Source: Ruminococcus sp. (lineage in GTDB: Bacteria; Bacillota; Clostridia; Oscillospirales; Ruminococcaceae). From it: a stretch of DNA of 48,515 nt. Under the pieces are notes generated by a model. That model was not told where the DNA came from, ran no database searches, and saw nothing but the letters and a program-made list of their open reading frames with translations. How positions within the stretch are numbered: the stretch's first letter is position 1; each line of letters starts with the position of its first letter. Of the stretch, positions 1 to 48,515 are shown piece by piece. The stretch spans positions 1 to 48,515 of the forward strand of contig JAGCHA010000051.1 of the NCBI GenBank assembly GCA_017649325.1, read 5' to 3'. Position numbers and translations under genes: made by a program.

Positions 1-2
1 AG

Positions 3-644
3 TTCGATGATGATGAGGACGATGACGATGAAGACGAAGACGGATATCACTTCTTCGATATGGATGAAGAGGAAGAAGATGAGGATGACGATATGAACAG
101 TGAACTCGACAGATACGACGACCTCGAGGATGAAGAGTTCGAGGACGATGATTTTGAGGACGATGACCTCGAAGACGAGGATGACGGTGAGTTCAGCTTT
201 TACGATGACGATGAAGACGAAGACGAAGAACTTGTCGTGGTTGAAGCTCCGAGAGAGAGACGTGAATACCCGTTGGACGACGGTGAAGAAGCGCTCAGAT
301 TCTACAGAAGCAATAATTTCGTCACCGACGACGAAGACTTTGAAGAGGATGAAGAGTACGACGAGGACGACTTTGAACTCGGCGAAGACTTTGACTTTGA
401 AGACGACGATGACTTCGACGAGGATGCAGAGGTCATCAGTGACGAGGAAGACTTCGAGGACAATGACGATGATGAAGAGGGCTTTACGCCTAAATTCGAC
501 ATTATGGCTCTGCTCGATGACCAGCTCGGAAGCTACAGCGAGATGGACATCGTAGAGCGTATGGAGGAGATAGACGTTGTTACTATGGAGGTAACACTCG
601 ACGACCTCGCAGACTACATAAAGAAGGCAAGAAAGAGGAGATAA
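3..644 (+). CDS. Extremely acidic Asp/Glu-rich protein, C-terminal part (5' end outside window)
   Basis: The reading frame is open from the left edge of the window, so the true start lies upstream; the ATG at 60 is only an internal Met. About 150 residues are almost entirely Asp and Glu with scattered Phe, Tyr and Gly, followed by a normal-looking 50-residue tail (from about GFTPKFDIMALLDD) that ends in a basic KKARKRR cluster. No signal peptide or membrane segment is visible in the part seen. I do not recognise a family. The stop is followed one base later by the ATG of a STAS protein, so the two are translationally coupled. Such low-complexity acidic stretches may bind cations or basic proteins, but that is inference. 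The gene is real by codon use and coupling; its function is unknown. Confidence 0.75.
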   Translation, partial: FDDDEDDDDEDEDGYHFFDMDEEEEDEDDDMNSELDRYDDLEDEEFEDDDFEDDDLEDEDDGEFSFYDDDEDEDEELVVVEAPRERREYPLDDGEEALRFYRSNNFVTDDEDFEEDEEYDEDDFELGEDFDFEDDDDFDEDAEVISDEEDFEDNDDDEEGFTPKFDIMALLDDQLGSYSEMDIVERMEEIDVVTMEVTLDDLADYIKKARKRR

Positions 645-645
645 T

Positions 646-945
646 ATGGATATCAAGCTTATCGACCGCGGTGAAAACGGCGAGCTCATCCTTACGGGAA
701 GGCTCGAGACCAAGAATGCAGACGAGGTATGCGAGCTTTTCCTCAAGCTTGCTGACCGCTTCAAGGATCTGACACTTAATATGCAGGGATTAAAGTACAT
801 TTCAAGCGCGGGACTTCGCGTGCTTAAAAAGACATACATGAAGCTGCACAGCAACGGCGGCGAGCTCTTTCTCACAAATGTGCCGCCGTATGTGAAAGAA
901 GTGCTTGAAATGACAGGATTTGCGGAGATATTGAACGTAAAATGA
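646..945 (+). CDS. STAS-domain protein (anti-sigma factor antagonist family)
   Basis: This 99-residue protein is a single STAS domain of the SpoIIAA/RsbV type. It shows the LTGRLET opening strand and the central YISSAGLRVLKK motif, whose second Ser corresponds to the residue phosphorylated by RsbW/SpoIIAB-type kinases. In the family the unphosphorylated form binds the kinase and frees its other partner. Here the gene is coupled to the acidic protein upstream (one-base gap) and overlaps the next ATG by four bases (ATGA), so it is co-translated with a giant exported protein. A kinase, phosphatase and two more STAS proteins lie 10 kb downstream. Whether this copy belongs to that circuit is inference. 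Length is normal for the family. Confidence 0.9.
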   Translation: MDIKLIDRGENGELILTGRLETKNADEVCELFLKLADRFKDLTLNMQGLKYISSAGLRVLKKTYMKLHSNGGELFLTNVPPYVKEVLEMTGFAEILNVK

Positions 946-3900
946 AAATGTTGAACTTTTATAAAGAAGCCGCCAAACGCTTTATAGCACTGGCACTGGC
1001 GGCGGGCATACTCGGTGTCCCCGAGGGGTATGAGGCTATGCATCGAAGTAAGACAAAGTCGATGAAGACCTATACCTTCAGCGCTCTTGCGACCGATGAA
1101 GAAAAGGGGAAGGATGACAGTAAGTCATCTTTCAACGAGGTCGAGGGTACAGAGGTGGAGGACGACGAGTTCGCACAGGAAACTACCCAGACAGTTGCTG
1201 TGGGTGCTTCGGGCTTTGAGGAGTATACCACCACGACCGTGACAACTATCCCTTCGGGACCTGTTGCCTATGTCGGTGACCAGATACTCAGAATGGAGGC
1301 TGCGTCTCCGTGGGACGAGCCCGAACTTGCTGAAAGAGTAAAGCAGAAAGAAAACAAAGAGATAAACGTTACTGTGCCCGCCAAGGAAACCTATTCCAAG
1401 GCTATCAGCAAATTGTCGGATGCCTCTGCGATGGAGGAGGGGTACTACACTCTGACAGTTTCGACGGGTATTAGCCCCGGCACGAACGTTGAATACTTTG
1501 CTGTGCGATACCTCGACAAAAAGGGCAATCCGCAGACGAAGTACATCTTCCCGAAAACTCATTCACTTAAAGCTACACATGACTTTATCACAGGTCTGAC
1601 CACGAGCAGCGAGGCAGCTAAGGCTCAGATGGAGGAGCTGGATAAAAAGCACAGTGTTCTTAATGATTACGACTATACCGAGGTGACAGAGCCCGCAACA
1701 AAAGCTCTCGCTTCATGGACAGTCGATGACTTTATGTTCTATGCGCCGAATGGTCTGACAAAAATAACGAGCGTAGAGGCGTTCCTCTCCAAGGGTTCGT
1801 GGACCGTGCAGGGCATAGAGGTCAGCAAGGTGAACAGCCAGACCTATTACGGTGAGTATGGCTTCTATACAGGAAAATACTTCCTTGCCATGGACAGAAC
1901 AAGGATATGCGAACTGAAAAAGAAGAAGCAGGGTACGCTCACTCTCTCGGCTGTCAGTGATACACTTATAAATATAGGCGGAAGCGAGTCGCAGTATTTC
2001 GAGCTGAATACTAATTTTGAAGAAGCTCACGTAGATAACCCGCTCGACGATCTCTATTCGATCAGGCTGGACATAGCCGACGAACTGAAATCAGGAATCG
2101 AGACCTATCTCAAGAACGATCCGTCAGACCTCAGCCCCGCCGCTAAGCTCAATCTCGAGCATATAGCTGTCGAAATAGAGTATCAGGATGTCAACGGCTG
2201 GACGAGAAATGTTACTATGCCGTTCCTGCTTTCTGTTCTCGGACAGTATGATTTCTACAATGTTGAGAATCTGAACATGGACAATGCCGACGGCAGTACG
2301 GTGGAAGGCATCGGAAATGTAAGATCAACGGGCTTGTGTCAGCGCGGAGATACCGTCGCATTCACGGCGTGTCTGCCCGAATTCAAGTCGCTGATATCCA
2401 CAAAGATGTATGTCGGCTCAAAGGCACGTGAGGTGCTGAAACAGACAGGCGGTATACAGCTCGCGAGCGAGAAGAAGATTGAAGACCTCAACGAGCAGCT
2501 TTCAGAGCTCCGCAAGGAAGATTTCGTTGACGATACAAAGGTTGACAGATGCCTTGTAGACATTGATATAGAAAAAGGCAAACTCAAAAACTACGACGAT
2601 CTTATATATGAGCTCGATAACGACGATATTGCCCTGTCAAGCATATCCATTTACGACGGTATCTGCGTAATGGGCAATACTCCCGATGTTACGAGCAATT
2701 CAAAGAAGTGGTACAGCTACGCTACAGGATTTGCATTTGCAAGTGATGCTCCGCTGTACTACAGCACCACGACTAAGGATACAGGCTTTGTCCTTAACTC
2801 GGGAACGGCAGATTCGTTCTCGATGAGGGCTTACAGTGCAAATAATCCGCTTATCGGATACAATATGTCGGGCAACTTTATGGTACGCATAAAGACCGAT
2901 AATATGGTCGGCGCGGGTACGGCTGGTGAGACATATGTCAAGCTCTCGTATCAGAACGGCTCGGGTGAGATAGTCACTACGCGTCTCTACAATGTTAGGG
3001 ACGAGGTGATGAACTACCTCGGCTACTGGCCGTCCGACGACAGTGCAACGAGTGATTACGCTTATCTGCATGGAGTCGCCGAGAACAACATCGTTGAATT
3101 CCCTGTTCAGCTCGAAGATGTAGTGGCTGTTACCGGAATAGAACTTTCGGTCGACAGCTATAGCGGTGACGAGTGGCAGGTAGACAGCGTATCCGTTGCG
3201 GTCATCGACAAGATAGGCAACAGGTACACCTTCGTAAGCTCCGATGATGTCGACCTCGCGTCAAACGGCGCCAGGAACATTAAGGATGGTGATATACTCA
3301 CATTCAAGTGCAAGCACGGCGGACAGTACCTCTCTGTAGAGGATAGTGTGACCAAATCAGGCACCAATGTCCTCGTCGATGAAAAGTCGAGCGCTTCGGA
3401 ATGGAAGGCTGTTGATGCAGGAGACGGATGGTTCAACCTCTTCTCGCAGATCGGTGACGGTTCAATGGCCATGGACGTCAAGGGCGCTTCCAAGGATAAC
3501 TCCACGAATATCCAGATATACAGTCATAATACGACCGCAGCTCAGAAGTTCAAGTTCAAGGCGAACAAGGACGGCACGTATTCTATCCTGACAGGAACCA
3601 CCAACGGCGAGTCCTGCGTTGATTACTCGAAGCTTTCAAACGGCAATGTACATCAGTATAAAAATGTGTATGGCGACAACCAGAAGTGGTATGTTGATAT
3701 CACACGCGACAGCTCGTACGTGCCTGTTTCCGAAGCCGCTACAGCATCACCGACAGAGGCAGCGAACGTACCGAAGAGCCATGATTCGATAAATGACGGC
3801 GATGTAGTTTCTTTCAGAAATAGTAAGACGGGGCTTTATATTGGTGTTGATGATAAATGGAATGTCATCCAGACGACAGCTGAGAACCGTACTTATTTCG

Positions 3901-6900
3901 TTGCTGCGATGTATGGAGACCTTACCCTTTTCTATGTGAACGGTTCGGGCACCCAGACAGCCAAACAGGTCGTTACAGGCGGAAACGACAGTACCCTTAG
4001 CGTAACACAGGCAAGGATATTGAAAGACAGCACTCCGAATCCAAGTAGGCTCTATCGCATCTGCGACCTTGAAGATGGAACTTTTTCTTTTGAAACAGGC
4101 AGCGGTGGATTCATGATCGATGTCAGTGACGGTTCGGCTGAGAGCGGTGCCGCCATAAAGACAACTTCTTCCAGCTTAAATAATGATAGTCAGTGCTGGT
4201 ATGTCGAGATCGACGGCGTTGATGTTGTAACTCCGAAGGCTGCTGTAAAATTGGCAGAAGAGGAGAGAAAGAAGGAAGAGGCGGAGGAAGCTGCCCGTCA
4301 GGCAGATATCGAAGCAAGGACTGTCAGGGAGTATACTCCCGTTGATCAGATAAACAACGGCGATATCCTATATTTCAGAAATCAGTATACCGACCTGTAT
4401 ATGTCGTACAGCGGCGAGCCTTCCGACAGAAGCAATGTCTTCCAGTCAGAGCAGAAAGAGGCGGCAGCATTCAAGGCTGTAGAGCTCGATAACGGATGGT
4501 TCCAGTTCGTGTGCGTCGAGGATGAGAACTTCGTTCTTGACAGACAGGCGTCAGGCGGAAACAAAGACGAAGCAGAAATATTCCTCTTTACAAATAATGG
4601 CACCGCAAACCAGACCTTCAAGATCAAGACCTTCACAGACGGTACCTTTATGTTCATTACGGGCGGTACAGATGAGCGCTCATGCGTACAGGCTGACAAG
4701 CTCGTCGGAGTCGGCGATAACATCTGTCAGTGGACTGTCACAGGCGAAAAAGAGCAGAGATGGTACGCTGAGAAGATGACATCATATGTTCAGGATGATA
4801 CTGACGACCCGACAAACGGCGGCAAGCTCGACCCGAATGCGGTAGTACCGTATGATACTGACCTCAATCCCTATTCTTCCGACGGAGACCATTCTGCCTA
4901 CTATGTTATAAGAGAGGTGGAAATGACTGTTATCCCGCCGTTCCCGCTCAAGTATGCGGACGATGAAGCGAAGTCTCTCATCATTGCGGGTCAGTCGGTC
5001 ACATTCTCGTCGGGCAGAGGCAGGGTCATCAGGTCCGAGGACCTCAACTTTGATGACGTGCGCTACTCGATGCCGTATGAGTATACTTCAAGAGATTACG
5101 GCTATACACGTTCTTCCAAGACCTTCGATCTGATAGTTAAGGTCGCGGACGACCCAAGCGCCGGAAATATCAACGGCGATTCGGGATCGAAGAACTACTT
5201 TTACTTCCAACTGCTGTTCAAGTACGGAGGCAGCGCCCTCGTGCTCGCGAACCAGCAGCTCTCATCGGACGGCTTCCGTGCGGGTATGGGCGAGACCTTC
5301 TCTATCTCGGTCAACCGCGATTACGGTGAGCTGACCTCGATACGTATCCTCCCCGAGGACGTTCAGGAGGACAGCGATATCTTCGATAAGCTCAATATCG
5401 AGCAGATCACTGTCACTGAGCGCGTTTACGGCGATACTTCAACACAGTATGTCGCGGACAACGTGGGCTGGATAGGTATCGACTATCACGACAGTGCCGA
5501 GGATTCCTCCATTCAGGGTCGCTCGGGACGTACGATAGGCAATATCTCAAAAACAGTGGGTATTTCCTACAAGCAGACGGTAGTCAACTTCCTCGCAGAG
5601 ATAAACACTCTCCCGTGGGACAGCGACTATCTCCAGGTAGAGGGCAGCATTGCCTGTGACCTCGAATATATCGACATTGACGGACAGCCCCAGACGGCAA
5701 GCTTTGACGTCGTAAAGCGTATGGCTGAGTATATGAACAAGTCACCGCGAGTTGTTGAGGCGGCAAGCGACGGCTCGAATGCTTCGCTGTTCACAAATAT
5801 GGGATGTGTATCAGACCCGCAGTGGATGCTGAGACCTAACCATACCGACAGATTCATGCTGCCGTCACTTCCGAATGTAAAGAGCCTTACGTCTATAACG
5901 TTCTATGCGACGAGCCGCAACAACAAACCTGGTAAATGGGTCATAGGCTCAGTGAGCATATCAAGAATAATCAAGGACGGCGGAATAGTAACGCTCAATT
6001 CAAACGGTGAGTACTACCGTACAATGGAGACCAAGGGCTTCTGTGAAAACAAAAAGGAACGCAAGAAGGAGGAACTCTTCCTGCCTGCGGGAACAACTCA
6101 GAGCCTCAAGCTCAACTTCAACACAAATGTTATCGACTGGATCGACTACAAGACGGAGCTCTCTTCTGTTTCGAGACTACCCGATTCGACCAACGACGAG
6201 CTGAACATCTACATCTATCCCGAGAACCCCGAACGTCTTGACATCACCAACAGTATCGTTAAGACAGCGGTGCAGTATACGATACCTTATTCACAGGTAA
6301 TGCAGGCTAAGCAGAGCACGCTCAGTGTTGCAAACAGCGGAACGGCTGATGCAGTATTCTATACAAAGGGCTTGGCTGTATCGAGCATGAACAACCTTGT
6401 GAAGATGGGTATACAGTGCAGAGATCAGTACGTACTTTTCGATTACGCTATAGTTGAGCAGGTAAGAGAAGGTGTTGTGGTCAACACGTATCACTTCACG
6501 TTCCACGGAGAATCGGGACTGCTTGGAATTACTAAGGCTCCCGATGACTACACAACAGTATATGAGCCGATGCAGCAGGTCGTTTCACTTTCTCTATCTG
6601 AGGCTTCAGAAGAGTCGGCTCTGTTCGCGACGACCGATACGAATTCAAAGACCAGCAACATCGCAATAGCAATGCGATACACTTCAACTCTCGATCCCGG
6701 CAATACGGAGTATTATTCGCCGTACGTTTACCTGACGGATATTGGCATAAACAAGATATATCCGGGTATGATGATAGATGTACCGTTCGATATACCGTAT
6801 GTCAAGGATATCAAGGGCTATAAGATAGCTTCGTTCGGCAACAAGATAAACGCGAGGGTCAAGGGCTCAATGGCTGTCAACTATAATAACAGCAGTGCAA

Positions 6901-8057
6901 ATGATGCTTCGGGTACAATGATCGGCGGAGTTTATTCCTCCAACGGCTCGTATGATATCAAGAACGCGCTTATGGAGTATGACCTTGCAGAGGGGATAAC
7001 GGGCGAGGGCAGTGTTGCACCGCTCAGTATCAGATTCAAGACGGCAAAAGCTATGAAGGGGGTTGAAAGCGGAACGGCCACACCTGTTCGTGCGATGATC
7101 TATTACACCGACCAGATGGGGGCGGCGCAGACGTATCAGATCAGCGATCTGAGAAAGTTTATCCAGCTTACCGATACCTCACCGAATGCCGTGACCGAAG
7201 ACGATAACGACAACACCGTCGCAAACTCGACAAATAATACTTGGAAGTTTGTGCGTGAGTTCGAGACGAATTCATGGAAGACCGTAAAGCTCTTCCTGCC
7301 TGAGTGCAATGAGATCAAGAGCATCTGGGTTTGCCCGTACGGAGGCGGAGACGTCGACGCTATGTGGTACCTTGAGCAGTTCAGCGGAACTCTCGGAATT
7401 GACAAGGCCATCAAGCCTTATGCAAGCTTCGACAGACTTATTGATGAGGAACTCAAGGAGAGCACGGCAGGTACCGAAATAGCTCTGTATGATGTTTCGA
7501 TGTCAACTCAGCTGTTCGCAAACGGTGTAGTTACTCCTTCAACGAACCACTTCGCATCTGCAACGATAGAGAGCGGAGATGTGGCTAAGATAACCGTAAA
7601 GATCAGGGGCGGCGACAGAAAGTATGCCGTTGATACGTACGAGATAGTAAACGGCGTCAAGGTAAAGGCTCCCATTACTTTCGTATCGAATAAGACGGAA
7701 ACAGAGTTCTGGTTCACTCCTGATGAAAATGAAACAAAGGATACAAAGAGCTACCAGATCAGCGTATATTCAGAGGATAACAAGTACGTTAGAGACGAAA
7801 TATACGTTATGGTTCGTCCGAAGCCCGAAACTACCACGACAACTACCGTTACAACAACTACGACGGAGACTACTACTACCACTGCCGAGACGACAACTAC
7901 TACAGCGGCAGAGATCACAACGACTACGGAAACAGAGGCTCCGCCTGAGACAACGGCTCCTGCCGAGACAACTACTGAGGCTGTCACGGTACCTACAGAG
8001 TCTTATACCGAGGAAAGCTCCGAGGACACGACTGAGTCCGAGGAACAGTCGGAATAA
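942..8057 (+). CDS. Giant exported protein with three ricin-type lectin modules and Thr-rich C-terminus
   Basis: The 2371-residue product starts with a basic stretch and a hydrophobic helix (FIALALAAGILGV) that acts as a signal peptide or anchor. Residues about 780-921, 947-1090 and 1134-1277 are three related beta-trefoil-like modules of the ricin B-lectin type: each begins with (N/D)GD(I/V)(L/V)xF(R/K) and closes with a QKWYV/QCWYV/QRWYA-type strand. A short charged coil (KLAEEERKKEEAEEAARQ) separates modules 2 and 3. Residues about 640-775 have a PLAT-like look (GAGTAGETYVKL). The rest is repeated beta-rich sequence I cannot name. Residues about 2296-2371 are a Thr/Glu-rich linker with no dockerin, LPXTG or transmembrane anchor after it. 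The likely role is carbohydrate or surface binding. The ATG overlaps the STAS stop, which fixes the start. No catalytic domain was recognised. Confidence 0.85.
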   Translation: MKMLNFYKEAAKRFIALALAAGILGVPEGYEAMHRSKTKSMKTYTFSALATDEEKGKDDSKSSFNEVEGTEVEDDEFAQETTQTVAVGASGFEEYTTTTVTTIPSGPVAYVGDQILRMEAASPWDEPELAERVKQKENKEINVTVPAKETYSKAISKLSDASAMEEGYYTLTVSTGISPGTNVEYFAVRYLDKKGNPQTKYIFPKTHSLKATHDFITGLTTSSEAAKAQMEELDKKHSVLNDYDYTEVTEPATKALASWTVDDFMFYAPNGLTKITSVEAFLSKGSWTVQGIEVSKVNSQTYYGEYGFYTGKYFLAMDRTRICELKKKKQGTLTLSAVSDTLINIGGSESQYFELNTNFEEAHVDNPLDDLYSIRLDIADELKSGIETYLKNDPSDLSPAAKLNLEHIAVEIEYQDVNGWTRNVTMPFLLSVLGQYDFYNVENLNMDNADGSTVEGIGNVRSTGLCQRGDTVAFTACLPEFKSLISTKMYVGSKAREVLKQTGGIQLASEKKIEDLNEQLSELRKEDFVDDTKVDRCLVDIDIEKGKLKNYDDLIYELDNDDIALSSISIYDGICVMGNTPDVTSNSKKWYSYATGFAFASDAPLYYSTTTKDTGFVLNSGTADSFSMRAYSANNPLIGYNMSGNFMVRIKTDNMVGAGTAGETYVKLSYQNGSGEIVTTRLYNVRDEVMNYLGYWPSDDSATSDYAYLHGVAENNIVEFPVQLEDVVAVTGIELSVDSYSGDEWQVDSVSVAVIDKIGNRYTFVSSDDVDLASNGARNIKDGDILTFKCKHGGQYLSVEDSVTKSGTNVLVDEKSSASEWKAVDAGDGWFNLFSQIGDGSMAMDVKGASKDNSTNIQIYSHNTTAAQKFKFKANKDGTYSILTGTTNGESCVDYSKLSNGNVHQYKNVYGDNQKWYVDITRDSSYVPVSEAATASPTEAANVPKSHDSINDGDVVSFRNSKTGLYIGVDDKWNVIQTTAENRTYFVAAMYGDLTLFYVNGSGTQTAKQVVTGGNDSTLSVTQARILKDSTPNPSRLYRICDLEDGTFSFETGSGGFMIDVSDGSAESGAAIKTTSSSLNNDSQCWYVEIDGVDVVTPKAAVKLAEEERKKEEAEEAARQADIEARTVREYTPVDQINNGDILYFRNQYTDLYMSYSGEPSDRSNVFQSEQKEAAAFKAVELDNGWFQFVCVEDENFVLDRQASGGNKDEAEIFLFTNNGTANQTFKIKTFTDGTFMFITGGTDERSCVQADKLVGVGDNICQWTVTGEKEQRWYAEKMTSYVQDDTDDPTNGGKLDPNAVVPYDTDLNPYSSDGDHSAYYVIREVEMTVIPPFPLKYADDEAKSLIIAGQSVTFSSGRGRVIRSEDLNFDDVRYSMPYEYTSRDYGYTRSSKTFDLIVKVADDPSAGNINGDSGSKNYFYFQLLFKYGGSALVLANQQLSSDGFRAGMGETFSISVNRDYGELTSIRILPEDVQEDSDIFDKLNIEQITVTERVYGDTSTQYVADNVGWIGIDYHDSAEDSSIQGRSGRTIGNISKTVGISYKQTVVNFLAEINTLPWDSDYLQVEGSIACDLEYIDIDGQPQTASFDVVKRMAEYMNKSPRVVEAASDGSNASLFTNMGCVSDPQWMLRPNHTDRFMLPSLPNVKSLTSITFYATSRNNKPGKWVIGSVSISRIIKDGGIVTLNSNGEYYRTMETKGFCENKKERKKEELFLPAGTTQSLKLNFNTNVIDWIDYKTELSSVSRLPDSTNDELNIYIYPENPERLDITNSIVKTAVQYTIPYSQVMQAKQSTLSVANSGTADAVFYTKGLAVSSMNNLVKMGIQCRDQYVLFDYAIVEQVREGVVVNTYHFTFHGESGLLGITKAPDDYTTVYEPMQQVVSLSLSEASEESALFATTDTNSKTSNIAIAMRYTSTLDPGNTEYYSPYVYLTDIGINKIYPGMMIDVPFDIPYVKDIKGYKIASFGNKINARVKGSMAVNYNNSSANDASGTMIGGVYSSNGSYDIKNALMEYDLAEGITGEGSVAPLSIRFKTAKAMKGVESGTATPVRAMIYYTDQMGAAQTYQISDLRKFIQLTDTSPNAVTEDDNDNTVANSTNNTWKFVREFETNSWKTVKLFLPECNEIKSIWVCPYGGGDVDAMWYLEQFSGTLGIDKAIKPYASFDRLIDEELKESTAGTEIALYDVSMSTQLFANGVVTPSTNHFASATIESGDVAKITVKIRGGDRKYAVDTYEIVNGVKVKAPITFVSNKTETEFWFTPDENETKDTKSYQISVYSEDNKYVRDEIYVMVRPKPETTTTTTVTTTTTETTTTTAETTTTTAAEITTTTETEAPPETTAPAETTTEAVTVPTESYTEESSEDTTESEEQSE

Positions 8058-8101
8058 CTTAAAAGGCAGCACGTCTGAAAAGCTGCTTCAAGACAGGTAT
8101 A

Positions 8102-8128
8102 GCTTCCTCTCCGTTACGGAGAGGAAGC
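8102..8128 (+). terminator. Perfect hairpin after the giant lectin-like gene
   Basis: Arms 8102-8114 and 8116-8128 are exactly complementary (gcttcctctccgt / acggagaggaagc). The trailing sequence is only moderately T-rich (atactattta), so it is either a weak intrinsic terminator or an RNA-processing and stability hairpin. It sits 45 bases after the stop of the 2371-residue gene and about 50 before the next gene. Confidence 0.6.
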
Positions 8129-8180
8129 ATACTATTTACTGAACGACACGGCTTCGTTCTGCCAAAACAAGGAATGCTAT

Positions 8181-8978
8181 ATGAAAAATATCATTGAAAA
8201 AATACTGAGAAACAAGGTGCTGAGGATCCTTATCCCCGCAGTGCTGATACTGGCGATAATCGTATTGGTGCTACAGATGACTTTCATGGGCGAAGAAAAG
8301 ACCACGGAAGAGTCATTTTTCACGGAGTACGATTATCCCGCGGAAGTCGTTACGGATAAGAAGGGACTCCATATAAAGCTCGACGGAAGCGAATCGCCCG
8401 AACTCAGCTGGGAGATCGTCTCAGACGAGGAGCATATCACGGTCGATAAGGTCGGCAAGGAGGTCGACGGCAAGCTCGAGCTGCTTGTCAACCCCAAGGA
8501 GGAAGGCTACGCGAACATAAGTTGTAAGCGCAGCGGAAAGGTCGGCGAGCTTGATTATACAGCGGTCGATTTCACTATTTCAGTACTGGTTTCGTCTGAC
8601 GAAAACAAGCTTACAGCCTCTATATCCGATATGTACCAGACTTCCAGCGAGGCGGGAGCTCTCGATTCAGAGACGCCTTTCCTAATAGACGGAATGTGGG
8701 TCATTTTCCCGAATGGCGGCAATTGGGAGATATTCCCCGAAAACGAGGAGAAGCTCCCCGAAAGACTTTACAGCGTGACCTTCACCACAAATGATGCGGG
8801 CTACAGGTGCGCGATAGTAACGTTCGATCCGCCTGAGGAGCTGGTCGGCGACTTTGAACAGCTTGAGAAGATAATTTCCAGCAGGCTCATTATCAGAAAT
8901 ACGGATATCGGCTATGAAAAGCATCTTTCATGTGCTGTCGGAGCCGACGGTGCAATGTGCTTGAATGTGGAGGACTGA
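8181..8978 (+). CDS. Membrane-anchored extracytoplasmic protein of unknown function
   Basis: The 265-residue product has a basic N-terminus followed by one strong transmembrane helix (about residues 14-34, RILIPAVLILAIIVLVLQMTF). The remaining 230 residues have no further membrane segment, so they probably face outside. That part is beta-rich and acidic; I see no named motif. It lies 120 bases after the giant lectin-like gene and one base before the next start codon, so it is read with the following gene. No catalytic residues can be proposed. A role at the envelope alongside the giant exported protein is inferred from gene order alone. Confidence 0.8.
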   Translation: MKNIIEKILRNKVLRILIPAVLILAIIVLVLQMTFMGEEKTTEESFFTEYDYPAEVVTDKKGLHIKLDGSESPELSWEIVSDEEHITVDKVGKEVDGKLELLVNPKEEGYANISCKRSGKVGELDYTAVDFTISVLVSSDENKLTASISDMYQTSSEAGALDSETPFLIDGMWVIFPNGGNWEIFPENEEKLPERLYSVTFTTNDAGYRCAIVTFDPPEELVGDFEQLEKIISSRLIIRNTDIGYEKHLSCAVGADGAMCLNVED

Positions 8979-8979
8979 T

Positions 8980-9546
8980 ATGCCCGTGAATTATTCTGAA
9001 AAAGACATAGATATCGACTTCAGCGACGGCGCGCAGGAGCAGCAGCTTACCGAGAAGCAGCAGAGAAAATATCATCACCATGAGATAAAAAAGCTGCTCA
9101 TGGGCAACCTTGCACGGCGCGAGGACGGCAAGTCCGAACTTAGGAATGAGCTCTGGGTCACTCCGTGGGGCGTCGGCGATGGCGCTCTCGAGACGCTGAT
9201 GTTCGGCGTATCGCGCAGGAAGTACAAGTTTGAGACAACGCTGCGGAACAATACTCAGGCGCTCTACCAGTCGGAGAAGGCAATGCACAACATCGGCAGT
9301 GTTCTGTATATGCATTCGGCTCCCGAGCTGAAAGCTTGCTTTATCAGGAGTATCGGTTTCCGCCCTGTGATACTTGCATTCGACGAAGAGGACGGGGAAC
9401 TCGTGCTCCGCGCCTATAGCGGCAGAGCTCCGCTTACGTTCCTGTCTATCATGCATGCGGTCTCGAAGTTTGAGAAGTCACTGCCATCTCAGATATATCG
9501 ACAAGGCAAAAAGAGAACCGCAAATGACAAAAACAAGAAGAAATAA
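8980..9546 (+). CDS. Conserved-looking cytosolic protein of unknown function
   Basis: I place the start at the ATG at 8980, because a GGAGG at 8969-8973 lies six bases before it; the in-frame ATG at 8965 would overlap the previous gene and has no ribosome site. The product is 188 residues with no signal peptide. It has an acidic N-terminus (EKDIDIDFSDG), a central globular region (residues about 50-165, including LWVTPWGVGDGALETLMFG) and a basic C-terminal tail (KKRTANDKNKKK). I do not recognise the family. It is coupled to the membrane-anchored gene upstream (stop at 8978) and is the last gene before the large hairpin at 9550-9680. Confidence 0.75.
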   Translation: MPVNYSEKDIDIDFSDGAQEQQLTEKQQRKYHHHEIKKLLMGNLARREDGKSELRNELWVTPWGVGDGALETLMFGVSRRKYKFETTLRNNTQALYQSEKAMHNIGSVLYMHSAPELKACFIRSIGFRPVILAFDEEDGELVLRAYSGRAPLTFLSIMHAVSKFEKSLPSQIYRQGKKRTANDKNKKK

Positions 9547-9549
9547 AAC

Positions 9550-9680
9550 CGCAGAATAATGGCGGTACTCGTACAGACGATTTACACATATTATTGAGGG
9601 AAGGACCTTTCTTCAAAAAGTTCTTCCCCTATAATAGGTATAAACATCTGTACGGGTACCGCCATTAACTGCGTTTTTTA
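9550..9680. terminator. Large hairpin element (copy A) between convergent genes, probable bidirectional terminator
   Basis: Arms 9550-9577 and 9646-9673 are nearly complementary over about 27 bases (cgcagaataatggcggtac on the left, its near reverse complement on the right). The right arm is followed by a run of six T. The middle, read on the minus strand, carries actttttgaag and then ttccctcaataa (9591-9602). The same core motif occurs at 39485-39513 and 46824-46851. The element lies between two converging genes, so termination in both directions is the simplest role. Confidence 0.65.
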
Positions 9681-10475
9681 TCAGCCCTGCCACTCGGATT
9701 CTTCGACGCAGAAGAAATCGTTTACCATGTAGTACTTAACAGTGCTGTCGGAGCCGTCAAACTTGGTAACGCCCACACGATAATATGTGCCGTGCGTTTC
9801 ATCGGACATCTTCTCGGAGCTGACTATCATATAGTCTTCGCCTGCTCTTTCGAGCGCATTATAGCCTGCGGTCTGCTCTTCCATTGCCTGCTTGTGCTCA
9901 TCGGACTTGATATATTCCTCCCACTCCTGATAGTTCTTCTGCTGAACATCTGACGGGATAGGACCGTCGGGATAAGCTCCGTTGCCTGTTACACAGTAGT
10001 AGTAAACGGTCGGGTCTGAACCGTCCAGCCTTGTGTAGCCGATGCGATATGTATTGAACTCGCCGTTGTCGTCCTCGACGAGCTCTGTGCTTGCAATTTT
10101 GTAATTCGCGCCAACGATACCGAGTACTGTATAGCCTGCGCTCTGCATAGCCATATCCTGCTTGTAGCGGTCGGTAGTTACGAAGTAATCCCACTCATCC
10201 TGAGTGAGCGGGTCACCGCTGTCTATTTTCTGCCAGAAAGCATCGGAGCCGAGATAATCCGAGCCCGTGCCGTTTGCAGCAGCGGTAGTAGTCTCGGTGG
10301 CTGCTTTAGAAGTCACAGCAGCGGAGCCTGTGCCTGTAGCTGTGGTGGTTTCAGATGAAGCGGTCGTACTTGCAGACGTTGTCTTTTCCGCTTTGGAGCT
10401 TGAGGAAGAATCTGTCTGTCCGCAGCCGCAAAGGAGAGCTGTCATTACCAGTGCCGCAATAATACTTTTTTTCAT
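9681..10475 (-). CDS. Lipoprotein with two copies of a ~75-residue domain
   Basis: The 264-residue product begins MKKSIIAALVMTALLCGCG, a lipoprotein signal with Cys18 as the probable lipid-attachment site. Residues about 19-70 are a Ser/Thr/Ala-rich spacer. Two related modules follow. Each has a WxxY/F...K(Q)xMxxQxAGY segment, a YxI(A/V)S(T/S)E strand and a YRxGxTxxDGSD(P/S)TVxYY strand (residues about 95-180 and 185-260). The domain pattern suggests an extracellular ligand-binding or structural module; I cannot name a family. The start is supported by GAGGGA seven bases upstream and by a promoter at 10524-10551. It faces away from the signalling operon, with which it shares a 309-base intergenic region. 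Confidence 0.85.
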   Translation of the reverse strand: MKKSIIAALVMTALLCGCGQTDSSSSSKAEKTTSASTTASSETTTATGTGSAAVTSKAATETTTAAANGTGSDYLGSDAFWQKIDSGDPLTQDEWDYFVTTDRYKQDMAMQSAGYTVLGIVGANYKIASTELVEDDNGEFNTYRIGYTRLDGSDPTVYYYCVTGNGAYPDGPIPSDVQQKNYQEWEEYIKSDEHKQAMEEQTAGYNALERAGEDYMIVSSEKMSDETHGTYYRVGVTKFDGSDSTVKYYMVNDFFCVEESEWQG

Positions 10476-10523
10476 TTCTGTTCCCTCTTGACCATTTTGA
10501 TATTTGCATTTCTGCCAACATAA

Positions 10524-10551
10524 ATTATAGCACTTTCCTGCAGAAAATCAA
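10524..10551 (-). promoter_or_regulatory. Sigma-A-like promoter for the 9681-10475 lipoprotein
   Basis: On the minus strand TTGATT (10551-10546) and TATAAT (10529-10524) are 16 bases apart, about 50 bases upstream of the lipoprotein ATG. The rest of the 10476-10784 gap holds the opposite-facing promoter of the signalling operon and nothing else that I can identify. Confidence 0.7.
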
Positions 10552-10698
10552 TGAACAATCTATGACCAAGCCTTTTTTCTGCGTTTTGTTGATTACTGCC
10601 GGCTTTGAGGATCCGTAATTGGATATTTTATCTTAAAATCGTGTGCCTCCAAGGATTCAAAAAATAATGAATGAAATGCAAATTTTTCACAGTTTTTC

Positions 10699-10727
10699 TT
10701 GCTATATTAGTATACATATGATATAAT
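10699..10727 (+). promoter_or_regulatory. Sigma-A-like promoter for the partner-switching operon
   Basis: TTGCTA at 10699-10704 and a perfect TATAAT at 10722-10727 are 17 bases apart. The start codon at 10785 follows with AAAGGAG at 10769-10775. The surrounding sequence (10700-10745) is very A/T-rich. Confidence 0.7.
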
Positions 10728-10784
10728 ATAATAGTATTAATATGTAGTGTTGTGTCAATTTGCATACGAAAGGAGCTATCGAAA

Positions 10785-11081
10785 ATGGAATTCAATGTTA
10801 TAACAAGTGGAAACAAGATGGTGATAGAACTCGAGGGACGCCTCGATACCACCACCGCACCAAGGCTCGACACCTATATCAGGGAGTCTCTCGAGGGCAT
10901 AGATGAGCTCTGCATGGATATGGAAAAGCTCGAGTACATTTCGTCTGCGGGACTGCGCGTGCTGCTCGCTGCTCAGAAAATAATGGACGGTCAGGGCAGA
11001 ATGGTAGTCACGGGCTGCCGTGAGGAGATACTGGAGATATTTGATATCACAGGATTCACCGACGTACTGACTATCGAATAA
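10785..11081 (+). CDS. STAS-domain anti-sigma factor antagonist (first in operon)
   Basis: The 98-residue protein is a complete STAS domain: an IELEGRLDTTTAP opening and the YISSAGLRVLLAAQK phospho-acceptor motif, ending FDITGFTDVLTIE. It is close in sequence to the STAS protein at 11765 and less so to that at 646. I chose the ATG at 10785 over a GTG at 10752 because AAAGGAG lies nine bases before it. By family analogy, its Ser is phosphorylated by an RsbW-type kinase and dephosphorylated by the PP2C phosphatase encoded two to four genes downstream. The unphosphorylated form would sequester the kinase. The operon gives it four plausible partners. Confidence 0.92.
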   Translation: MEFNVITSGNKMVIELEGRLDTTTAPRLDTYIRESLEGIDELCMDMEKLEYISSAGLRVLLAAQKIMDGQGRMVVTGCREEILEIFDITGFTDVLTIE

Positions 11082-11092
11082 GGAGCCTGACC

Positions 11093-11722
11093 ATGAAGAC
11101 TGACATCATCACTGTATTCAGCGACCTCCGCGGACGCGAAGAAGCCATGGATACCGCCGAGCGCTTTGCGGCCTACAACGGCATCAGGGGCAAGGAGGCT
11201 ATGCATCTCCGCCTGCTGACGGAGGAGACCATTTGTATGGTACATGGGATACTCGACAACTTCCGCGCCGATTTCTGGCTCGAGACCGAAAAGACAAAGC
11301 ACGGACTACTCTGCAAGATATGCCTTTCCGCCGACAAACAGGCTAACAGGGCTCAGGAAAAGCAGATACTCTCAGTCTCTACAAGCGGAAAGAATGAGAA
11401 TGCCAGGGGCATTGCGGGAAAGATACGCGAGGTGCTCCGCCGCAGTCTCCAGACCGAATCGGCTGAAGACGAGCAGTTCCTCAAAAATATCAGCGACGTC
11501 TGCCTCGGCATGGGAACAGGCAGCGCAAATGTCGTAATGCCGAGCGCGAGCTTCTGGTCGCTCAGCCTGTACAGGCAGAATCTTTCCGAGAAGAAGGAGT
11601 CAAAGTCGGAGGAGTGGGACGAACTCGAAAAGTCAATAATATCCAAGCTCGCAGACGAGGTGAAGGTCTGGCTCGAGAACGACAGGACAGAAGTCGTTAT
11701 CGAGAGATACTTCAATGCCTGA
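11093..11722 (+). CDS. Degenerate RsbW-like (GHKL ATPase fold) protein, probable non-ATPase
   Basis: The 209-residue protein sits between two STAS genes, where an RsbW-type kinase would be expected. Residues about 20-80 resemble the start of such kinases: a helix leading to LRLLTEETICMVHGI, the position of the N-box. However, the Asn of the N-box is missing (the box reads EETICMVHG) and no DxGxG loop follows. Residues about 85-209 are helical and charged, with no clear G2 box. I infer a kinase-fold protein that lost ATP binding and may act as a STAS-binding scaffold. The assignment rests on position and one weak motif, so an unrelated family is possible. AAGGAG precedes the ATG, 11 bases after the previous stop. 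Confidence 0.6.
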   Translation: MKTDIITVFSDLRGREEAMDTAERFAAYNGIRGKEAMHLRLLTEETICMVHGILDNFRADFWLETEKTKHGLLCKICLSADKQANRAQEKQILSVSTSGKNENARGIAGKIREVLRRSLQTESAEDEQFLKNISDVCLGMGTGSANVVMPSASFWSLSLYRQNLSEKKESKSEEWDELEKSIISKLADEVKVWLENDRTEVVIERYFNA

Positions 11723-11764
11723 GCTGACATAAAGACATAATATTGCAAACTGGAGGAATAAAAA

Positions 11765-12061
11765 ATGAACATCGAAAGAATCAGTGAATCAGGAAAGCTC
11801 ACACTAAAGCTTGAGGGAAGAATAGATACCAAGTCCGCGCCAGAGCTTGATGAGACCGTAAGGACATCGCTTGACGGCGTGACTTCACTCATTATCGATC
11901 TCAAGGAGGTAGCATACATCTCATCGGCGGGTCTTCGCGTACTGCTCATCGCTCAGAAGCAGATGAACAAACAGGGGGAAATGAAGATAATCAACGTAAG
12001 TGAGGACATAATGGAAATATTCGAGGTCACAGGATTCTCCGATATTCTTACCATCGAATGA
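11765..12061 (+). CDS. STAS-domain anti-sigma factor antagonist (second in operon)
   Basis: This 98-residue STAS protein has LKLEGRIDTKSAPELD and YISSAGLRVLLIAQK, with the same C-terminal pattern (FEVTGFSDILTIE) as the STAS protein at 10785; the two look like paralogues from a duplication. The Ser pair in the motif is the predicted phosphorylation site. GGAGGA lies seven bases upstream of the ATG. It is 20 bases from the intact RsbW-type kinase gene, its most likely direct partner. Two STAS proteins, each followed by a kinase-like gene, suggest two parallel or competing switches under one phosphatase; this is inference. Confidence 0.92.
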   Translation: MNIERISESGKLTLKLEGRIDTKSAPELDETVRTSLDGVTSLIIDLKEVAYISSAGLRVLLIAQKQMNKQGEMKIINVSEDIMEIFEVTGFSDILTIE

Positions 12062-12080
12062 AGCGGAAAGGGAAAAACTT

Positions 12081-12503
12081 ATGAAAGAACTTTTTATCGA
12101 AGCTATCAATGATAACCTCGATCAGGTGCTCGCATTTGTTGATGAACAGCTTGAGGAAAATGATTGCCCGATGAAGGTGCAGATGCAGATAGACCTCGCG
12201 GTGGAGGAGATATTCGTCAATATCGCGAATTACGCATACGACCCCGAAACGGGTCCGGCGACCGTGAGAGTTGACGTAACTCCCGATGGTTCTGTGGTGA
12301 CAATTACATTTGTGGACAACGGCGTGCCGTATGACCCGCTCGCAAAAGCAGACCCCGATATCACACTGTCCGCCGAAGAAAGGCAGATAGGAGGACTCGG
12401 GATATTCCTCGTTAAGAAGAACATGGACGACGTAAAGTATGAATATGTGAACGGAAGCAACATCCTCACTCTTAAAAAAGGCTTGAGAGGTGAAAAGCGT
12501 TGA
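12081..12503 (+). CDS. RsbW/SpoIIAB-type serine kinase, anti-sigma factor family
   Basis: The 140-residue protein has all the marks of an active GHKL-fold kinase: the N-box (LAVEEIFVNIANYAY, with Glu-Glu and Asn), the G1 box (FVDNGVPYDP) and the G2 box (GGLGIFLVKK). In this family the enzyme phosphorylates a STAS protein on Ser and binds either it or another regulator. Length is normal. The stop overlaps the TTG start of the phosphatase gene by three bases, so stoichiometry is coupled. No sigma factor is encoded nearby, so the released output could be a distant sigma factor or a non-sigma target. Confidence 0.9.
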   Translation: MKELFIEAINDNLDQVLAFVDEQLEENDCPMKVQMQIDLAVEEIFVNIANYAYDPETGPATVRVDVTPDGSVVTITFVDNGVPYDPLAKADPDITLSAEERQIGGLGIFLVKKNMDDVKYEYVNGSNILTLKKGLRGEKR

Positions 12504-14686
12504 AAAAGTTTTTGGGGATAACTTTCGGCGGACTTCACAGTAAAATACTGGCTGTGCTGCTGATATTCCTGCTGGCTATCGTTGGCTTCAATACTGCCGT
12601 CTCGATATACAAGACGTCTACGCTCTCGAAAATAGTCGATGAATCAGGCAAGGAACAGCGTGCGGCTATAGAACAAGTATCGGGAGATACGATGTATAAG
12701 ACGATTGAGAACTCGCTTACAACAATTAATACTCTGCGTGCGGAAAAGCTCGATGATGAATTCGCCGGGATAGAGAACAACATATTTATGCTCCAGGATC
12801 TGGCAAGGAATTTCTTTGAGAATTCCGATGAGCTCGAGCCCGCATCTGTTCCTCTGCCCGACCCCGACAATGAGAACGAGCTTGAGGTACACCTTCTCTT
12901 TGAAGAGGGCGTTGATTATTCGCGCTCGGAATATGTCGGCATTGCAGGACATATGGTCGATACGATGGTATCGATGGTCGAGACGAATGACATGATGGAC
13001 AGCTGCTATATCGGACTCGCTGACGGTACTCATATCGGAGTAGGCTGCGGCGGTGCGGACAAATACGACGAAAACGGCAAGCAAAAGCCATATCCCGTCC
13101 GCCACAGACCGTGGTATGTAAGCGCTCTCGAAAAGGGCGACATCATCTTCACGGGTGTTGAGCGCGACGCGTTCAATAATTCTCTGAGCGTGACCTGTGC
13201 TGCGCCTGTCATCGTAAACGGCAGAACTGTAGGTGTTGTCGGCGCAGACATCACCATTGCAAACATGGATGAATTTGTCGACGAAGCAAACAGTGATGCT
13301 GCATTCATCTTCGTTATCAACAATGACGCTCAGATCATTGCAGTTCCCGAAAACAACGGCATATTCAAGGTCGATGAATCCGATAACGCCGAGGATCTCA
13401 GGAACTCTGACAACAAAGCGCTTGCTGATTTTATCACCCGCGCACTCAAAGCCCCGACAGGTCTCGAAACAGTGACCCTCAACGACAAGGAGTACTACCT
13501 CTCGGGCGTACCGATGAATACGATGGGCTGGGCTGTAGTGTCTGTCGTTGACAAGGAGATTACAACAAGCTCTACCAATTATCTGCTCTCAGAGATAAAT
13601 AGGATAAACACAGATTCAGCTGATAAATTCAGAAATGGTATGAAAACGCTGAGTGCGCTGTCATTTGTTATAGTCATTCTGATAATCATAGTCGGCTCAC
13701 TAAGTGCGCTTATCGTTGCCAACAGGATAGTAAAGCCCATAACGGCAATGACTGATAACATTACAGGTAAAAGCGGTGTAAACGGCGCCTTCGAGATGAA
13801 GGATATTTACCGTACAGGTGACGAGATACAGGTGCTTGCTGAATCCTTCAACGACCTGTCTGTGAAAACGCTCCGGTACATAGAAAACATTACGGAAATT
13901 ACCAAGGAAAAGGAACGTATCGGAACGGAGCTCTCGCTCGCGACCAAGATACAGGTAGGTATGCTCCCGCACATCTTCCCGCCGTTCCCGCACCGCCATG
14001 AGATAGACATATACGCGCTGATGGAGCCTGCAAGAGAGGTCGGCGGCGACTTCTACGACTTCTTCCTCGTCGATGAGGACCATCTCGGTATGGTCATGGC
14101 TGACGTATCGGGCAAGGGCGTTCCCGCAGCTCTCTTTATGATGATATCCAAAGCGCTGATCAAGAGCAATGCTATGCTCGGACAGTCGCCGGCAGAGGTG
14201 CTCATGAAGGTCAACAACCTCATCTGTGTAAACAATCAGGCAGAGATGTTCGTAACAGTATGGCTCGGCATCTTTGAAATATCCACAGGCAAGCTCACAG
14301 CCGCAAATGCGGGCCATGAATACCCCGTTATCAAGCACACCGACGGAAACTTTGAGCTCTACAAGGACAAGCACGGCTTCGTTATCGGAGGCATGGAGGA
14401 CGTCCGCTACAAGGAGTACACCATTGATATGAAGAAGGGTGACAGGATCTTCCTCTACACTGACGGCGTACCCGAAGCGACAGACTCGCAGGAGCAGATG
14501 TTTGGCACCGATCGTATGCTCGAGGCTCTCAATATCGACAGTGAAGCTTCTCCGAAGCAGCTCCTAAAGAATGTACGCAATGCCGTGAACAAATTTGTAA
14601 AGGAAGCCGAACAGTTCGACGACCTGACTATGATGTGCCTCGAATACAAGGGTTCTGAGCCTTTGGACAGCAAGCAGGAAAAGTAA
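12500..14686 (+). CDS. Membrane sensor phosphatase: dCache, HAMP and SpoIIE/RsbU-type PP2C domains
   Basis: The 728-residue protein has a first transmembrane helix (residues about 15-36) and an extracellular dCache-type sensor (about 40-370, with the RHRPWYVSAL and FNNSLSVTCAAPV strands). A second helix (about 387-408), a HAMP linker and a C-terminal PP2C domain (about 495-720) follow. PP2C metal-ligand motifs are intact: GGDFYDF (Asp517), ADVSGKGVPAA, LYTDGVPEA and DDLTMMCLE. It would dephosphorylate the STAS proteins in response to an external ligand, restarting partner binding. Start is a TTG inside the upstream stop, with GAGAGGTG before it. The next gene overlaps by one base. Confidence 0.93.
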   Translation: MKKFLGITFGGLHSKILAVLLIFLLAIVGFNTAVSIYKTSTLSKIVDESGKEQRAAIEQVSGDTMYKTIENSLTTINTLRAEKLDDEFAGIENNIFMLQDLARNFFENSDELEPASVPLPDPDNENELEVHLLFEEGVDYSRSEYVGIAGHMVDTMVSMVETNDMMDSCYIGLADGTHIGVGCGGADKYDENGKQKPYPVRHRPWYVSALEKGDIIFTGVERDAFNNSLSVTCAAPVIVNGRTVGVVGADITIANMDEFVDEANSDAAFIFVINNDAQIIAVPENNGIFKVDESDNAEDLRNSDNKALADFITRALKAPTGLETVTLNDKEYYLSGVPMNTMGWAVVSVVDKEITTSSTNYLLSEINRINTDSADKFRNGMKTLSALSFVIVILIIIVGSLSALIVANRIVKPITAMTDNITGKSGVNGAFEMKDIYRTGDEIQVLAESFNDLSVKTLRYIENITEITKEKERIGTELSLATKIQVGMLPHIFPPFPHRHEIDIYALMEPAREVGGDFYDFFLVDEDHLGMVMADVSGKGVPAALFMMISKALIKSNAMLGQSPAEVLMKVNNLICVNNQAEMFVTVWLGIFEISTGKLTAANAGHEYPVIKHTDGNFELYKDKHGFVIGGMEDVRYKEYTIDMKKGDRIFLYTDGVPEATDSQEQMFGTDRMLEALNIDSEASPKQLLKNVRNAVNKFVKEAEQFDDLTMMCLEYKGSEPLDSKQEK

Positions 14687-15969
14687 TGGAAAGTATTTAT
14701 GAAAGAATAATCCATAGTATGTCGGAGGGCGTCATCGTTATCCTCTTTGACGGTAGGATAGACTTCTGCAATCAGGCAGCAGCCTCCGCCGTTCAGCGCG
14801 ATACCTCGCAGATCATCGGCAGGAGCATTGCTGAACTGATGAGCGAATTTGAAGAAAACGATGCCTTCTTCGAGCTTATCCTCGACGCCGTTTACTCAAA
14901 GAAGAAGGTCAGCAAGACCGTTCCTTTCTTCACCAACGACGATATGAAGTATCTCCACGTCACAACGGCTCTGCTTACAGAGTCGGACAAGGGGAACGGT
15001 CTGGTCATCGTTATCAGGGACATGACCGAGGAGGTCAAGCTCTTTATCAGCAACAAGCGCCTCGCAAATCAGGTCATCAACCTTATGGATTCCTTCGTGG
15101 AGGTAATGGTCACTGAGATAGAGGAAAAGTCTACCTATAACGCAAATCATACAAAGAGGATGGTGTGTTATGCGGCGAGCTATCTCGAAAAACTTCGCGA
15201 AGAGGGAAAACTCGCTGACGTAACAAACGAGAATATCCACCCTCTGTTGATGAGTATATGGCTGCACGACATAGGAAAGCTGCTTGTTCCGCCCGAGATA
15301 CTCGACAAGGCAACGCGGCTCGGCGACGGGCTCACTGATGTGCTGCACCGCATTGAGACAGCGCAACTCATGCTGAGATTAAAAATGTATCAGGAACCGG
15401 AAAAGAAGGGCAGTCATGAGGCTCAGATTCGCAGGATAGGGGAGGCAAAGAAGCTGATACTCTCCTGCAACTCCGCAGGCTTTCTCGATGAAGGCAGTAT
15501 CGCGAAGCTCCGCGAGGCAGCAGGTCTGACCTGCCTTACTGCAGACGGAGAAAGCATTCCTCTGCTCAGCGATGACGAGCTCGAAAATCTGACAGTCGTC
15601 AGAGGGACGCTCACGGCGGACGAGAGAAAAATCGTGGAATCACACGTGGCCTTCACCCGTGAGCTCCTTTCAAAAATGGAATTCCGCGGAGAATACAAGC
15701 AGGTGCCGAAATGGGCAGCGGGACATCACGAGATGCTCGATGGCTCGGGCTATCCCGATAAACTGAAAGCCGATTCGATTCCGTGGGAGACACGCCTGCT
15801 GACGATAATCGACGTGTATGACGCCCTCACAGCTGAGGACAGACCCTATAAGCCTCCGCTTCCTCCCGAAAAGGCATTCGAGATACTGCGGGATATGTCC
15901 GCGCAGGGAAAGATTGATTGGGAGATACTCGAAAGCTTTTATCAAAGCGGTGCGTGGAAACGGGAATAA
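14686..15969 (+). CDS. PAS/HD-GYP protein, putative cyclic-di-GMP phosphodiesterase
   Basis: The 427-residue cytosolic protein has an N-terminal PAS-like sensor (residues about 1-115) and an HD-GYP domain. The catalytic HDIGK is at His194-Asp195 and the second signature HHEMLDGSGYP at residues 347-357, so metal ligands and the GYP loop look intact. About 150 residues separate the two, roughly 70 more than I expect; the extra part (about 225-300) is helical and charged. Family members hydrolyse cyclic di-GMP or related dinucleotides. No GGDEF cyclase is encoded in the window. It overlaps the phosphatase gene by one base (TAATG) and closes the operon, linking partner switching to a second-messenger output. 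Confidence 0.88.
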   Translation: MESIYERIIHSMSEGVIVILFDGRIDFCNQAAASAVQRDTSQIIGRSIAELMSEFEENDAFFELILDAVYSKKKVSKTVPFFTNDDMKYLHVTTALLTESDKGNGLVIVIRDMTEEVKLFISNKRLANQVINLMDSFVEVMVTEIEEKSTYNANHTKRMVCYAASYLEKLREEGKLADVTNENIHPLLMSIWLHDIGKLLVPPEILDKATRLGDGLTDVLHRIETAQLMLRLKMYQEPEKKGSHEAQIRRIGEAKKLILSCNSAGFLDEGSIAKLREAAGLTCLTADGESIPLLSDDELENLTVVRGTLTADERKIVESHVAFTRELLSKMEFRGEYKQVPKWAAGHHEMLDGSGYPDKLKADSIPWETRLLTIIDVYDALTAEDRPYKPPLPPEKAFEILRDMSAQGKIDWEILESFYQSGAWKRE

Positions 15970-16008
15970 ATTCCCCCGACAGTTCGGATATTGATATCAA
16001 AATGCAAA

Positions 16009-16042
16009 AAGTCGGTGCAGACTCAGCACCGACTTATTTTTT
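16009..16042 (+). terminator. Intrinsic terminator of the signalling operon
   Basis: A ten-base stem (aagtcggtgc, 16009-16018; gcaccgactt, 16026-16035) with a seven-base loop is followed by ATTTTTT. It lies 40 bases after the HD-GYP stop. Confidence 0.92.
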
Positions 16043-16076
16043 GCTTCAAGACAGCCGAGGATGCGTCGGGTATACG

Positions 16077-16108
16077 AAAAAGAACAGGCTGCGCTATTAC
16101 GCAGCCTG
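16077..16108 (-). terminator. Intrinsic terminator of the 16121-17419 gene
   Basis: Read on the minus strand, caggctgcg and cgcagcctg (16108-16100 and 16093-16085) form a nine-base stem, then TTCTTTTT follows. It lies just after the stop of the minus-strand gene. Confidence 0.88.
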
Positions 16109-16120
16109 CCGCTGATCTCA

Positions 16121-17419
16121 TTATTTCATGCCCAAATGCTTTGAGCGCTTTACTGCCTTGTTGACCTCTGTCTTTGATCTGGCTGTCCGCTTCTGAGTCT
16201 TGCCGCTTGTGTTCGACAGCTCTTTTTTCATCGAGCCGCCTTCCTTTCCGTTGGCTATGCGGCTTTTAAGAGCCTTGACTGCTGGCGGCTTCTTTTCGGA
16301 GTTTTCCTTTGCGGGAGCCTCGTGCTTCATGTGGCTTTTTGCCTTCTCTTTCAGGCTCCTGCGAGGCTTTTTCTGCCCCTGCTTTGTGACTTCGGCTATC
16401 GGCTCCGCAGTTTTATTGACTGCGGGCTCTGCCTCTCTGTTCTTTTCCCGAACCTTGTCAAGCCTCTCCTCCGCCAGATCGAGTATCTCCAGCGCAGACT
16501 CAAAGCGCACTCTGTTCTTTTTCAAGAACGGTTTCCAGTCGGGAGCCTTGTTGTTTTCGGGATGCATCAGGTCGTCTCCGCGCTTCTTTTGTATGTAGGT
16601 CTCGGCAGCCTCAACGATAGCCTTCAGGTATTTCTCCTCGTCGCGGGTGCTTGCTGTGCCCTCGTTTTTTTCCAAAAGGTAGATGTTGTACTCAGCTATC
16701 GCGTTTTTCAGGTCGCTAAGTTCGTCGGTGTTTTCACCGATGACATTCAAATGCTTGGCATTCAGTCCCTTTGACGCCTTCAGCAGATTGTTCAGGAAGG
16801 CGTCGCTCTCGTCGCGCGCTCCGACATATGACCATTCCTTGAGTATTTCCTCCTGCTCTTTGTGCTTTTTCTCTTCGAGCTCGAGCCTTGTCGCTTCGTC
16901 AACAGACTCCTCCTTTTCCTCTTTTTCAGGCTTTTTCGGCTCCTCGACCTGAACAATGCGCGGCTGAAAATCATCAAAGATTTCCCTTTGCTTGTCAGCC
17001 TCGATCTTTGCATCAAGCTTGTCGTTCAGCAGCTCAAGGAGACTCAAATACTGCTGACCGTTTTTGAGCTGTCCGTTCTTCGGACCTATGGCATTGTCGG
17101 AAAAGTAGCTGAGATTCCTGCCCGAGCGCAGCATATTGATGAAGCCTACGAGCCTCTGCATATCTTCGTCCCATTTTTTCTTTTTTTCCTCTTCGTCCTC
17201 ATCGGGGACAGGCTCTAAGATAGAATTATCCCTCAAATCCTCGAGTGCTTCTCTTAGTTCTGTGTGCTCCTTGTACTCCTCGCTGTTCTTGTCCTCGGAA
17301 GAAAGAGCATCGTATGTGAGCTTCAGAGCAGAAGCAAAGCTGCCGAGGAGCTCCTGTTCCTCGGGAGAGAACCCCTTGTTTCCTGTCTTTTTCATAAATT
17401 CGTCATACGAAAGCGGCAT
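16121..17419 (-). CDS. Charged cytosolic protein, divergent partner of the giant gene
   Basis: I place the start at 17419 (MPLSYDEF), because a perfect GGAGGT lies seven bases upstream; a longer frame reaches 17518 but has no ribosome site. The 432-residue product has no signal peptide. Residues about 1-90 are globular and helical, followed by acidic and Lys-rich segments (PDEDEEEKKKKW). A second helical region (about 190-310: SDAFLNNLLKASKGLNAKH through AAETYIQKKRGDD) comes next, then a strongly basic tail of about 110 residues (for example KKPRRSLKEKAKSHMK). I recall similar helical modules in large Ruminococcus-type proteins of unknown function, but cannot name a family. It shares a two-part promoter motif with the 2033-residue gene on the other strand. 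The basic tail could bind nucleic acid; this is inference. Confidence 0.75.
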   Translation of the reverse strand: MPLSYDEFMKKTGNKGFSPEEQELLGSFASALKLTYDALSSEDKNSEEYKEHTELREALEDLRDNSILEPVPDEDEEEKKKKWDEDMQRLVGFINMLRSGRNLSYFSDNAIGPKNGQLKNGQQYLSLLELLNDKLDAKIEADKQREIFDDFQPRIVQVEEPKKPEKEEKEESVDEATRLELEEKKHKEQEEILKEWSYVGARDESDAFLNNLLKASKGLNAKHLNVIGENTDELSDLKNAIAEYNIYLLEKNEGTASTRDEEKYLKAIVEAAETYIQKKRGDDLMHPENNKAPDWKPFLKKNRVRFESALEILDLAEERLDKVREKNREAEPAVNKTAEPIAEVTKQGQKKPRRSLKEKAKSHMKHEAPAKENSEKKPPAVKALKSRIANGKEGGSMKKELSNTSGKTQKRTARSKTEVNKAVKRSKHLGMK

Positions 17420-17476
17420 AGCGGCGACCTCCATAAATTTATTTAACAAAAATTGTGCGTGCAAAACGGCTTTTAC

Positions 17477-17510
17477 AATAATACCCTTGCACGTATACGA
17501 GCGGGTGCAA
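17477..17510 (-). promoter_or_regulatory. Two-part promoter/operator motif of the 16121-17419 gene
   Basis: On the minus strand TTGCACCC (17510-17503), 16 bases, then GGGTATTATT (17486-17477). The identical pair with identical spacing is present on the plus strand at 17568-17601. The start codon is 57 bases downstream. TTGCAC could be a -35 box, but TATTAT is 21 bases from it, too far for sigma-A, so an activator site or an alternative sigma factor is possible. Confidence 0.6.
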
Positions 17511-17567
17511 AAAAACAAAAAATGATAGTCAGCTAATCAGTAATGTTTACAATTCATTCATAATTTC

Positions 17568-17601
17568 TTGCACCCTTATACTCTTTAATAGGGGTATTAT
17601 T
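17568..17601 (+). promoter_or_regulatory. Two-part promoter/operator motif of the giant gene
   Basis: TTGCACCC (17568-17575), 16 bases, then GGGTATTATT (17592-17601); it mirrors the minus-strand copy around base 17539. The giant gene's ATG is about 280 bases further on. That leader (17602-17880) is A/T-rich and holds a small hairpin at 17807-17826 (aacaagg/ccttgtt), but no riboswitch that I recognise. Confidence 0.6.
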
Positions 17602-17880
17602 ATTAGCAAGTCTTTTTAGACTGCTTTAAGGCTATCCAAGATTTCAATCAGTATATGAAATCAGATGCCCGGCTCGAAAATATATTCTGTTATGGATAAG
17701 CTCATGGAAGCCACTCAGGAGTAAAAAGCAGTTACAACGGGCAATAATACAACAAATGTTACAAGACTACAAAAGAAAGAAAAGGTTTTGTGAAACAGGT
17801 CGTTAATAAACAAGGGTGACACCTTGTTGAAAAAGGATAAAATTAAATATGCCAAAGGCATAGAAAGTGAGGAAAACACA

Positions 17881-20800
17881 ATGGCAACAAGCTATAGCGA
17901 TGTAAGCAAAGCTCTGAAAAATGCGCTGAAGGATTCCGAGAACAAAAAGTATGAATTTAATGAACAGTTCCAAGGATTTATGAATTCCGTATCAGCACTG
18001 GTAGATGTTCTGAATATAAGAAAACAGAGGGATACTATCAAAGAAAAAGATCGTATTGCTCTCTATGATGCTATCATCCAGCTTATCAATTGCTATCAGA
18101 CCGGCGCCTACACGCATAAGGGCGCTGAGATAGCAAGAGCCGAGGATTTTAAGCTCTATCAGGAGTATACAAAAAACGTACAAGAAAAGATAGACGTTAT
18201 CCTTAATAAAACAGTAGAAGAAAATTCAAAGCAGAATGATGTCATTAATCTGTTCAAGGGACCACTGAATAATGTAAAGGATGCAGCGGAGAATTTCATG
18301 TTTGATCTGCGCAAATCTGCATCACAGCCTCAAATTGACAGATACGTTAAAGAGATCTCAGGTATTGCTACGAATGCCGATGAACTTGAATACAAAAAAG
18401 AAATAAGCGAGGGTACGCAGAAGCTTATGCACAGTGTATTGATAGGCGCTACCACTATCGCCGACAATCAGCTTCTCACTCCTGAGACCAAGGAGGAGCT
18501 TACACGTGCATTCCGTGATTATGTTAAAACCTATCAGGATAATCTGTTCAACGAAGAAAAGCGCAAGGCTATCATTGTCGTTGACGATCTCACTGTAATA
18601 AACAGTGCATCAGGCAAACTGGGCCTTGCGATAGATGAGGCAGTAAAACAACTTTCGGTCACAAATAATGATGATTTCGAGTATGATATAACATTTCTCA
18701 ATAAAATAAAGGATGACGTTCAAAAAGACGTTAGTGAGCTCACCAACAACCTCATTGCTAACAGACAGGAGGCAAGAAAAGAAGAGCTCGACGATATGGC
18801 TCAGCGCGAAGAAGAAAAATTCAGACAGGCAGAGGATGCAAAGGCTGCTAAGCAGGGCTATATTGAAAAAGGTGAGCAGCAGACACCGGAGCAGATAGCG
18901 CTGAAGAAAATTATCGAAGAACAGCCGAATCTGCTTGCAAAAACGCCGTATATCGACTCGATTTATGACCTTCTCGGCATTGATGAGAATTCGCTTCCTG
19001 AAGGAGAGGTGACTTATACTACCCGTTCAAGGGATGGTAAGGATATCGAGCATAAACGTAATTTGCGCGATGAACTGAGAGAGCTCAAGCAATCGGCTAT
19101 GGAAATGGCTAAGGTCACTGCCAAGTATTATGTAAAATCCGAGGGTAAGGACGCAAAGACCGAATACCTCAATCTGAATCAGCTCAAGGAAATTGAGGCT
19201 GAATACGATAAATTCTACAGACTTAGCGGCGGATTCAGATATGCGGCGATCAACTCTAATTCGCTCCCTGCAGAATCAGATGTTCTGGACAAAGTCAAAA
19301 AAGTCAGAAATGAATCCCTCAATATCGGTGTCAACCTTAATAAGGCTGTAAACTACATCGAGACATATGCTCTCAAGGGTGAGCGTGACAAGCACAAGCT
19401 CTTCTCGATGTATGAGATGATGGGTCATCCCAATCCCGACCTCGACGGAAACTTCTCTGCTGAGGTTGCGAACGTTATGAATAAGGTGACCAAGCTCAAC
19501 GAAGCCCTGAATAAAGCAAAGGACTCCGAAGCCGACAAGGCGGAAAAGAAAGAAGGAAAAACACTCAGAAAATACGTTGAAGAATCGGTTGAAAAGATCG
19601 CTCCCGCACTTGCCAACCTTACAGAAAACATACTTCCTCAGACCTTCATTAACGACGGTACCGTGGATATAGAACGTGATAAGGAAAGCGTACTCCCGTT
19701 TGTGGTAGAAAAGGATATCAAGCAGCTTACAGCGGCTTACCGTGAAGCTTTCCTTGCAATGCATGAATTCATGACCGTTTGCAATAAAAGAATGGAGACC
19801 AATAAAAAGGTTGAGGGACGCAAGCACATGGAGCAGTCGGAGTATGAGCTCTATGAAGCTTTGACTCCTGTATATGAGAAGGTAAAGGACAAATACCTTC
19901 TGCTTACCTACCTCGATAAGCCTGAACCCGAAAAAGAAAAGGAAAAGAAGGCAGAGGCTCCCAAAAAGGGTGCTAAGGGTCAGAAGGAGCTCACTCCCGC
20001 AGAGCAGGCTCAGATCGATACTCAGAAGATCGTTGATGAGCTCGGTAACGAATTAGATGCCTACAACGCGCAGCTCCAAAAGTTCAGAGAAAAAACAAGG
20101 GCAGAGGCTGAAAAAGAAGCCAAAAAGGAAATTAAAGAGGAAGAAAAGGCTTACAAAAAGCTCCAAAAGGAAAACAAGAAGAAAAAAATACCGACTCCCA
20201 GCAGAGACTTCAATAAGGAGCTTGCTTTAAAAACCGAAGCGAAATACAAGGAAAAGCTCGCCAAAAGAGTCGATATGAAGGAAAAGGGCAAAAAGATCCA
20301 CGATTTCTATGATTATGTCCTGAACTGCAAGGAGATGTACAGAACGAAGCAGCTCCTGCCGCAGTTCCTGCTTGATGACCCCAAGCAGCCCCGTATATCA
20401 ACTATCCTTTCGATGCACCAGAAGAAAAAGGATATCGACTATGCGATAGAATTCGAGAAAAAGCTTACCGCGCAGCCTTGGAAGGACGGAAAGCGCGATT
20501 TCAGCACAATAACCAACGACTTCAAGAAGCACAGGATGCAGCTGGGTACCGATGACAAGATAATCCAGTTCAACACCAAGAATGACTACAAGCAGTTTGA
20601 GAGAGTAACCCACGATACTATCAAGGGTTTCTTCTGTCCAACAGTAGAAAAGATAGAATACACCGGTCTCATAAATGTTGTCAATAAAAAGACGAACAAG
20701 GTTGTCGCCTATGATGAAGAAGGAGTCAGAAAAGCGCTTAAAGTCGGAATAGGCGATACAATAGAGTTCAAGGAAGGAGAGAAAGTAGTAAAAATCGACG

Positions 20801-23800
20801 TTGCAAGAAAGTTCGGAGATTATTTGTTCTCACATTCTAACCCTAAGGAGGAAGCTCCTAATTTCTCAGATGATCTTAAAGATATTTTTACAAAGGATGA
20901 GCTCGCTCACAAGGAAGTACAGGATTATGTACAAAAGCTCAATGAAAACTTCAAGTTTGAAGCCGACGGTAAGAAAAAACTCGAATTTGGCAAGTTAAAG
21001 ATCAGCGAGAAAAAAGAGGTGGATGTAAAAGATCTTCAAAAGAAGCTTATCAAATACGCCGACAAATATTGCAAGCCCGATGATAACGATAAGATACATA
21101 TTACCGAATATGACAACGAAAAGGGCTTTGACGCCTTCTTTGAAGAAAACGGATTTACAAAGGAAGAAGTCGAAAAATCCATCTTAGGAGACTTTGCGAC
21201 GGCTATCAAGCGCAATCTCAAAAATGCAGGCTTCTGTAAGGAGGCAAAGATGAGAGATGATATCCCCGACGGCTATAACGAGGGTATCGCAAAAGACCTC
21301 GTCTACAATCTCGCTCCCGGAGTATATCCCAAGGTAACGGTATATGAAGACATAACCCTGCCATTCTATATGGGTCAGGCTCAGCCCGACCAGCTTTCTC
21401 ACGTAAAGGTAGCACGTGTTGACAACAACTTCAATCGCGTACTCAATTACAAGGAATATGATATATGTGTCATTGACAAGAAAAACGAGAAAACAGGGAA
21501 AATGGAGGAAGTTGTTGCCCCCGTGATCATGTCTCCTGAGGAACTTAAGAAAGTCAGAATAGTTAAAACTGTGGAAGGTCCGCTTGTCCATTCAACAGTC
21601 AAGGACTTCAGAAAGTGTGCATTTATCGGCGACCTCCCCAACAGGAACAATTTCGCGAACCCTGCGCTCTTTGAAGGCAAGTCTGATTCTGAGATAGAGG
21701 ATATGATAAGTAAGGGTCTCGATAAGGGCGACAATTCTACTTCTCCCCGTACCGTTCAGGTTCGCAACTATCAGTCTTTCAATCACCCCTCTGTGCTCCA
21801 GGCGGCTGCTGACATACAGGTAATGGATTATCTGCTCGGTATCCCCAAGCGCGATGTCGATGATATCCGTATAGACTTTCAGGCCACTATGATAGACGGA
21901 AAAATTGAGCCTGAGGTCCAGGGCATAAGTGCCGCTGATAACGGAAAGCTTCCCTTTACTGCTAAGGACGATTCAGAGCTCACTAAACCTGAAGATATGC
22001 GCATTATTACAGCGACTATGGCAGAAAAAGTTGACAGATGGGCTAGAGGAGAATTTTATGAGCCTGAATTGGAAAAGTTTGATTCGCTTCCTGAGGAATG
22101 CTTGGAGAAATTCAAGAAGAACGCCCAAAAACTCGACCGGGTTATAAAAGCATCCAAAAGCGTAGAGTGGAATGACCCGCCGATAAATCCTGAAACAGGC
22201 GAGATAATCCCATACAGTGTTTATGATGTTCATAAGGGACATATACGTATACTCGATGAGAAACAGCTCTTCAAGATGAATATGGACGACCTTGCCGTTG
22301 CAAGAAATGAAGCCAAGACAGAAAAGGAAAGAGATAATTGCAAGCCCAAGAATATTTTCGATACTCTTGCGAAATTGCCCAAAGCCTGCAATAATGCGCT
22401 CATCGACAAGACCCTCCACCATCTTGACGTCGAAAACAAGAGCGAGGAGTACGGCTCATACAGCAAGGGAGATCACACCTTCCTCGGTAAGAAGAGCGAC
22501 GACAAGACCAGAGACGTTCTTACAAAGCGCTTCAACAAATACGAGACCGAGCGCCTTTTCAACAAGATTCATCGCCTCACTCCCGAACTGTGGATAATGG
22601 ACAAAGATCGCTCAAAAGAATACTTTACTCACAAACTGTTTGGAAGCAGCCATGAATACCATGAGGTAAGAGAGTCGGTCATTGACCTGAACAAGCTGAT
22701 ACACGACGAAGTACAGCTCGCAAGGAAGGAAGAGATGTATGACGCAGAAAACAGGCAGAATCTCAGCAATGAAGACATCGCCGCAATAGAGAAAAGAAAA
22801 GGAGAGCGTCAGAAATTAAGAGAAAAACTTGCTGCCGAAAAGGGCAATGATAAGATAATGAGAAATGTTCCTGCAAAGGAAGACCCGCTCATCTACTATA
22901 AGGTACAGCAGAAGGCTGTTGATACCATAAAGAAGATAGAGGATTATCTTGACAAGGACGCGACCGTAAAGAGCGAATTCGGCAAGCAGAGACGAAGGAC
23001 AATGGTCAGCATCTACAACAAGCTCAACAAGCAGCTTGATGAGTATGCTCAGCTCACAGGAGATACTTCCTACGCTCCGAAGCAGATAACGCTCAACGAG
23101 AAGAACTTCACTATCACTTACTCGAATATGTACAAGAATCGTCACGACTTCGAGATGGCTCTGCCGATTTCCGTAAACCGCGAGTATCAGGAAAATACTA
23201 TTGAGCGCAGAAAGCGGGATGAACTGATCAATGATGAAAAAGAGGGCATTAAGAAACAGCTACGTGATGAGCGTAAGGCTTATGAAAAAGCTATCACTGA
23301 TAAGATCAAAAATGCTGAAGCCGGACAGGATAAATCACTGTATGCCAATGTTGAGCATGATGATAATAATTCCAAGGAAATAGAGATCAAAATGAAGGAT
23401 GGCACGACAAAAAAAGTTCAAGACAATATCAAGTATACAGAGATCCATATGGCGAATGGCACGATCCGCAAAGTTCCTGTTGTCAAAGAAAAGCTCAAGA
23501 CGGCAAAGGATCTCATACAAGAGAAGAATGCCAGCATCGATACCAGTGGCAAGACCCAGGAAGAGATCAATGCCGAAAAGGAGTCGAATCTTTTGCATTT
23601 CGGCGGAGACTTTACTGTTATCGACGCTGCTGCACAGCGTCAGATAGCACGGGAAGAAGCATTGGAATACAACAATGATCCGAAAAATGCGAAGAAAGCT
23701 AATAAGGCTGCCCCCCCAATCGTTGCCAACTTCTATGACGATATGGTCATCGCTGATAGTGAGACAATGCGTAAAGAAAACTCCACGTATGCTGATCCCA

Positions 23801-23982
23801 ATACCAAGAAGGGCAGAAATGCGCCGAATCCCACCTTTAACAGCAAGAGAAAGGTAGAAAAAGCAGCTCAAGCCGCAGCCCAGGAAAGAAAAGCTAAAGA
23901 TACTGCTAAAAAGAAGAAAGCGGACGAAGCCTACAAGAAGGCATTTGAAAAGAAGGTTAAAAAAGGCCGTGGTATGAGTTGA
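17881..23982 (+). CDS. Giant Lys/Glu-rich cytosolic protein with a degenerate kinase-like segment
   Basis: The ATG at 17881 (MATSYSDV) has GTGAGG eight bases upstream; a TTG at 17824 lies in a hairpin and is less likely. The product is 2033 residues without signal peptide or membrane helix. It is mostly helical, with coiled, charged stretches at about 288-327 and 737-770 and a Lys-rich C-terminus (about 1995-2033). Residues about 1305-1360 resemble the catalytic core of HipA/PI3K-like or actin-fragmin-type kinases: QVMDYLLGIPKRDVDDI sits where such enzymes have a G-x-x-D-R-H-x-x-N loop, and 30 residues later GISAADNGKLPF matches a metal-binding IDN-x-x-x-F strand (Asp1353). The loop Asp and Asn are replaced, so it may be a pseudokinase. 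A/T content is higher than in neighbouring genes. I know of no assigned function. Confidence 0.8.
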   Translation: MATSYSDVSKALKNALKDSENKKYEFNEQFQGFMNSVSALVDVLNIRKQRDTIKEKDRIALYDAIIQLINCYQTGAYTHKGAEIARAEDFKLYQEYTKNVQEKIDVILNKTVEENSKQNDVINLFKGPLNNVKDAAENFMFDLRKSASQPQIDRYVKEISGIATNADELEYKKEISEGTQKLMHSVLIGATTIADNQLLTPETKEELTRAFRDYVKTYQDNLFNEEKRKAIIVVDDLTVINSASGKLGLAIDEAVKQLSVTNNDDFEYDITFLNKIKDDVQKDVSELTNNLIANRQEARKEELDDMAQREEEKFRQAEDAKAAKQGYIEKGEQQTPEQIALKKIIEEQPNLLAKTPYIDSIYDLLGIDENSLPEGEVTYTTRSRDGKDIEHKRNLRDELRELKQSAMEMAKVTAKYYVKSEGKDAKTEYLNLNQLKEIEAEYDKFYRLSGGFRYAAINSNSLPAESDVLDKVKKVRNESLNIGVNLNKAVNYIETYALKGERDKHKLFSMYEMMGHPNPDLDGNFSAEVANVMNKVTKLNEALNKAKDSEADKAEKKEGKTLRKYVEESVEKIAPALANLTENILPQTFINDGTVDIERDKESVLPFVVEKDIKQLTAAYREAFLAMHEFMTVCNKRMETNKKVEGRKHMEQSEYELYEALTPVYEKVKDKYLLLTYLDKPEPEKEKEKKAEAPKKGAKGQKELTPAEQAQIDTQKIVDELGNELDAYNAQLQKFREKTRAEAEKEAKKEIKEEEKAYKKLQKENKKKKIPTPSRDFNKELALKTEAKYKEKLAKRVDMKEKGKKIHDFYDYVLNCKEMYRTKQLLPQFLLDDPKQPRISTILSMHQKKKDIDYAIEFEKKLTAQPWKDGKRDFSTITNDFKKHRMQLGTDDKIIQFNTKNDYKQFERVTHDTIKGFFCPTVEKIEYTGLINVVNKKTNKVVAYDEEGVRKALKVGIGDTIEFKEGEKVVKIDVARKFGDYLFSHSNPKEEAPNFSDDLKDIFTKDELAHKEVQDYVQKLNENFKFEADGKKKLEFGKLKISEKKEVDVKDLQKKLIKYADKYCKPDDNDKIHITEYDNEKGFDAFFEENGFTKEEVEKSILGDFATAIKRNLKNAGFCKEAKMRDDIPDGYNEGIAKDLVYNLAPGVYPKVTVYEDITLPFYMGQAQPDQLSHVKVARVDNNFNRVLNYKEYDICVIDKKNEKTGKMEEVVAPVIMSPEELKKVRIVKTVEGPLVHSTVKDFRKCAFIGDLPNRNNFANPALFEGKSDSEIEDMISKGLDKGDNSTSPRTVQVRNYQSFNHPSVLQAAADIQVMDYLLGIPKRDVDDIRIDFQATMIDGKIEPEVQGISAADNGKLPFTAKDDSELTKPEDMRIITATMAEKVDRWARGEFYEPELEKFDSLPEECLEKFKKNAQKLDRVIKASKSVEWNDPPINPETGEIIPYSVYDVHKGHIRILDEKQLFKMNMDDLAVARNEAKTEKERDNCKPKNIFDTLAKLPKACNNALIDKTLHHLDVENKSEEYGSYSKGDHTFLGKKSDDKTRDVLTKRFNKYETERLFNKIHRLTPELWIMDKDRSKEYFTHKLFGSSHEYHEVRESVIDLNKLIHDEVQLARKEEMYDAENRQNLSNEDIAAIEKRKGERQKLREKLAAEKGNDKIMRNVPAKEDPLIYYKVQQKAVDTIKKIEDYLDKDATVKSEFGKQRRRTMVSIYNKLNKQLDEYAQLTGDTSYAPKQITLNEKNFTITYSNMYKNRHDFEMALPISVNREYQENTIERRKRDELINDEKEGIKKQLRDERKAYEKAITDKIKNAEAGQDKSLYANVEHDDNNSKEIEIKMKDGTTKKVQDNIKYTEIHMANGTIRKVPVVKEKLKTAKDLIQEKNASIDTSGKTQEEINAEKESNLLHFGGDFTVIDAAAQRQIAREEALEYNNDPKNAKKANKAAPPIVANFYDDMVIADSETMRKENSTYADPNTKKGRNAPNPTFNSKRKVEKAAQAAAQERKAKDTAKKKKADEAYKKAFEKKVKKGRGMS

Positions 23983-24049
23983 TCTCATTCCTCGTCAGTT
24001 CTGCAAGTAACCTGTATTTATCCGAAAAAAAGCAATATGGGAAAAAGAT

Positions 24050-24087
24050 TTCGGGAGACCCTTTAAGGGACTCCCGAAGTCTTTTTA
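24050..24087 (+). terminator. Intrinsic terminator of the giant gene
   Basis: The stem ttcgggag(a)ccc / ggg(a)ctcccgaa (24050-24078) with a TTTAA loop is followed by GTCTTTTTATTA. An A-run before the stem pairs with the T-run, so it could also stop transcription from the other side. Confidence 0.9.
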
Positions 24088-24175
24088 TTATTCACGTGAA
24101 AGGTAAATGATACAGTACGTTGTGCTCGGGAGAGGAAAATGCGGTGGTGACTTCATATAATCTCATATAATCTCA

Positions 24176-24204
24176 TTGACTTAATCAGCATAATATGCTA
24201 AAAT
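24176..24204 (+). promoter_or_regulatory. Sigma-A-like promoter for the 24248 lipoprotein and radA
   Basis: TTGACT (24176-24181) and TAAAAT (24199-24204) are 17 bases apart. A tandem tcatataatc repeat lies immediately upstream (about 24152-24174). The TTG start is 44 bases downstream. Confidence 0.82.
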
Positions 24205-24247
24205 ATAAGTTATGATATATACAGAACAAAAAACGGAGGTCTTAACG

Positions 24248-25321
24248 TTGAAACCACTGAAATCACTAATTCTTGCAGCTGTTTTAACTGCCACAGCGGC
24301 AGCGGCGGGCTGCTCGGAGGCAAAGCCGAGATCTTCGTCCCCTCAGTCCGAAGCGGAAGAGCAGGCAATATCTCCCGAGAGCATATCTTTCGAGTGGCAG
24401 AAGTCCTATCAGAGCAAGCTCGACGAGTTCAAGGGCTCGGAGAAGTTCAGCTCCGACTCTGCATTCGACCTGTACGATATGACGGGCGACGGCAACCCCG
24501 AACTCATCATCTCACAGGGCACGGATAAGCAGGCAGTCTGCGAGATATATTCATATTCGGGCGGAGCTCTTTCAGAGCTCGGGAATGCGGGTTTCGACGG
24601 GGAATTCGACTATCTCCCCGAGTTCGGGCTCACCCGCGAGGAATACCACGGCGACGGCTTCCTTCTCGGCAAGTTCAGAAAGTTTGATGGCGGCGAGCTG
24701 ATTGATTTCCTCACCTACAGCGATAACTCCGAATCCGCCTCATCCGGTGCATCGATAAAGCATGAAATAAACGGCGAGGAAGTCCTTCTGACCGAGTACG
24801 AAGCCGAGCTCGCACAGTACATCGGCACGCTGACCATGCATCTTGGCAGGAAGTACACATTCGGCGATGACGCTATCAACTATGCGATACGCCGCTCTCA
24901 AAGCTGGGGAGCTGTCCTCGGCTCGGGCAGGAAGCAGCTATGCAGGAAAAAGCTTCTCGAGATAGCGGACGCTATGGGCGATGAGAACAAGGACGCCGCG
25001 TTCGAGTTGTGTGACCTCAACGGCGACGACGTTCCCGAGATAGTCGTATCATCAGGCTCGGCGACGGAGTCGGTCTGCACGATATACTACTTCAGCGGTG
25101 ACACTATAGAGCAGCTTGACGGCGAGTACGGCAGATACGGCAGACTTCTTTTTGATATCGGCAGCCTTGTTTTCTTCTCCGAAAACGAAACGGGCATGAC
25201 CTACTGGAGCCTCGCAGACAGTGAATTCTCGGCAGACAGCTATAACAGCTCGGGCAGCATAATGGAGATAGGAAGAGAATTTGCGCTCAACGGCGTCGGC
25301 ATAGACGCCTCGCTGGTATGA
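24248..25321 (+). CDS. Lipoprotein with two Asp-rich, FG-GAP-like repeats
   Basis: A TTG at 24248 with GGAGG eight bases upstream gives the start MKPLKSLILAAVLTATAAAA followed by GC, a lipoprotein signal with Cys as the anchor; an ATG at 24212 overlaps the ribosome site and would spoil the signal peptide. The product is 357 residues. Two halves carry the same pattern: AFDLYDMTGDGNPELIIS and AFELCDLNGDDVPEIVVS, each followed by a CxIYxxSG strand. These Asp-rich loops resemble calcium-binding FG-GAP/VCBS-type repeats. The protein probably sits on the outer face of the membrane. Its stop is three bases before the radA ATG, so radA is co-expressed, although no functional link is known. Confidence 0.85.
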   Translation: MKPLKSLILAAVLTATAAAAGCSEAKPRSSSPQSEAEEQAISPESISFEWQKSYQSKLDEFKGSEKFSSDSAFDLYDMTGDGNPELIISQGTDKQAVCEIYSYSGGALSELGNAGFDGEFDYLPEFGLTREEYHGDGFLLGKFRKFDGGELIDFLTYSDNSESASSGASIKHEINGEEVLLTEYEAELAQYIGTLTMHLGRKYTFGDDAINYAIRRSQSWGAVLGSGRKQLCRKKLLEIADAMGDENKDAAFELCDLNGDDVPEIVVSSGSATESVCTIYYFSGDTIEQLDGEYGRYGRLLFDIGSLVFFSENETGMTYWSLADSEFSADSYNSSGSIMEIGREFALNGVGIDASLV

Positions 25322-25324
25322 GCC

Positions 25325-26695
25325 ATGGCTAAGTCAAAATACGTTTACACCTGCAATCAGTGCGGGTACGAAAGCTCGAAGTGGAACGGTAAATGCCCGT
25401 CCTGCGGTGCATGGAACAGCTTTGAGGAGGAGCTTGCGGATACGTCTCCTGCCGGAGGCGGAAGCTCGCTCGCGAACGTCCCCGACCTGTACGAAAGTAT
25501 AGTCGAGCTCGCGGATATAGGCGCGGACAGCGACGTCCGCTACGATACGGGAATAGGCGAGCTCAACCGCGTGCTTGGCGGCGGGCTTGTCAAGGGCTCA
25601 CTGGTACTGCTCGGCGGCGAACCCGGTATCGGCAAGAGTACGCTGCTGCTGCAAATATGTCAGTTTCTGGGCGAAGAGCATTCGGTGCTCTACGTGTCGG
25701 GCGAGGAATCGGCGCGTCAGATAAAGCTGCGTGCAAAACGCCTCGGCGTAGACACCGAGAATCTGTACCTCCTCACTGCCAACGACGCAGAGGCGATCGC
25801 TGCGACAATAGCGGGCAGCAATATCGACATTGTTATCATCGACTCGATACAGACGATGAGCATAAGCCGCATAGGCTCGAGCCCGGGAAGCCTCACTCAG
25901 GTCCGCGAGTGTACGAACCTCTTCATGCGCACCGCCAAGACACAGGAGATACCCGTCATCATTGTCGGACACATCAACAAGGACGGTGCTATCGCAGGTC
26001 CGAAGGTCATGGAGCACATAGTGGACGCGGTGCTCTATTTCGAGGGTGAGCGTCATCAGAGCTACAGACTTCTGCGCGCCGTGAAGAACCGTTTCGGCTC
26101 GACCAATGAGATAGGCGTGTTTGAAATGCTCGACAAGGGGCTTGCGGAGGTAGCCAACCCCTCGCAGATGCTGCTCTCCGGCAGACCGCTCAACGTCTCG
26201 GGCACATGCGTTGCCTCCATAATGGAGGGCAGCAGACCCGTACTTGCGGAGGTGCAGGCTCTCGCCGCAAAGACAAGCTATTCCGCACCGCGGCGAATGG
26301 CAACGGGCTTTGATTTCAACAGACTGAACATCATCATAGCAGTGCTTGAGAAGCGCCTCGGCATAATAATGGGAAGCCTCGACGTGTACCTCAATATCGT
26401 AGGAGGCTTTCGTCTCGACGAGCCCGCGGCAGACCTCTCCGTGGCAATGGCTCTGTATTCGGGCATAATGGATAAGCAGATAAATGAAGAGCTTGTGGCA
26501 TTCGGAGAGATAGGTCTCGGGGGAGAGGTGCGTTCGGTACCGCACGCCTCACAGCGCATACGTGAAGCCGAGCGAATGGGCTTCAAGCAGGCAGTGATAC
26601 CAAAGCAGTGTATATCCTCGCTCGACAAGGACAGCATCGACATCGAGCTGATACCCGTATCGAATCTGAAACAGGCATTTTCGGTGATAAAGTAA
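25325..26695 (+). CDS. radA: DNA repair protein RadA
   Basis: The 456-residue protein has the full RadA layout. It starts with a zinc finger (CNQCGYESSKWNGKCPSC, residues about 10-27). A RecA-like ATPase follows with Walker A GGEPGIGKST (about 97-106) and the family-specific KNRFGSTNEIGVFEM motif, and a Lon-protease-like C-terminal domain ends it. RadA processes recombination intermediates by driving branch migration with RecA. The ATG has a weak ribosome site and lies three bases after the lipoprotein stop, which suggests translational coupling. Length and motifs are normal. Confidence 0.96.
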   Translation: MAKSKYVYTCNQCGYESSKWNGKCPSCGAWNSFEEELADTSPAGGGSSLANVPDLYESIVELADIGADSDVRYDTGIGELNRVLGGGLVKGSLVLLGGEPGIGKSTLLLQICQFLGEEHSVLYVSGEESARQIKLRAKRLGVDTENLYLLTANDAEAIAATIAGSNIDIVIIDSIQTMSISRIGSSPGSLTQVRECTNLFMRTAKTQEIPVIIVGHINKDGAIAGPKVMEHIVDAVLYFEGERHQSYRLLRAVKNRFGSTNEIGVFEMLDKGLAEVANPSQMLLSGRPLNVSGTCVASIMEGSRPVLAEVQALAAKTSYSAPRRMATGFDFNRLNIIIAVLEKRLGIIMGSLDVYLNIVGGFRLDEPAADLSVAMALYSGIMDKQINEELVAFGEIGLGGEVRSVPHASQRIREAERMGFKQAVIPKQCISSLDKDSIDIELIPVSNLKQAFSVIK

Positions 26696-26772
26696 GCCTG
26701 GATACTCTTATAAAAAGTCCTTGTTTTAATTTGCGTTGCTGCGATGAATCGGGATTTAGAGGAATAAAACAT

Positions 26773-27231
26773 ATGGAACCACGATCTTTTGATATAATTG
26801 AATACCAAAAAGAGTATGAACCACTGCTGATCAGCTTTTTGGAAAAATGCTTGCCTGAATCTCACAGATGTTTGGATATAAACGGCCGACATAGCTATTA
26901 CTTGAACATTGCAGAACATTTTGCAGGATTCTGGTGTATGATTGATGGTGACAATATTATTGGAACAGTCGCTGTTTCGGAATTGGAAAACAAAAGCTGC
27001 GAGCTGAAATCATTATATCTGTTAGAACAGTATCAAGGTATGGGATATGGAAAAAAGATGCTAATTTATGCAATAAACCAAGCAAAAAAACATGGCTATC
27101 GGAAAATGTTTCTTGATTCCTTGGCTACAAGTACAAAAGCAATTGCTTTATATCGCAAAGTCGGGTTCAATGATACTGAAAAGTATAATAAAAGTGTATA
27201 TTCAGATGTGTTTATGGTTTTAAACTTATAA
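26773..27231 (+). CDS. GNAT-family N-acetyltransferase
   Basis: The start is the ATG at 26773, nine bases after AGAGGA; the frame extends upstream into radA but only from this ATG is it a complete domain. The 152-residue product shows the acetyl-CoA site of the GNAT fold (LYLLEQYQGMGYGKKML, residues about 83-99) and the later strand-helix ALYRKVGF typical of the family. The acceptor substrate cannot be read from sequence. Its composition is more A/T-rich than radA, hinting at separate acquisition. It has no obvious promoter and could be read through from radA. Confidence 0.9.
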   Translation: MEPRSFDIIEYQKEYEPLLISFLEKCLPESHRCLDINGRHSYYLNIAEHFAGFWCMIDGDNIIGTVAVSELENKSCELKSLYLLEQYQGMGYGKKMLIYAINQAKKHGYRKMFLDSLATSTKAIALYRKVGFNDTEKYNKSVYSDVFMVLNL

Positions 27232-27246
27232 TCCTGATTTGGTTTA

Positions 27247-27440
27247 TCACAGGAACACTTTTCTGGGATGAGAGTAAGAAAATGTCCCTGTTAGGTGACT
27301 TCTCTTAGCGGAAAAACAGTCTGCGAAGGTATATTTCTCTGCTCTATTTCTGTAACCGTAAATCGATAGTATCCCAAAGCCGAGAACTATCATGGTAATG
27401 CCGACAACACGCATCAGCGTATGTTCTTTTTATTATCCAT
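27247..27440 (-). pseudogene. Small single-helix membrane ORF, apparently frame-disrupted
   Basis: On the minus strand, GAGGGAG lies four bases before an ATG at 27440 that reads MDNKKNIR and then stops. The stop overlaps an ATG at 27414 (TGATG) that begins MRVVGITMIVLGFGILSIYG, a clear membrane helix, then YRNRAEKYTFADCF and ends at 27247. One inserted base would fuse the two into a normal small membrane protein. The last 15 or so codons fall in sequence containing a 12-mer (ttaggtgacttc on the plus strand) that recurs in the gap at 46752-46763, so the end may be non-native. The alternative is a coupled two-ORF arrangement. Confidence 0.45.
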
Positions 27441-27498
27441 ACTACTCCCTCACTTGATTTGTTTATATATCATTTTTCGTCAAGAGTGCAATAAGCGA

Positions 27499-27532
27499 AT
27501 GAAAAAGCCCGATACAGTATGTATCGGGCTTT
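27499..27532 (-). terminator. Intrinsic terminator of the phosphohexomutase gene
   Basis: A 12-base stem (aaagcccgatac / gtatcgggcttt, 27504-27515 and 27521-27532) with a five-base loop; on the minus strand it is followed by a T run. It lies 23 bases after the stop at 27555. Confidence 0.92.
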
Positions 27533-27554
27533 GTTGTTAGTTACGCTTTTCAGC

Positions 27555-29267
27555 TCACTTGAAGTTCTTGGAGAATTCTTCACAGAGCTTCTTCTCGAGC
27601 GCCTGAGCTGACGCGAGGTCGGGCTGCTTTGCGGTGAGGTAGGTCTTTATCTTGGGCTCTGTACCCGAAGGACGAACTATAGCCTTTGAGCCGCCCTCGA
27701 GGTAGAACGCAAGTACGTTTGACTTAGGCAGAGTTATCTCTGTCTCTGTGCCTGTGAGGATATCCTTGCGGACAGAGGTCTTGTAGTCCTCGAACTTAAC
27801 GACCTTGAGCCCTGCTATCTCCGTGGGAGGAGTATTGCGGAGAGTGGTCATTATCTCGTCCATTTTCTTCATACCGCTCTCGCCCTCAAAGGTGAAGCTG
27901 TAGAGAGTCTGGTAGAACATACCGTACTTCTTGTACATATTCTCGCGCGCCTGAAGGAGCGTGATGCCCTTGGTGCGATAGTAAGCCGCCATTTCACAGA
28001 TGAGCATGGAAGCGTCAACGGCGTCCTTGTCGCGGACGTAACCGCCCGAGAGGTAGCCGTAGCTCTCCTCGAATCCGAAGATATAGCGCTTCTCCTCGCC
28101 CTTAGCCTCGAGGAAACCTATCTGCTCGCCGATGAACTTGAAGCCTGTGAGCACGTCTATCATCTCGACACCGTACTCCTTGCAGATAGAAGCGACGATG
28201 TCGGTGGTAACGATTGTCTTGACAGCGACGGGCTTCTCGGGCATAGTGCCCTTAGCCTTGCGCTGACTGCATATGTATTCGAGCAGGAGAGCTCCCACCT
28301 CGTTGCCGCTGAACAGAGCGTAGTCGTCGCCGTCGGGGACAGCGATACCGACGCGGTCGCAGTCGGGGTCGGTCGCGAGCAGAAGGTCGGGCTTGACCTC
28401 GCGGCAGTATTTCAGACCGACTTCGAGAGCCTCACGTATCTCGGGGTTCGGGTAGGGACATGTCGGGAAGTTTCCGTCGGGATTCTCCTGTTCCTTAACT
28501 ATGGTCACATTAGTTATACCGATGCGCTTGAGTATCTCACGGACAGGCTTGTTGCCTGTGCCGTTGAGGGGAGTATAAACGACCTTCAGGCCGCTTGAAG
28601 CGCAGAGCTCGGTGTTGATGCCCTCGTCGAGAACGCACTGATAGAAAGCCTCTATCACGTCCTGACCGATGTAGCTGATATTGCCTTTAGCGAGTTCCTC
28701 GTCGAAATCCGAGGACTTCACATCGTTGAAGATGTCGAGGGAGTTTATCTTGTCGAGGATTATCTCAGCGCCGCGCAGAGTTATCTGGCAGCCGTCCTCG
28801 CCGTATACCTTGTAGCCGTTGTACTTTGCGGGATTGTGGCTTGCGGTGACCATGATACCGCCCTGACATTTCAGCTGACGAACAGCAAACGAGAGGCAGG
28901 GAGTAGGCATGAGTTCGCTGTATATATGCACCTTTATACCGTTAGCGGCGAGCACCTCTGCAGCAGCCTTAGAGAAGACATCGCTCTTGATGCGGCTGTC
29001 GAAAGAGATAGCAACGCTGGGGTTTTTGTACTCCTGGTTGAGGTAATCCGCAAACCCCTGAGTAGCGCGCTTAACAGTGTATATGTTCATGCGGTTCGTA
29101 CCCGCGCCGATGACGCCGCGGAGACCGCCCGTACCGAATTCGAGGTCGCGGTAGAACCTGTCGTTTATCGCTTCCTCATCGTCCTTGATGTCCGCAAGCT
29201 CTGCGGCAAGGTCGGGGTCGGCAGTGGCGTTTTCACACCATACGCGATAAAGCTCTTTTTCTTTCAT
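27555..29267 (-). CDS. pgcA: Phosphoglucomutase/phosphomannomutase (alpha-phosphohexomutase)
   Basis: The start is the ATG at 29267 (MKEKELYRVW), seven bases after GGAGGG. The 570-residue enzyme has the four landmarks of the family: the phosphoserine loop TASHNPAKYNGYK, the metal loop DPDCDRVGIA, the sugar-specificity loop GFEESYGY, and the phosphate-binding loop RPSGTEPKIKTYL. It interconverts hexose 1- and 6-phosphates, feeding glycolysis or cell-wall nucleotide sugars. This would also serve sugar 1-phosphate released by the GH130 phosphorylase at 46898. It resembles the PgcA/PGM2-like subfamily by length and the EESYGY loop; the symbol is by analogy. It is a single-gene unit with its own promoter and terminator. 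Confidence 0.93.
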   Translation of the reverse strand: MKEKELYRVWCENATADPDLAAELADIKDDEEAINDRFYRDLEFGTGGLRGVIGAGTNRMNIYTVKRATQGFADYLNQEYKNPSVAISFDSRIKSDVFSKAAAEVLAANGIKVHIYSELMPTPCLSFAVRQLKCQGGIMVTASHNPAKYNGYKVYGEDGCQITLRGAEIILDKINSLDIFNDVKSSDFDEELAKGNISYIGQDVIEAFYQCVLDEGINTELCASSGLKVVYTPLNGTGNKPVREILKRIGITNVTIVKEQENPDGNFPTCPYPNPEIREALEVGLKYCREVKPDLLLATDPDCDRVGIAVPDGDDYALFSGNEVGALLLEYICSQRKAKGTMPEKPVAVKTIVTTDIVASICKEYGVEMIDVLTGFKFIGEQIGFLEAKGEEKRYIFGFEESYGYLSGGYVRDKDAVDASMLICEMAAYYRTKGITLLQARENMYKKYGMFYQTLYSFTFEGESGMKKMDEIMTTLRNTPPTEIAGLKVVKFEDYKTSVRKDILTGTETEITLPKSNVLAFYLEGGSKAIVRPSGTEPKIKTYLTAKQPDLASAQALEKKLCEEFSKNFK

Positions 29268-29348
29268 GTTAATACCCTCCAATAATATACCTTCAAGTCT
29301 GCCGTGCTATAGCAGACAACAATTATGTTCTTATAAATACACATACTT

Positions 29349-29357
29349 ATTATACCA
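29349..29357 (-). promoter_or_regulatory. Extended -10 promoter of the phosphohexomutase gene
   Basis: The minus strand reads TGGTATAAT (29357-29349), an extended -10 element; no good -35 box is seen. A leader hairpin (gtctgc/gcagac, about 29299-29319) follows before the ribosome site. Confidence 0.6.
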
Positions 29358-29638
29358 CGATTTCCCAATGTTGAAAAGGGAAATGAGATATATTTTGTTT
29401 ATTTAACTATAATTTATGCGATTGTTAGCAATTGATAATAATATGACCTATAAATTTATCTAATTATAAGCATTTTACAGGGGAGAGCCCTTTGTATTCC
29501 ATTGCTTGACAAAAGAAAAGGACGACCAAGGGAAGCATCCTCTGGCGGATTTGCAGGTCACCGAATACAAACAGTTGATTTATGGCTCGGCAGCCCGTTT
29601 TTTCCGCTAAGGGATACAACTTGAAGTCGCCCTTAAAT
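29358..29638. other. Intergenic stretch without recognised gene
   Basis: The first 100 bases are A/T-rich. The rest (about 29475-29630) is G/C-richer with no ribosome site or coding pattern. It holds an 11-mer (ggacgaccaag) also present near 32425, and a T-run (about 29599-29604) after a short ggct/agcc stem on the plus strand, with no plus-strand gene before it. I see no clear terminator for the S41 protease gene. Confidence 0.4.
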
Positions 29639-30802
29639 TTATTCGCCTGTAAGAAGTATCTCCACAGCCTTGTTGTACTGTGCGTCGACGTTCTCATCTT
29701 CATTCTCGACCTGATAATCAGGCGTAAGACCGATGCCGTCGTAGCAGTCGGAGACAGTCGTTCTGTAGCGAGCCACAGTGAGAATGACCGCGCCGCCGTT
29801 TCCCATTTCGTTTGTCTCCTGCATAACGCCCTTGCCGTAGGTCTGCGAGCCTACGACGGGAGCCTTGCCGAAATCGCGCAGGGAAGCAGCAAACAGTTCC
29901 GCAGCGCTGGCTGTGTCGGAGTCCACGATAGTGACCATAGGCAGGTCGAGCTCCGATTCGTCGGAGTAGATGATAGTCTCGGTGTGACCGTCCTTGTACT
30001 CAGCCTCGGCGATAACGCCTTCGGGGAGGAGCGGGTCGAGGCATTCCTGAAGCGCCGTCATAAGTCCGCCGCCGTTTCCGCGGAGGTCGAAGATAAGCGA
30101 TTTAGCGCCGTTGGTAGTGAGCCTTTCGAGGGCGTCAATGAACTGCTGAGGGGTGTTCTGCTTGAAGCCTGTTATCTTGATGTAGCCTATCTGGCTGCCG
30201 AGCATTTCCGCCTTGACTGTTTTTATCTCGATAGAGCGGCGCACGAAGGAGTATTCCTGCTCCTTGCCTTCGCGGCGGACAGTCAGCGTCACGGGCGACC
30301 CCTCAGTGCCGCGCATAGCGTCCATAGCCTCGCTGAAGCCTGCCTCCTTGACGTCGAGCCCGTCGATAGCGGTGATGATATCACCGTCGAGCAGTCCCGA
30401 ATCGTAGGCAGGGGAGTCCTCCATTATCTCGGAGATGCGCATATAACCGCTCGCATCCTCGGCGAGTGTAAGACCGAGACCGACGAGCTCGCCCGAGTTC
30501 TCATTCTTTTCAGTGAGGTACTCGGCGGCTGTGAGGTAGCGGCTGTACTTGTCACCGATGCCCGAGACATAACCCTTCATGAGACCGTCACTGAGCTTGC
30601 TTTCGTCGATATCTCCGTAGTAGTTCTCGCGGATATAGCCGTCGAGGGTCTGCAATGAGGTATATTTCTTTGATTTCTCGGTAACGTCGACGACCTTCTT
30701 GTTGAAGCTTTGGAGCGAGAAGAAGGAAGTGAGGATGAAGGTCACCGCCATTGAGACCGCTATCAGGCTGAGAGCGAGTCCGAGGCTTATCTTTTTATTC
30801 AT
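29639..30802 (-). CDS. ctp: C-terminal processing protease, peptidase family S41 with PDZ domain
   Basis: The start is ATG 30802 (MNKKISLGLALSLIAV), which gives an N-terminal signal anchor (about residues 5-28); the longer frame runs into repeat DNA. The 387-residue protein has a PDZ domain (about 95-175; VGLGLTL and DSGLLDGDIITAIDG) and an S41 protease core. The catalytic dyad is Ser299 (DTASAAELFA) and Lys324 (SQTYGKGV). Such proteases trim or degrade exported proteins, including cell-wall hydrolases. Its place directly after an M23 hydrolase and ftsEX matches a recurrent Firmicutes order, so it probably tunes that hydrolase. The ribosome site is weak (aagtgatgg). Confidence 0.93.
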   Translation of the reverse strand: MNKKISLGLALSLIAVSMAVTFILTSFFSLQSFNKKVVDVTEKSKKYTSLQTLDGYIRENYYGDIDESKLSDGLMKGYVSGIGDKYSRYLTAAEYLTEKNENSGELVGLGLTLAEDASGYMRISEIMEDSPAYDSGLLDGDIITAIDGLDVKEAGFSEAMDAMRGTEGSPVTLTVRREGKEQEYSFVRRSIEIKTVKAEMLGSQIGYIKITGFKQNTPQQFIDALERLTTNGAKSLIFDLRGNGGGLMTALQECLDPLLPEGVIAEAEYKDGHTETIIYSDESELDLPMVTIVDSDTASAAELFAASLRDFGKAPVVGSQTYGKGVMQETNEMGNGGAVILTVARYRTTVSDCYDGIGLTPDYQVENEDENVDAQYNKAVEILLTGE

Positions 30803-30833
30803 AAGGCCATCACTTTCTGTTGGTTGACATAAT

Positions 30834-30860
30834 GTAGGGGCGCACAATGTGCGCCCGCGG
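30834..30860. repeat. Short GC-rich palindrome, copy 1
   Basis: The sequence aggggcgcacaatgtgcgcc (with gcgcac/gtgcgc arms) is a palindrome of a dispersed type; related copies are at 30887, 32365, 34260/34316 and 37544. Confidence 0.65.
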
Positions 30861-30886
30861 TGAATCGATTGTTTGAATAACGTGTT

Positions 30887-30912
30887 GCAGGGACGCGCAT
30901 TGCACGTCCGCA
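30887..30912. repeat. Short GC-rich palindrome, copy 2
   Basis: The sequence agggacgcgcattgcacgtc has the same layout as copy 1 (AGGGRCG, central ATTG/AATG, CGYCCGC end) and lies 27 bases further on. Both are in the gap between the M23 hydrolase and S41 protease genes. Confidence 0.6.
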
Positions 30913-30949
30913 TACTACAATAAATGTACGTAAGTTATGGAAGCATCCG

Positions 30950-32305
30950 TCACGGAGAAACGTAGCCGAGGGGATCAACTCGTGAGTTGTTGACGTATAC
31001 CTCGAAGTGGAGGTGCTCGCCTGTAGACCAGCCTGTCGAGCCGACGTAGCCGATGACCTGTCCCTGCTCGACATAGTCGCCCACAGATACCGCCGCGGAC
31101 GTGAGGTGTCCGTAGAGCGTCGAGTAAGTGCCGTCGTGGGATATGGCGACGTAGTTTCCGTATCCGTTTCCGCAGCCGCATGAACTTGATTTGCCGTAGT
31201 TATGGCTGCACGAGTTGTTCATTCTTATGACAGTTCCAGAGCGGGCAGCAACTACGGGAGCACCCATGATACCGCCGTCGCTTATGTCTATGCCGCCGTG
31301 GAGAGTTCCCCAGCGGTAGCCGTAATAGCTTGATATGCCGCTGTGACCGGGAACAGGCCAGCCAAGACCAGCAGCACCGGAATTGACAGCGAAGTTCATA
31401 GGACCGCTGTAATTGTTCGAATAGCCGCCGCTCTGCTGCTGGAGTGAGCGTATTCTTTCCTCTTCGAGGCGCTGAGCCTCGGCAGCAGCACGTGCTATCT
31501 CAGCTTCTATCTCAGCCTGCTCGGCTGCGAGAGCAGCGTTATCGGCTTCTCTTTCGGATTTTTCGCGTTCGAGGTCAGCCTGCTCGCGTGCGAGGCGGTC
31601 TATCTCGGACTGAGTCTTCATCAGTTGTGTATTGAGGACAGCTACCTCGTCTGCCTTTTCCTTTTTGCGGACTTCCTGCTCCTCGAGTTTCATTTCGAGT
31701 GATAGCTTTTCCGTTTCCATTTCGCTCTTGGACTGTTCGAGCGCGTCTATCTCGCCGAGGATATTCTCGATGAGCTCGTCGTCGTACTCGGCAATGCGGT
31801 TTATCATCTGCACGCGCGACATCATATCGTAGAAGCTGTCAGAGCCGAGGATAACGGACGCAGACGACTCGTTGCTGCTGATATACATAGCGCAGAGACG
31901 CTGCTTGAAGAGTTCGATGTTGCTGTCTATTTCCTCCTGCTGAGCATTGATGTCCTCATCGAGGAGGAAGATGTTGCCCTGAGTGGCATTGATGTCTGTA
32001 GCGATAGTATCGAGTTCCTGATTGAGGAGGTTGATATTGTCTTGAATTATGCCTATTTGCTCATTGAGGCTGTTCTGATAGGCACGTTCGTTTTCCTTGT
32101 CGCCTTCGAGGCTGTCTATCTCCTGCTGAAGTGCGGCAATTCTCTCGTTATTTGCTTTGCGTTCCTCCTGTATTTCCTGTATCGTCTTAGCGGAGGCGTC
32201 CTGACAGTTGTCCGTTACCGCGGGATAGGCGGCGACAGCACCGACCGATACGGCTGCACAGCACAGGAACGTAAGTATCTTCTTTGTTACTGTAAGCTTT
32301 CTCAT
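30950..32305 (-). CDS. Exported coiled-coil murein hydrolase, M23 (LytM) endopeptidase, PcsB/EnvC-like
   Basis: The 451-residue product has a signal peptide (about 1-28), a long coiled coil (about 40-290, Glu/Gln/Ala/Arg heptads) and a C-terminal M23 metallopeptidase domain (about 315-451). The zinc-site motifs are HGGIDIS (about residue 336) and HLHFEV (about 432). A Cys-containing insertion (SCSHNYGKSSSCGCG) interrupts the catalytic domain. M23 enzymes cut peptidoglycan cross-bridges; coiled-coil versions are activated by FtsEX. Here ftsX ends 158 bases upstream, consistent with that mechanism. GGGAG lies 14 bases before the ATG, longer than usual, so the start is less certain than the domain call. 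Confidence 0.92.
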   Translation of the reverse strand: MRKLTVTKKILTFLCCAAVSVGAVAAYPAVTDNCQDASAKTIQEIQEERKANNERIAALQQEIDSLEGDKENERAYQNSLNEQIGIIQDNINLLNQELDTIATDINATQGNIFLLDEDINAQQEEIDSNIELFKQRLCAMYISSNESSASVILGSDSFYDMMSRVQMINRIAEYDDELIENILGEIDALEQSKSEMETEKLSLEMKLEEQEVRKKEKADEVAVLNTQLMKTQSEIDRLAREQADLEREKSEREADNAALAAEQAEIEAEIARAAAEAQRLEEERIRSLQQQSGGYSNNYSGPMNFAVNSGAAGLGWPVPGHSGISSYYGYRWGTLHGGIDISDGGIMGAPVVAARSGTVIRMNNSCSHNYGKSSSCGCGNGYGNYVAISHDGTYSTLYGHLTSAAVSVGDYVEQGQVIGYVGSTGWSTGEHLHFEVYVNNSRVDPLGYVSP

Positions 32306-32364
32306 AGCTGATGAACTTACTCCCTTCTGATGAAGAACTGAGAGCTTGGAGCTCAGAACTCAGT

Positions 32365-32390
32365 GTAGGAGCGGCGTTTCGCCGCCCGTA
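32365..32390. repeat. Short GC-rich palindrome, copy 3
   Basis: The sequence ggagcggcgtttcgccgccc (cggcg/cgccg arms) lies between ftsX and the M23 gene, beside a decayed gagctcagaactcag direct repeat (about 32325-32363). Confidence 0.6.
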
Positions 32391-32463
32391 AGGATAAAAA
32401 CGTTTTTATTGTTGACACGCGGACGACCAAGAAGTCGCCGGGGACCAAAGGCAGAGCCTCTGA

Positions 32464-33369
32464 TTATACGTCAATATGTCTTCTTGTGCTGACAACGCTT
32501 CCGACAGCGCCGACGAGCGCGCCTGCCACGATGTAAGCGAGTGCTACCCAGAGCTGTATGTTTTCAAACGGGATAATGCTTCCAACGCCGAATGCACGCA
32601 TGAGCGTACCCTGTTCCATAAGGATGCGGAATATGGAGCGGTAAACAGCCATAGTAATGAAGAACGCACCTGCGCCTGCGAAGAAGCCCGTCACCATACC
32701 CTCAACAAAGAAGGGGAGCCTGATGAAAGCATTCGTTGCGCCGACGTACTTCATTATCTGTATTTCCTCACGGCGTGCGAAGACGCTCGCCTTGGTGGTA
32801 TTGGATATCATTATCATCGAGACAGCCGACAGCGCAATGATGACCGCAATCGCTATTACCGACACTACCTTTCTCAGCTCGCGGAGGAATTCCGCTACCT
32901 GCGGTGAAGAGCTTGCGCTCTGTACCTCTTCTATCCTGCCAATATCGAGGGTTGTCTCCTCGATGTGGTCATTGTTCAGTACAGTCACCTTGAAGCCATC
33001 GGGCATGAATTCGTAGCTGTCTATGTAGTCGAAGATAGCCTTGCCCTGCTGTATCTGGTTCTGCATACGGTTGAAGGCTTCCTCCTTGGAGATATACTCC
33101 ACGGTGTCAACGTTTTCCATATTCTGGAGCTGAGCCTGTATCTGCTGAACCCGCAGGACTTCCGTTGCAGGGTCGAGGTAAACGGCTATCTCGTTCTGAT
33201 TTCCGAGGCCGAGTATCATCGAGTTCATATTGAAGTAGAACAGCGCAGAGCCTCCGACGAGCAGGAGCGAGATGAGCAGTACGCAGAACGTAGCGAAAGC
33301 CATCATCTTGTTTTTCCAGATATTCTCGATACCCTGATTGGCAAGGTATTTGATACCGCTTATCTTCAT
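32464..33369 (-). CDS. ftsX: Cell division ABC transporter-like membrane protein FtsX
   Basis: The 301-residue protein has the FtsX plan: a first transmembrane helix (about 23-45, AFATFCVLLISLLLVGGSALF), an external loop domain (about 50-165), and three more helices (about 168-192, 222-245 and 272-295). FtsX does not transport; with FtsE it transmits ATP hydrolysis to an external peptidoglycan hydrolase. The ATG overlaps the ftsE stop (ATGA). The coiled-coil M23 protein downstream is the obvious client. Confidence 0.94.
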   Translation of the reverse strand: MKISGIKYLANQGIENIWKNKMMAFATFCVLLISLLLVGGSALFYFNMNSMILGLGNQNEIAVYLDPATEVLRVQQIQAQLQNMENVDTVEYISKEEAFNRMQNQIQQGKAIFDYIDSYEFMPDGFKVTVLNNDHIEETTLDIGRIEEVQSASSSPQVAEFLRELRKVVSVIAIAVIIALSAVSMIMISNTTKASVFARREEIQIMKYVGATNAFIRLPFFVEGMVTGFFAGAGAFFITMAVYRSIFRILMEQGTLMRAFGVGSIIPFENIQLWVALAYIVAGALVGAVGSVVSTRRHIDV

Positions 33370-34190
33370 TGCTGAACACCTCCGTTTCCGTTGGTGTCTG
33401 CAAATCCGCCGTCAGAGGTCATTATCCTCTGGTCGGGGAGAATGATATTGCCCGTATTGCTGACTGCGGCAGCTTCCGACATAGCCTGAGCGAGCTCCTC
33501 CTCGGGGAGAACCTCGTCCACGCCCGAGATGACCTCGTCGAAGACTATCTCGCCGCCGGTGATATTGATGATACGTCCGCCGAAGTGACGAACGAGGTCG
33601 TGCTCGTGAGTTACCATGAGTATCGTAGTACCCTGGTCATTTATGCTTTTCAGCAGCTCGACTATCTCGTAGGAGAGCTCGGGGTCGATATTACCCGTAG
33701 GCTCGTCCGCGATGATGAGCTGAGGGTCGTTGACGAGCGCACGCGCGATAGCGACTCTCTGCTTTTCGCCGCCCGAGAGTTCATCGGGATAAGAATTCGT
33801 TTTTGAGTGGAGTCCCACCAGACTGATAACGTAGGGAACTCTCTTCCTGATATATTTCAGGGGAGCGTCGATAACGCGGAGCACGAAAGCGATGTTCTCG
33901 TACACGGTCATTGACGGAATTAGGCGGAAGTCCTGAAAAACGAAGCCGAGAGTGCGGCGGAATTCGGGGATCTTCCTCTTTTTGAGCTTGCCGAGATTGT
34001 AGCCGTTTACGGTGACAACTCCGCTCGTAGCGTCTATCTCCTTGAGGAGAAGCTTTATCATGGTACTTTTTCCCGCGCCCGACGAGCCAACGACGAAAGC
34101 AAAGTCGCCGTCGTTGATTTTCAGGCTGACGTTGTTCAGTGCATCAACGCCGCTTGAATAGGTCACGGACACGTTCTGAAGCTCTACCAA
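33366..34190 (-). CDS. ftsE: Cell division ATP-binding protein FtsE with C-terminal extension
   Basis: The ATPase has Walker A GSSGAGKST, the ABC signature LSGGEKQRVAIARAL and Walker B LIIADEPTGN, with the conserved His in MVTHEHDLV. At 274 residues it is about 45 longer than typical FtsE. The extra tail (after about 228) is acidic then Gly/Asn-rich (EEELAQAMSEAAAV; DTNGNGG) and may be a regulatory or disordered addition. The start is a TTG at 34190 with GGAAGG eight bases upstream. It pairs with FtsX to gate the M23 hydrolase. Confidence 0.94.
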   Translation of the reverse strand: MVELQNVSVTYSSGVDALNNVSLKINDGDFAFVVGSSGAGKSTMIKLLLKEIDATSGVVTVNGYNLGKLKKRKIPEFRRTLGFVFQDFRLIPSMTVYENIAFVLRVIDAPLKYIRKRVPYVISLVGLHSKTNSYPDELSGGEKQRVAIARALVNDPQLIIADEPTGNIDPELSYEIVELLKSINDQGTTILMVTHEHDLVRHFGGRIINITGGEIVFDEVISGVDEVLPEEELAQAMSEAAAVSNTGNIILPDQRIMTSDGGFADTNGNGGVQQ

Positions 34191-34259
34191 AGGTTACACC
34201 TTCCTTTTGAGTCTCTATGTCTTTATTTTTGCTGTCCTGCTGACAGCTGCGGAAAAACC

Positions 34260-34342
34260 GTAGGGGCGCCCTTGGGGTGTCCGCAAATCCGAAAAATAGT
34301 AATTTTTTCGTTTTTGGCGGACCGCCAAAGGCGGCCCCTACA
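34260..34342 (-). terminator. Inverted pair of GC-rich palindrome copies; likely terminator of the regulator gene
   Basis: Two related copies of the dispersed palindrome (34260-34287 and 34316-34342) lie in opposite orientation, so the whole forms a long imperfect hairpin with an A/T loop. On the minus strand it is followed by GGTTTTT. It lies between the PucR-type regulator and ftsE. Confidence 0.6.
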
Positions 34343-34351
34343 ATATATTGT

Positions 34352-35437
34352 TTAGAACTTTACAGGGTTAGCTGACAGATACTTCTTGACCATAAGAGCT
34401 ATCTTGAAGATGATAGCGTGGTCGAACTCACGGAGGTCGAGACCTGTGAGCTTCTTTATCTTTTCAAGTCTGTATACGAGAGTATTTCTGTGTACGAACA
34501 GCTTGCGCGATGTCTCGGATACGTTGAGGTTATTCTCGAAGAACTTCTGTATCGTGAAGAGAGTTTCGTGGTCGAGCGAGTCGATGGAACCAACCTTGAA
34601 CACCTCGTGGAGGAATGTCTCGCAGAGGGTTGTCGGGAGGTGGTAGATAAGGCGTGCGATACCGAGGTTGTCGTAGCTTACGATTACCTTGTCGGTGTCG
34701 AATACCTTGCCGACTTCGAGAGCCATCTGAGCCTCCTTGAAGGAGCGTGCGAGGTCCTTTACGCCTACAACGGCAGTACCGATACCAACGTTTACGCGGG
34801 TATAGAACTCACTGCTGAGCGTATCGGCGATAGAGCGTGCGAGCTTTTCGAGGTCCTTGGAGTCAACAGTGCTCTTGAGCTCCTTGACGAGAATGATGTC
34901 AGACTCGGTGATATTGAAGACGAAGTCCTTGTTCTTGTCAGGGAAGAGGTTCTGGATAACGTCATATGCGGAAATATCGTTCGCGGAAACTATTCTGATA
35001 AGGAATACAGCGCGGCTTATCTCGGCATTGAAGTGGAGCTCTCTTGCCTTGATGACGATGTCACCGGGGAGGACATTGTCGAGGATAACATTCTTGATGA
35101 AGTTGTTGCGGTCGTACTTCTCATCGTAGTACTGCTTGATATTGGAAAGAGTGATAGCGAGTATGGACGCATACTTTGCAGCAGCGTCGTCAACGCCCTC
35201 TACGAATACCGCATAGTCTGGCTTAACGCGTGAGCCGAAGGGCTTATAGGTGAAGCCGTCGCGGATGAAGATATCGTGTGAATCGCTGAGGTCGAGAGAA
35301 ACGAACTCATTGGTGGTGCCTACGCGGGTAAGGTCGCTGCAGGCGATGATAGTGGCTGTCTCGTCGACAACGCCGATAGTAGCGTCGATAGTATCGCGCA
35401 TCTGATGAACTAAGCCCTGAAATAATCTGTTTGACAT
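34352..35437 (-). CDS. PucR/CdaR-family transcriptional regulator
   Basis: I use the ATG at 35437 (MSNRLFQGLVHQ), six bases after AAGGGTG. The 361-residue product has an N-terminal sensor region, a central GGDEF-like domain (about residues 150-260; VNVGIGTAVVGVKDL is its typical strand) and a C-terminal helix-turn-helix of the PucR/CdaR type (LNVSETSRKLFVHRNTLVYR). Relatives respond to sugar diacids, purine products or amino-acid state. The ligand here is unknown. A perfect 17-base palindrome overlaps the -35 region of its promoter, fitting autoregulation. Confidence 0.9.
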   Translation of the reverse strand: MSNRLFQGLVHQMRDTIDATIGVVDETATIIACSDLTRVGTTNEFVSLDLSDSHDIFIRDGFTYKPFGSRVKPDYAVFVEGVDDAAAKYASILAITLSNIKQYYDEKYDRNNFIKNVILDNVLPGDIVIKARELHFNAEISRAVFLIRIVSANDISAYDVIQNLFPDKNKDFVFNITESDIILVKELKSTVDSKDLEKLARSIADTLSSEFYTRVNVGIGTAVVGVKDLARSFKEAQMALEVGKVFDTDKVIVSYDNLGIARLIYHLPTTLCETFLHEVFKVGSIDSLDHETLFTIQKFFENNLNVSETSRKLFVHRNTLVYRLEKIKKLTGLDLREFDHAIIFKIALMVKKYLSANPVKF

Positions 35438-35533
35438 AATTTGCACCCTTCTTTTAATTTTATGATTGTTTCCGCTTTCAAAGGTATCGTTCAAACTGCG
35501 AGCCTGTAGAGACAAGCTCCTAATATATTACAG

Positions 35534-35577
35534 ATTGTAACATATAGAGATGAACGTTCTGTTAACAAATTGTTAAC
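35534..35577 (-). promoter_or_regulatory. Extended -10 promoter with palindromic operator
   Basis: The minus strand has TGTTACAAT (extended -10, TACAAT at 35539-35534). The palindrome GTTAACAAATTGTTAAC lies at 35561-35577, roughly where a -35 box would be. It is about 100 bases upstream of the PucR-type gene, and a repressor or autoregulator site is likely. The rest of 35578-35732 is A/T-rich, then a decayed gagctgtcagc-type repeat (about 35670-35730). Confidence 0.6.
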
Positions 35578-35732
35578 TTTTCTTTAAAAGCCTGAAATAT
35601 GAACAAGTTTTATGTGTTAGCATTGTGATAAACTGCTAAACGAGCGAAAATATTTGTAACCGAAATGTAATTATTAGCTCTGAGCTGTCAGCCGAAGCCG
35701 ATACCGTGAGCTAATGGCTAACGGCTCAGGAT

Positions 35733-37499
35733 TCACATCTTCTCGGGCTGCTCTATCTTGAGGATAGTCAGCACGTTGCGGAGTGTCTGCCTTACCGCAA
35801 TACTGAGAAGTATACGCGCATTCATTAGCTCTGCGGACTCGGCGTTCTTCACGCTGCACGCATCGTAGAAGCGGTGGAAGAGCGTCGCGAGGTCTATCGC
35901 GTACTTCGTGAGCTTGGCGGGGTCGTAAGCCTTTGCCGCAAGCTCTATCTCGTGCGGGAGCGATGCTATATGGCGGATAAGCTCTATCTCGCGCGGGTCA
36001 CTGAGGAGCGTGAAGTCAGCGCTCTCGGGAACAGCGATGCCCTCGGCTTCGAGGTTGCGGAGCATACTGCATATTCTCGCGTGAGCGTACTGCACGTAGA
36101 AGACGGGGTTCTGCGAGGACTTCTCCACCGCGAGGTCGAGGTCGAATTCGAACTGCGAGTTTGCTTCGCGGAGGTTGAAGTAGAATCTTGCAGCGTCTAT
36201 CGGAATCTCGTCGAGGAGAGTTACAAGCGTGATAGCCTTGCCGCTTCTCTTCGAGAGCTTGACAGTTTCGCCCTTTCTGACGAGACGCACCATTTGCATG
36301 AGCACAACGTCGAGCTTGCTCTCGTCAACTCCGAGAGCGTTCAGCGCTGCTTTCAGACGCGGCACATAGCCGTGGTGGTCGGCTCCGAGGACGTTTATCG
36401 CCTTGTCGAAGTTTCTTGTCACGAGCTTGTCATAGTGGTAGGCGATATCGGGAACTATATAAGTATAGAGTCCGTTGCTGCGCTTGAGGACGAAGTCTTT
36501 GTCCATGCCGTAGTCGGTGGCTCTGAACCATATCGCGCCGTCCTGCTCATAAGCCTTGCCTGCCTCCATGAGCTTGTCAACGACGAGCTTGGTCTCGTTC
36601 TTGGCGTGTACTGTGCTCTCGCGGAACCAGTTGTCGTATACGATGCGGTACTTTTTGAGGTCACGTTCGAGACCCGCGATATTTATCGGGAGGGCGTAGT
36701 CAACGAGAGCCTTGCGCCTCTCCTCCTCGGCTGCACCTGCGAGCGAATCGCCGTGCAGGTCGTAGTAATTCTTGGCGTGTTCGATGATATCCTGTCCGAG
36801 GTAAACGTCCTCGGGCATCGGGAAGTCCTCGGAGCTTCCCTCCTCGCCGTAAATGAGTCGGCAGACCTCTTCGGTGTCGGCAGCCTTAGCGAGCACTTTC
36901 TGTCCCTTCTCGGAGCAGATGTGCATATAGCGAAGCGAGAGCGACTTGCCGAACTTCTCTATCTGATTGCCTGCGTCGTTTACGTAGAACTCGCGTTCTG
37001 CGTGGAAGCCTGCCCAGTCGAGAACGCTTGCGAGGCAGTCACCGATAGCGCCGCCGCGGGCGTTTCCGATGTGCATCGGACCTGTCGGGTTCGCGGATAC
37101 GAACTCAACGAGCACGCGCTTGCCGCTGCCGTAGTCGGTGCGTCCGTAGCTGTCCTTCTCGGAGAGCACAGCGCTGACGGTATCGGCGAACCACTTCCTG
37201 CTGAGGAAGAAGTTCATGAAGCCCGGACCAGCTATCTCGGCCCTCTCGAAGACGGAGCCGCCGAGGTCTATCTTTTCGAGGATGAGCTCGGCAATTTTTC
37301 TTGGCGGGAGCTTGAATGCCTTCGCGCACACCATAGCGGTGTTTGCGGCGAAGTCGCCGTGGGACTTGTCCGCAGGTATTTCGATGACGAATGCCGGGAG
37401 GGGCTCGGCGGGGGCTTTACCCTCTGCGACGAGAGCTCCCAGTGCGTCGTTGATGAGCTCCCTGAGCTCCAGCGACGCTGATTTGATGAGGTCTGACAT
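35733..37499 (-). CDS. argS: Arginyl-tRNA synthetase
   Basis: The 588-residue class I synthetase has the HIGH motif (PTGPMHIGNARGGAIGD) and a KMSKS-like loop KLSKRSGKAITL. The N-terminal Add-1 domain and C-terminal anticodon-binding domain (DALR type, about residues 470-588) are present. It charges tRNA-Arg. The start ATG has GGAAGG upstream. Gene order with a YwiB-like protein just before it matches Bacillus, where ywiB lies next to argS. Length and motifs are normal. Confidence 0.97.
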   Translation of the reverse strand: MSDLIKSASLELRELINDALGALVAEGKAPAEPLPAFVIEIPADKSHGDFAANTAMVCAKAFKLPPRKIAELILEKIDLGGSVFERAEIAGPGFMNFFLSRKWFADTVSAVLSEKDSYGRTDYGSGKRVLVEFVSANPTGPMHIGNARGGAIGDCLASVLDWAGFHAEREFYVNDAGNQIEKFGKSLSLRYMHICSEKGQKVLAKAADTEEVCRLIYGEEGSSEDFPMPEDVYLGQDIIEHAKNYYDLHGDSLAGAAEEERRKALVDYALPINIAGLERDLKKYRIVYDNWFRESTVHAKNETKLVVDKLMEAGKAYEQDGAIWFRATDYGMDKDFVLKRSNGLYTYIVPDIAYHYDKLVTRNFDKAINVLGADHHGYVPRLKAALNALGVDESKLDVVLMQMVRLVRKGETVKLSKRSGKAITLVTLLDEIPIDAARFYFNLREANSQFEFDLDLAVEKSSQNPVFYVQYAHARICSMLRNLEAEGIAVPESADFTLLSDPREIELIRHIASLPHEIELAAKAYDPAKLTKYAIDLATLFHRFYDACSVKNAESAELMNARILLSIAVRQTLRNVLTILKIEQPEKM

Positions 37500-37543
37500 T
37501 GGTGTTATCCTTCCTTTTATATGTATGTGATTTTGGTGCTTGT

Positions 37544-37569
37544 GCAGGGGCGAACGTTGTTCACCCGAT
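37544..37569. repeat. Short GC-rich palindrome, copy 6
   Basis: The sequence aggggcgaacgttgttcacc (gaac/gttc arms) lies between argS and the ywiB-like gene; it belongs to the dispersed palindrome family. Confidence 0.62.
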
Positions 37570-37636
37570 TATATGTTCAGAATCGTGAAAGCGAGCTTGC
37601 GGGCGTCAACGCGAATCAGCGGCGCGGACACCGCGC

Positions 37637-38053
37637 TCAGCTCTTGATATTCATAATTATCTCGTTGTCGGAGAGGTAGGACGAATTGAGGTCGAGGGTG
37701 TATTTCAGGTACAGCCGCCCGTCCTTTTCGATAGTGTTGTCAATGGCGTGTGTGTAGACGCCGATGCGCATATCGCCGAAGGGCGTGCCGTACTGACAGT
37801 AGTGCTTTCTGCCTATTTCAAGCGAGAGCACTGAGTTCGCCGTGCCTCGTCTTATAATAGAGGCGGAATCATTGCCGTTGACCGTGATCGTAGTGACCGA
37901 GCCTTCAAAGCCCGTAGCTGAGGTATCCTCGTAGGATATCACATCTTTATCGCCGGATCGCGAGAGCGAGGCGCGCGTGAAGAGTTCAGTCTCGTTTTTT
38001 TCGTTGTCCTGCCACTGGATGCTTGTCAGCGAGATGAGAACGTCCTTCTTCAT
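37637..38053 (-). CDS. YwiB-like protein (DUF1934, calycin-like beta barrel)
   Basis: The 138-residue protein begins with the ISLTSIQ strand and has the beta-rich pattern of DUF1934, ending in LKYTLDLNSSYLSDNEIIM. The family role is unknown; in Bacillus the YwiB gene adjoins argS, as here. The ATG overlaps the ddl-like stop (TGATG), so it is co-translated with that gene. No signal peptide is present. I find no catalytic signature. Confidence 0.85.
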   Translation of the reverse strand: MKKDVLISLTSIQWQDNEKNETELFTRASLSRSGDKDVISYEDTSATGFEGSVTTITVNGNDSASIIRRGTANSVLSLEIGRKHYCQYGTPFGDMRIGVYTHAIDNTIEKDGRLYLKYTLDLNSSYLSDNEIIMNIKS

Positions 38054-39126
38054 CAGTACGCCCTTTCCGAGTTTTCCAGAGCCTGTTCGAGGAGCATATC
38101 CACGAGCTCGGGCATTTCAATGCCGAACTGAGCCATAAGCTTCGGGAAAACGCTGTTTAGTCTGAGTCCCGGTGAGGTCACGACCTTGTTGAGCAGGAGT
38201 TCGCCGTCCGCAGTGAGGAGGAAGTCCACTCTTGCGAGACCTTTGCAGCCGAGCGCCTTGAAGGTCTTGACAGCGGTCTCGCGGATGTTAGCCGCGACAT
38301 CGTCAGGGAGGTCGGCGGGGATAGAGAAGTCGTCGAAGGAGGTCCTTCTGACCTCAGTCGGGTCGTACTTCCCGCCGACGGAGAGTATCTCTCCCACATT
38401 GGAAGCAAACGGCGAATCGTATCCGAAAACTGCGACTTCCATTCTGCGTCCCCTGATGTATCTCTCCGCGAGGACTTTGTTATCGTTTGAGAAAGCGACC
38501 TTTACAGCGGCTTTGAGCCCGTCCATGTCGTTTGCGAGAGTCGTACCCGCGCTGCACCCGCTGTTAGCGGGCTTGACGATGACAGGGAAGCCGAGAGAAC
38601 CGGCTATCTCCTCGCATCGTTTGTCGATGTTGTTGATATCACGCTGAGTGATTAGTTTCCAGTCGGCGGTGGGAATGCCGTAGTCGTCGAGCATCATATG
38701 CGTGTGGGATTTGTCCATGCAGGAGGCAGCGGCGAGATGACCGCTTCCGACGTAGGGGATGCCCGACATATCGAGCAGAGCCTGGATAGTTCCGTCAGCG
38801 CCTTTCTTTCCCTGAAGCACGGGAAATACCACATCTATCCTGCGGACAGTAGCGTCGCCGTCCTCAAGGACAACGATACCGCGGTGGAGCGGGTCGGGGG
38901 AGAGTATCGCAGACGCATTGTCGGTGTTTGTCTCCCAGCTTCTGTCGGCTATTTCCTCCACGTCCCCCGGGAAGTAGAGCCAGCGGCCTTTTTTGGTGAT
39001 GCCGATGCAGGTAACGTCGTACTTGTCGGCGGGGATATTGCGGATGACCTCTGCGGCAGAGGCGAGTGACAGCTCATGTTCCTGAGCAGTACCGCCGAAA
39101 ATAACGGCAGCTTTTATCTTTGCCAT
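38053..39126 (-). CDS. D-Ala-D-Ala ligase-like ATP-grasp protein with altered active site
   Basis: The ATG at 39126 (MAKIKAAVIFGG) has AGGAG seven bases upstream. The 357-residue protein is a Ddl homologue: EHELSLAS (with the catalytic Glu), PYVGSGHLAAASCMDK, the ATP loop PVIVKPANSGCSAGTT, and the ARVDFL strand. Several key positions differ. The usual N-E-x-N-T-x-P-G reads NKVVTSPG, so Glu becomes Lys314 and Asn becomes Val316, two Mg ligands. The usual LHG-x-x-GEDG reads LQGKKGADG (Gln105, Ala110), and GSS becomes GCS. It may make a different depsipeptide or dipeptide, or be inactive. It is coupled to ywiB and argS. Confidence 0.88.
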   Translation of the reverse strand: MAKIKAAVIFGGTAQEHELSLASAAEVIRNIPADKYDVTCIGITKKGRWLYFPGDVEEIADRSWETNTDNASAILSPDPLHRGIVVLEDGDATVRRIDVVFPVLQGKKGADGTIQALLDMSGIPYVGSGHLAAASCMDKSHTHMMLDDYGIPTADWKLITQRDINNIDKRCEEIAGSLGFPVIVKPANSGCSAGTTLANDMDGLKAAVKVAFSNDNKVLAERYIRGRRMEVAVFGYDSPFASNVGEILSVGGKYDPTEVRRTSFDDFSIPADLPDDVAANIRETAVKTFKALGCKGLARVDFLLTADGELLLNKVVTSPGLRLNSVFPKLMAQFGIEMPELVDMLLEQALENSERAY

Positions 39127-39187
39127 ATCTTTCTCCTTTATAATAAAGTGCTGAAAAGTTAGTATCGTCAATTTCAAGTATCACTAT

Positions 39188-39216
39188 ATTTTATCACATT
39201 ATACAAAAAACTGCAA
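39188..39216 (-). promoter_or_regulatory. Sigma-A-like promoter for ddl-like/ywiB-like/argS
   Basis: On the minus strand TTGCAG (39216-39211) and TAAAAT (39193-39188) are 17 bases apart, about 60 bases upstream of the ddl-like ATG. The spacer also holds an overlapping TATAAT. Confidence 0.7.
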
Positions 39217-39440
39217 GCATTTTTTGCGAAAATGAAAGAAAAATTGCAAGGTGAGTACAATGCGGACAAGTTTTAACATATGCATTTGTGCAATATGCCG
39301 ACAGTGACAAAGGTTGTACGCACATACGTTCGGAAAAACGTTGGTAAAATTGACGGAGTATAAAAACCTCCGCCATGATTTAACTGCTGTTTGTGAAAAA
39401 TACACGAGATTTTCAGAGCTTAGAAAAAAGCTCCCGTAAG

Positions 39441-39540
39441 CGCTCTGCCCACATAGAAGTATTACGGGGCATCTATCGGGGAAATCCTTTTTCAAAAGGG
39501 GTTCCCTCAATAAATGCCCCGTGTTGCTTCCGTATGAGTA
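39441..39540. repeat. Hairpin element (copy B) with TTCCCTCAATAA core
   Basis: Arms 39450-39472 and 39514-39536 (acggggcat / atgccccgt plus imperfect outer parts) enclose a nested hairpin ggggaaatcc...ggggttccc and the shared core (39485-39513: tcctttttcaaaagg then ttccctcaataa). It follows the stop of the WG-repeat dockerin gene and could serve as its terminator. The rest of 39217-39440 has a small cggag/ctccg hairpin near 39355 and nothing else recognised. Confidence 0.6.
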
Positions 39541-39593
39541 TAGCACTGAAGGGGGAGTCCTTGTGCGTTATTTAAAGGTGGTCATATGAATCT

Positions 39594-42500
39594 TTAAGCC
39601 TCTTTCGGAGTTAAATACTCCTTCAACGTGGGGACGTCGCCGGATGCTGTCGATACAAATGCGTAGTAAGCAAGTATCGCCGAGGCGTCCTTCGCGTCTA
39701 TCTTGCCGTCAGCGTCGACGTCAGCCGAGTCCTTCTGCGCTGCTGTCATCTCACCTTCACCGCCTGTCGACATTTTCGAGTATTCAACAAGTATCGCCGA
39801 GGCGTCCTTCGCATCTATCTTGCCGTCGTTGTTGACGTCGCCGAGCGGCTGAGCGTCCGCCTTGCCGAAGTATGCTACCCTCGCTGTCTCATCGTCGGAT
39901 TCACGGGCTGAAAGCACATGAGTTACGCTGTCGTAGACGAGAGTCATTATGTCATCATCCGGCTCTGACGTGCTGATGATGACTTTGTTGTCCTCCATAC
40001 GCCATACGATGTCGAATTCCTCAGTCTTTGTGCCGTCGGTTGAGCTGAGCTTGCCCGTTTTATCTCCGCGGAGCTCTAACGTCGACTTGACATTGTCGGG
40101 GTTCGGTACCTCCTCACCGTTTGCTTCAACGGTCTTTTCGTGATTCCATATGCCGACAACAGCCTCCTCGGGCTTGGGCGTCGCTGACTCGGTAGTAGTC
40201 GCTTCTGTAGTTGTAGTTGCCGCAGTTGTTGTTTCGGTTGTGGTAGTTGTTGCGGTGGTAGATGTAGCAGTTGTTGTTGCTGATGTAGTAGCCGTAGTTG
40301 TTGAGGTCGTTGTGGTAGTCGGTGTTGATGTTGTGGTGGTTGCAGAAGTTGTAGTAGTTGTGGACTGAGTGGTTGCAGTTGTCGTAGTGGTTGTTGGCTG
40401 AGTTGTTGCAGTTGTCGTAGTGGTTGTTGGCTGAGTAGTTGTAGTTGTCGTAGTAGTTGTGGACTGAGTAGTTGTAGTTGTCGTAGTAGTTGTGGACTGA
40501 GTGGTTGTAGTTGTCGTAGTGGTTGTAGGCTGTGTAGTTGTAGTCGTGGTCGTTGTGGATGTTGTTGAGGTCGTGGTCTCCTCGCTTATCTTGTATGCCT
40601 TTATCCTGCCCTCTGGTGTCTTCACATTTACGAGCTTCGATCCGTCCTCGAGGTCGGATATCGGCGAGCTGTAGTGCTGGTCTGCGAAGGCTTTCTTTAT
40701 CTCATCGGTCTGTGATTTCATCAGCCATGCCTCGTCTGCGGGCACGCTCAGTATCTCCGCATACTCTATCGGGAGCACTTCCTCGTTGTCCGTGGTGACT
40801 ATACCCTTCAAGCCGTCCTTGCTGACTATCAGGAGGTCGCCGTACTGTACTGCCGTGTCGTAGCCGTACTTGGCGGTGAAGTCGTTGAAGTAGTCCCTGC
40901 CTTTGTAGATGCTGTAGTTCGCCTTTATATTGAACGTCCATCCGTACATATCCGTATCTGTGCCTACGATACGTGATGTATAGAAGGTGCCGCCGATGCG
41001 GTACATCACAATTTCGTCGTGAACGGGACTACTGTATCTGTTATTGTAGTATGCGGGAGTTTCGAGCTCAACGCCGTCCTTGGTGATGATACCGTACTTG
41101 TAGACCGTCTTCGTCTTTTCTACGTCCTTGTATACGGACTTCTTTGTCTCTTCGTCGTAGTGATCATATTCCTTTTCCGTGTATGTGAAATCTTCAGGCT
41201 CGACTGCATAGGCTATGCCGTCTGCAAACTCGAAGATACAGTTGTACTTCATCTCGCCGAGCACCTTGCCATCGGGTGAAGCCATTCCCCACTTGCCGTC
41301 CTTGATAACGACATAATTGTCGTACTGTGTCCTTATCGCGACATCAAAGTGGTTAGCCGTTGCGAAGTAAGGAGCGAAATCCTTGACGGGGATATACACG
41401 CCGTTGACTACGATGTATCCGCTGTCGTTGTTGCCTGTTGCGGGGGCACAGAATTCCTGTCCGTCGTAGTAGTTTGAGCCGTCGCTGTAGATGATGTCTA
41501 TGGCATTGTCACGCCAGTCGGAGTTGGAATAGCCGCCGAAGCAGTAGCGCGATGTGGACAGATTCAGTCCGCTCACGGGTGCAATGAGCTGTGTGCCGTT
41601 AATCTTGTCAAAACCTGTCTTGAAGCCGGAATCGTTAGACCAGAGGTCTGCCTGTGAGTCTGTATCCGTACCCTCGGGATAAACGTAGGTCTTTACGAGG
41701 TCATTTTCTTCAAGTTCTATCTTGTCGTACTTGCCGACCTGTGAATATATTATGGTATTGCTTGTGATGTCGTAGACGTATGATGCTTTTTCGCCTGTTG
41801 CCTCGTCCTTGCCGTTGATGACATAGGTATATTCCCCGGGAGTACCGGACGGGAACTGTATGCTTGAATTGAACGTCCTCAACAGCTCACCCTTGCAGTT
41901 GTAGAAGCAGAGCTCGCTGTCCTTCTGAGAGTAGAAGAAGTTTGTGCCTCTGATATGTTTGGCATCTGCGGGGAGCTCGCCGACAGTCTTGCCGTTTTTA
42001 TCGACTACCTTCTTTGCTTCATTGTTGTAGAGGTAGAAGTATTCGCCTGCCTCTTCTGCGTTATAAGCCGAATCATAGGTGAATATATCAAGGTCATCGT
42101 TTATCAGGTAGCTCTGTCCTTCTGCGACAGCCTTTGACTTGATAAGCTTAAAGCTTGAGTCGTAAAGCTTAACGCCGTCTCCGTCCTTGAAGTAATAAGC
42201 CTTTGCGATCATATTCCAGTTTTCATCATAATTTCCGATGACGCTGATGTTTTCAGCGGAAGCGGAAACATTTTTCATGACTGGCTCTAATTTATTATTA
42301 AATATGGTGCACTTATCACCGTTCTTACCGATAAAGAGGTTGGGAGAACCCAAACCTCCCGAAGGACGTGAAAACTTGTCAAATTCTCCGACATTCTCGA
42401 GCTTTCCGTTATATACAGTTAATTTTTCACCGTTCTTAACAACAATAGCAATTTGACTCTCTATCTTGATATCATCACCCTCAAGGAGAACATTCATATC

Positions 42501-43658
42501 CTTATCAAGAAGCTGTTCGTATTTATAGTTCCAGTTTTCCTTTTCCTTGATATGCAGGAAATAGCTGTTAGATCCGCCCTTAGCGCCCGAAAGCATTCCG
42601 CTGTCGAACTCCTTGCCGTTTTCGTCAAGGTAGTATATATTGTAGTGCTCATACACATCTTCATCGTAAACAAGGTCTGTGCTCTGTTCTGCTACCTTGC
42701 CTGTTTGGTCAAGGTAATAGTTGTCATACTTGTTCTCGATGACATTGCCGTCTTTATCGTAAAGATGATTCATTGCACGGAGGGCGTATTTAGCGTCATA
42801 ATTCGAGTATGGCTGTATTTGGTCGTAGTAATCCGTCACAGTCTTGAAGTCTGTTGCATCGAAGAGTGCATACTTGCCGTCCTTTTTTATCCTGTAGAAG
42901 GAAGTTCCCGTGAAATCCGACTGTATTTCGCCATGGAAAAACCAGTGATTAGCTGACGAGACAACGTTGACGAGCTCCTCGTATTCGGCAGATACTGCCT
43001 TGCCCGTGAGGTCGGTGAAGTAGTCCTTGCCATCGCCGTCAACAAAGAAAGACTTGCCGTCGGCGGTCAGGGATATCATGCCCTCTGCTTCGAAGATGAG
43101 CTTGCCGGTGCTGTCGATTATGCCTGTCTTGCCGCTCGTTTCGTTGGATACAGCAAAGTAGCCGCCGCCTGCTTTTACGATATGGTCGTACATATCAGTC
43201 AGAGCCTTGCCGTCGGCATCAACGAGCACCTGCTTGCCTTCTGCATTGACTATCATTGTACCCTTGGAAAGGCTGAAACGGTAAGACGGGTCGTTGAAGT
43301 CGAAACCGTAGTCAGCCGATGTGGGCATGATATAGTCGTAGATACCCATGGTCGTCGACGGATAGCTGCCCATTGTCGTCGTATAGTACGTAAGCGAGCC
43401 TGCAAGTCCCTCGGCAAGCGAGATGAGCTTGGTCGTGCCGTCCGTGGCGACTACGACAAGCTGCTGGTCTGTGATAAAGTTGTCAGCACTGCCGTGCTCG
43501 ATGTACAAATTCCTGTCGGGGAACTGTACGAGCGTGTCGAATTCCTTGTCTGTCACCTGCTCTGCGACATATTTGGCGTTTGCTCCGATAAGCGGGATAT
43601 TCGCCAGCATTGCCGCTGCTGCGGAGAAAGCGATGAGCTTCCTCATTGGTCTGTTCAT
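39594..43658 (-). CDS. Exported WG-repeat protein with Thr-rich linker and type I dockerin
   Basis: The 1354-residue product has a signal peptide (about 1-28, ending near ANA). A large region (about 30-1015) carries many WG-type or related strands (for example KWGMASPDGKVLGEMKYN, KYGIITKDGVELETPAYY, GLKGIVTTDNEEVLPIEYA). A Thr linker follows (about 1023-1165, partly an 11-residue repeat). A small beta domain (about 1170-1265, including VGIWNHEK and TLELRGDKTGKL) precedes a dockerin (about 1271-1350). The dockerin has two Ca loops, DVNNDGKIDAKDAS and DVDADGKIDAKDAS. It should dock on a cohesin scaffold. WG repeats are usually seen in uncharacterised surface proteins. GGGGTGG lies six bases before the ATG. 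Confidence 0.9.
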   Translation of the reverse strand: MNRPMRKLIAFSAAAAMLANIPLIGANAKYVAEQVTDKEFDTLVQFPDRNLYIEHGSADNFITDQQLVVVATDGTTKLISLAEGLAGSLTYYTTTMGSYPSTTMGIYDYIMPTSADYGFDFNDPSYRFSLSKGTMIVNAEGKQVLVDADGKALTDMYDHIVKAGGGYFAVSNETSGKTGIIDSTGKLIFEAEGMISLTADGKSFFVDGDGKDYFTDLTGKAVSAEYEELVNVVSSANHWFFHGEIQSDFTGTSFYRIKKDGKYALFDATDFKTVTDYYDQIQPYSNYDAKYALRAMNHLYDKDGNVIENKYDNYYLDQTGKVAEQSTDLVYDEDVYEHYNIYYLDENGKEFDSGMLSGAKGGSNSYFLHIKEKENWNYKYEQLLDKDMNVLLEGDDIKIESQIAIVVKNGEKLTVYNGKLENVGEFDKFSRPSGGLGSPNLFIGKNGDKCTIFNNKLEPVMKNVSASAENISVIGNYDENWNMIAKAYYFKDGDGVKLYDSSFKLIKSKAVAEGQSYLINDDLDIFTYDSAYNAEEAGEYFYLYNNEAKKVVDKNGKTVGELPADAKHIRGTNFFYSQKDSELCFYNCKGELLRTFNSSIQFPSGTPGEYTYVINGKDEATGEKASYVYDITSNTIIYSQVGKYDKIELEENDLVKTYVYPEGTDTDSQADLWSNDSGFKTGFDKINGTQLIAPVSGLNLSTSRYCFGGYSNSDWRDNAIDIIYSDGSNYYDGQEFCAPATGNNDSGYIVVNGVYIPVKDFAPYFATANHFDVAIRTQYDNYVVIKDGKWGMASPDGKVLGEMKYNCIFEFADGIAYAVEPEDFTYTEKEYDHYDEETKKSVYKDVEKTKTVYKYGIITKDGVELETPAYYNNRYSSPVHDEIVMYRIGGTFYTSRIVGTDTDMYGWTFNIKANYSIYKGRDYFNDFTAKYGYDTAVQYGDLLIVSKDGLKGIVTTDNEEVLPIEYAEILSVPADEAWLMKSQTDEIKKAFADQHYSSPISDLEDGSKLVNVKTPEGRIKAYKISEETTTSTTSTTTTTTTTQPTTTTTTTTTQSTTTTTTTTTQSTTTTTTTTTQPTTTTTTATTQPTTTTTTATTQSTTTTTSATTTTSTPTTTTTSTTTATTSATTTATSTTATTTTTETTTAATTTTEATTTESATPKPEEAVVGIWNHEKTVEANGEEVPNPDNVKSTLELRGDKTGKLSSTDGTKTEEFDIVWRMEDNKVIISTSEPDDDIMTLVYDSVTHVLSARESDDETARVAYFGKADAQPLGDVNNDGKIDAKDASAILVEYSKMSTGGEGEMTAAQKDSADVDADGKIDAKDASAILAYYAFVSTASGDVPTLKEYLTPKEA
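40335..40533. repeat. 33-base tandem repeat coding the Thr linker
   Basis: About six units spaced exactly 33 bases apart (Gln codons as ctg on the plus strand at 40365, 40398, 40431, 40464, 40497 and 40530). Each encodes Q(P/S) plus nine Thr-rich residues. Repeats of this kind change copy number easily, so linker length may vary between strains. Confidence 0.8.
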
Positions 43659-43717
43659 GTGACCACCCCTTTTGTAAGTTTTGTCGGGATAAAAATATAA
43701 TATCCCAGCATATGGAT

Positions 43718-43746
43718 ATTATATCACTGATTTAAATAAAAGTCAA
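43718..43746 (-). promoter_or_regulatory. Sigma-A promoter of the WG-repeat dockerin gene
   Basis: On the minus strand TTGACT (43746-43741) and TATAAT (43723-43718) are 17 bases apart. A leader hairpin gggata/tatccc (43686-43706) follows. The middle of the gap (43750-43920) holds no feature that I recognise. Confidence 0.85.
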
Positions 43747-43923
43747 CGGAAAATGTAAGTAAATTAATCGTTTGATCTGACACGTACTGACGATCTGTGC
43801 TGACTTTTTTAACATATGGAATAACAACGCGCGATTATACTAATAGTTATTTTGCTGAAAGAGCATAACGCACAAGCCGCTCTCGCGTTTATTGTAATTA
43901 CTGCTGAAAAAACGGCTCAGCTA

Positions 43924-43953
43924 TTGACGCTCTGCGTTTGAAGATGGTAAAAT
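43924..43953 (+). promoter_or_regulatory. Sigma-A-like promoter of the GH-A dockerin enzyme
   Basis: TTGACG (43924-43929) and TAAAAT (43948-43953) are 18 bases apart, about 70 bases before the start codon at 44026. Confidence 0.78.
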
Positions 43954-44025
43954 TATAGTATATGAATGGTTTTACTTTGAGTTTATTTCTCACTGCTATA
44001 CTTACACAGAATGGGAGACGGTATT

Positions 44026-46620
44026 ATGAAACACTTCAAAACTATCGCTATGGCTGCTGCTCTTTCAGTGGCTGCCGCAAGTCTTTCAGCTTTTCCGACT
44101 TCGGCGGCTGACAAGTCCGAGCTCCTTGATGTGAGCGGCTTCGTCATCCGCGATGAGAACTTCGTTCATCTCAGCAAGGGGACTTACCTCAGAGATGTCT
44201 CCTACCTTTTCGACGAACAGGATAAAGTCCCGAAGAGTCCTGATAATATGAACGTCGGCAGCGATGTTCTGAAAGAGACCTCCAAAGCCAACTGGACACC
44301 GAATCAGCAGATGGAATACGGTGCGGCTTCCTTTTATATGGATATGGGGGCAAACTATGTCGTGACCGCTGTTGCCTTCCTCGACACCAACGGCACTCCC
44401 GTGTGGACTGTCTCCGACGGTGAGCCGTTCAGCTGGCACACCATTGCCGAGCAGAAAATGGACTATTACAACAGCTGGCGCGTGGTGACCTTCGACAAGC
44501 CTCAGCCTACAAGATATCTGCATTTCAGCTCGGATTACTGCGACAGCGGCGTCAGCGAGCTGGCAGTGTACGGCTATAAGGAAAGCGAGCTCACCGCGGC
44601 TCAGAAAAGCAAGACTGCTGCAAAAAAGTCGCTGTATCCGATAAGCGGCACCGATACTCCCTCAGGTAAAAGGGTAGGATTCAACGCCTTTATCGATGAC
44701 CCTATGACCGCTATGATGTCCGCGGGAACGATACGCGAGTACCACAACCTGAGCTGGTTGCTCGATACTGACTGCAAGGTGAAGTTCACACAGGGTACAT
44801 GGGGCGACATGGACAGCTACTACGGCAGTCTCCACGCACGCGGCATCAATATCATACCGTGTATCCAGGGCGGCAGCACCGCTGTATCAGGCGGGACAAA
44901 AGCCAATGAGATACCTGTCGCTGAGGGCGCGGATACTCTCGACCCGAAAAGCTACGTCGTTCACGCACAGGCTATGTATCAGATAGCCGCACGCTACGGC
45001 AGCAACAAGGACATAGACGCAAAAACGCTGAATATAACCGACGCTCAGGCTCCAAAAACAGGTCTCGGTTATCTTTCCGCAGTTGAAAATTCCAACGAGC
45101 CCAATAAGAGCTGGGCTGGCAAGGCTAACTACTTCTCGCCGTATGAGCTCGCGGCGATGTGCTCTGCGGACTACGACGGTCACGAGGGGACTATCCCGAA
45201 TGCTGGTGTTCATACCGCAGATCCTTCCTTCAAGCTCGCTATGGGCGGACTTGTTGGCTATTCTACGATGATACAGTACCTCGACGAGATGAAGCTGTGG
45301 TTCGACTATAACCGCTCCGACGGCAGATTCGCCGTGGATATCGTAAACGTCCACATTGGTGCCGACTCACCCGACATAGAGGAGAGCAGCCTCGGAAGCA
45401 CTATCGCGGAGCTGAAAAAATGGATGAGCGAAAACGCTCCCGATACGCAGCTGTGGATATCGGAATTTGAAGTGCCGATGAGCGACTGCGAGAAAGAGGG
45501 CGTGGACGCTCACGATGACGAGAATTATCAGCTGAGATATGCTCAGCGCGTCGCAAGGACTTATCTCTGCGCGCTCGAAAACAACAGCGTGGACTATATC
45601 ACCAAGTTCCAGCTCCGCGACGAGGGCGAGGGTGTATACTACAATTCGGGACTTGTCACTCAGAAGGGCAAGTGGGATAAAAAGCTCGCGTGGTATTATC
45701 TCTCGTGTATGTCGAATATACTGAGCGATTCCCTGTGGGCTGACAAAGAGCTCGGCGACGGCTGTCAGGTAAATACCTTCCGCGGTATCAACGACGAAAA
45801 CAGGCTCATAAAGTGTGCCAACACCCTGTGCAGCGAGGCTGACGGTGTGTATGAGCTCTCGGCTGAGGGCAGAAAATACGTATATCTTACCGTCCCCGAA
45901 ATGGGTATCGCCGAGGGCAGAACTTCTATGCTGACTGTCGAAAACGGCACGGTCAAGGTCGCACTTTCCGAGACTCCCGTCTATATCACACTCACTGACG
46001 AGCTTGAATCCTATTCAAACGGTTCCAATATGCAGCTCCGACCGGCGGCGATAGGGCTCAGCAAGGACAAGTCGGGCGAGCTCTTCGACCTCTCGGCTGC
46101 TCCGACGGACAGCACTCTCGACCAGTTCTACCGAATGTTCGACGAGCCCGATACCATGCCCGACCCCGTTTACGGTAATACCGGCGGGATGAGCACTCCC
46201 GAAACTGCTGTCAGCAAGTCAGGCATAACAGGCTATGTCTTCTTCGATAAGCCCTGCGTTTTCAACGGCTTCGCGGTCTTCGACACCTTCGGGACAGGAG
46301 GTATCTCCGTCTATGACGCCAATACCGACACGCTCCTGTGGAGCAGCGACCTCGGCAGCTATATGAGCCGCTCGGTCACGCTCGCCGAGGACTCGGCTCC
46401 GACTAACTGCCTCAAAATCGTAAAAGGCGACGGCGCTCTCAATGAGCTTGCTTTCTACGGATATGCCGCTCCTGCATACAGTTGGGATGCCGATTCCGAC
46501 GGCAGAGTCGATATGTTCGACCAGGTCATCATCAGAAAAAGCCTCGCCGACAACGACGGCAGATACTGTATCGCCGACCTTGTGGGGGTAACGCGCTTCC
46601 TGCTGGGTATGAGATCATAA
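44026..46620 (+). CDS. Exported clan GH-A glycoside hydrolase-like enzyme with discoidin-like domains and dockerin
   Basis: ATG 44026 follows GGGAG by eight bases; an in-frame ATG at 44011 overlaps that site. The 864-residue product has a signal peptide (about 1-24) and a first F5/8C-like domain (about 30-185, ending VSELAVYGY). A catalytic TIM-barrel-like region follows (about 205-560). A second F5/8C-like domain (about 700-812, ending LNELAFYGY) and a dockerin (about 817-864; WDADSDGRVDMFDQV) complete it. Clan GH-A residues are Glu358 in SNEPNKS (acid/base) and Glu480 in LWISEFEV (nucleophile), 122 apart as expected. I cannot assign a GH family. It should act outside the cell on a plant polysaccharide as a cohesin-bound enzyme. 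Confidence 0.85.
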   Translation: MKHFKTIAMAAALSVAAASLSAFPTSAADKSELLDVSGFVIRDENFVHLSKGTYLRDVSYLFDEQDKVPKSPDNMNVGSDVLKETSKANWTPNQQMEYGAASFYMDMGANYVVTAVAFLDTNGTPVWTVSDGEPFSWHTIAEQKMDYYNSWRVVTFDKPQPTRYLHFSSDYCDSGVSELAVYGYKESELTAAQKSKTAAKKSLYPISGTDTPSGKRVGFNAFIDDPMTAMMSAGTIREYHNLSWLLDTDCKVKFTQGTWGDMDSYYGSLHARGINIIPCIQGGSTAVSGGTKANEIPVAEGADTLDPKSYVVHAQAMYQIAARYGSNKDIDAKTLNITDAQAPKTGLGYLSAVENSNEPNKSWAGKANYFSPYELAAMCSADYDGHEGTIPNAGVHTADPSFKLAMGGLVGYSTMIQYLDEMKLWFDYNRSDGRFAVDIVNVHIGADSPDIEESSLGSTIAELKKWMSENAPDTQLWISEFEVPMSDCEKEGVDAHDDENYQLRYAQRVARTYLCALENNSVDYITKFQLRDEGEGVYYNSGLVTQKGKWDKKLAWYYLSCMSNILSDSLWADKELGDGCQVNTFRGINDENRLIKCANTLCSEADGVYELSAEGRKYVYLTVPEMGIAEGRTSMLTVENGTVKVALSETPVYITLTDELESYSNGSNMQLRPAAIGLSKDKSGELFDLSAAPTDSTLDQFYRMFDEPDTMPDPVYGNTGGMSTPETAVSKSGITGYVFFDKPCVFNGFAVFDTFGTGGISVYDANTDTLLWSSDLGSYMSRSVTLAEDSAPTNCLKIVKGDGALNELAFYGYAAPAYSWDADSDGRVDMFDQVIIRKSLADNDGRYCIADLVGVTRFLLGMRS

Positions 46621-46653
46621 TGTGCGACCTCACTTCCAAAGCCTTTTAGTCCG

Positions 46654-46737
46654 AATTTTGCCCCTATGGGGTACTCTCCTGATACGAAAAAGAGATAATT
46701 TTTCTTTTCCGTGAGAGTACCCCATAGGGGCAAAATT
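46654..46737. terminator. Perfect 25-base inverted repeat between convergent genes
   Basis: Arms 46654-46678 and 46713-46737 are exactly complementary (inner part gcccctatggggtactctc), around a 34-base loop that is itself partly self-complementary (gaaaaag...cttttc). Each arm also contains cccctatgggg. It likely terminates both convergent transcripts; a MITE-like origin is also possible. Confidence 0.7.
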
Positions 46738-46815
46738 AAAAAATATAAGTTTTAGGTGACTTCCCGCAGTGTGGGGAGATATCAGCGAAGCAGACAAAGG
46801 GGATAGCCGCCGTGA

Positions 46816-46880
46816 GCAGGCACTCCTTTTCAAAAGTTTTTTCCTCAATAAGCGCCCGTAATATTCCCGTATTGGCAGAG
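46816..46880 (+). repeat. Hairpin element (copy C) with CCTCAATAA core
   Basis: The sequence tccttttcaaaagtttttt, then cctcaataa (46824-46851), followed by cgcccgtaatattcccgta and ggcagagcg, matches copy B's core and outer end. The left arm is decayed here. It lies downstream of both convergent genes. Confidence 0.5.
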
Positions 46881-46897
46881 CGTTTGTGGTGCAGGTT

Positions 46898-47917
46898 TTA
46901 TCTTTTTCCGAGACATTTGTCGTCGTCGGAGGCATGGTCAAATTTGAGGATATAGTCGTATATTTCCTGCGCGGTGGTATATGCCACGCCGACGTAGCTG
47001 TCCGCACATCCGTAATACAGCGCTATCCTGCCTGTTTCGGAGTCATGGAGGGTCGCGCAGGGGAAGCACACGTTCGGCACAAAGCCGCGCTCCTCGTACC
47101 ATTCCTCTGGCGTGAGCACATAGCTTGCACAGCGGTGGAGCACCTTCGAGGGCTCGTCGAGGTCGAGTATAGCCGCACCTACGCTGTAAACGTAGCCGTT
47201 GCAGGTGTTGACAACGCCGTGGTAGAACATCAGCCAGCCCTTATCGGTCTCTATGGGAGCAGCTCCGCCGCCTATTTTCAGACCTTCCCACCAGCAACTC
47301 GTCCTGCCCATGACATGGCGATGACGTCCCCAGAACTCCATATCGGGGCTCTCGCTGAGGAAGATGTCACCGAACGCGGTGTGCCCGTTATCGCAGGGGC
47401 GTGAGAGCATAACGAAGTTGCCGTTTATCTTTCTCGGGAAGAGCACAGCGTTCCTGTTGTAGGGGAGGAATGGGTTCTCGATACGCGTGAAGCTCTTGAA
47501 ATCAGTAGTTTTTGCGATGCCTATGGACGCGCCGTACATATCCTGACACCACATCGCGTAGTAGGTGTCCTCGACCTTTACGAGGCGTGGGTCATAGGCG
47601 TAGATCGGCTGGAACGGCTCACCGTTCTCGTCGAAGAAGGGGATCTTTTCGGGCTCGAAGTCCCAGTGGAGGGCGTCCTTGCTGGTGCCGAAGTATATGT
47701 GCGAGACACCGTCACACTGCTCGCCGCGGAACACGCCCACGAAGCCGTCCTGAAATGGCATAACGGCGCTGTTGAAGACGCGCGCGACGTTGGGAATAGG
47801 ATTCCTGCCGATTATGGGATTATCGGTGTGCCGCCACATCGGAGCCGTACAGCCTGCGGGCTTGTCCTGCCAAGGCATATTCGGGAGAGAGGGACAGATG
47901 AGCTTGATATCTGACAT
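46898..47917 (-). CDS. GH130 family beta-mannoside phosphorylase
   Basis: The ATG at 47917 (MSDIKLICPSLPN) has AAGGAG eight bases upstream. The 339-residue protein has the five-bladed propeller pattern of GH130: NPIIGRNPIPNVARVFNSAV at the start, the catalytic Asp in AYDPRLVKV, and SRPCDNGHTAFGDIFLSES and WWEGLKIGGGAAPI later. GH130 enzymes cut beta-1,4-mannosyl links with phosphate, giving mannose 1-phosphate. The N-terminal pattern looks like the mannooligosaccharide phosphorylase group (subfamily 2), but the exact acceptor is uncertain. There is no signal peptide, so it acts inside the cell on imported oligosaccharides. Confidence 0.9.
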   Translation of the reverse strand: MSDIKLICPSLPNMPWQDKPAGCTAPMWRHTDNPIIGRNPIPNVARVFNSAVMPFQDGFVGVFRGEQCDGVSHIYFGTSKDALHWDFEPEKIPFFDENGEPFQPIYAYDPRLVKVEDTYYAMWCQDMYGASIGIAKTTDFKSFTRIENPFLPYNRNAVLFPRKINGNFVMLSRPCDNGHTAFGDIFLSESPDMEFWGRHRHVMGRTSCWWEGLKIGGGAAPIETDKGWLMFYHGVVNTCNGYVYSVGAAILDLDEPSKVLHRCASYVLTPEEWYEERGFVPNVCFPCATLHDSETGRIALYYGCADSYVGVAYTTAQEIYDYILKFDHASDDDKCLGKR

Positions 47918-47971
47918 AAAAAGCACTCCTTAATTTACTTAAACGAGGTTAATTTATTACTTTGTGTCCTG

Positions 47972-48008
47972 ATACTTTAAGTATACATTCATTTCGCGGA
48001 CTTGTCAA
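47972..48008 (-). promoter_or_regulatory. Strong promoter of GH130 gene with overlapping palindrome
   Basis: On the minus strand TTGACA (48008-48003) and TATACT (47985-47980) are 17 bases apart. A palindrome, ATACTTTAAGTAT (47972-47984), covers the -10 box, a natural repressor position. Confidence 0.8.
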
Positions 48009-48129
48009 TAGCTGTACTGCTATTTCCCTAACTTTGTGAATAATACCGAATGCGGTGACACGTTTTTGTATATCATACGGAAAAGTCAGCTTAAATTATA
48101 GCCATACTGACTTAAATTCTCATAAAAGC

Positions 48130-48167
48130 AAAACAGCGACAAGCTCCGCAAAGCCTGTCGCTGTTTT
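48130..48167. terminator. Bidirectional hairpin terminator
   Basis: aaaacagcgaca (48130-48141) and tgtcgctgtttt (48156-48167) form a 12-base stem with T-runs on both strands. It follows the stop of the minus-strand gene at 48191. No plus-strand gene precedes it. Confidence 0.85.
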
Positions 48168-48190
48168 TTATCAGGGAAATGAGAGGTAAA

Positions 48191-48515
48191 TTATCTTTTG
48201 AACACGAATGCGAATCCGAGACCCGCGAGGAGCACCAGTGCTGACGCTCCGAGCAGTACGAGAACCATCGGGTCTTTCTGCGATCTGCCGTCGTCCATTG
48301 AGGGGAACGAACCCATTTGCGGACGTGTCACGTGCGTGGTATCCTGCTTCACGGCAGTGGTCGAGCTCTGCTCCTTATCGCGGGACGAGCCGACTGCCGC
48401 AGTCGAGGCCGCCTTGTCCGCAGACGTGGTCGTTACGGTGGGAGCAGTCCCGTCGGGTATATTGTTCGGTTCGAAGTTTTCTCCGCCGAAGCCCTCAGGC
48501 ATATTGTCGGGGTCG
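48191..48515 (-). CDS. C-terminal part of a membrane-anchored Thr/Ser-rich protein (5' end outside window)
   Basis: The frame stays open to the right edge (DPDN precedes the Met at 48502), so only the last 107 residues are seen. They are a Gly/Asn/Pro-rich stretch (PEGFGGENFEPNNIPDG), a Thr/Ser/Ala linker (about 60 residues), and a C-terminal transmembrane helix (VLVLLGASALVLLAGLGFAF) with a KR stop. This is a surface protein anchored by its C-terminus, with its working domain outside the window. I cannot name the family. A terminator follows directly. Confidence 0.75.
   Translation of the reverse strand, partial: DPDNMPEGFGGENFEPNNIPDGTAPTVTTTSADKAASTAAVGSSRDKEQSSTTAVKQDTTHVTRPQMGSFPSMDDGRSQKDPMVLVLLGASALVLLAGLGFAFVFKR

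What the first reader, a model, noticed from the sequence alone, without database searches (positions are those of the whole stretch)
17881..23982. Giant cytosolic protein with a degenerate kinase-like core
The 2033-residue protein has no recognised family along most of its length. Around residues 1305-1360 the sequence QVMDYLLGIPKRDVDDI and, 30 residues on, GISAADNGKLPF look like the catalytic and metal loops of HipA/PI3K-like kinases, with the loop Asp and Asn replaced. A pseudokinase inside a huge helical protein, in a region more A/T-rich than its neighbours, suggests an accessory system rather than housekeeping.
Basis: partly seen in the sequence, partly recalled or inferred. Interest (0 to 1): 0.75.

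Follow-up and report, generated by a model that had tools for sequence, protein, structure and literature searches.

The report
Giant accessory protein, degenerate kinase domain
A Ruminococcus-type bacterium carries a 2,033-residue protein whose core appears to descend from a kinase related to lipid kinases but lacks the residues needed for phosphate transfer; it belongs to a rare, fast-evolving family.

Summary
In detail: one intact 2033-codon frame, AT-richer than its flanks, without a Pfam, NCBIfam or PDB sequence match. The kinase reading, made by eye, is supported by profile comparison. Residues 1296-1475 match the C-lobe of intact tandem kinases in two other genera of the family (hhalign probability 96.7; 92.2 with domain copies not used to find them; shuffled controls far lower). 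One of those kinases passes Pfam's PI3_PI4_kinase cut-off. In register, catalytic Asp is K1323 and catalytic Asn is D1328; metal-loop D1353 survives. All seven homologues compared (this one included) lack both catalytic residues but share K-R-x-x-acidic-acidic-x-R, which points to a re-tooled site rather than decay. The gene is rare, has dN 2-30 times that of seven syntenic genes, yet is under purifying selection. Its divergent neighbour carries a module that recurs near pseudokinases of another genus and, in a longer profile, matches the C-terminal tails of the intact kinases; it was not found near two other pseudokinases. Best reading: an accessory scaffold or regulator whose dead kinase domain binds a ligand or partner. 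Function is inferred. New variant of a known kind.

The parts
17881..23982 (+). giant protein, 2033 aa, colinear with homologues of 1448-1622 aa; residues after about 1760 are absent from the G109 and G133 homologues
21184..22305 (+). residues 1102-1475, a well conserved block that contains the degenerate kinase domain
21766..22305 (+). residues 1296-1475: stretch matched to the C-lobe of intact PI3/PI4K-like tandem kinases
21817..21867 (+). degenerate catalytic loop QVMDYLLGIPKRDVDDI (1313-1329): catalytic Asp is K1323, catalytic Asn is D1328; K-R-x-x-acidic-acidic-x-R in 7 of 7 homologues compared
21922..21957 (+). degenerate metal loop GISAADNGKLPF (1348-1359): D1353 kept here and in the orthologue, not in the other 5 of 7
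16121..17419 (-). divergent neighbour, about 432 aa from MPLSYDEF (465-codon open frame), conserved in R. flavefaciens YRD2003
16412..16816 (-). small module shared with proteins next to pseudokinases of genus g137
11093..11722 (+). 209-aa gene of the adjoining regulatory cluster, found with the SpoIIE/HD genes in relatives; no Pfam hit at E 0.001
12500..14686 (+). dCache-SpoIIE (PP2C-type) phosphatase
14686..15969 (+). PAS-HD domain protein

Best explanation
The protein is a cytosolic giant built around a degenerate PI3/PI4K-HipA-Fam20-like kinase domain. Shown by sequence: the C-lobe is homologous to intact tandem kinases of the same bacterial family; the catalytic Asp and Asn are replaced; the replaced site carries its own conserved motif in all seven homologues compared; the gene is under purifying selection but evolves fast; it occurs in few genomes. 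Inferred: the domain no longer transfers phosphate in the usual way and serves as a binding platform for a nucleotide, another ligand or a protein. The giant scaffolds or regulates an accessory system that includes the divergently encoded module protein and may be tied to the adjoining SpoIIE-type phosphatase cluster.
For: hhalign of 7 pseudokinase domains against 4 intact domains: probability 96.7, E 3.3e-10. The two first-domain copies, not used in finding the family, give 92.2, E 6e-7, score 52.6 against at most 21.1 in 100 column shuffles. With all four, score 71.7 against at most 26.2 in 40 shuffles; reversed control probability 0.1. The kinase profile's one hit in this genome is this protein, E 1.2e-5. 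Intact relative L033 scores PI3_PI4_kinase 33.1 bits against a cut-off of 27.1; the profile's PDB hits include PI4K type II and FAM20A, weakly (E 0.006-0.12). K1323, R1324 and R1330 are invariant and 1327-1328 acidic in 7 of 7. dN/dS 0.335; dN 0.211 against 0.007-0.113 for 7 syntenic genes. Module shared between neighbours in two genera; a longer profile of it matches the C-tails of the intact kinases.
Against: No N-lobe or Gly-rich loop was found. The pseudokinase domain alone hits no kinase family in Pfam or the PDB, so the link runs through intact relatives that were themselves picked by a pseudokinase profile. The kinase profile misses the G109 and G133 pseudokinases in whole-genome search at E 0.1 (0.028 and 0.018 in a small local set). 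The reverse profile hits one of four intact domains only at 0.28. The module was not found within the stretches fetched round the G109 and G133 pseudokinases, is not significant inside the giant (E 0.05-0.22), and a narrower profile of it barely matches the kinase tails. The phosphatase link holds for 4 of 12 locus groups, three of them at one homologous cluster, so it may be an insertion hotspot. Few sequences (Neff about 2). No function was measured.
Confidence: 0.5

Rival explanations
1. The domain is not dead but re-tooled: it uses the kinase fold for another reaction (as SelO does AMPylation and SidJ glutamylation, recalled), with the conserved K-R and acidic pair as new active-site residues.
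For: K-R-x-x-acidic-acidic-x-R is kept in 7 of 7 homologues compared, down to 25-26% overall identity to the window protein, which decay would not give. D1353, at the metal-binding Asp position, is kept in the window protein and its orthologue.
Against: D1353 is absent in the other 5 of 7. The N-lobe that would hold a nucleotide was not found. No assay.
Confidence: 0.2
2. It belongs to a conflict arsenal: giant charged proteins with enzyme or dead-enzyme domains used against competitors, phages or eukaryotic grazers, with the shared C-terminal module as a sorting or assembly tag.
For: Fast evolution, rarity, gene content that differs between the two closest loci (YRD2003 has an extra 704-aa gene), arrays of giant charged proteins in G260 of genus g137 with genes between them that I read as integrase- and relaxase-like, a shared tail in kinases and module proteins, and a weak hit of intact kinase L033 to the phage-defence candidate PDC-M03A (E 6e-4).
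Against: No PADLOC hit at E 0.1 for the giant or its neighbour. No relative found in the phage, plasmid or viral collections. Secretion genes were not searched for; no signal peptide is evident by eye.
Confidence: 0.2
3. Pseudokinase partner of an intact kinase in the same cell, activating it allosterically (as FAM20A does FAM20C, recalled).
For: Fold group and residue losses resemble FAM20A; the intact-kinase profile weakly hits FAM20A.
Against: In the 9 genomes compared, the tandem kinase and the pseudokinase do not co-occur: 7 have only the pseudokinase, 2 only the tandem kinase. No HipA_C in this genome. Caveats: this assembly is 84% complete, and small DRH-loop proteins exist in some pseudokinase genomes (G133 read).
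Confidence: 0.05
4. The loop resemblance is chance in a low-complexity charged protein.
For: Few sequences per profile; K/E-rich composition.
Against: Reversed and column-shuffled controls never approach the real score; the real protein beats 1000 shuffles of itself.
Confidence: 0.05

Closest known systems
Unnamed tandem PI3/PI4K-like kinases of the same bacterial family (L033 4946-8968, 1340 aa; L034 4010-8143, 1377-codon frame)
   Same: C-lobe sequence in register, large size; their C-terminal tails match a longer profile of the module found beside some pseudokinase loci
   Different: two kinase domains each, with DRH or DRN, catalytic Asn and DND intact
Type II phosphatidylinositol 4-kinases / Pfam PF00454
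   Same: loop pattern LDYIIRNTDRGNDNW...AIDNGLAFP is close to the window's MDYLLGIPKRDVDDI...AADNGKLPF
   Different: the window protein lacks catalytic Asp and Asn, has no detectable N-lobe and no direct profile hit
FAM20A / Fam20C
   Same: FAM20A is a pseudokinase within the same broad fold group; weak PDB profile hits through the intact relatives
   Different: FAM20A is an animal secretory-pathway protein paired with an active paralogue (recalled); no such pairing was found here
HipA kinases
   Same: broad fold group; HipA_C weakly hit by intact relative L033 (E 0.008)
   Different: no HipA_C hit in the window protein or in this genome; a HipB partner was not searched for
Legionella (pseudo)kinase effector families (PMC9758233, passages seen)
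   Different: no delivery system or effector status shown here

Membership tests
PI3/PI4K-HipA-Fam20-like kinase superfamily (by descent) | C-lobe sequence homology | tested here: met
   link to intact relatives; one relative passes the PF00454 cut-off
PI3/PI4K-HipA-Fam20-like kinase superfamily (by descent) | two-lobed fold | not testable with these tools
   structure prediction switched off
PI3/PI4K-HipA-Fam20-like kinase superfamily (by descent) | N-lobe with Gly-rich loop and ATP-binding Lys | tested here: inconclusive
   no N-lobe match
catalytically active member | catalytic-loop Asp | tested here: not met
   K1323; Lys in 7 of 7
catalytically active member | catalytic-loop Asn | tested here: not met
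   D1328; Asp or Glu in 7 of 7
catalytically active member | metal-loop Asp | tested here: met
   D1353 here and in the orthologue, but not in the other 5 of 7
HipA | HipA_C profile | tested here: not met
   none in the genome at E 1
HipA | HipB antitoxin next door | not tested
   ORFs small enough for HipB were not listed
known anti-phage defence system | PADLOC model match | tested here: not met
   giant and neighbour 0 families at E 0.1; intact relative L033 weakly hits PDC-M03A (E 6e-4)

The most novel reading that the evidence does not exclude
A rare family of giant proteins in this bacterial family, not described in the papers that could be searched, in which a PI4K-like fold has been converted to a new conserved K-R/acidic/R active or docking site. 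It works with module-bearing partners and a phosphatase signalling cluster as one accessory system.
Probability: 0.25. Interest if true: 0.8.

Novelty: new variant of a known kind. Interest (0 to 1): 0.55.

Why it matters
Pseudokinases of the PI4K/Fam20/HipA fold group appear little described in Gram-positive gut and rumen bacteria (my impression, with five searches of a held library finding none in Ruminococcus). A family with a uniformly replaced, conserved active site, and intact relatives in sister genera, gives a natural before-and-after pair for testing how a kinase becomes a scaffold or another enzyme. It also points to giant charged proteins that standard profile libraries miss.

Tried and rejected
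No Pfam or NCBIfam hit for the giant at E 1, and none in Pfam for the domain at E 10. PDB by sequence gave nothing credible for the giant or its domain. No relative found in phages, plasmids or viral contigs. Whole protein in 60 relatives: own genome only, 1 of 60 at E 0.001. Order-level sample: own genome only, 1 of 394 at E 0.01; the other known members were evidently not in that sample. Of the 11 matching genomes of 396, four carry the pseudokinase (own, G260, G338, G518) and two the intact kinase (G391, G504). Of the other five, G236, G451 and G292 were read and look unrelated; G322 and G446, and a second weak place in G338, were not read. In one search, of 7 matching genomes of 125, four are real (own, G066, G109, G133); the weak hits in G086, G103 and G131, and a further weak place in G133, were not followed.

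Kinase profile in the genus: 11 of 125 genomes at E 0.01. Two are the window protein and its orthologue; the rest are small frames, of which four loci were read, all with a DRH loop (G133, G093, G132, G008).

I expected the module inside the giant near residue 1700 (two profiles aligned there) but it is not significant, so it is not claimed. I expected an N-lobe match at residues about 1130-1180; none. The narrower module profile A7 against the kinase tails was weak (probability 2.6, E 0.017); only the longer profile was strong. A direct HMM scan of the kinase tails with a similar profile was weak for L034 and did not list L033. Four further weak hits of the tail profile were read: two are giants with a cysteine-protease-like motif, counted as loci below; G232 and G354 look like chance and were dropped. 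G012 was left out of the count of 12 locus groups because it was found by looking at the phosphatase locus.

Papers: five searches of a library that lacks most subscription journals and preprints gave no description of this family in their listings. Only PMC9758233 was opened, and 12 passages of it were seen; the others were seen as listings only. SelO, SidJ, FAM20A-FAM20C pairing and the DRHxxN reading are recalled.
Full report
Observation. The frame 17881-23982 encodes 2033 residues without interruption. The two motifs lie at residues 1313-1329 and 1348-1359. The region is AT-richer than its flanks; the gene's GC3 is 50.0% against 59.9-70.5% for seven syntenic genes. Nothing in Pfam, NCBIfam or the PDB matches the whole protein by sequence at E up to 1.

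Relatives. An orthologue of 2031 aa, 68-69% identical, lies at the syntenic place in Ruminococcus flavefaciens YRD2003. Profiles of the conserved core found colinear homologues of 1448 and 1452 aa in two genomes of the same genus (G133, G109) and of 1613-1622 aa in three genomes of another genus of the family, g137. In the genus search 4 of 125 genomes have a real member; in a family sample, 4 of 396 with the pseudokinase; in an order sample, only the window's genome, 1 of 394. The family is therefore rare and scattered.

Kinase origin. The same core profile also hit two proteins, in G391 and G504, each with two intact kinase-like domains (E 3.2e-5 and 0.0066). L033 of G391 passes the curated cut-off of Pfam PI3_PI4_kinase (33.1 against 27.1 bits) and comes just under that of Fam20C; L034 of G504 is just under the PI3_PI4_kinase cut-off (25.3 bits). 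Their profile weakly reaches PI4K type II and FAM20A in the PDB (E 0.006-0.12). Profile-profile comparison of seven window-type domains with the four intact domains gives probability 96.7 and E 3.3e-10. Because the second domains had been hit in finding these proteins, the first domains were tested alone: probability 92.2, E 6e-7, score 52.6, against a maximum of 21.1 over 100 column shuffles. A reversed control gave probability 0.1.

Limits of the homology. The match covers the C-lobe only; no N-lobe could be aligned. The domain does not hit a kinase family directly in Pfam or the PDB. The intact-kinase profile finds the window protein, its orthologue and the g137 homologues, but not those of G109 and G133 in whole-genome search at E 0.1 (0.028 and 0.018 in a small local set). 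The reverse profile hits one of the four intact domains only at 0.28.

Not simple decay. In all seven homologues compared, both catalytic residues are gone and the site has the same new pattern, K-R-x-x-acidic-acidic-x-R; K1323, R1324 and R1330 are invariant. D1353 is kept only in the window protein and its orthologue. Between these two, dN/dS is 0.335, and 0.26-0.49 in each of seven segments: constraint, not drift. dN is 0.211 against 0.007-0.113 in the seven syntenic genes; dS is also higher (0.63 against 0.33-0.55), which may mean a different history such as recombination or transfer.

No tandem-kinase partner. Of nine genomes compared, seven have the pseudokinase and no tandem kinase, two the tandem kinase and no pseudokinase. 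This genome also has no HipA_C match at E 1, though it is 84% complete. Small proteins with a DRH loop exist elsewhere in the genus: of the kinase-profile hits, four loci were read and all four have it (G133, G093, G132, G008). Weak further hits in G066 and on another contig of G133 were not read. A FAM20A-like role beside a tandem kinase is disfavoured; a partner of the small type is not excluded.

Neighbourhood. The divergent gene at 16121-17419 is conserved beside the orthologue and carries a module also found in proteins next to the pseudokinases of G260 and G338 of g137. It was not found in the stretches fetched round the G109 and G133 pseudokinases, nor on the 5.5-kb contig of G518. YRD2003 has one further gene (704 aa) between the two that the window lacks. 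Extended by a C-terminal tail, the module matches the C-terminal tails of the two intact kinases: probability 92.7, E 4.2e-7, and 94.7 the other way round; score 53.9 against at most 20.1 in 40 shuffles. A narrower module profile gave only E 0.017, and a direct HMM scan of the tails was weak. Over the genus the module occurs in 5 of 125 genomes, at 7 places. In G260 the pseudokinase lies in one of two arrays of giant charged proteins, with genes between them that I read as integrase- and relaxase-like.

Phosphatase link. The window's regulatory genes upstream are a dCache-SpoIIE phosphatase and a PAS-HD protein. Of 12 locus groups found by profile search and read with their flanks, 4 have a SpoIIE-type gene in the fetched stretch (window with YRD2003, G009, G106 contig 37, and G504, where it directly precedes the intact kinase on the same strand). 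The other 8 do not: G109 with G133; the first g137 array; G391 contig 68; G106 contig 30; G008 contig 9; G066 contig 8; G391 contig 2; the second G260 array. Of those, G391 contig 2 has a different PP2C next to a giant. Some stretches were short, so absence is weak there. From the other side, 9 of 60 genus genomes have the PAS-HD gene, and a module gene or remnant lies nearby in 5 of these 9 (own, G066, G009, G106, G012); in G106 it lies on the other side of the cluster. Three of the four positive groups sit at homologous clusters, so a shared insertion hotspot is as good an account as a functional link.

Judgement. By descent this is a degenerate PI4K/HipA/Fam20-like domain (about 0.9). Its function as an accessory scaffold or regulator is inferred (about 0.5), with re-tooled chemistry and a conflict role as the main rivals. 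Within the papers that could be searched, no description of the family was found.

Noticed in passing
L070 7152-12104 (-) and 15039-19000 (+); L069 6404-11233 (-): Three giant proteins (1650, 1625 and 1609 aa) with a cysteine-protease-like motif such as GNGCWSCFFQ...HYITI (my reading); the two scanned, the 1650- and 1609-aa ones, reach no Pfam cut-off.
   Followed up: partly
G260 contig 2, 1834917-1862643 and 1893855-1914916 (L073, L032, L075, L070, L076): Two arrays of large charged proteins; of 9 scanned against Pfam none reaches a curated cut-off. Between them lie genes that I read as transport, integrase and relaxase.
   Followed up: partly
L054 8864-9340 (-): A 158-aa remnant of a module gene sits beside the PAS-HD/SpoIIE genes in G009; no giant was seen in the 19-kb stretch.
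   Followed up: partly
window 942-8057 (+): 2371-aa protein with ricin-B-type lectin domains.
   Followed up: no
window 39594-43658 (-): 1354-aa protein with a dockerin type I domain.
   Followed up: no
window 44011-46620 (+): 869-aa frame without a Pfam family at E 0.001.
   Followed up: no
window 8965-9546 (+) and L056 10309-10866 (+): A 193-aa protein without a Pfam hit has a 42%-identical relative next to the SpoIIE/HD cluster and a module protein in G106.
   Followed up: no
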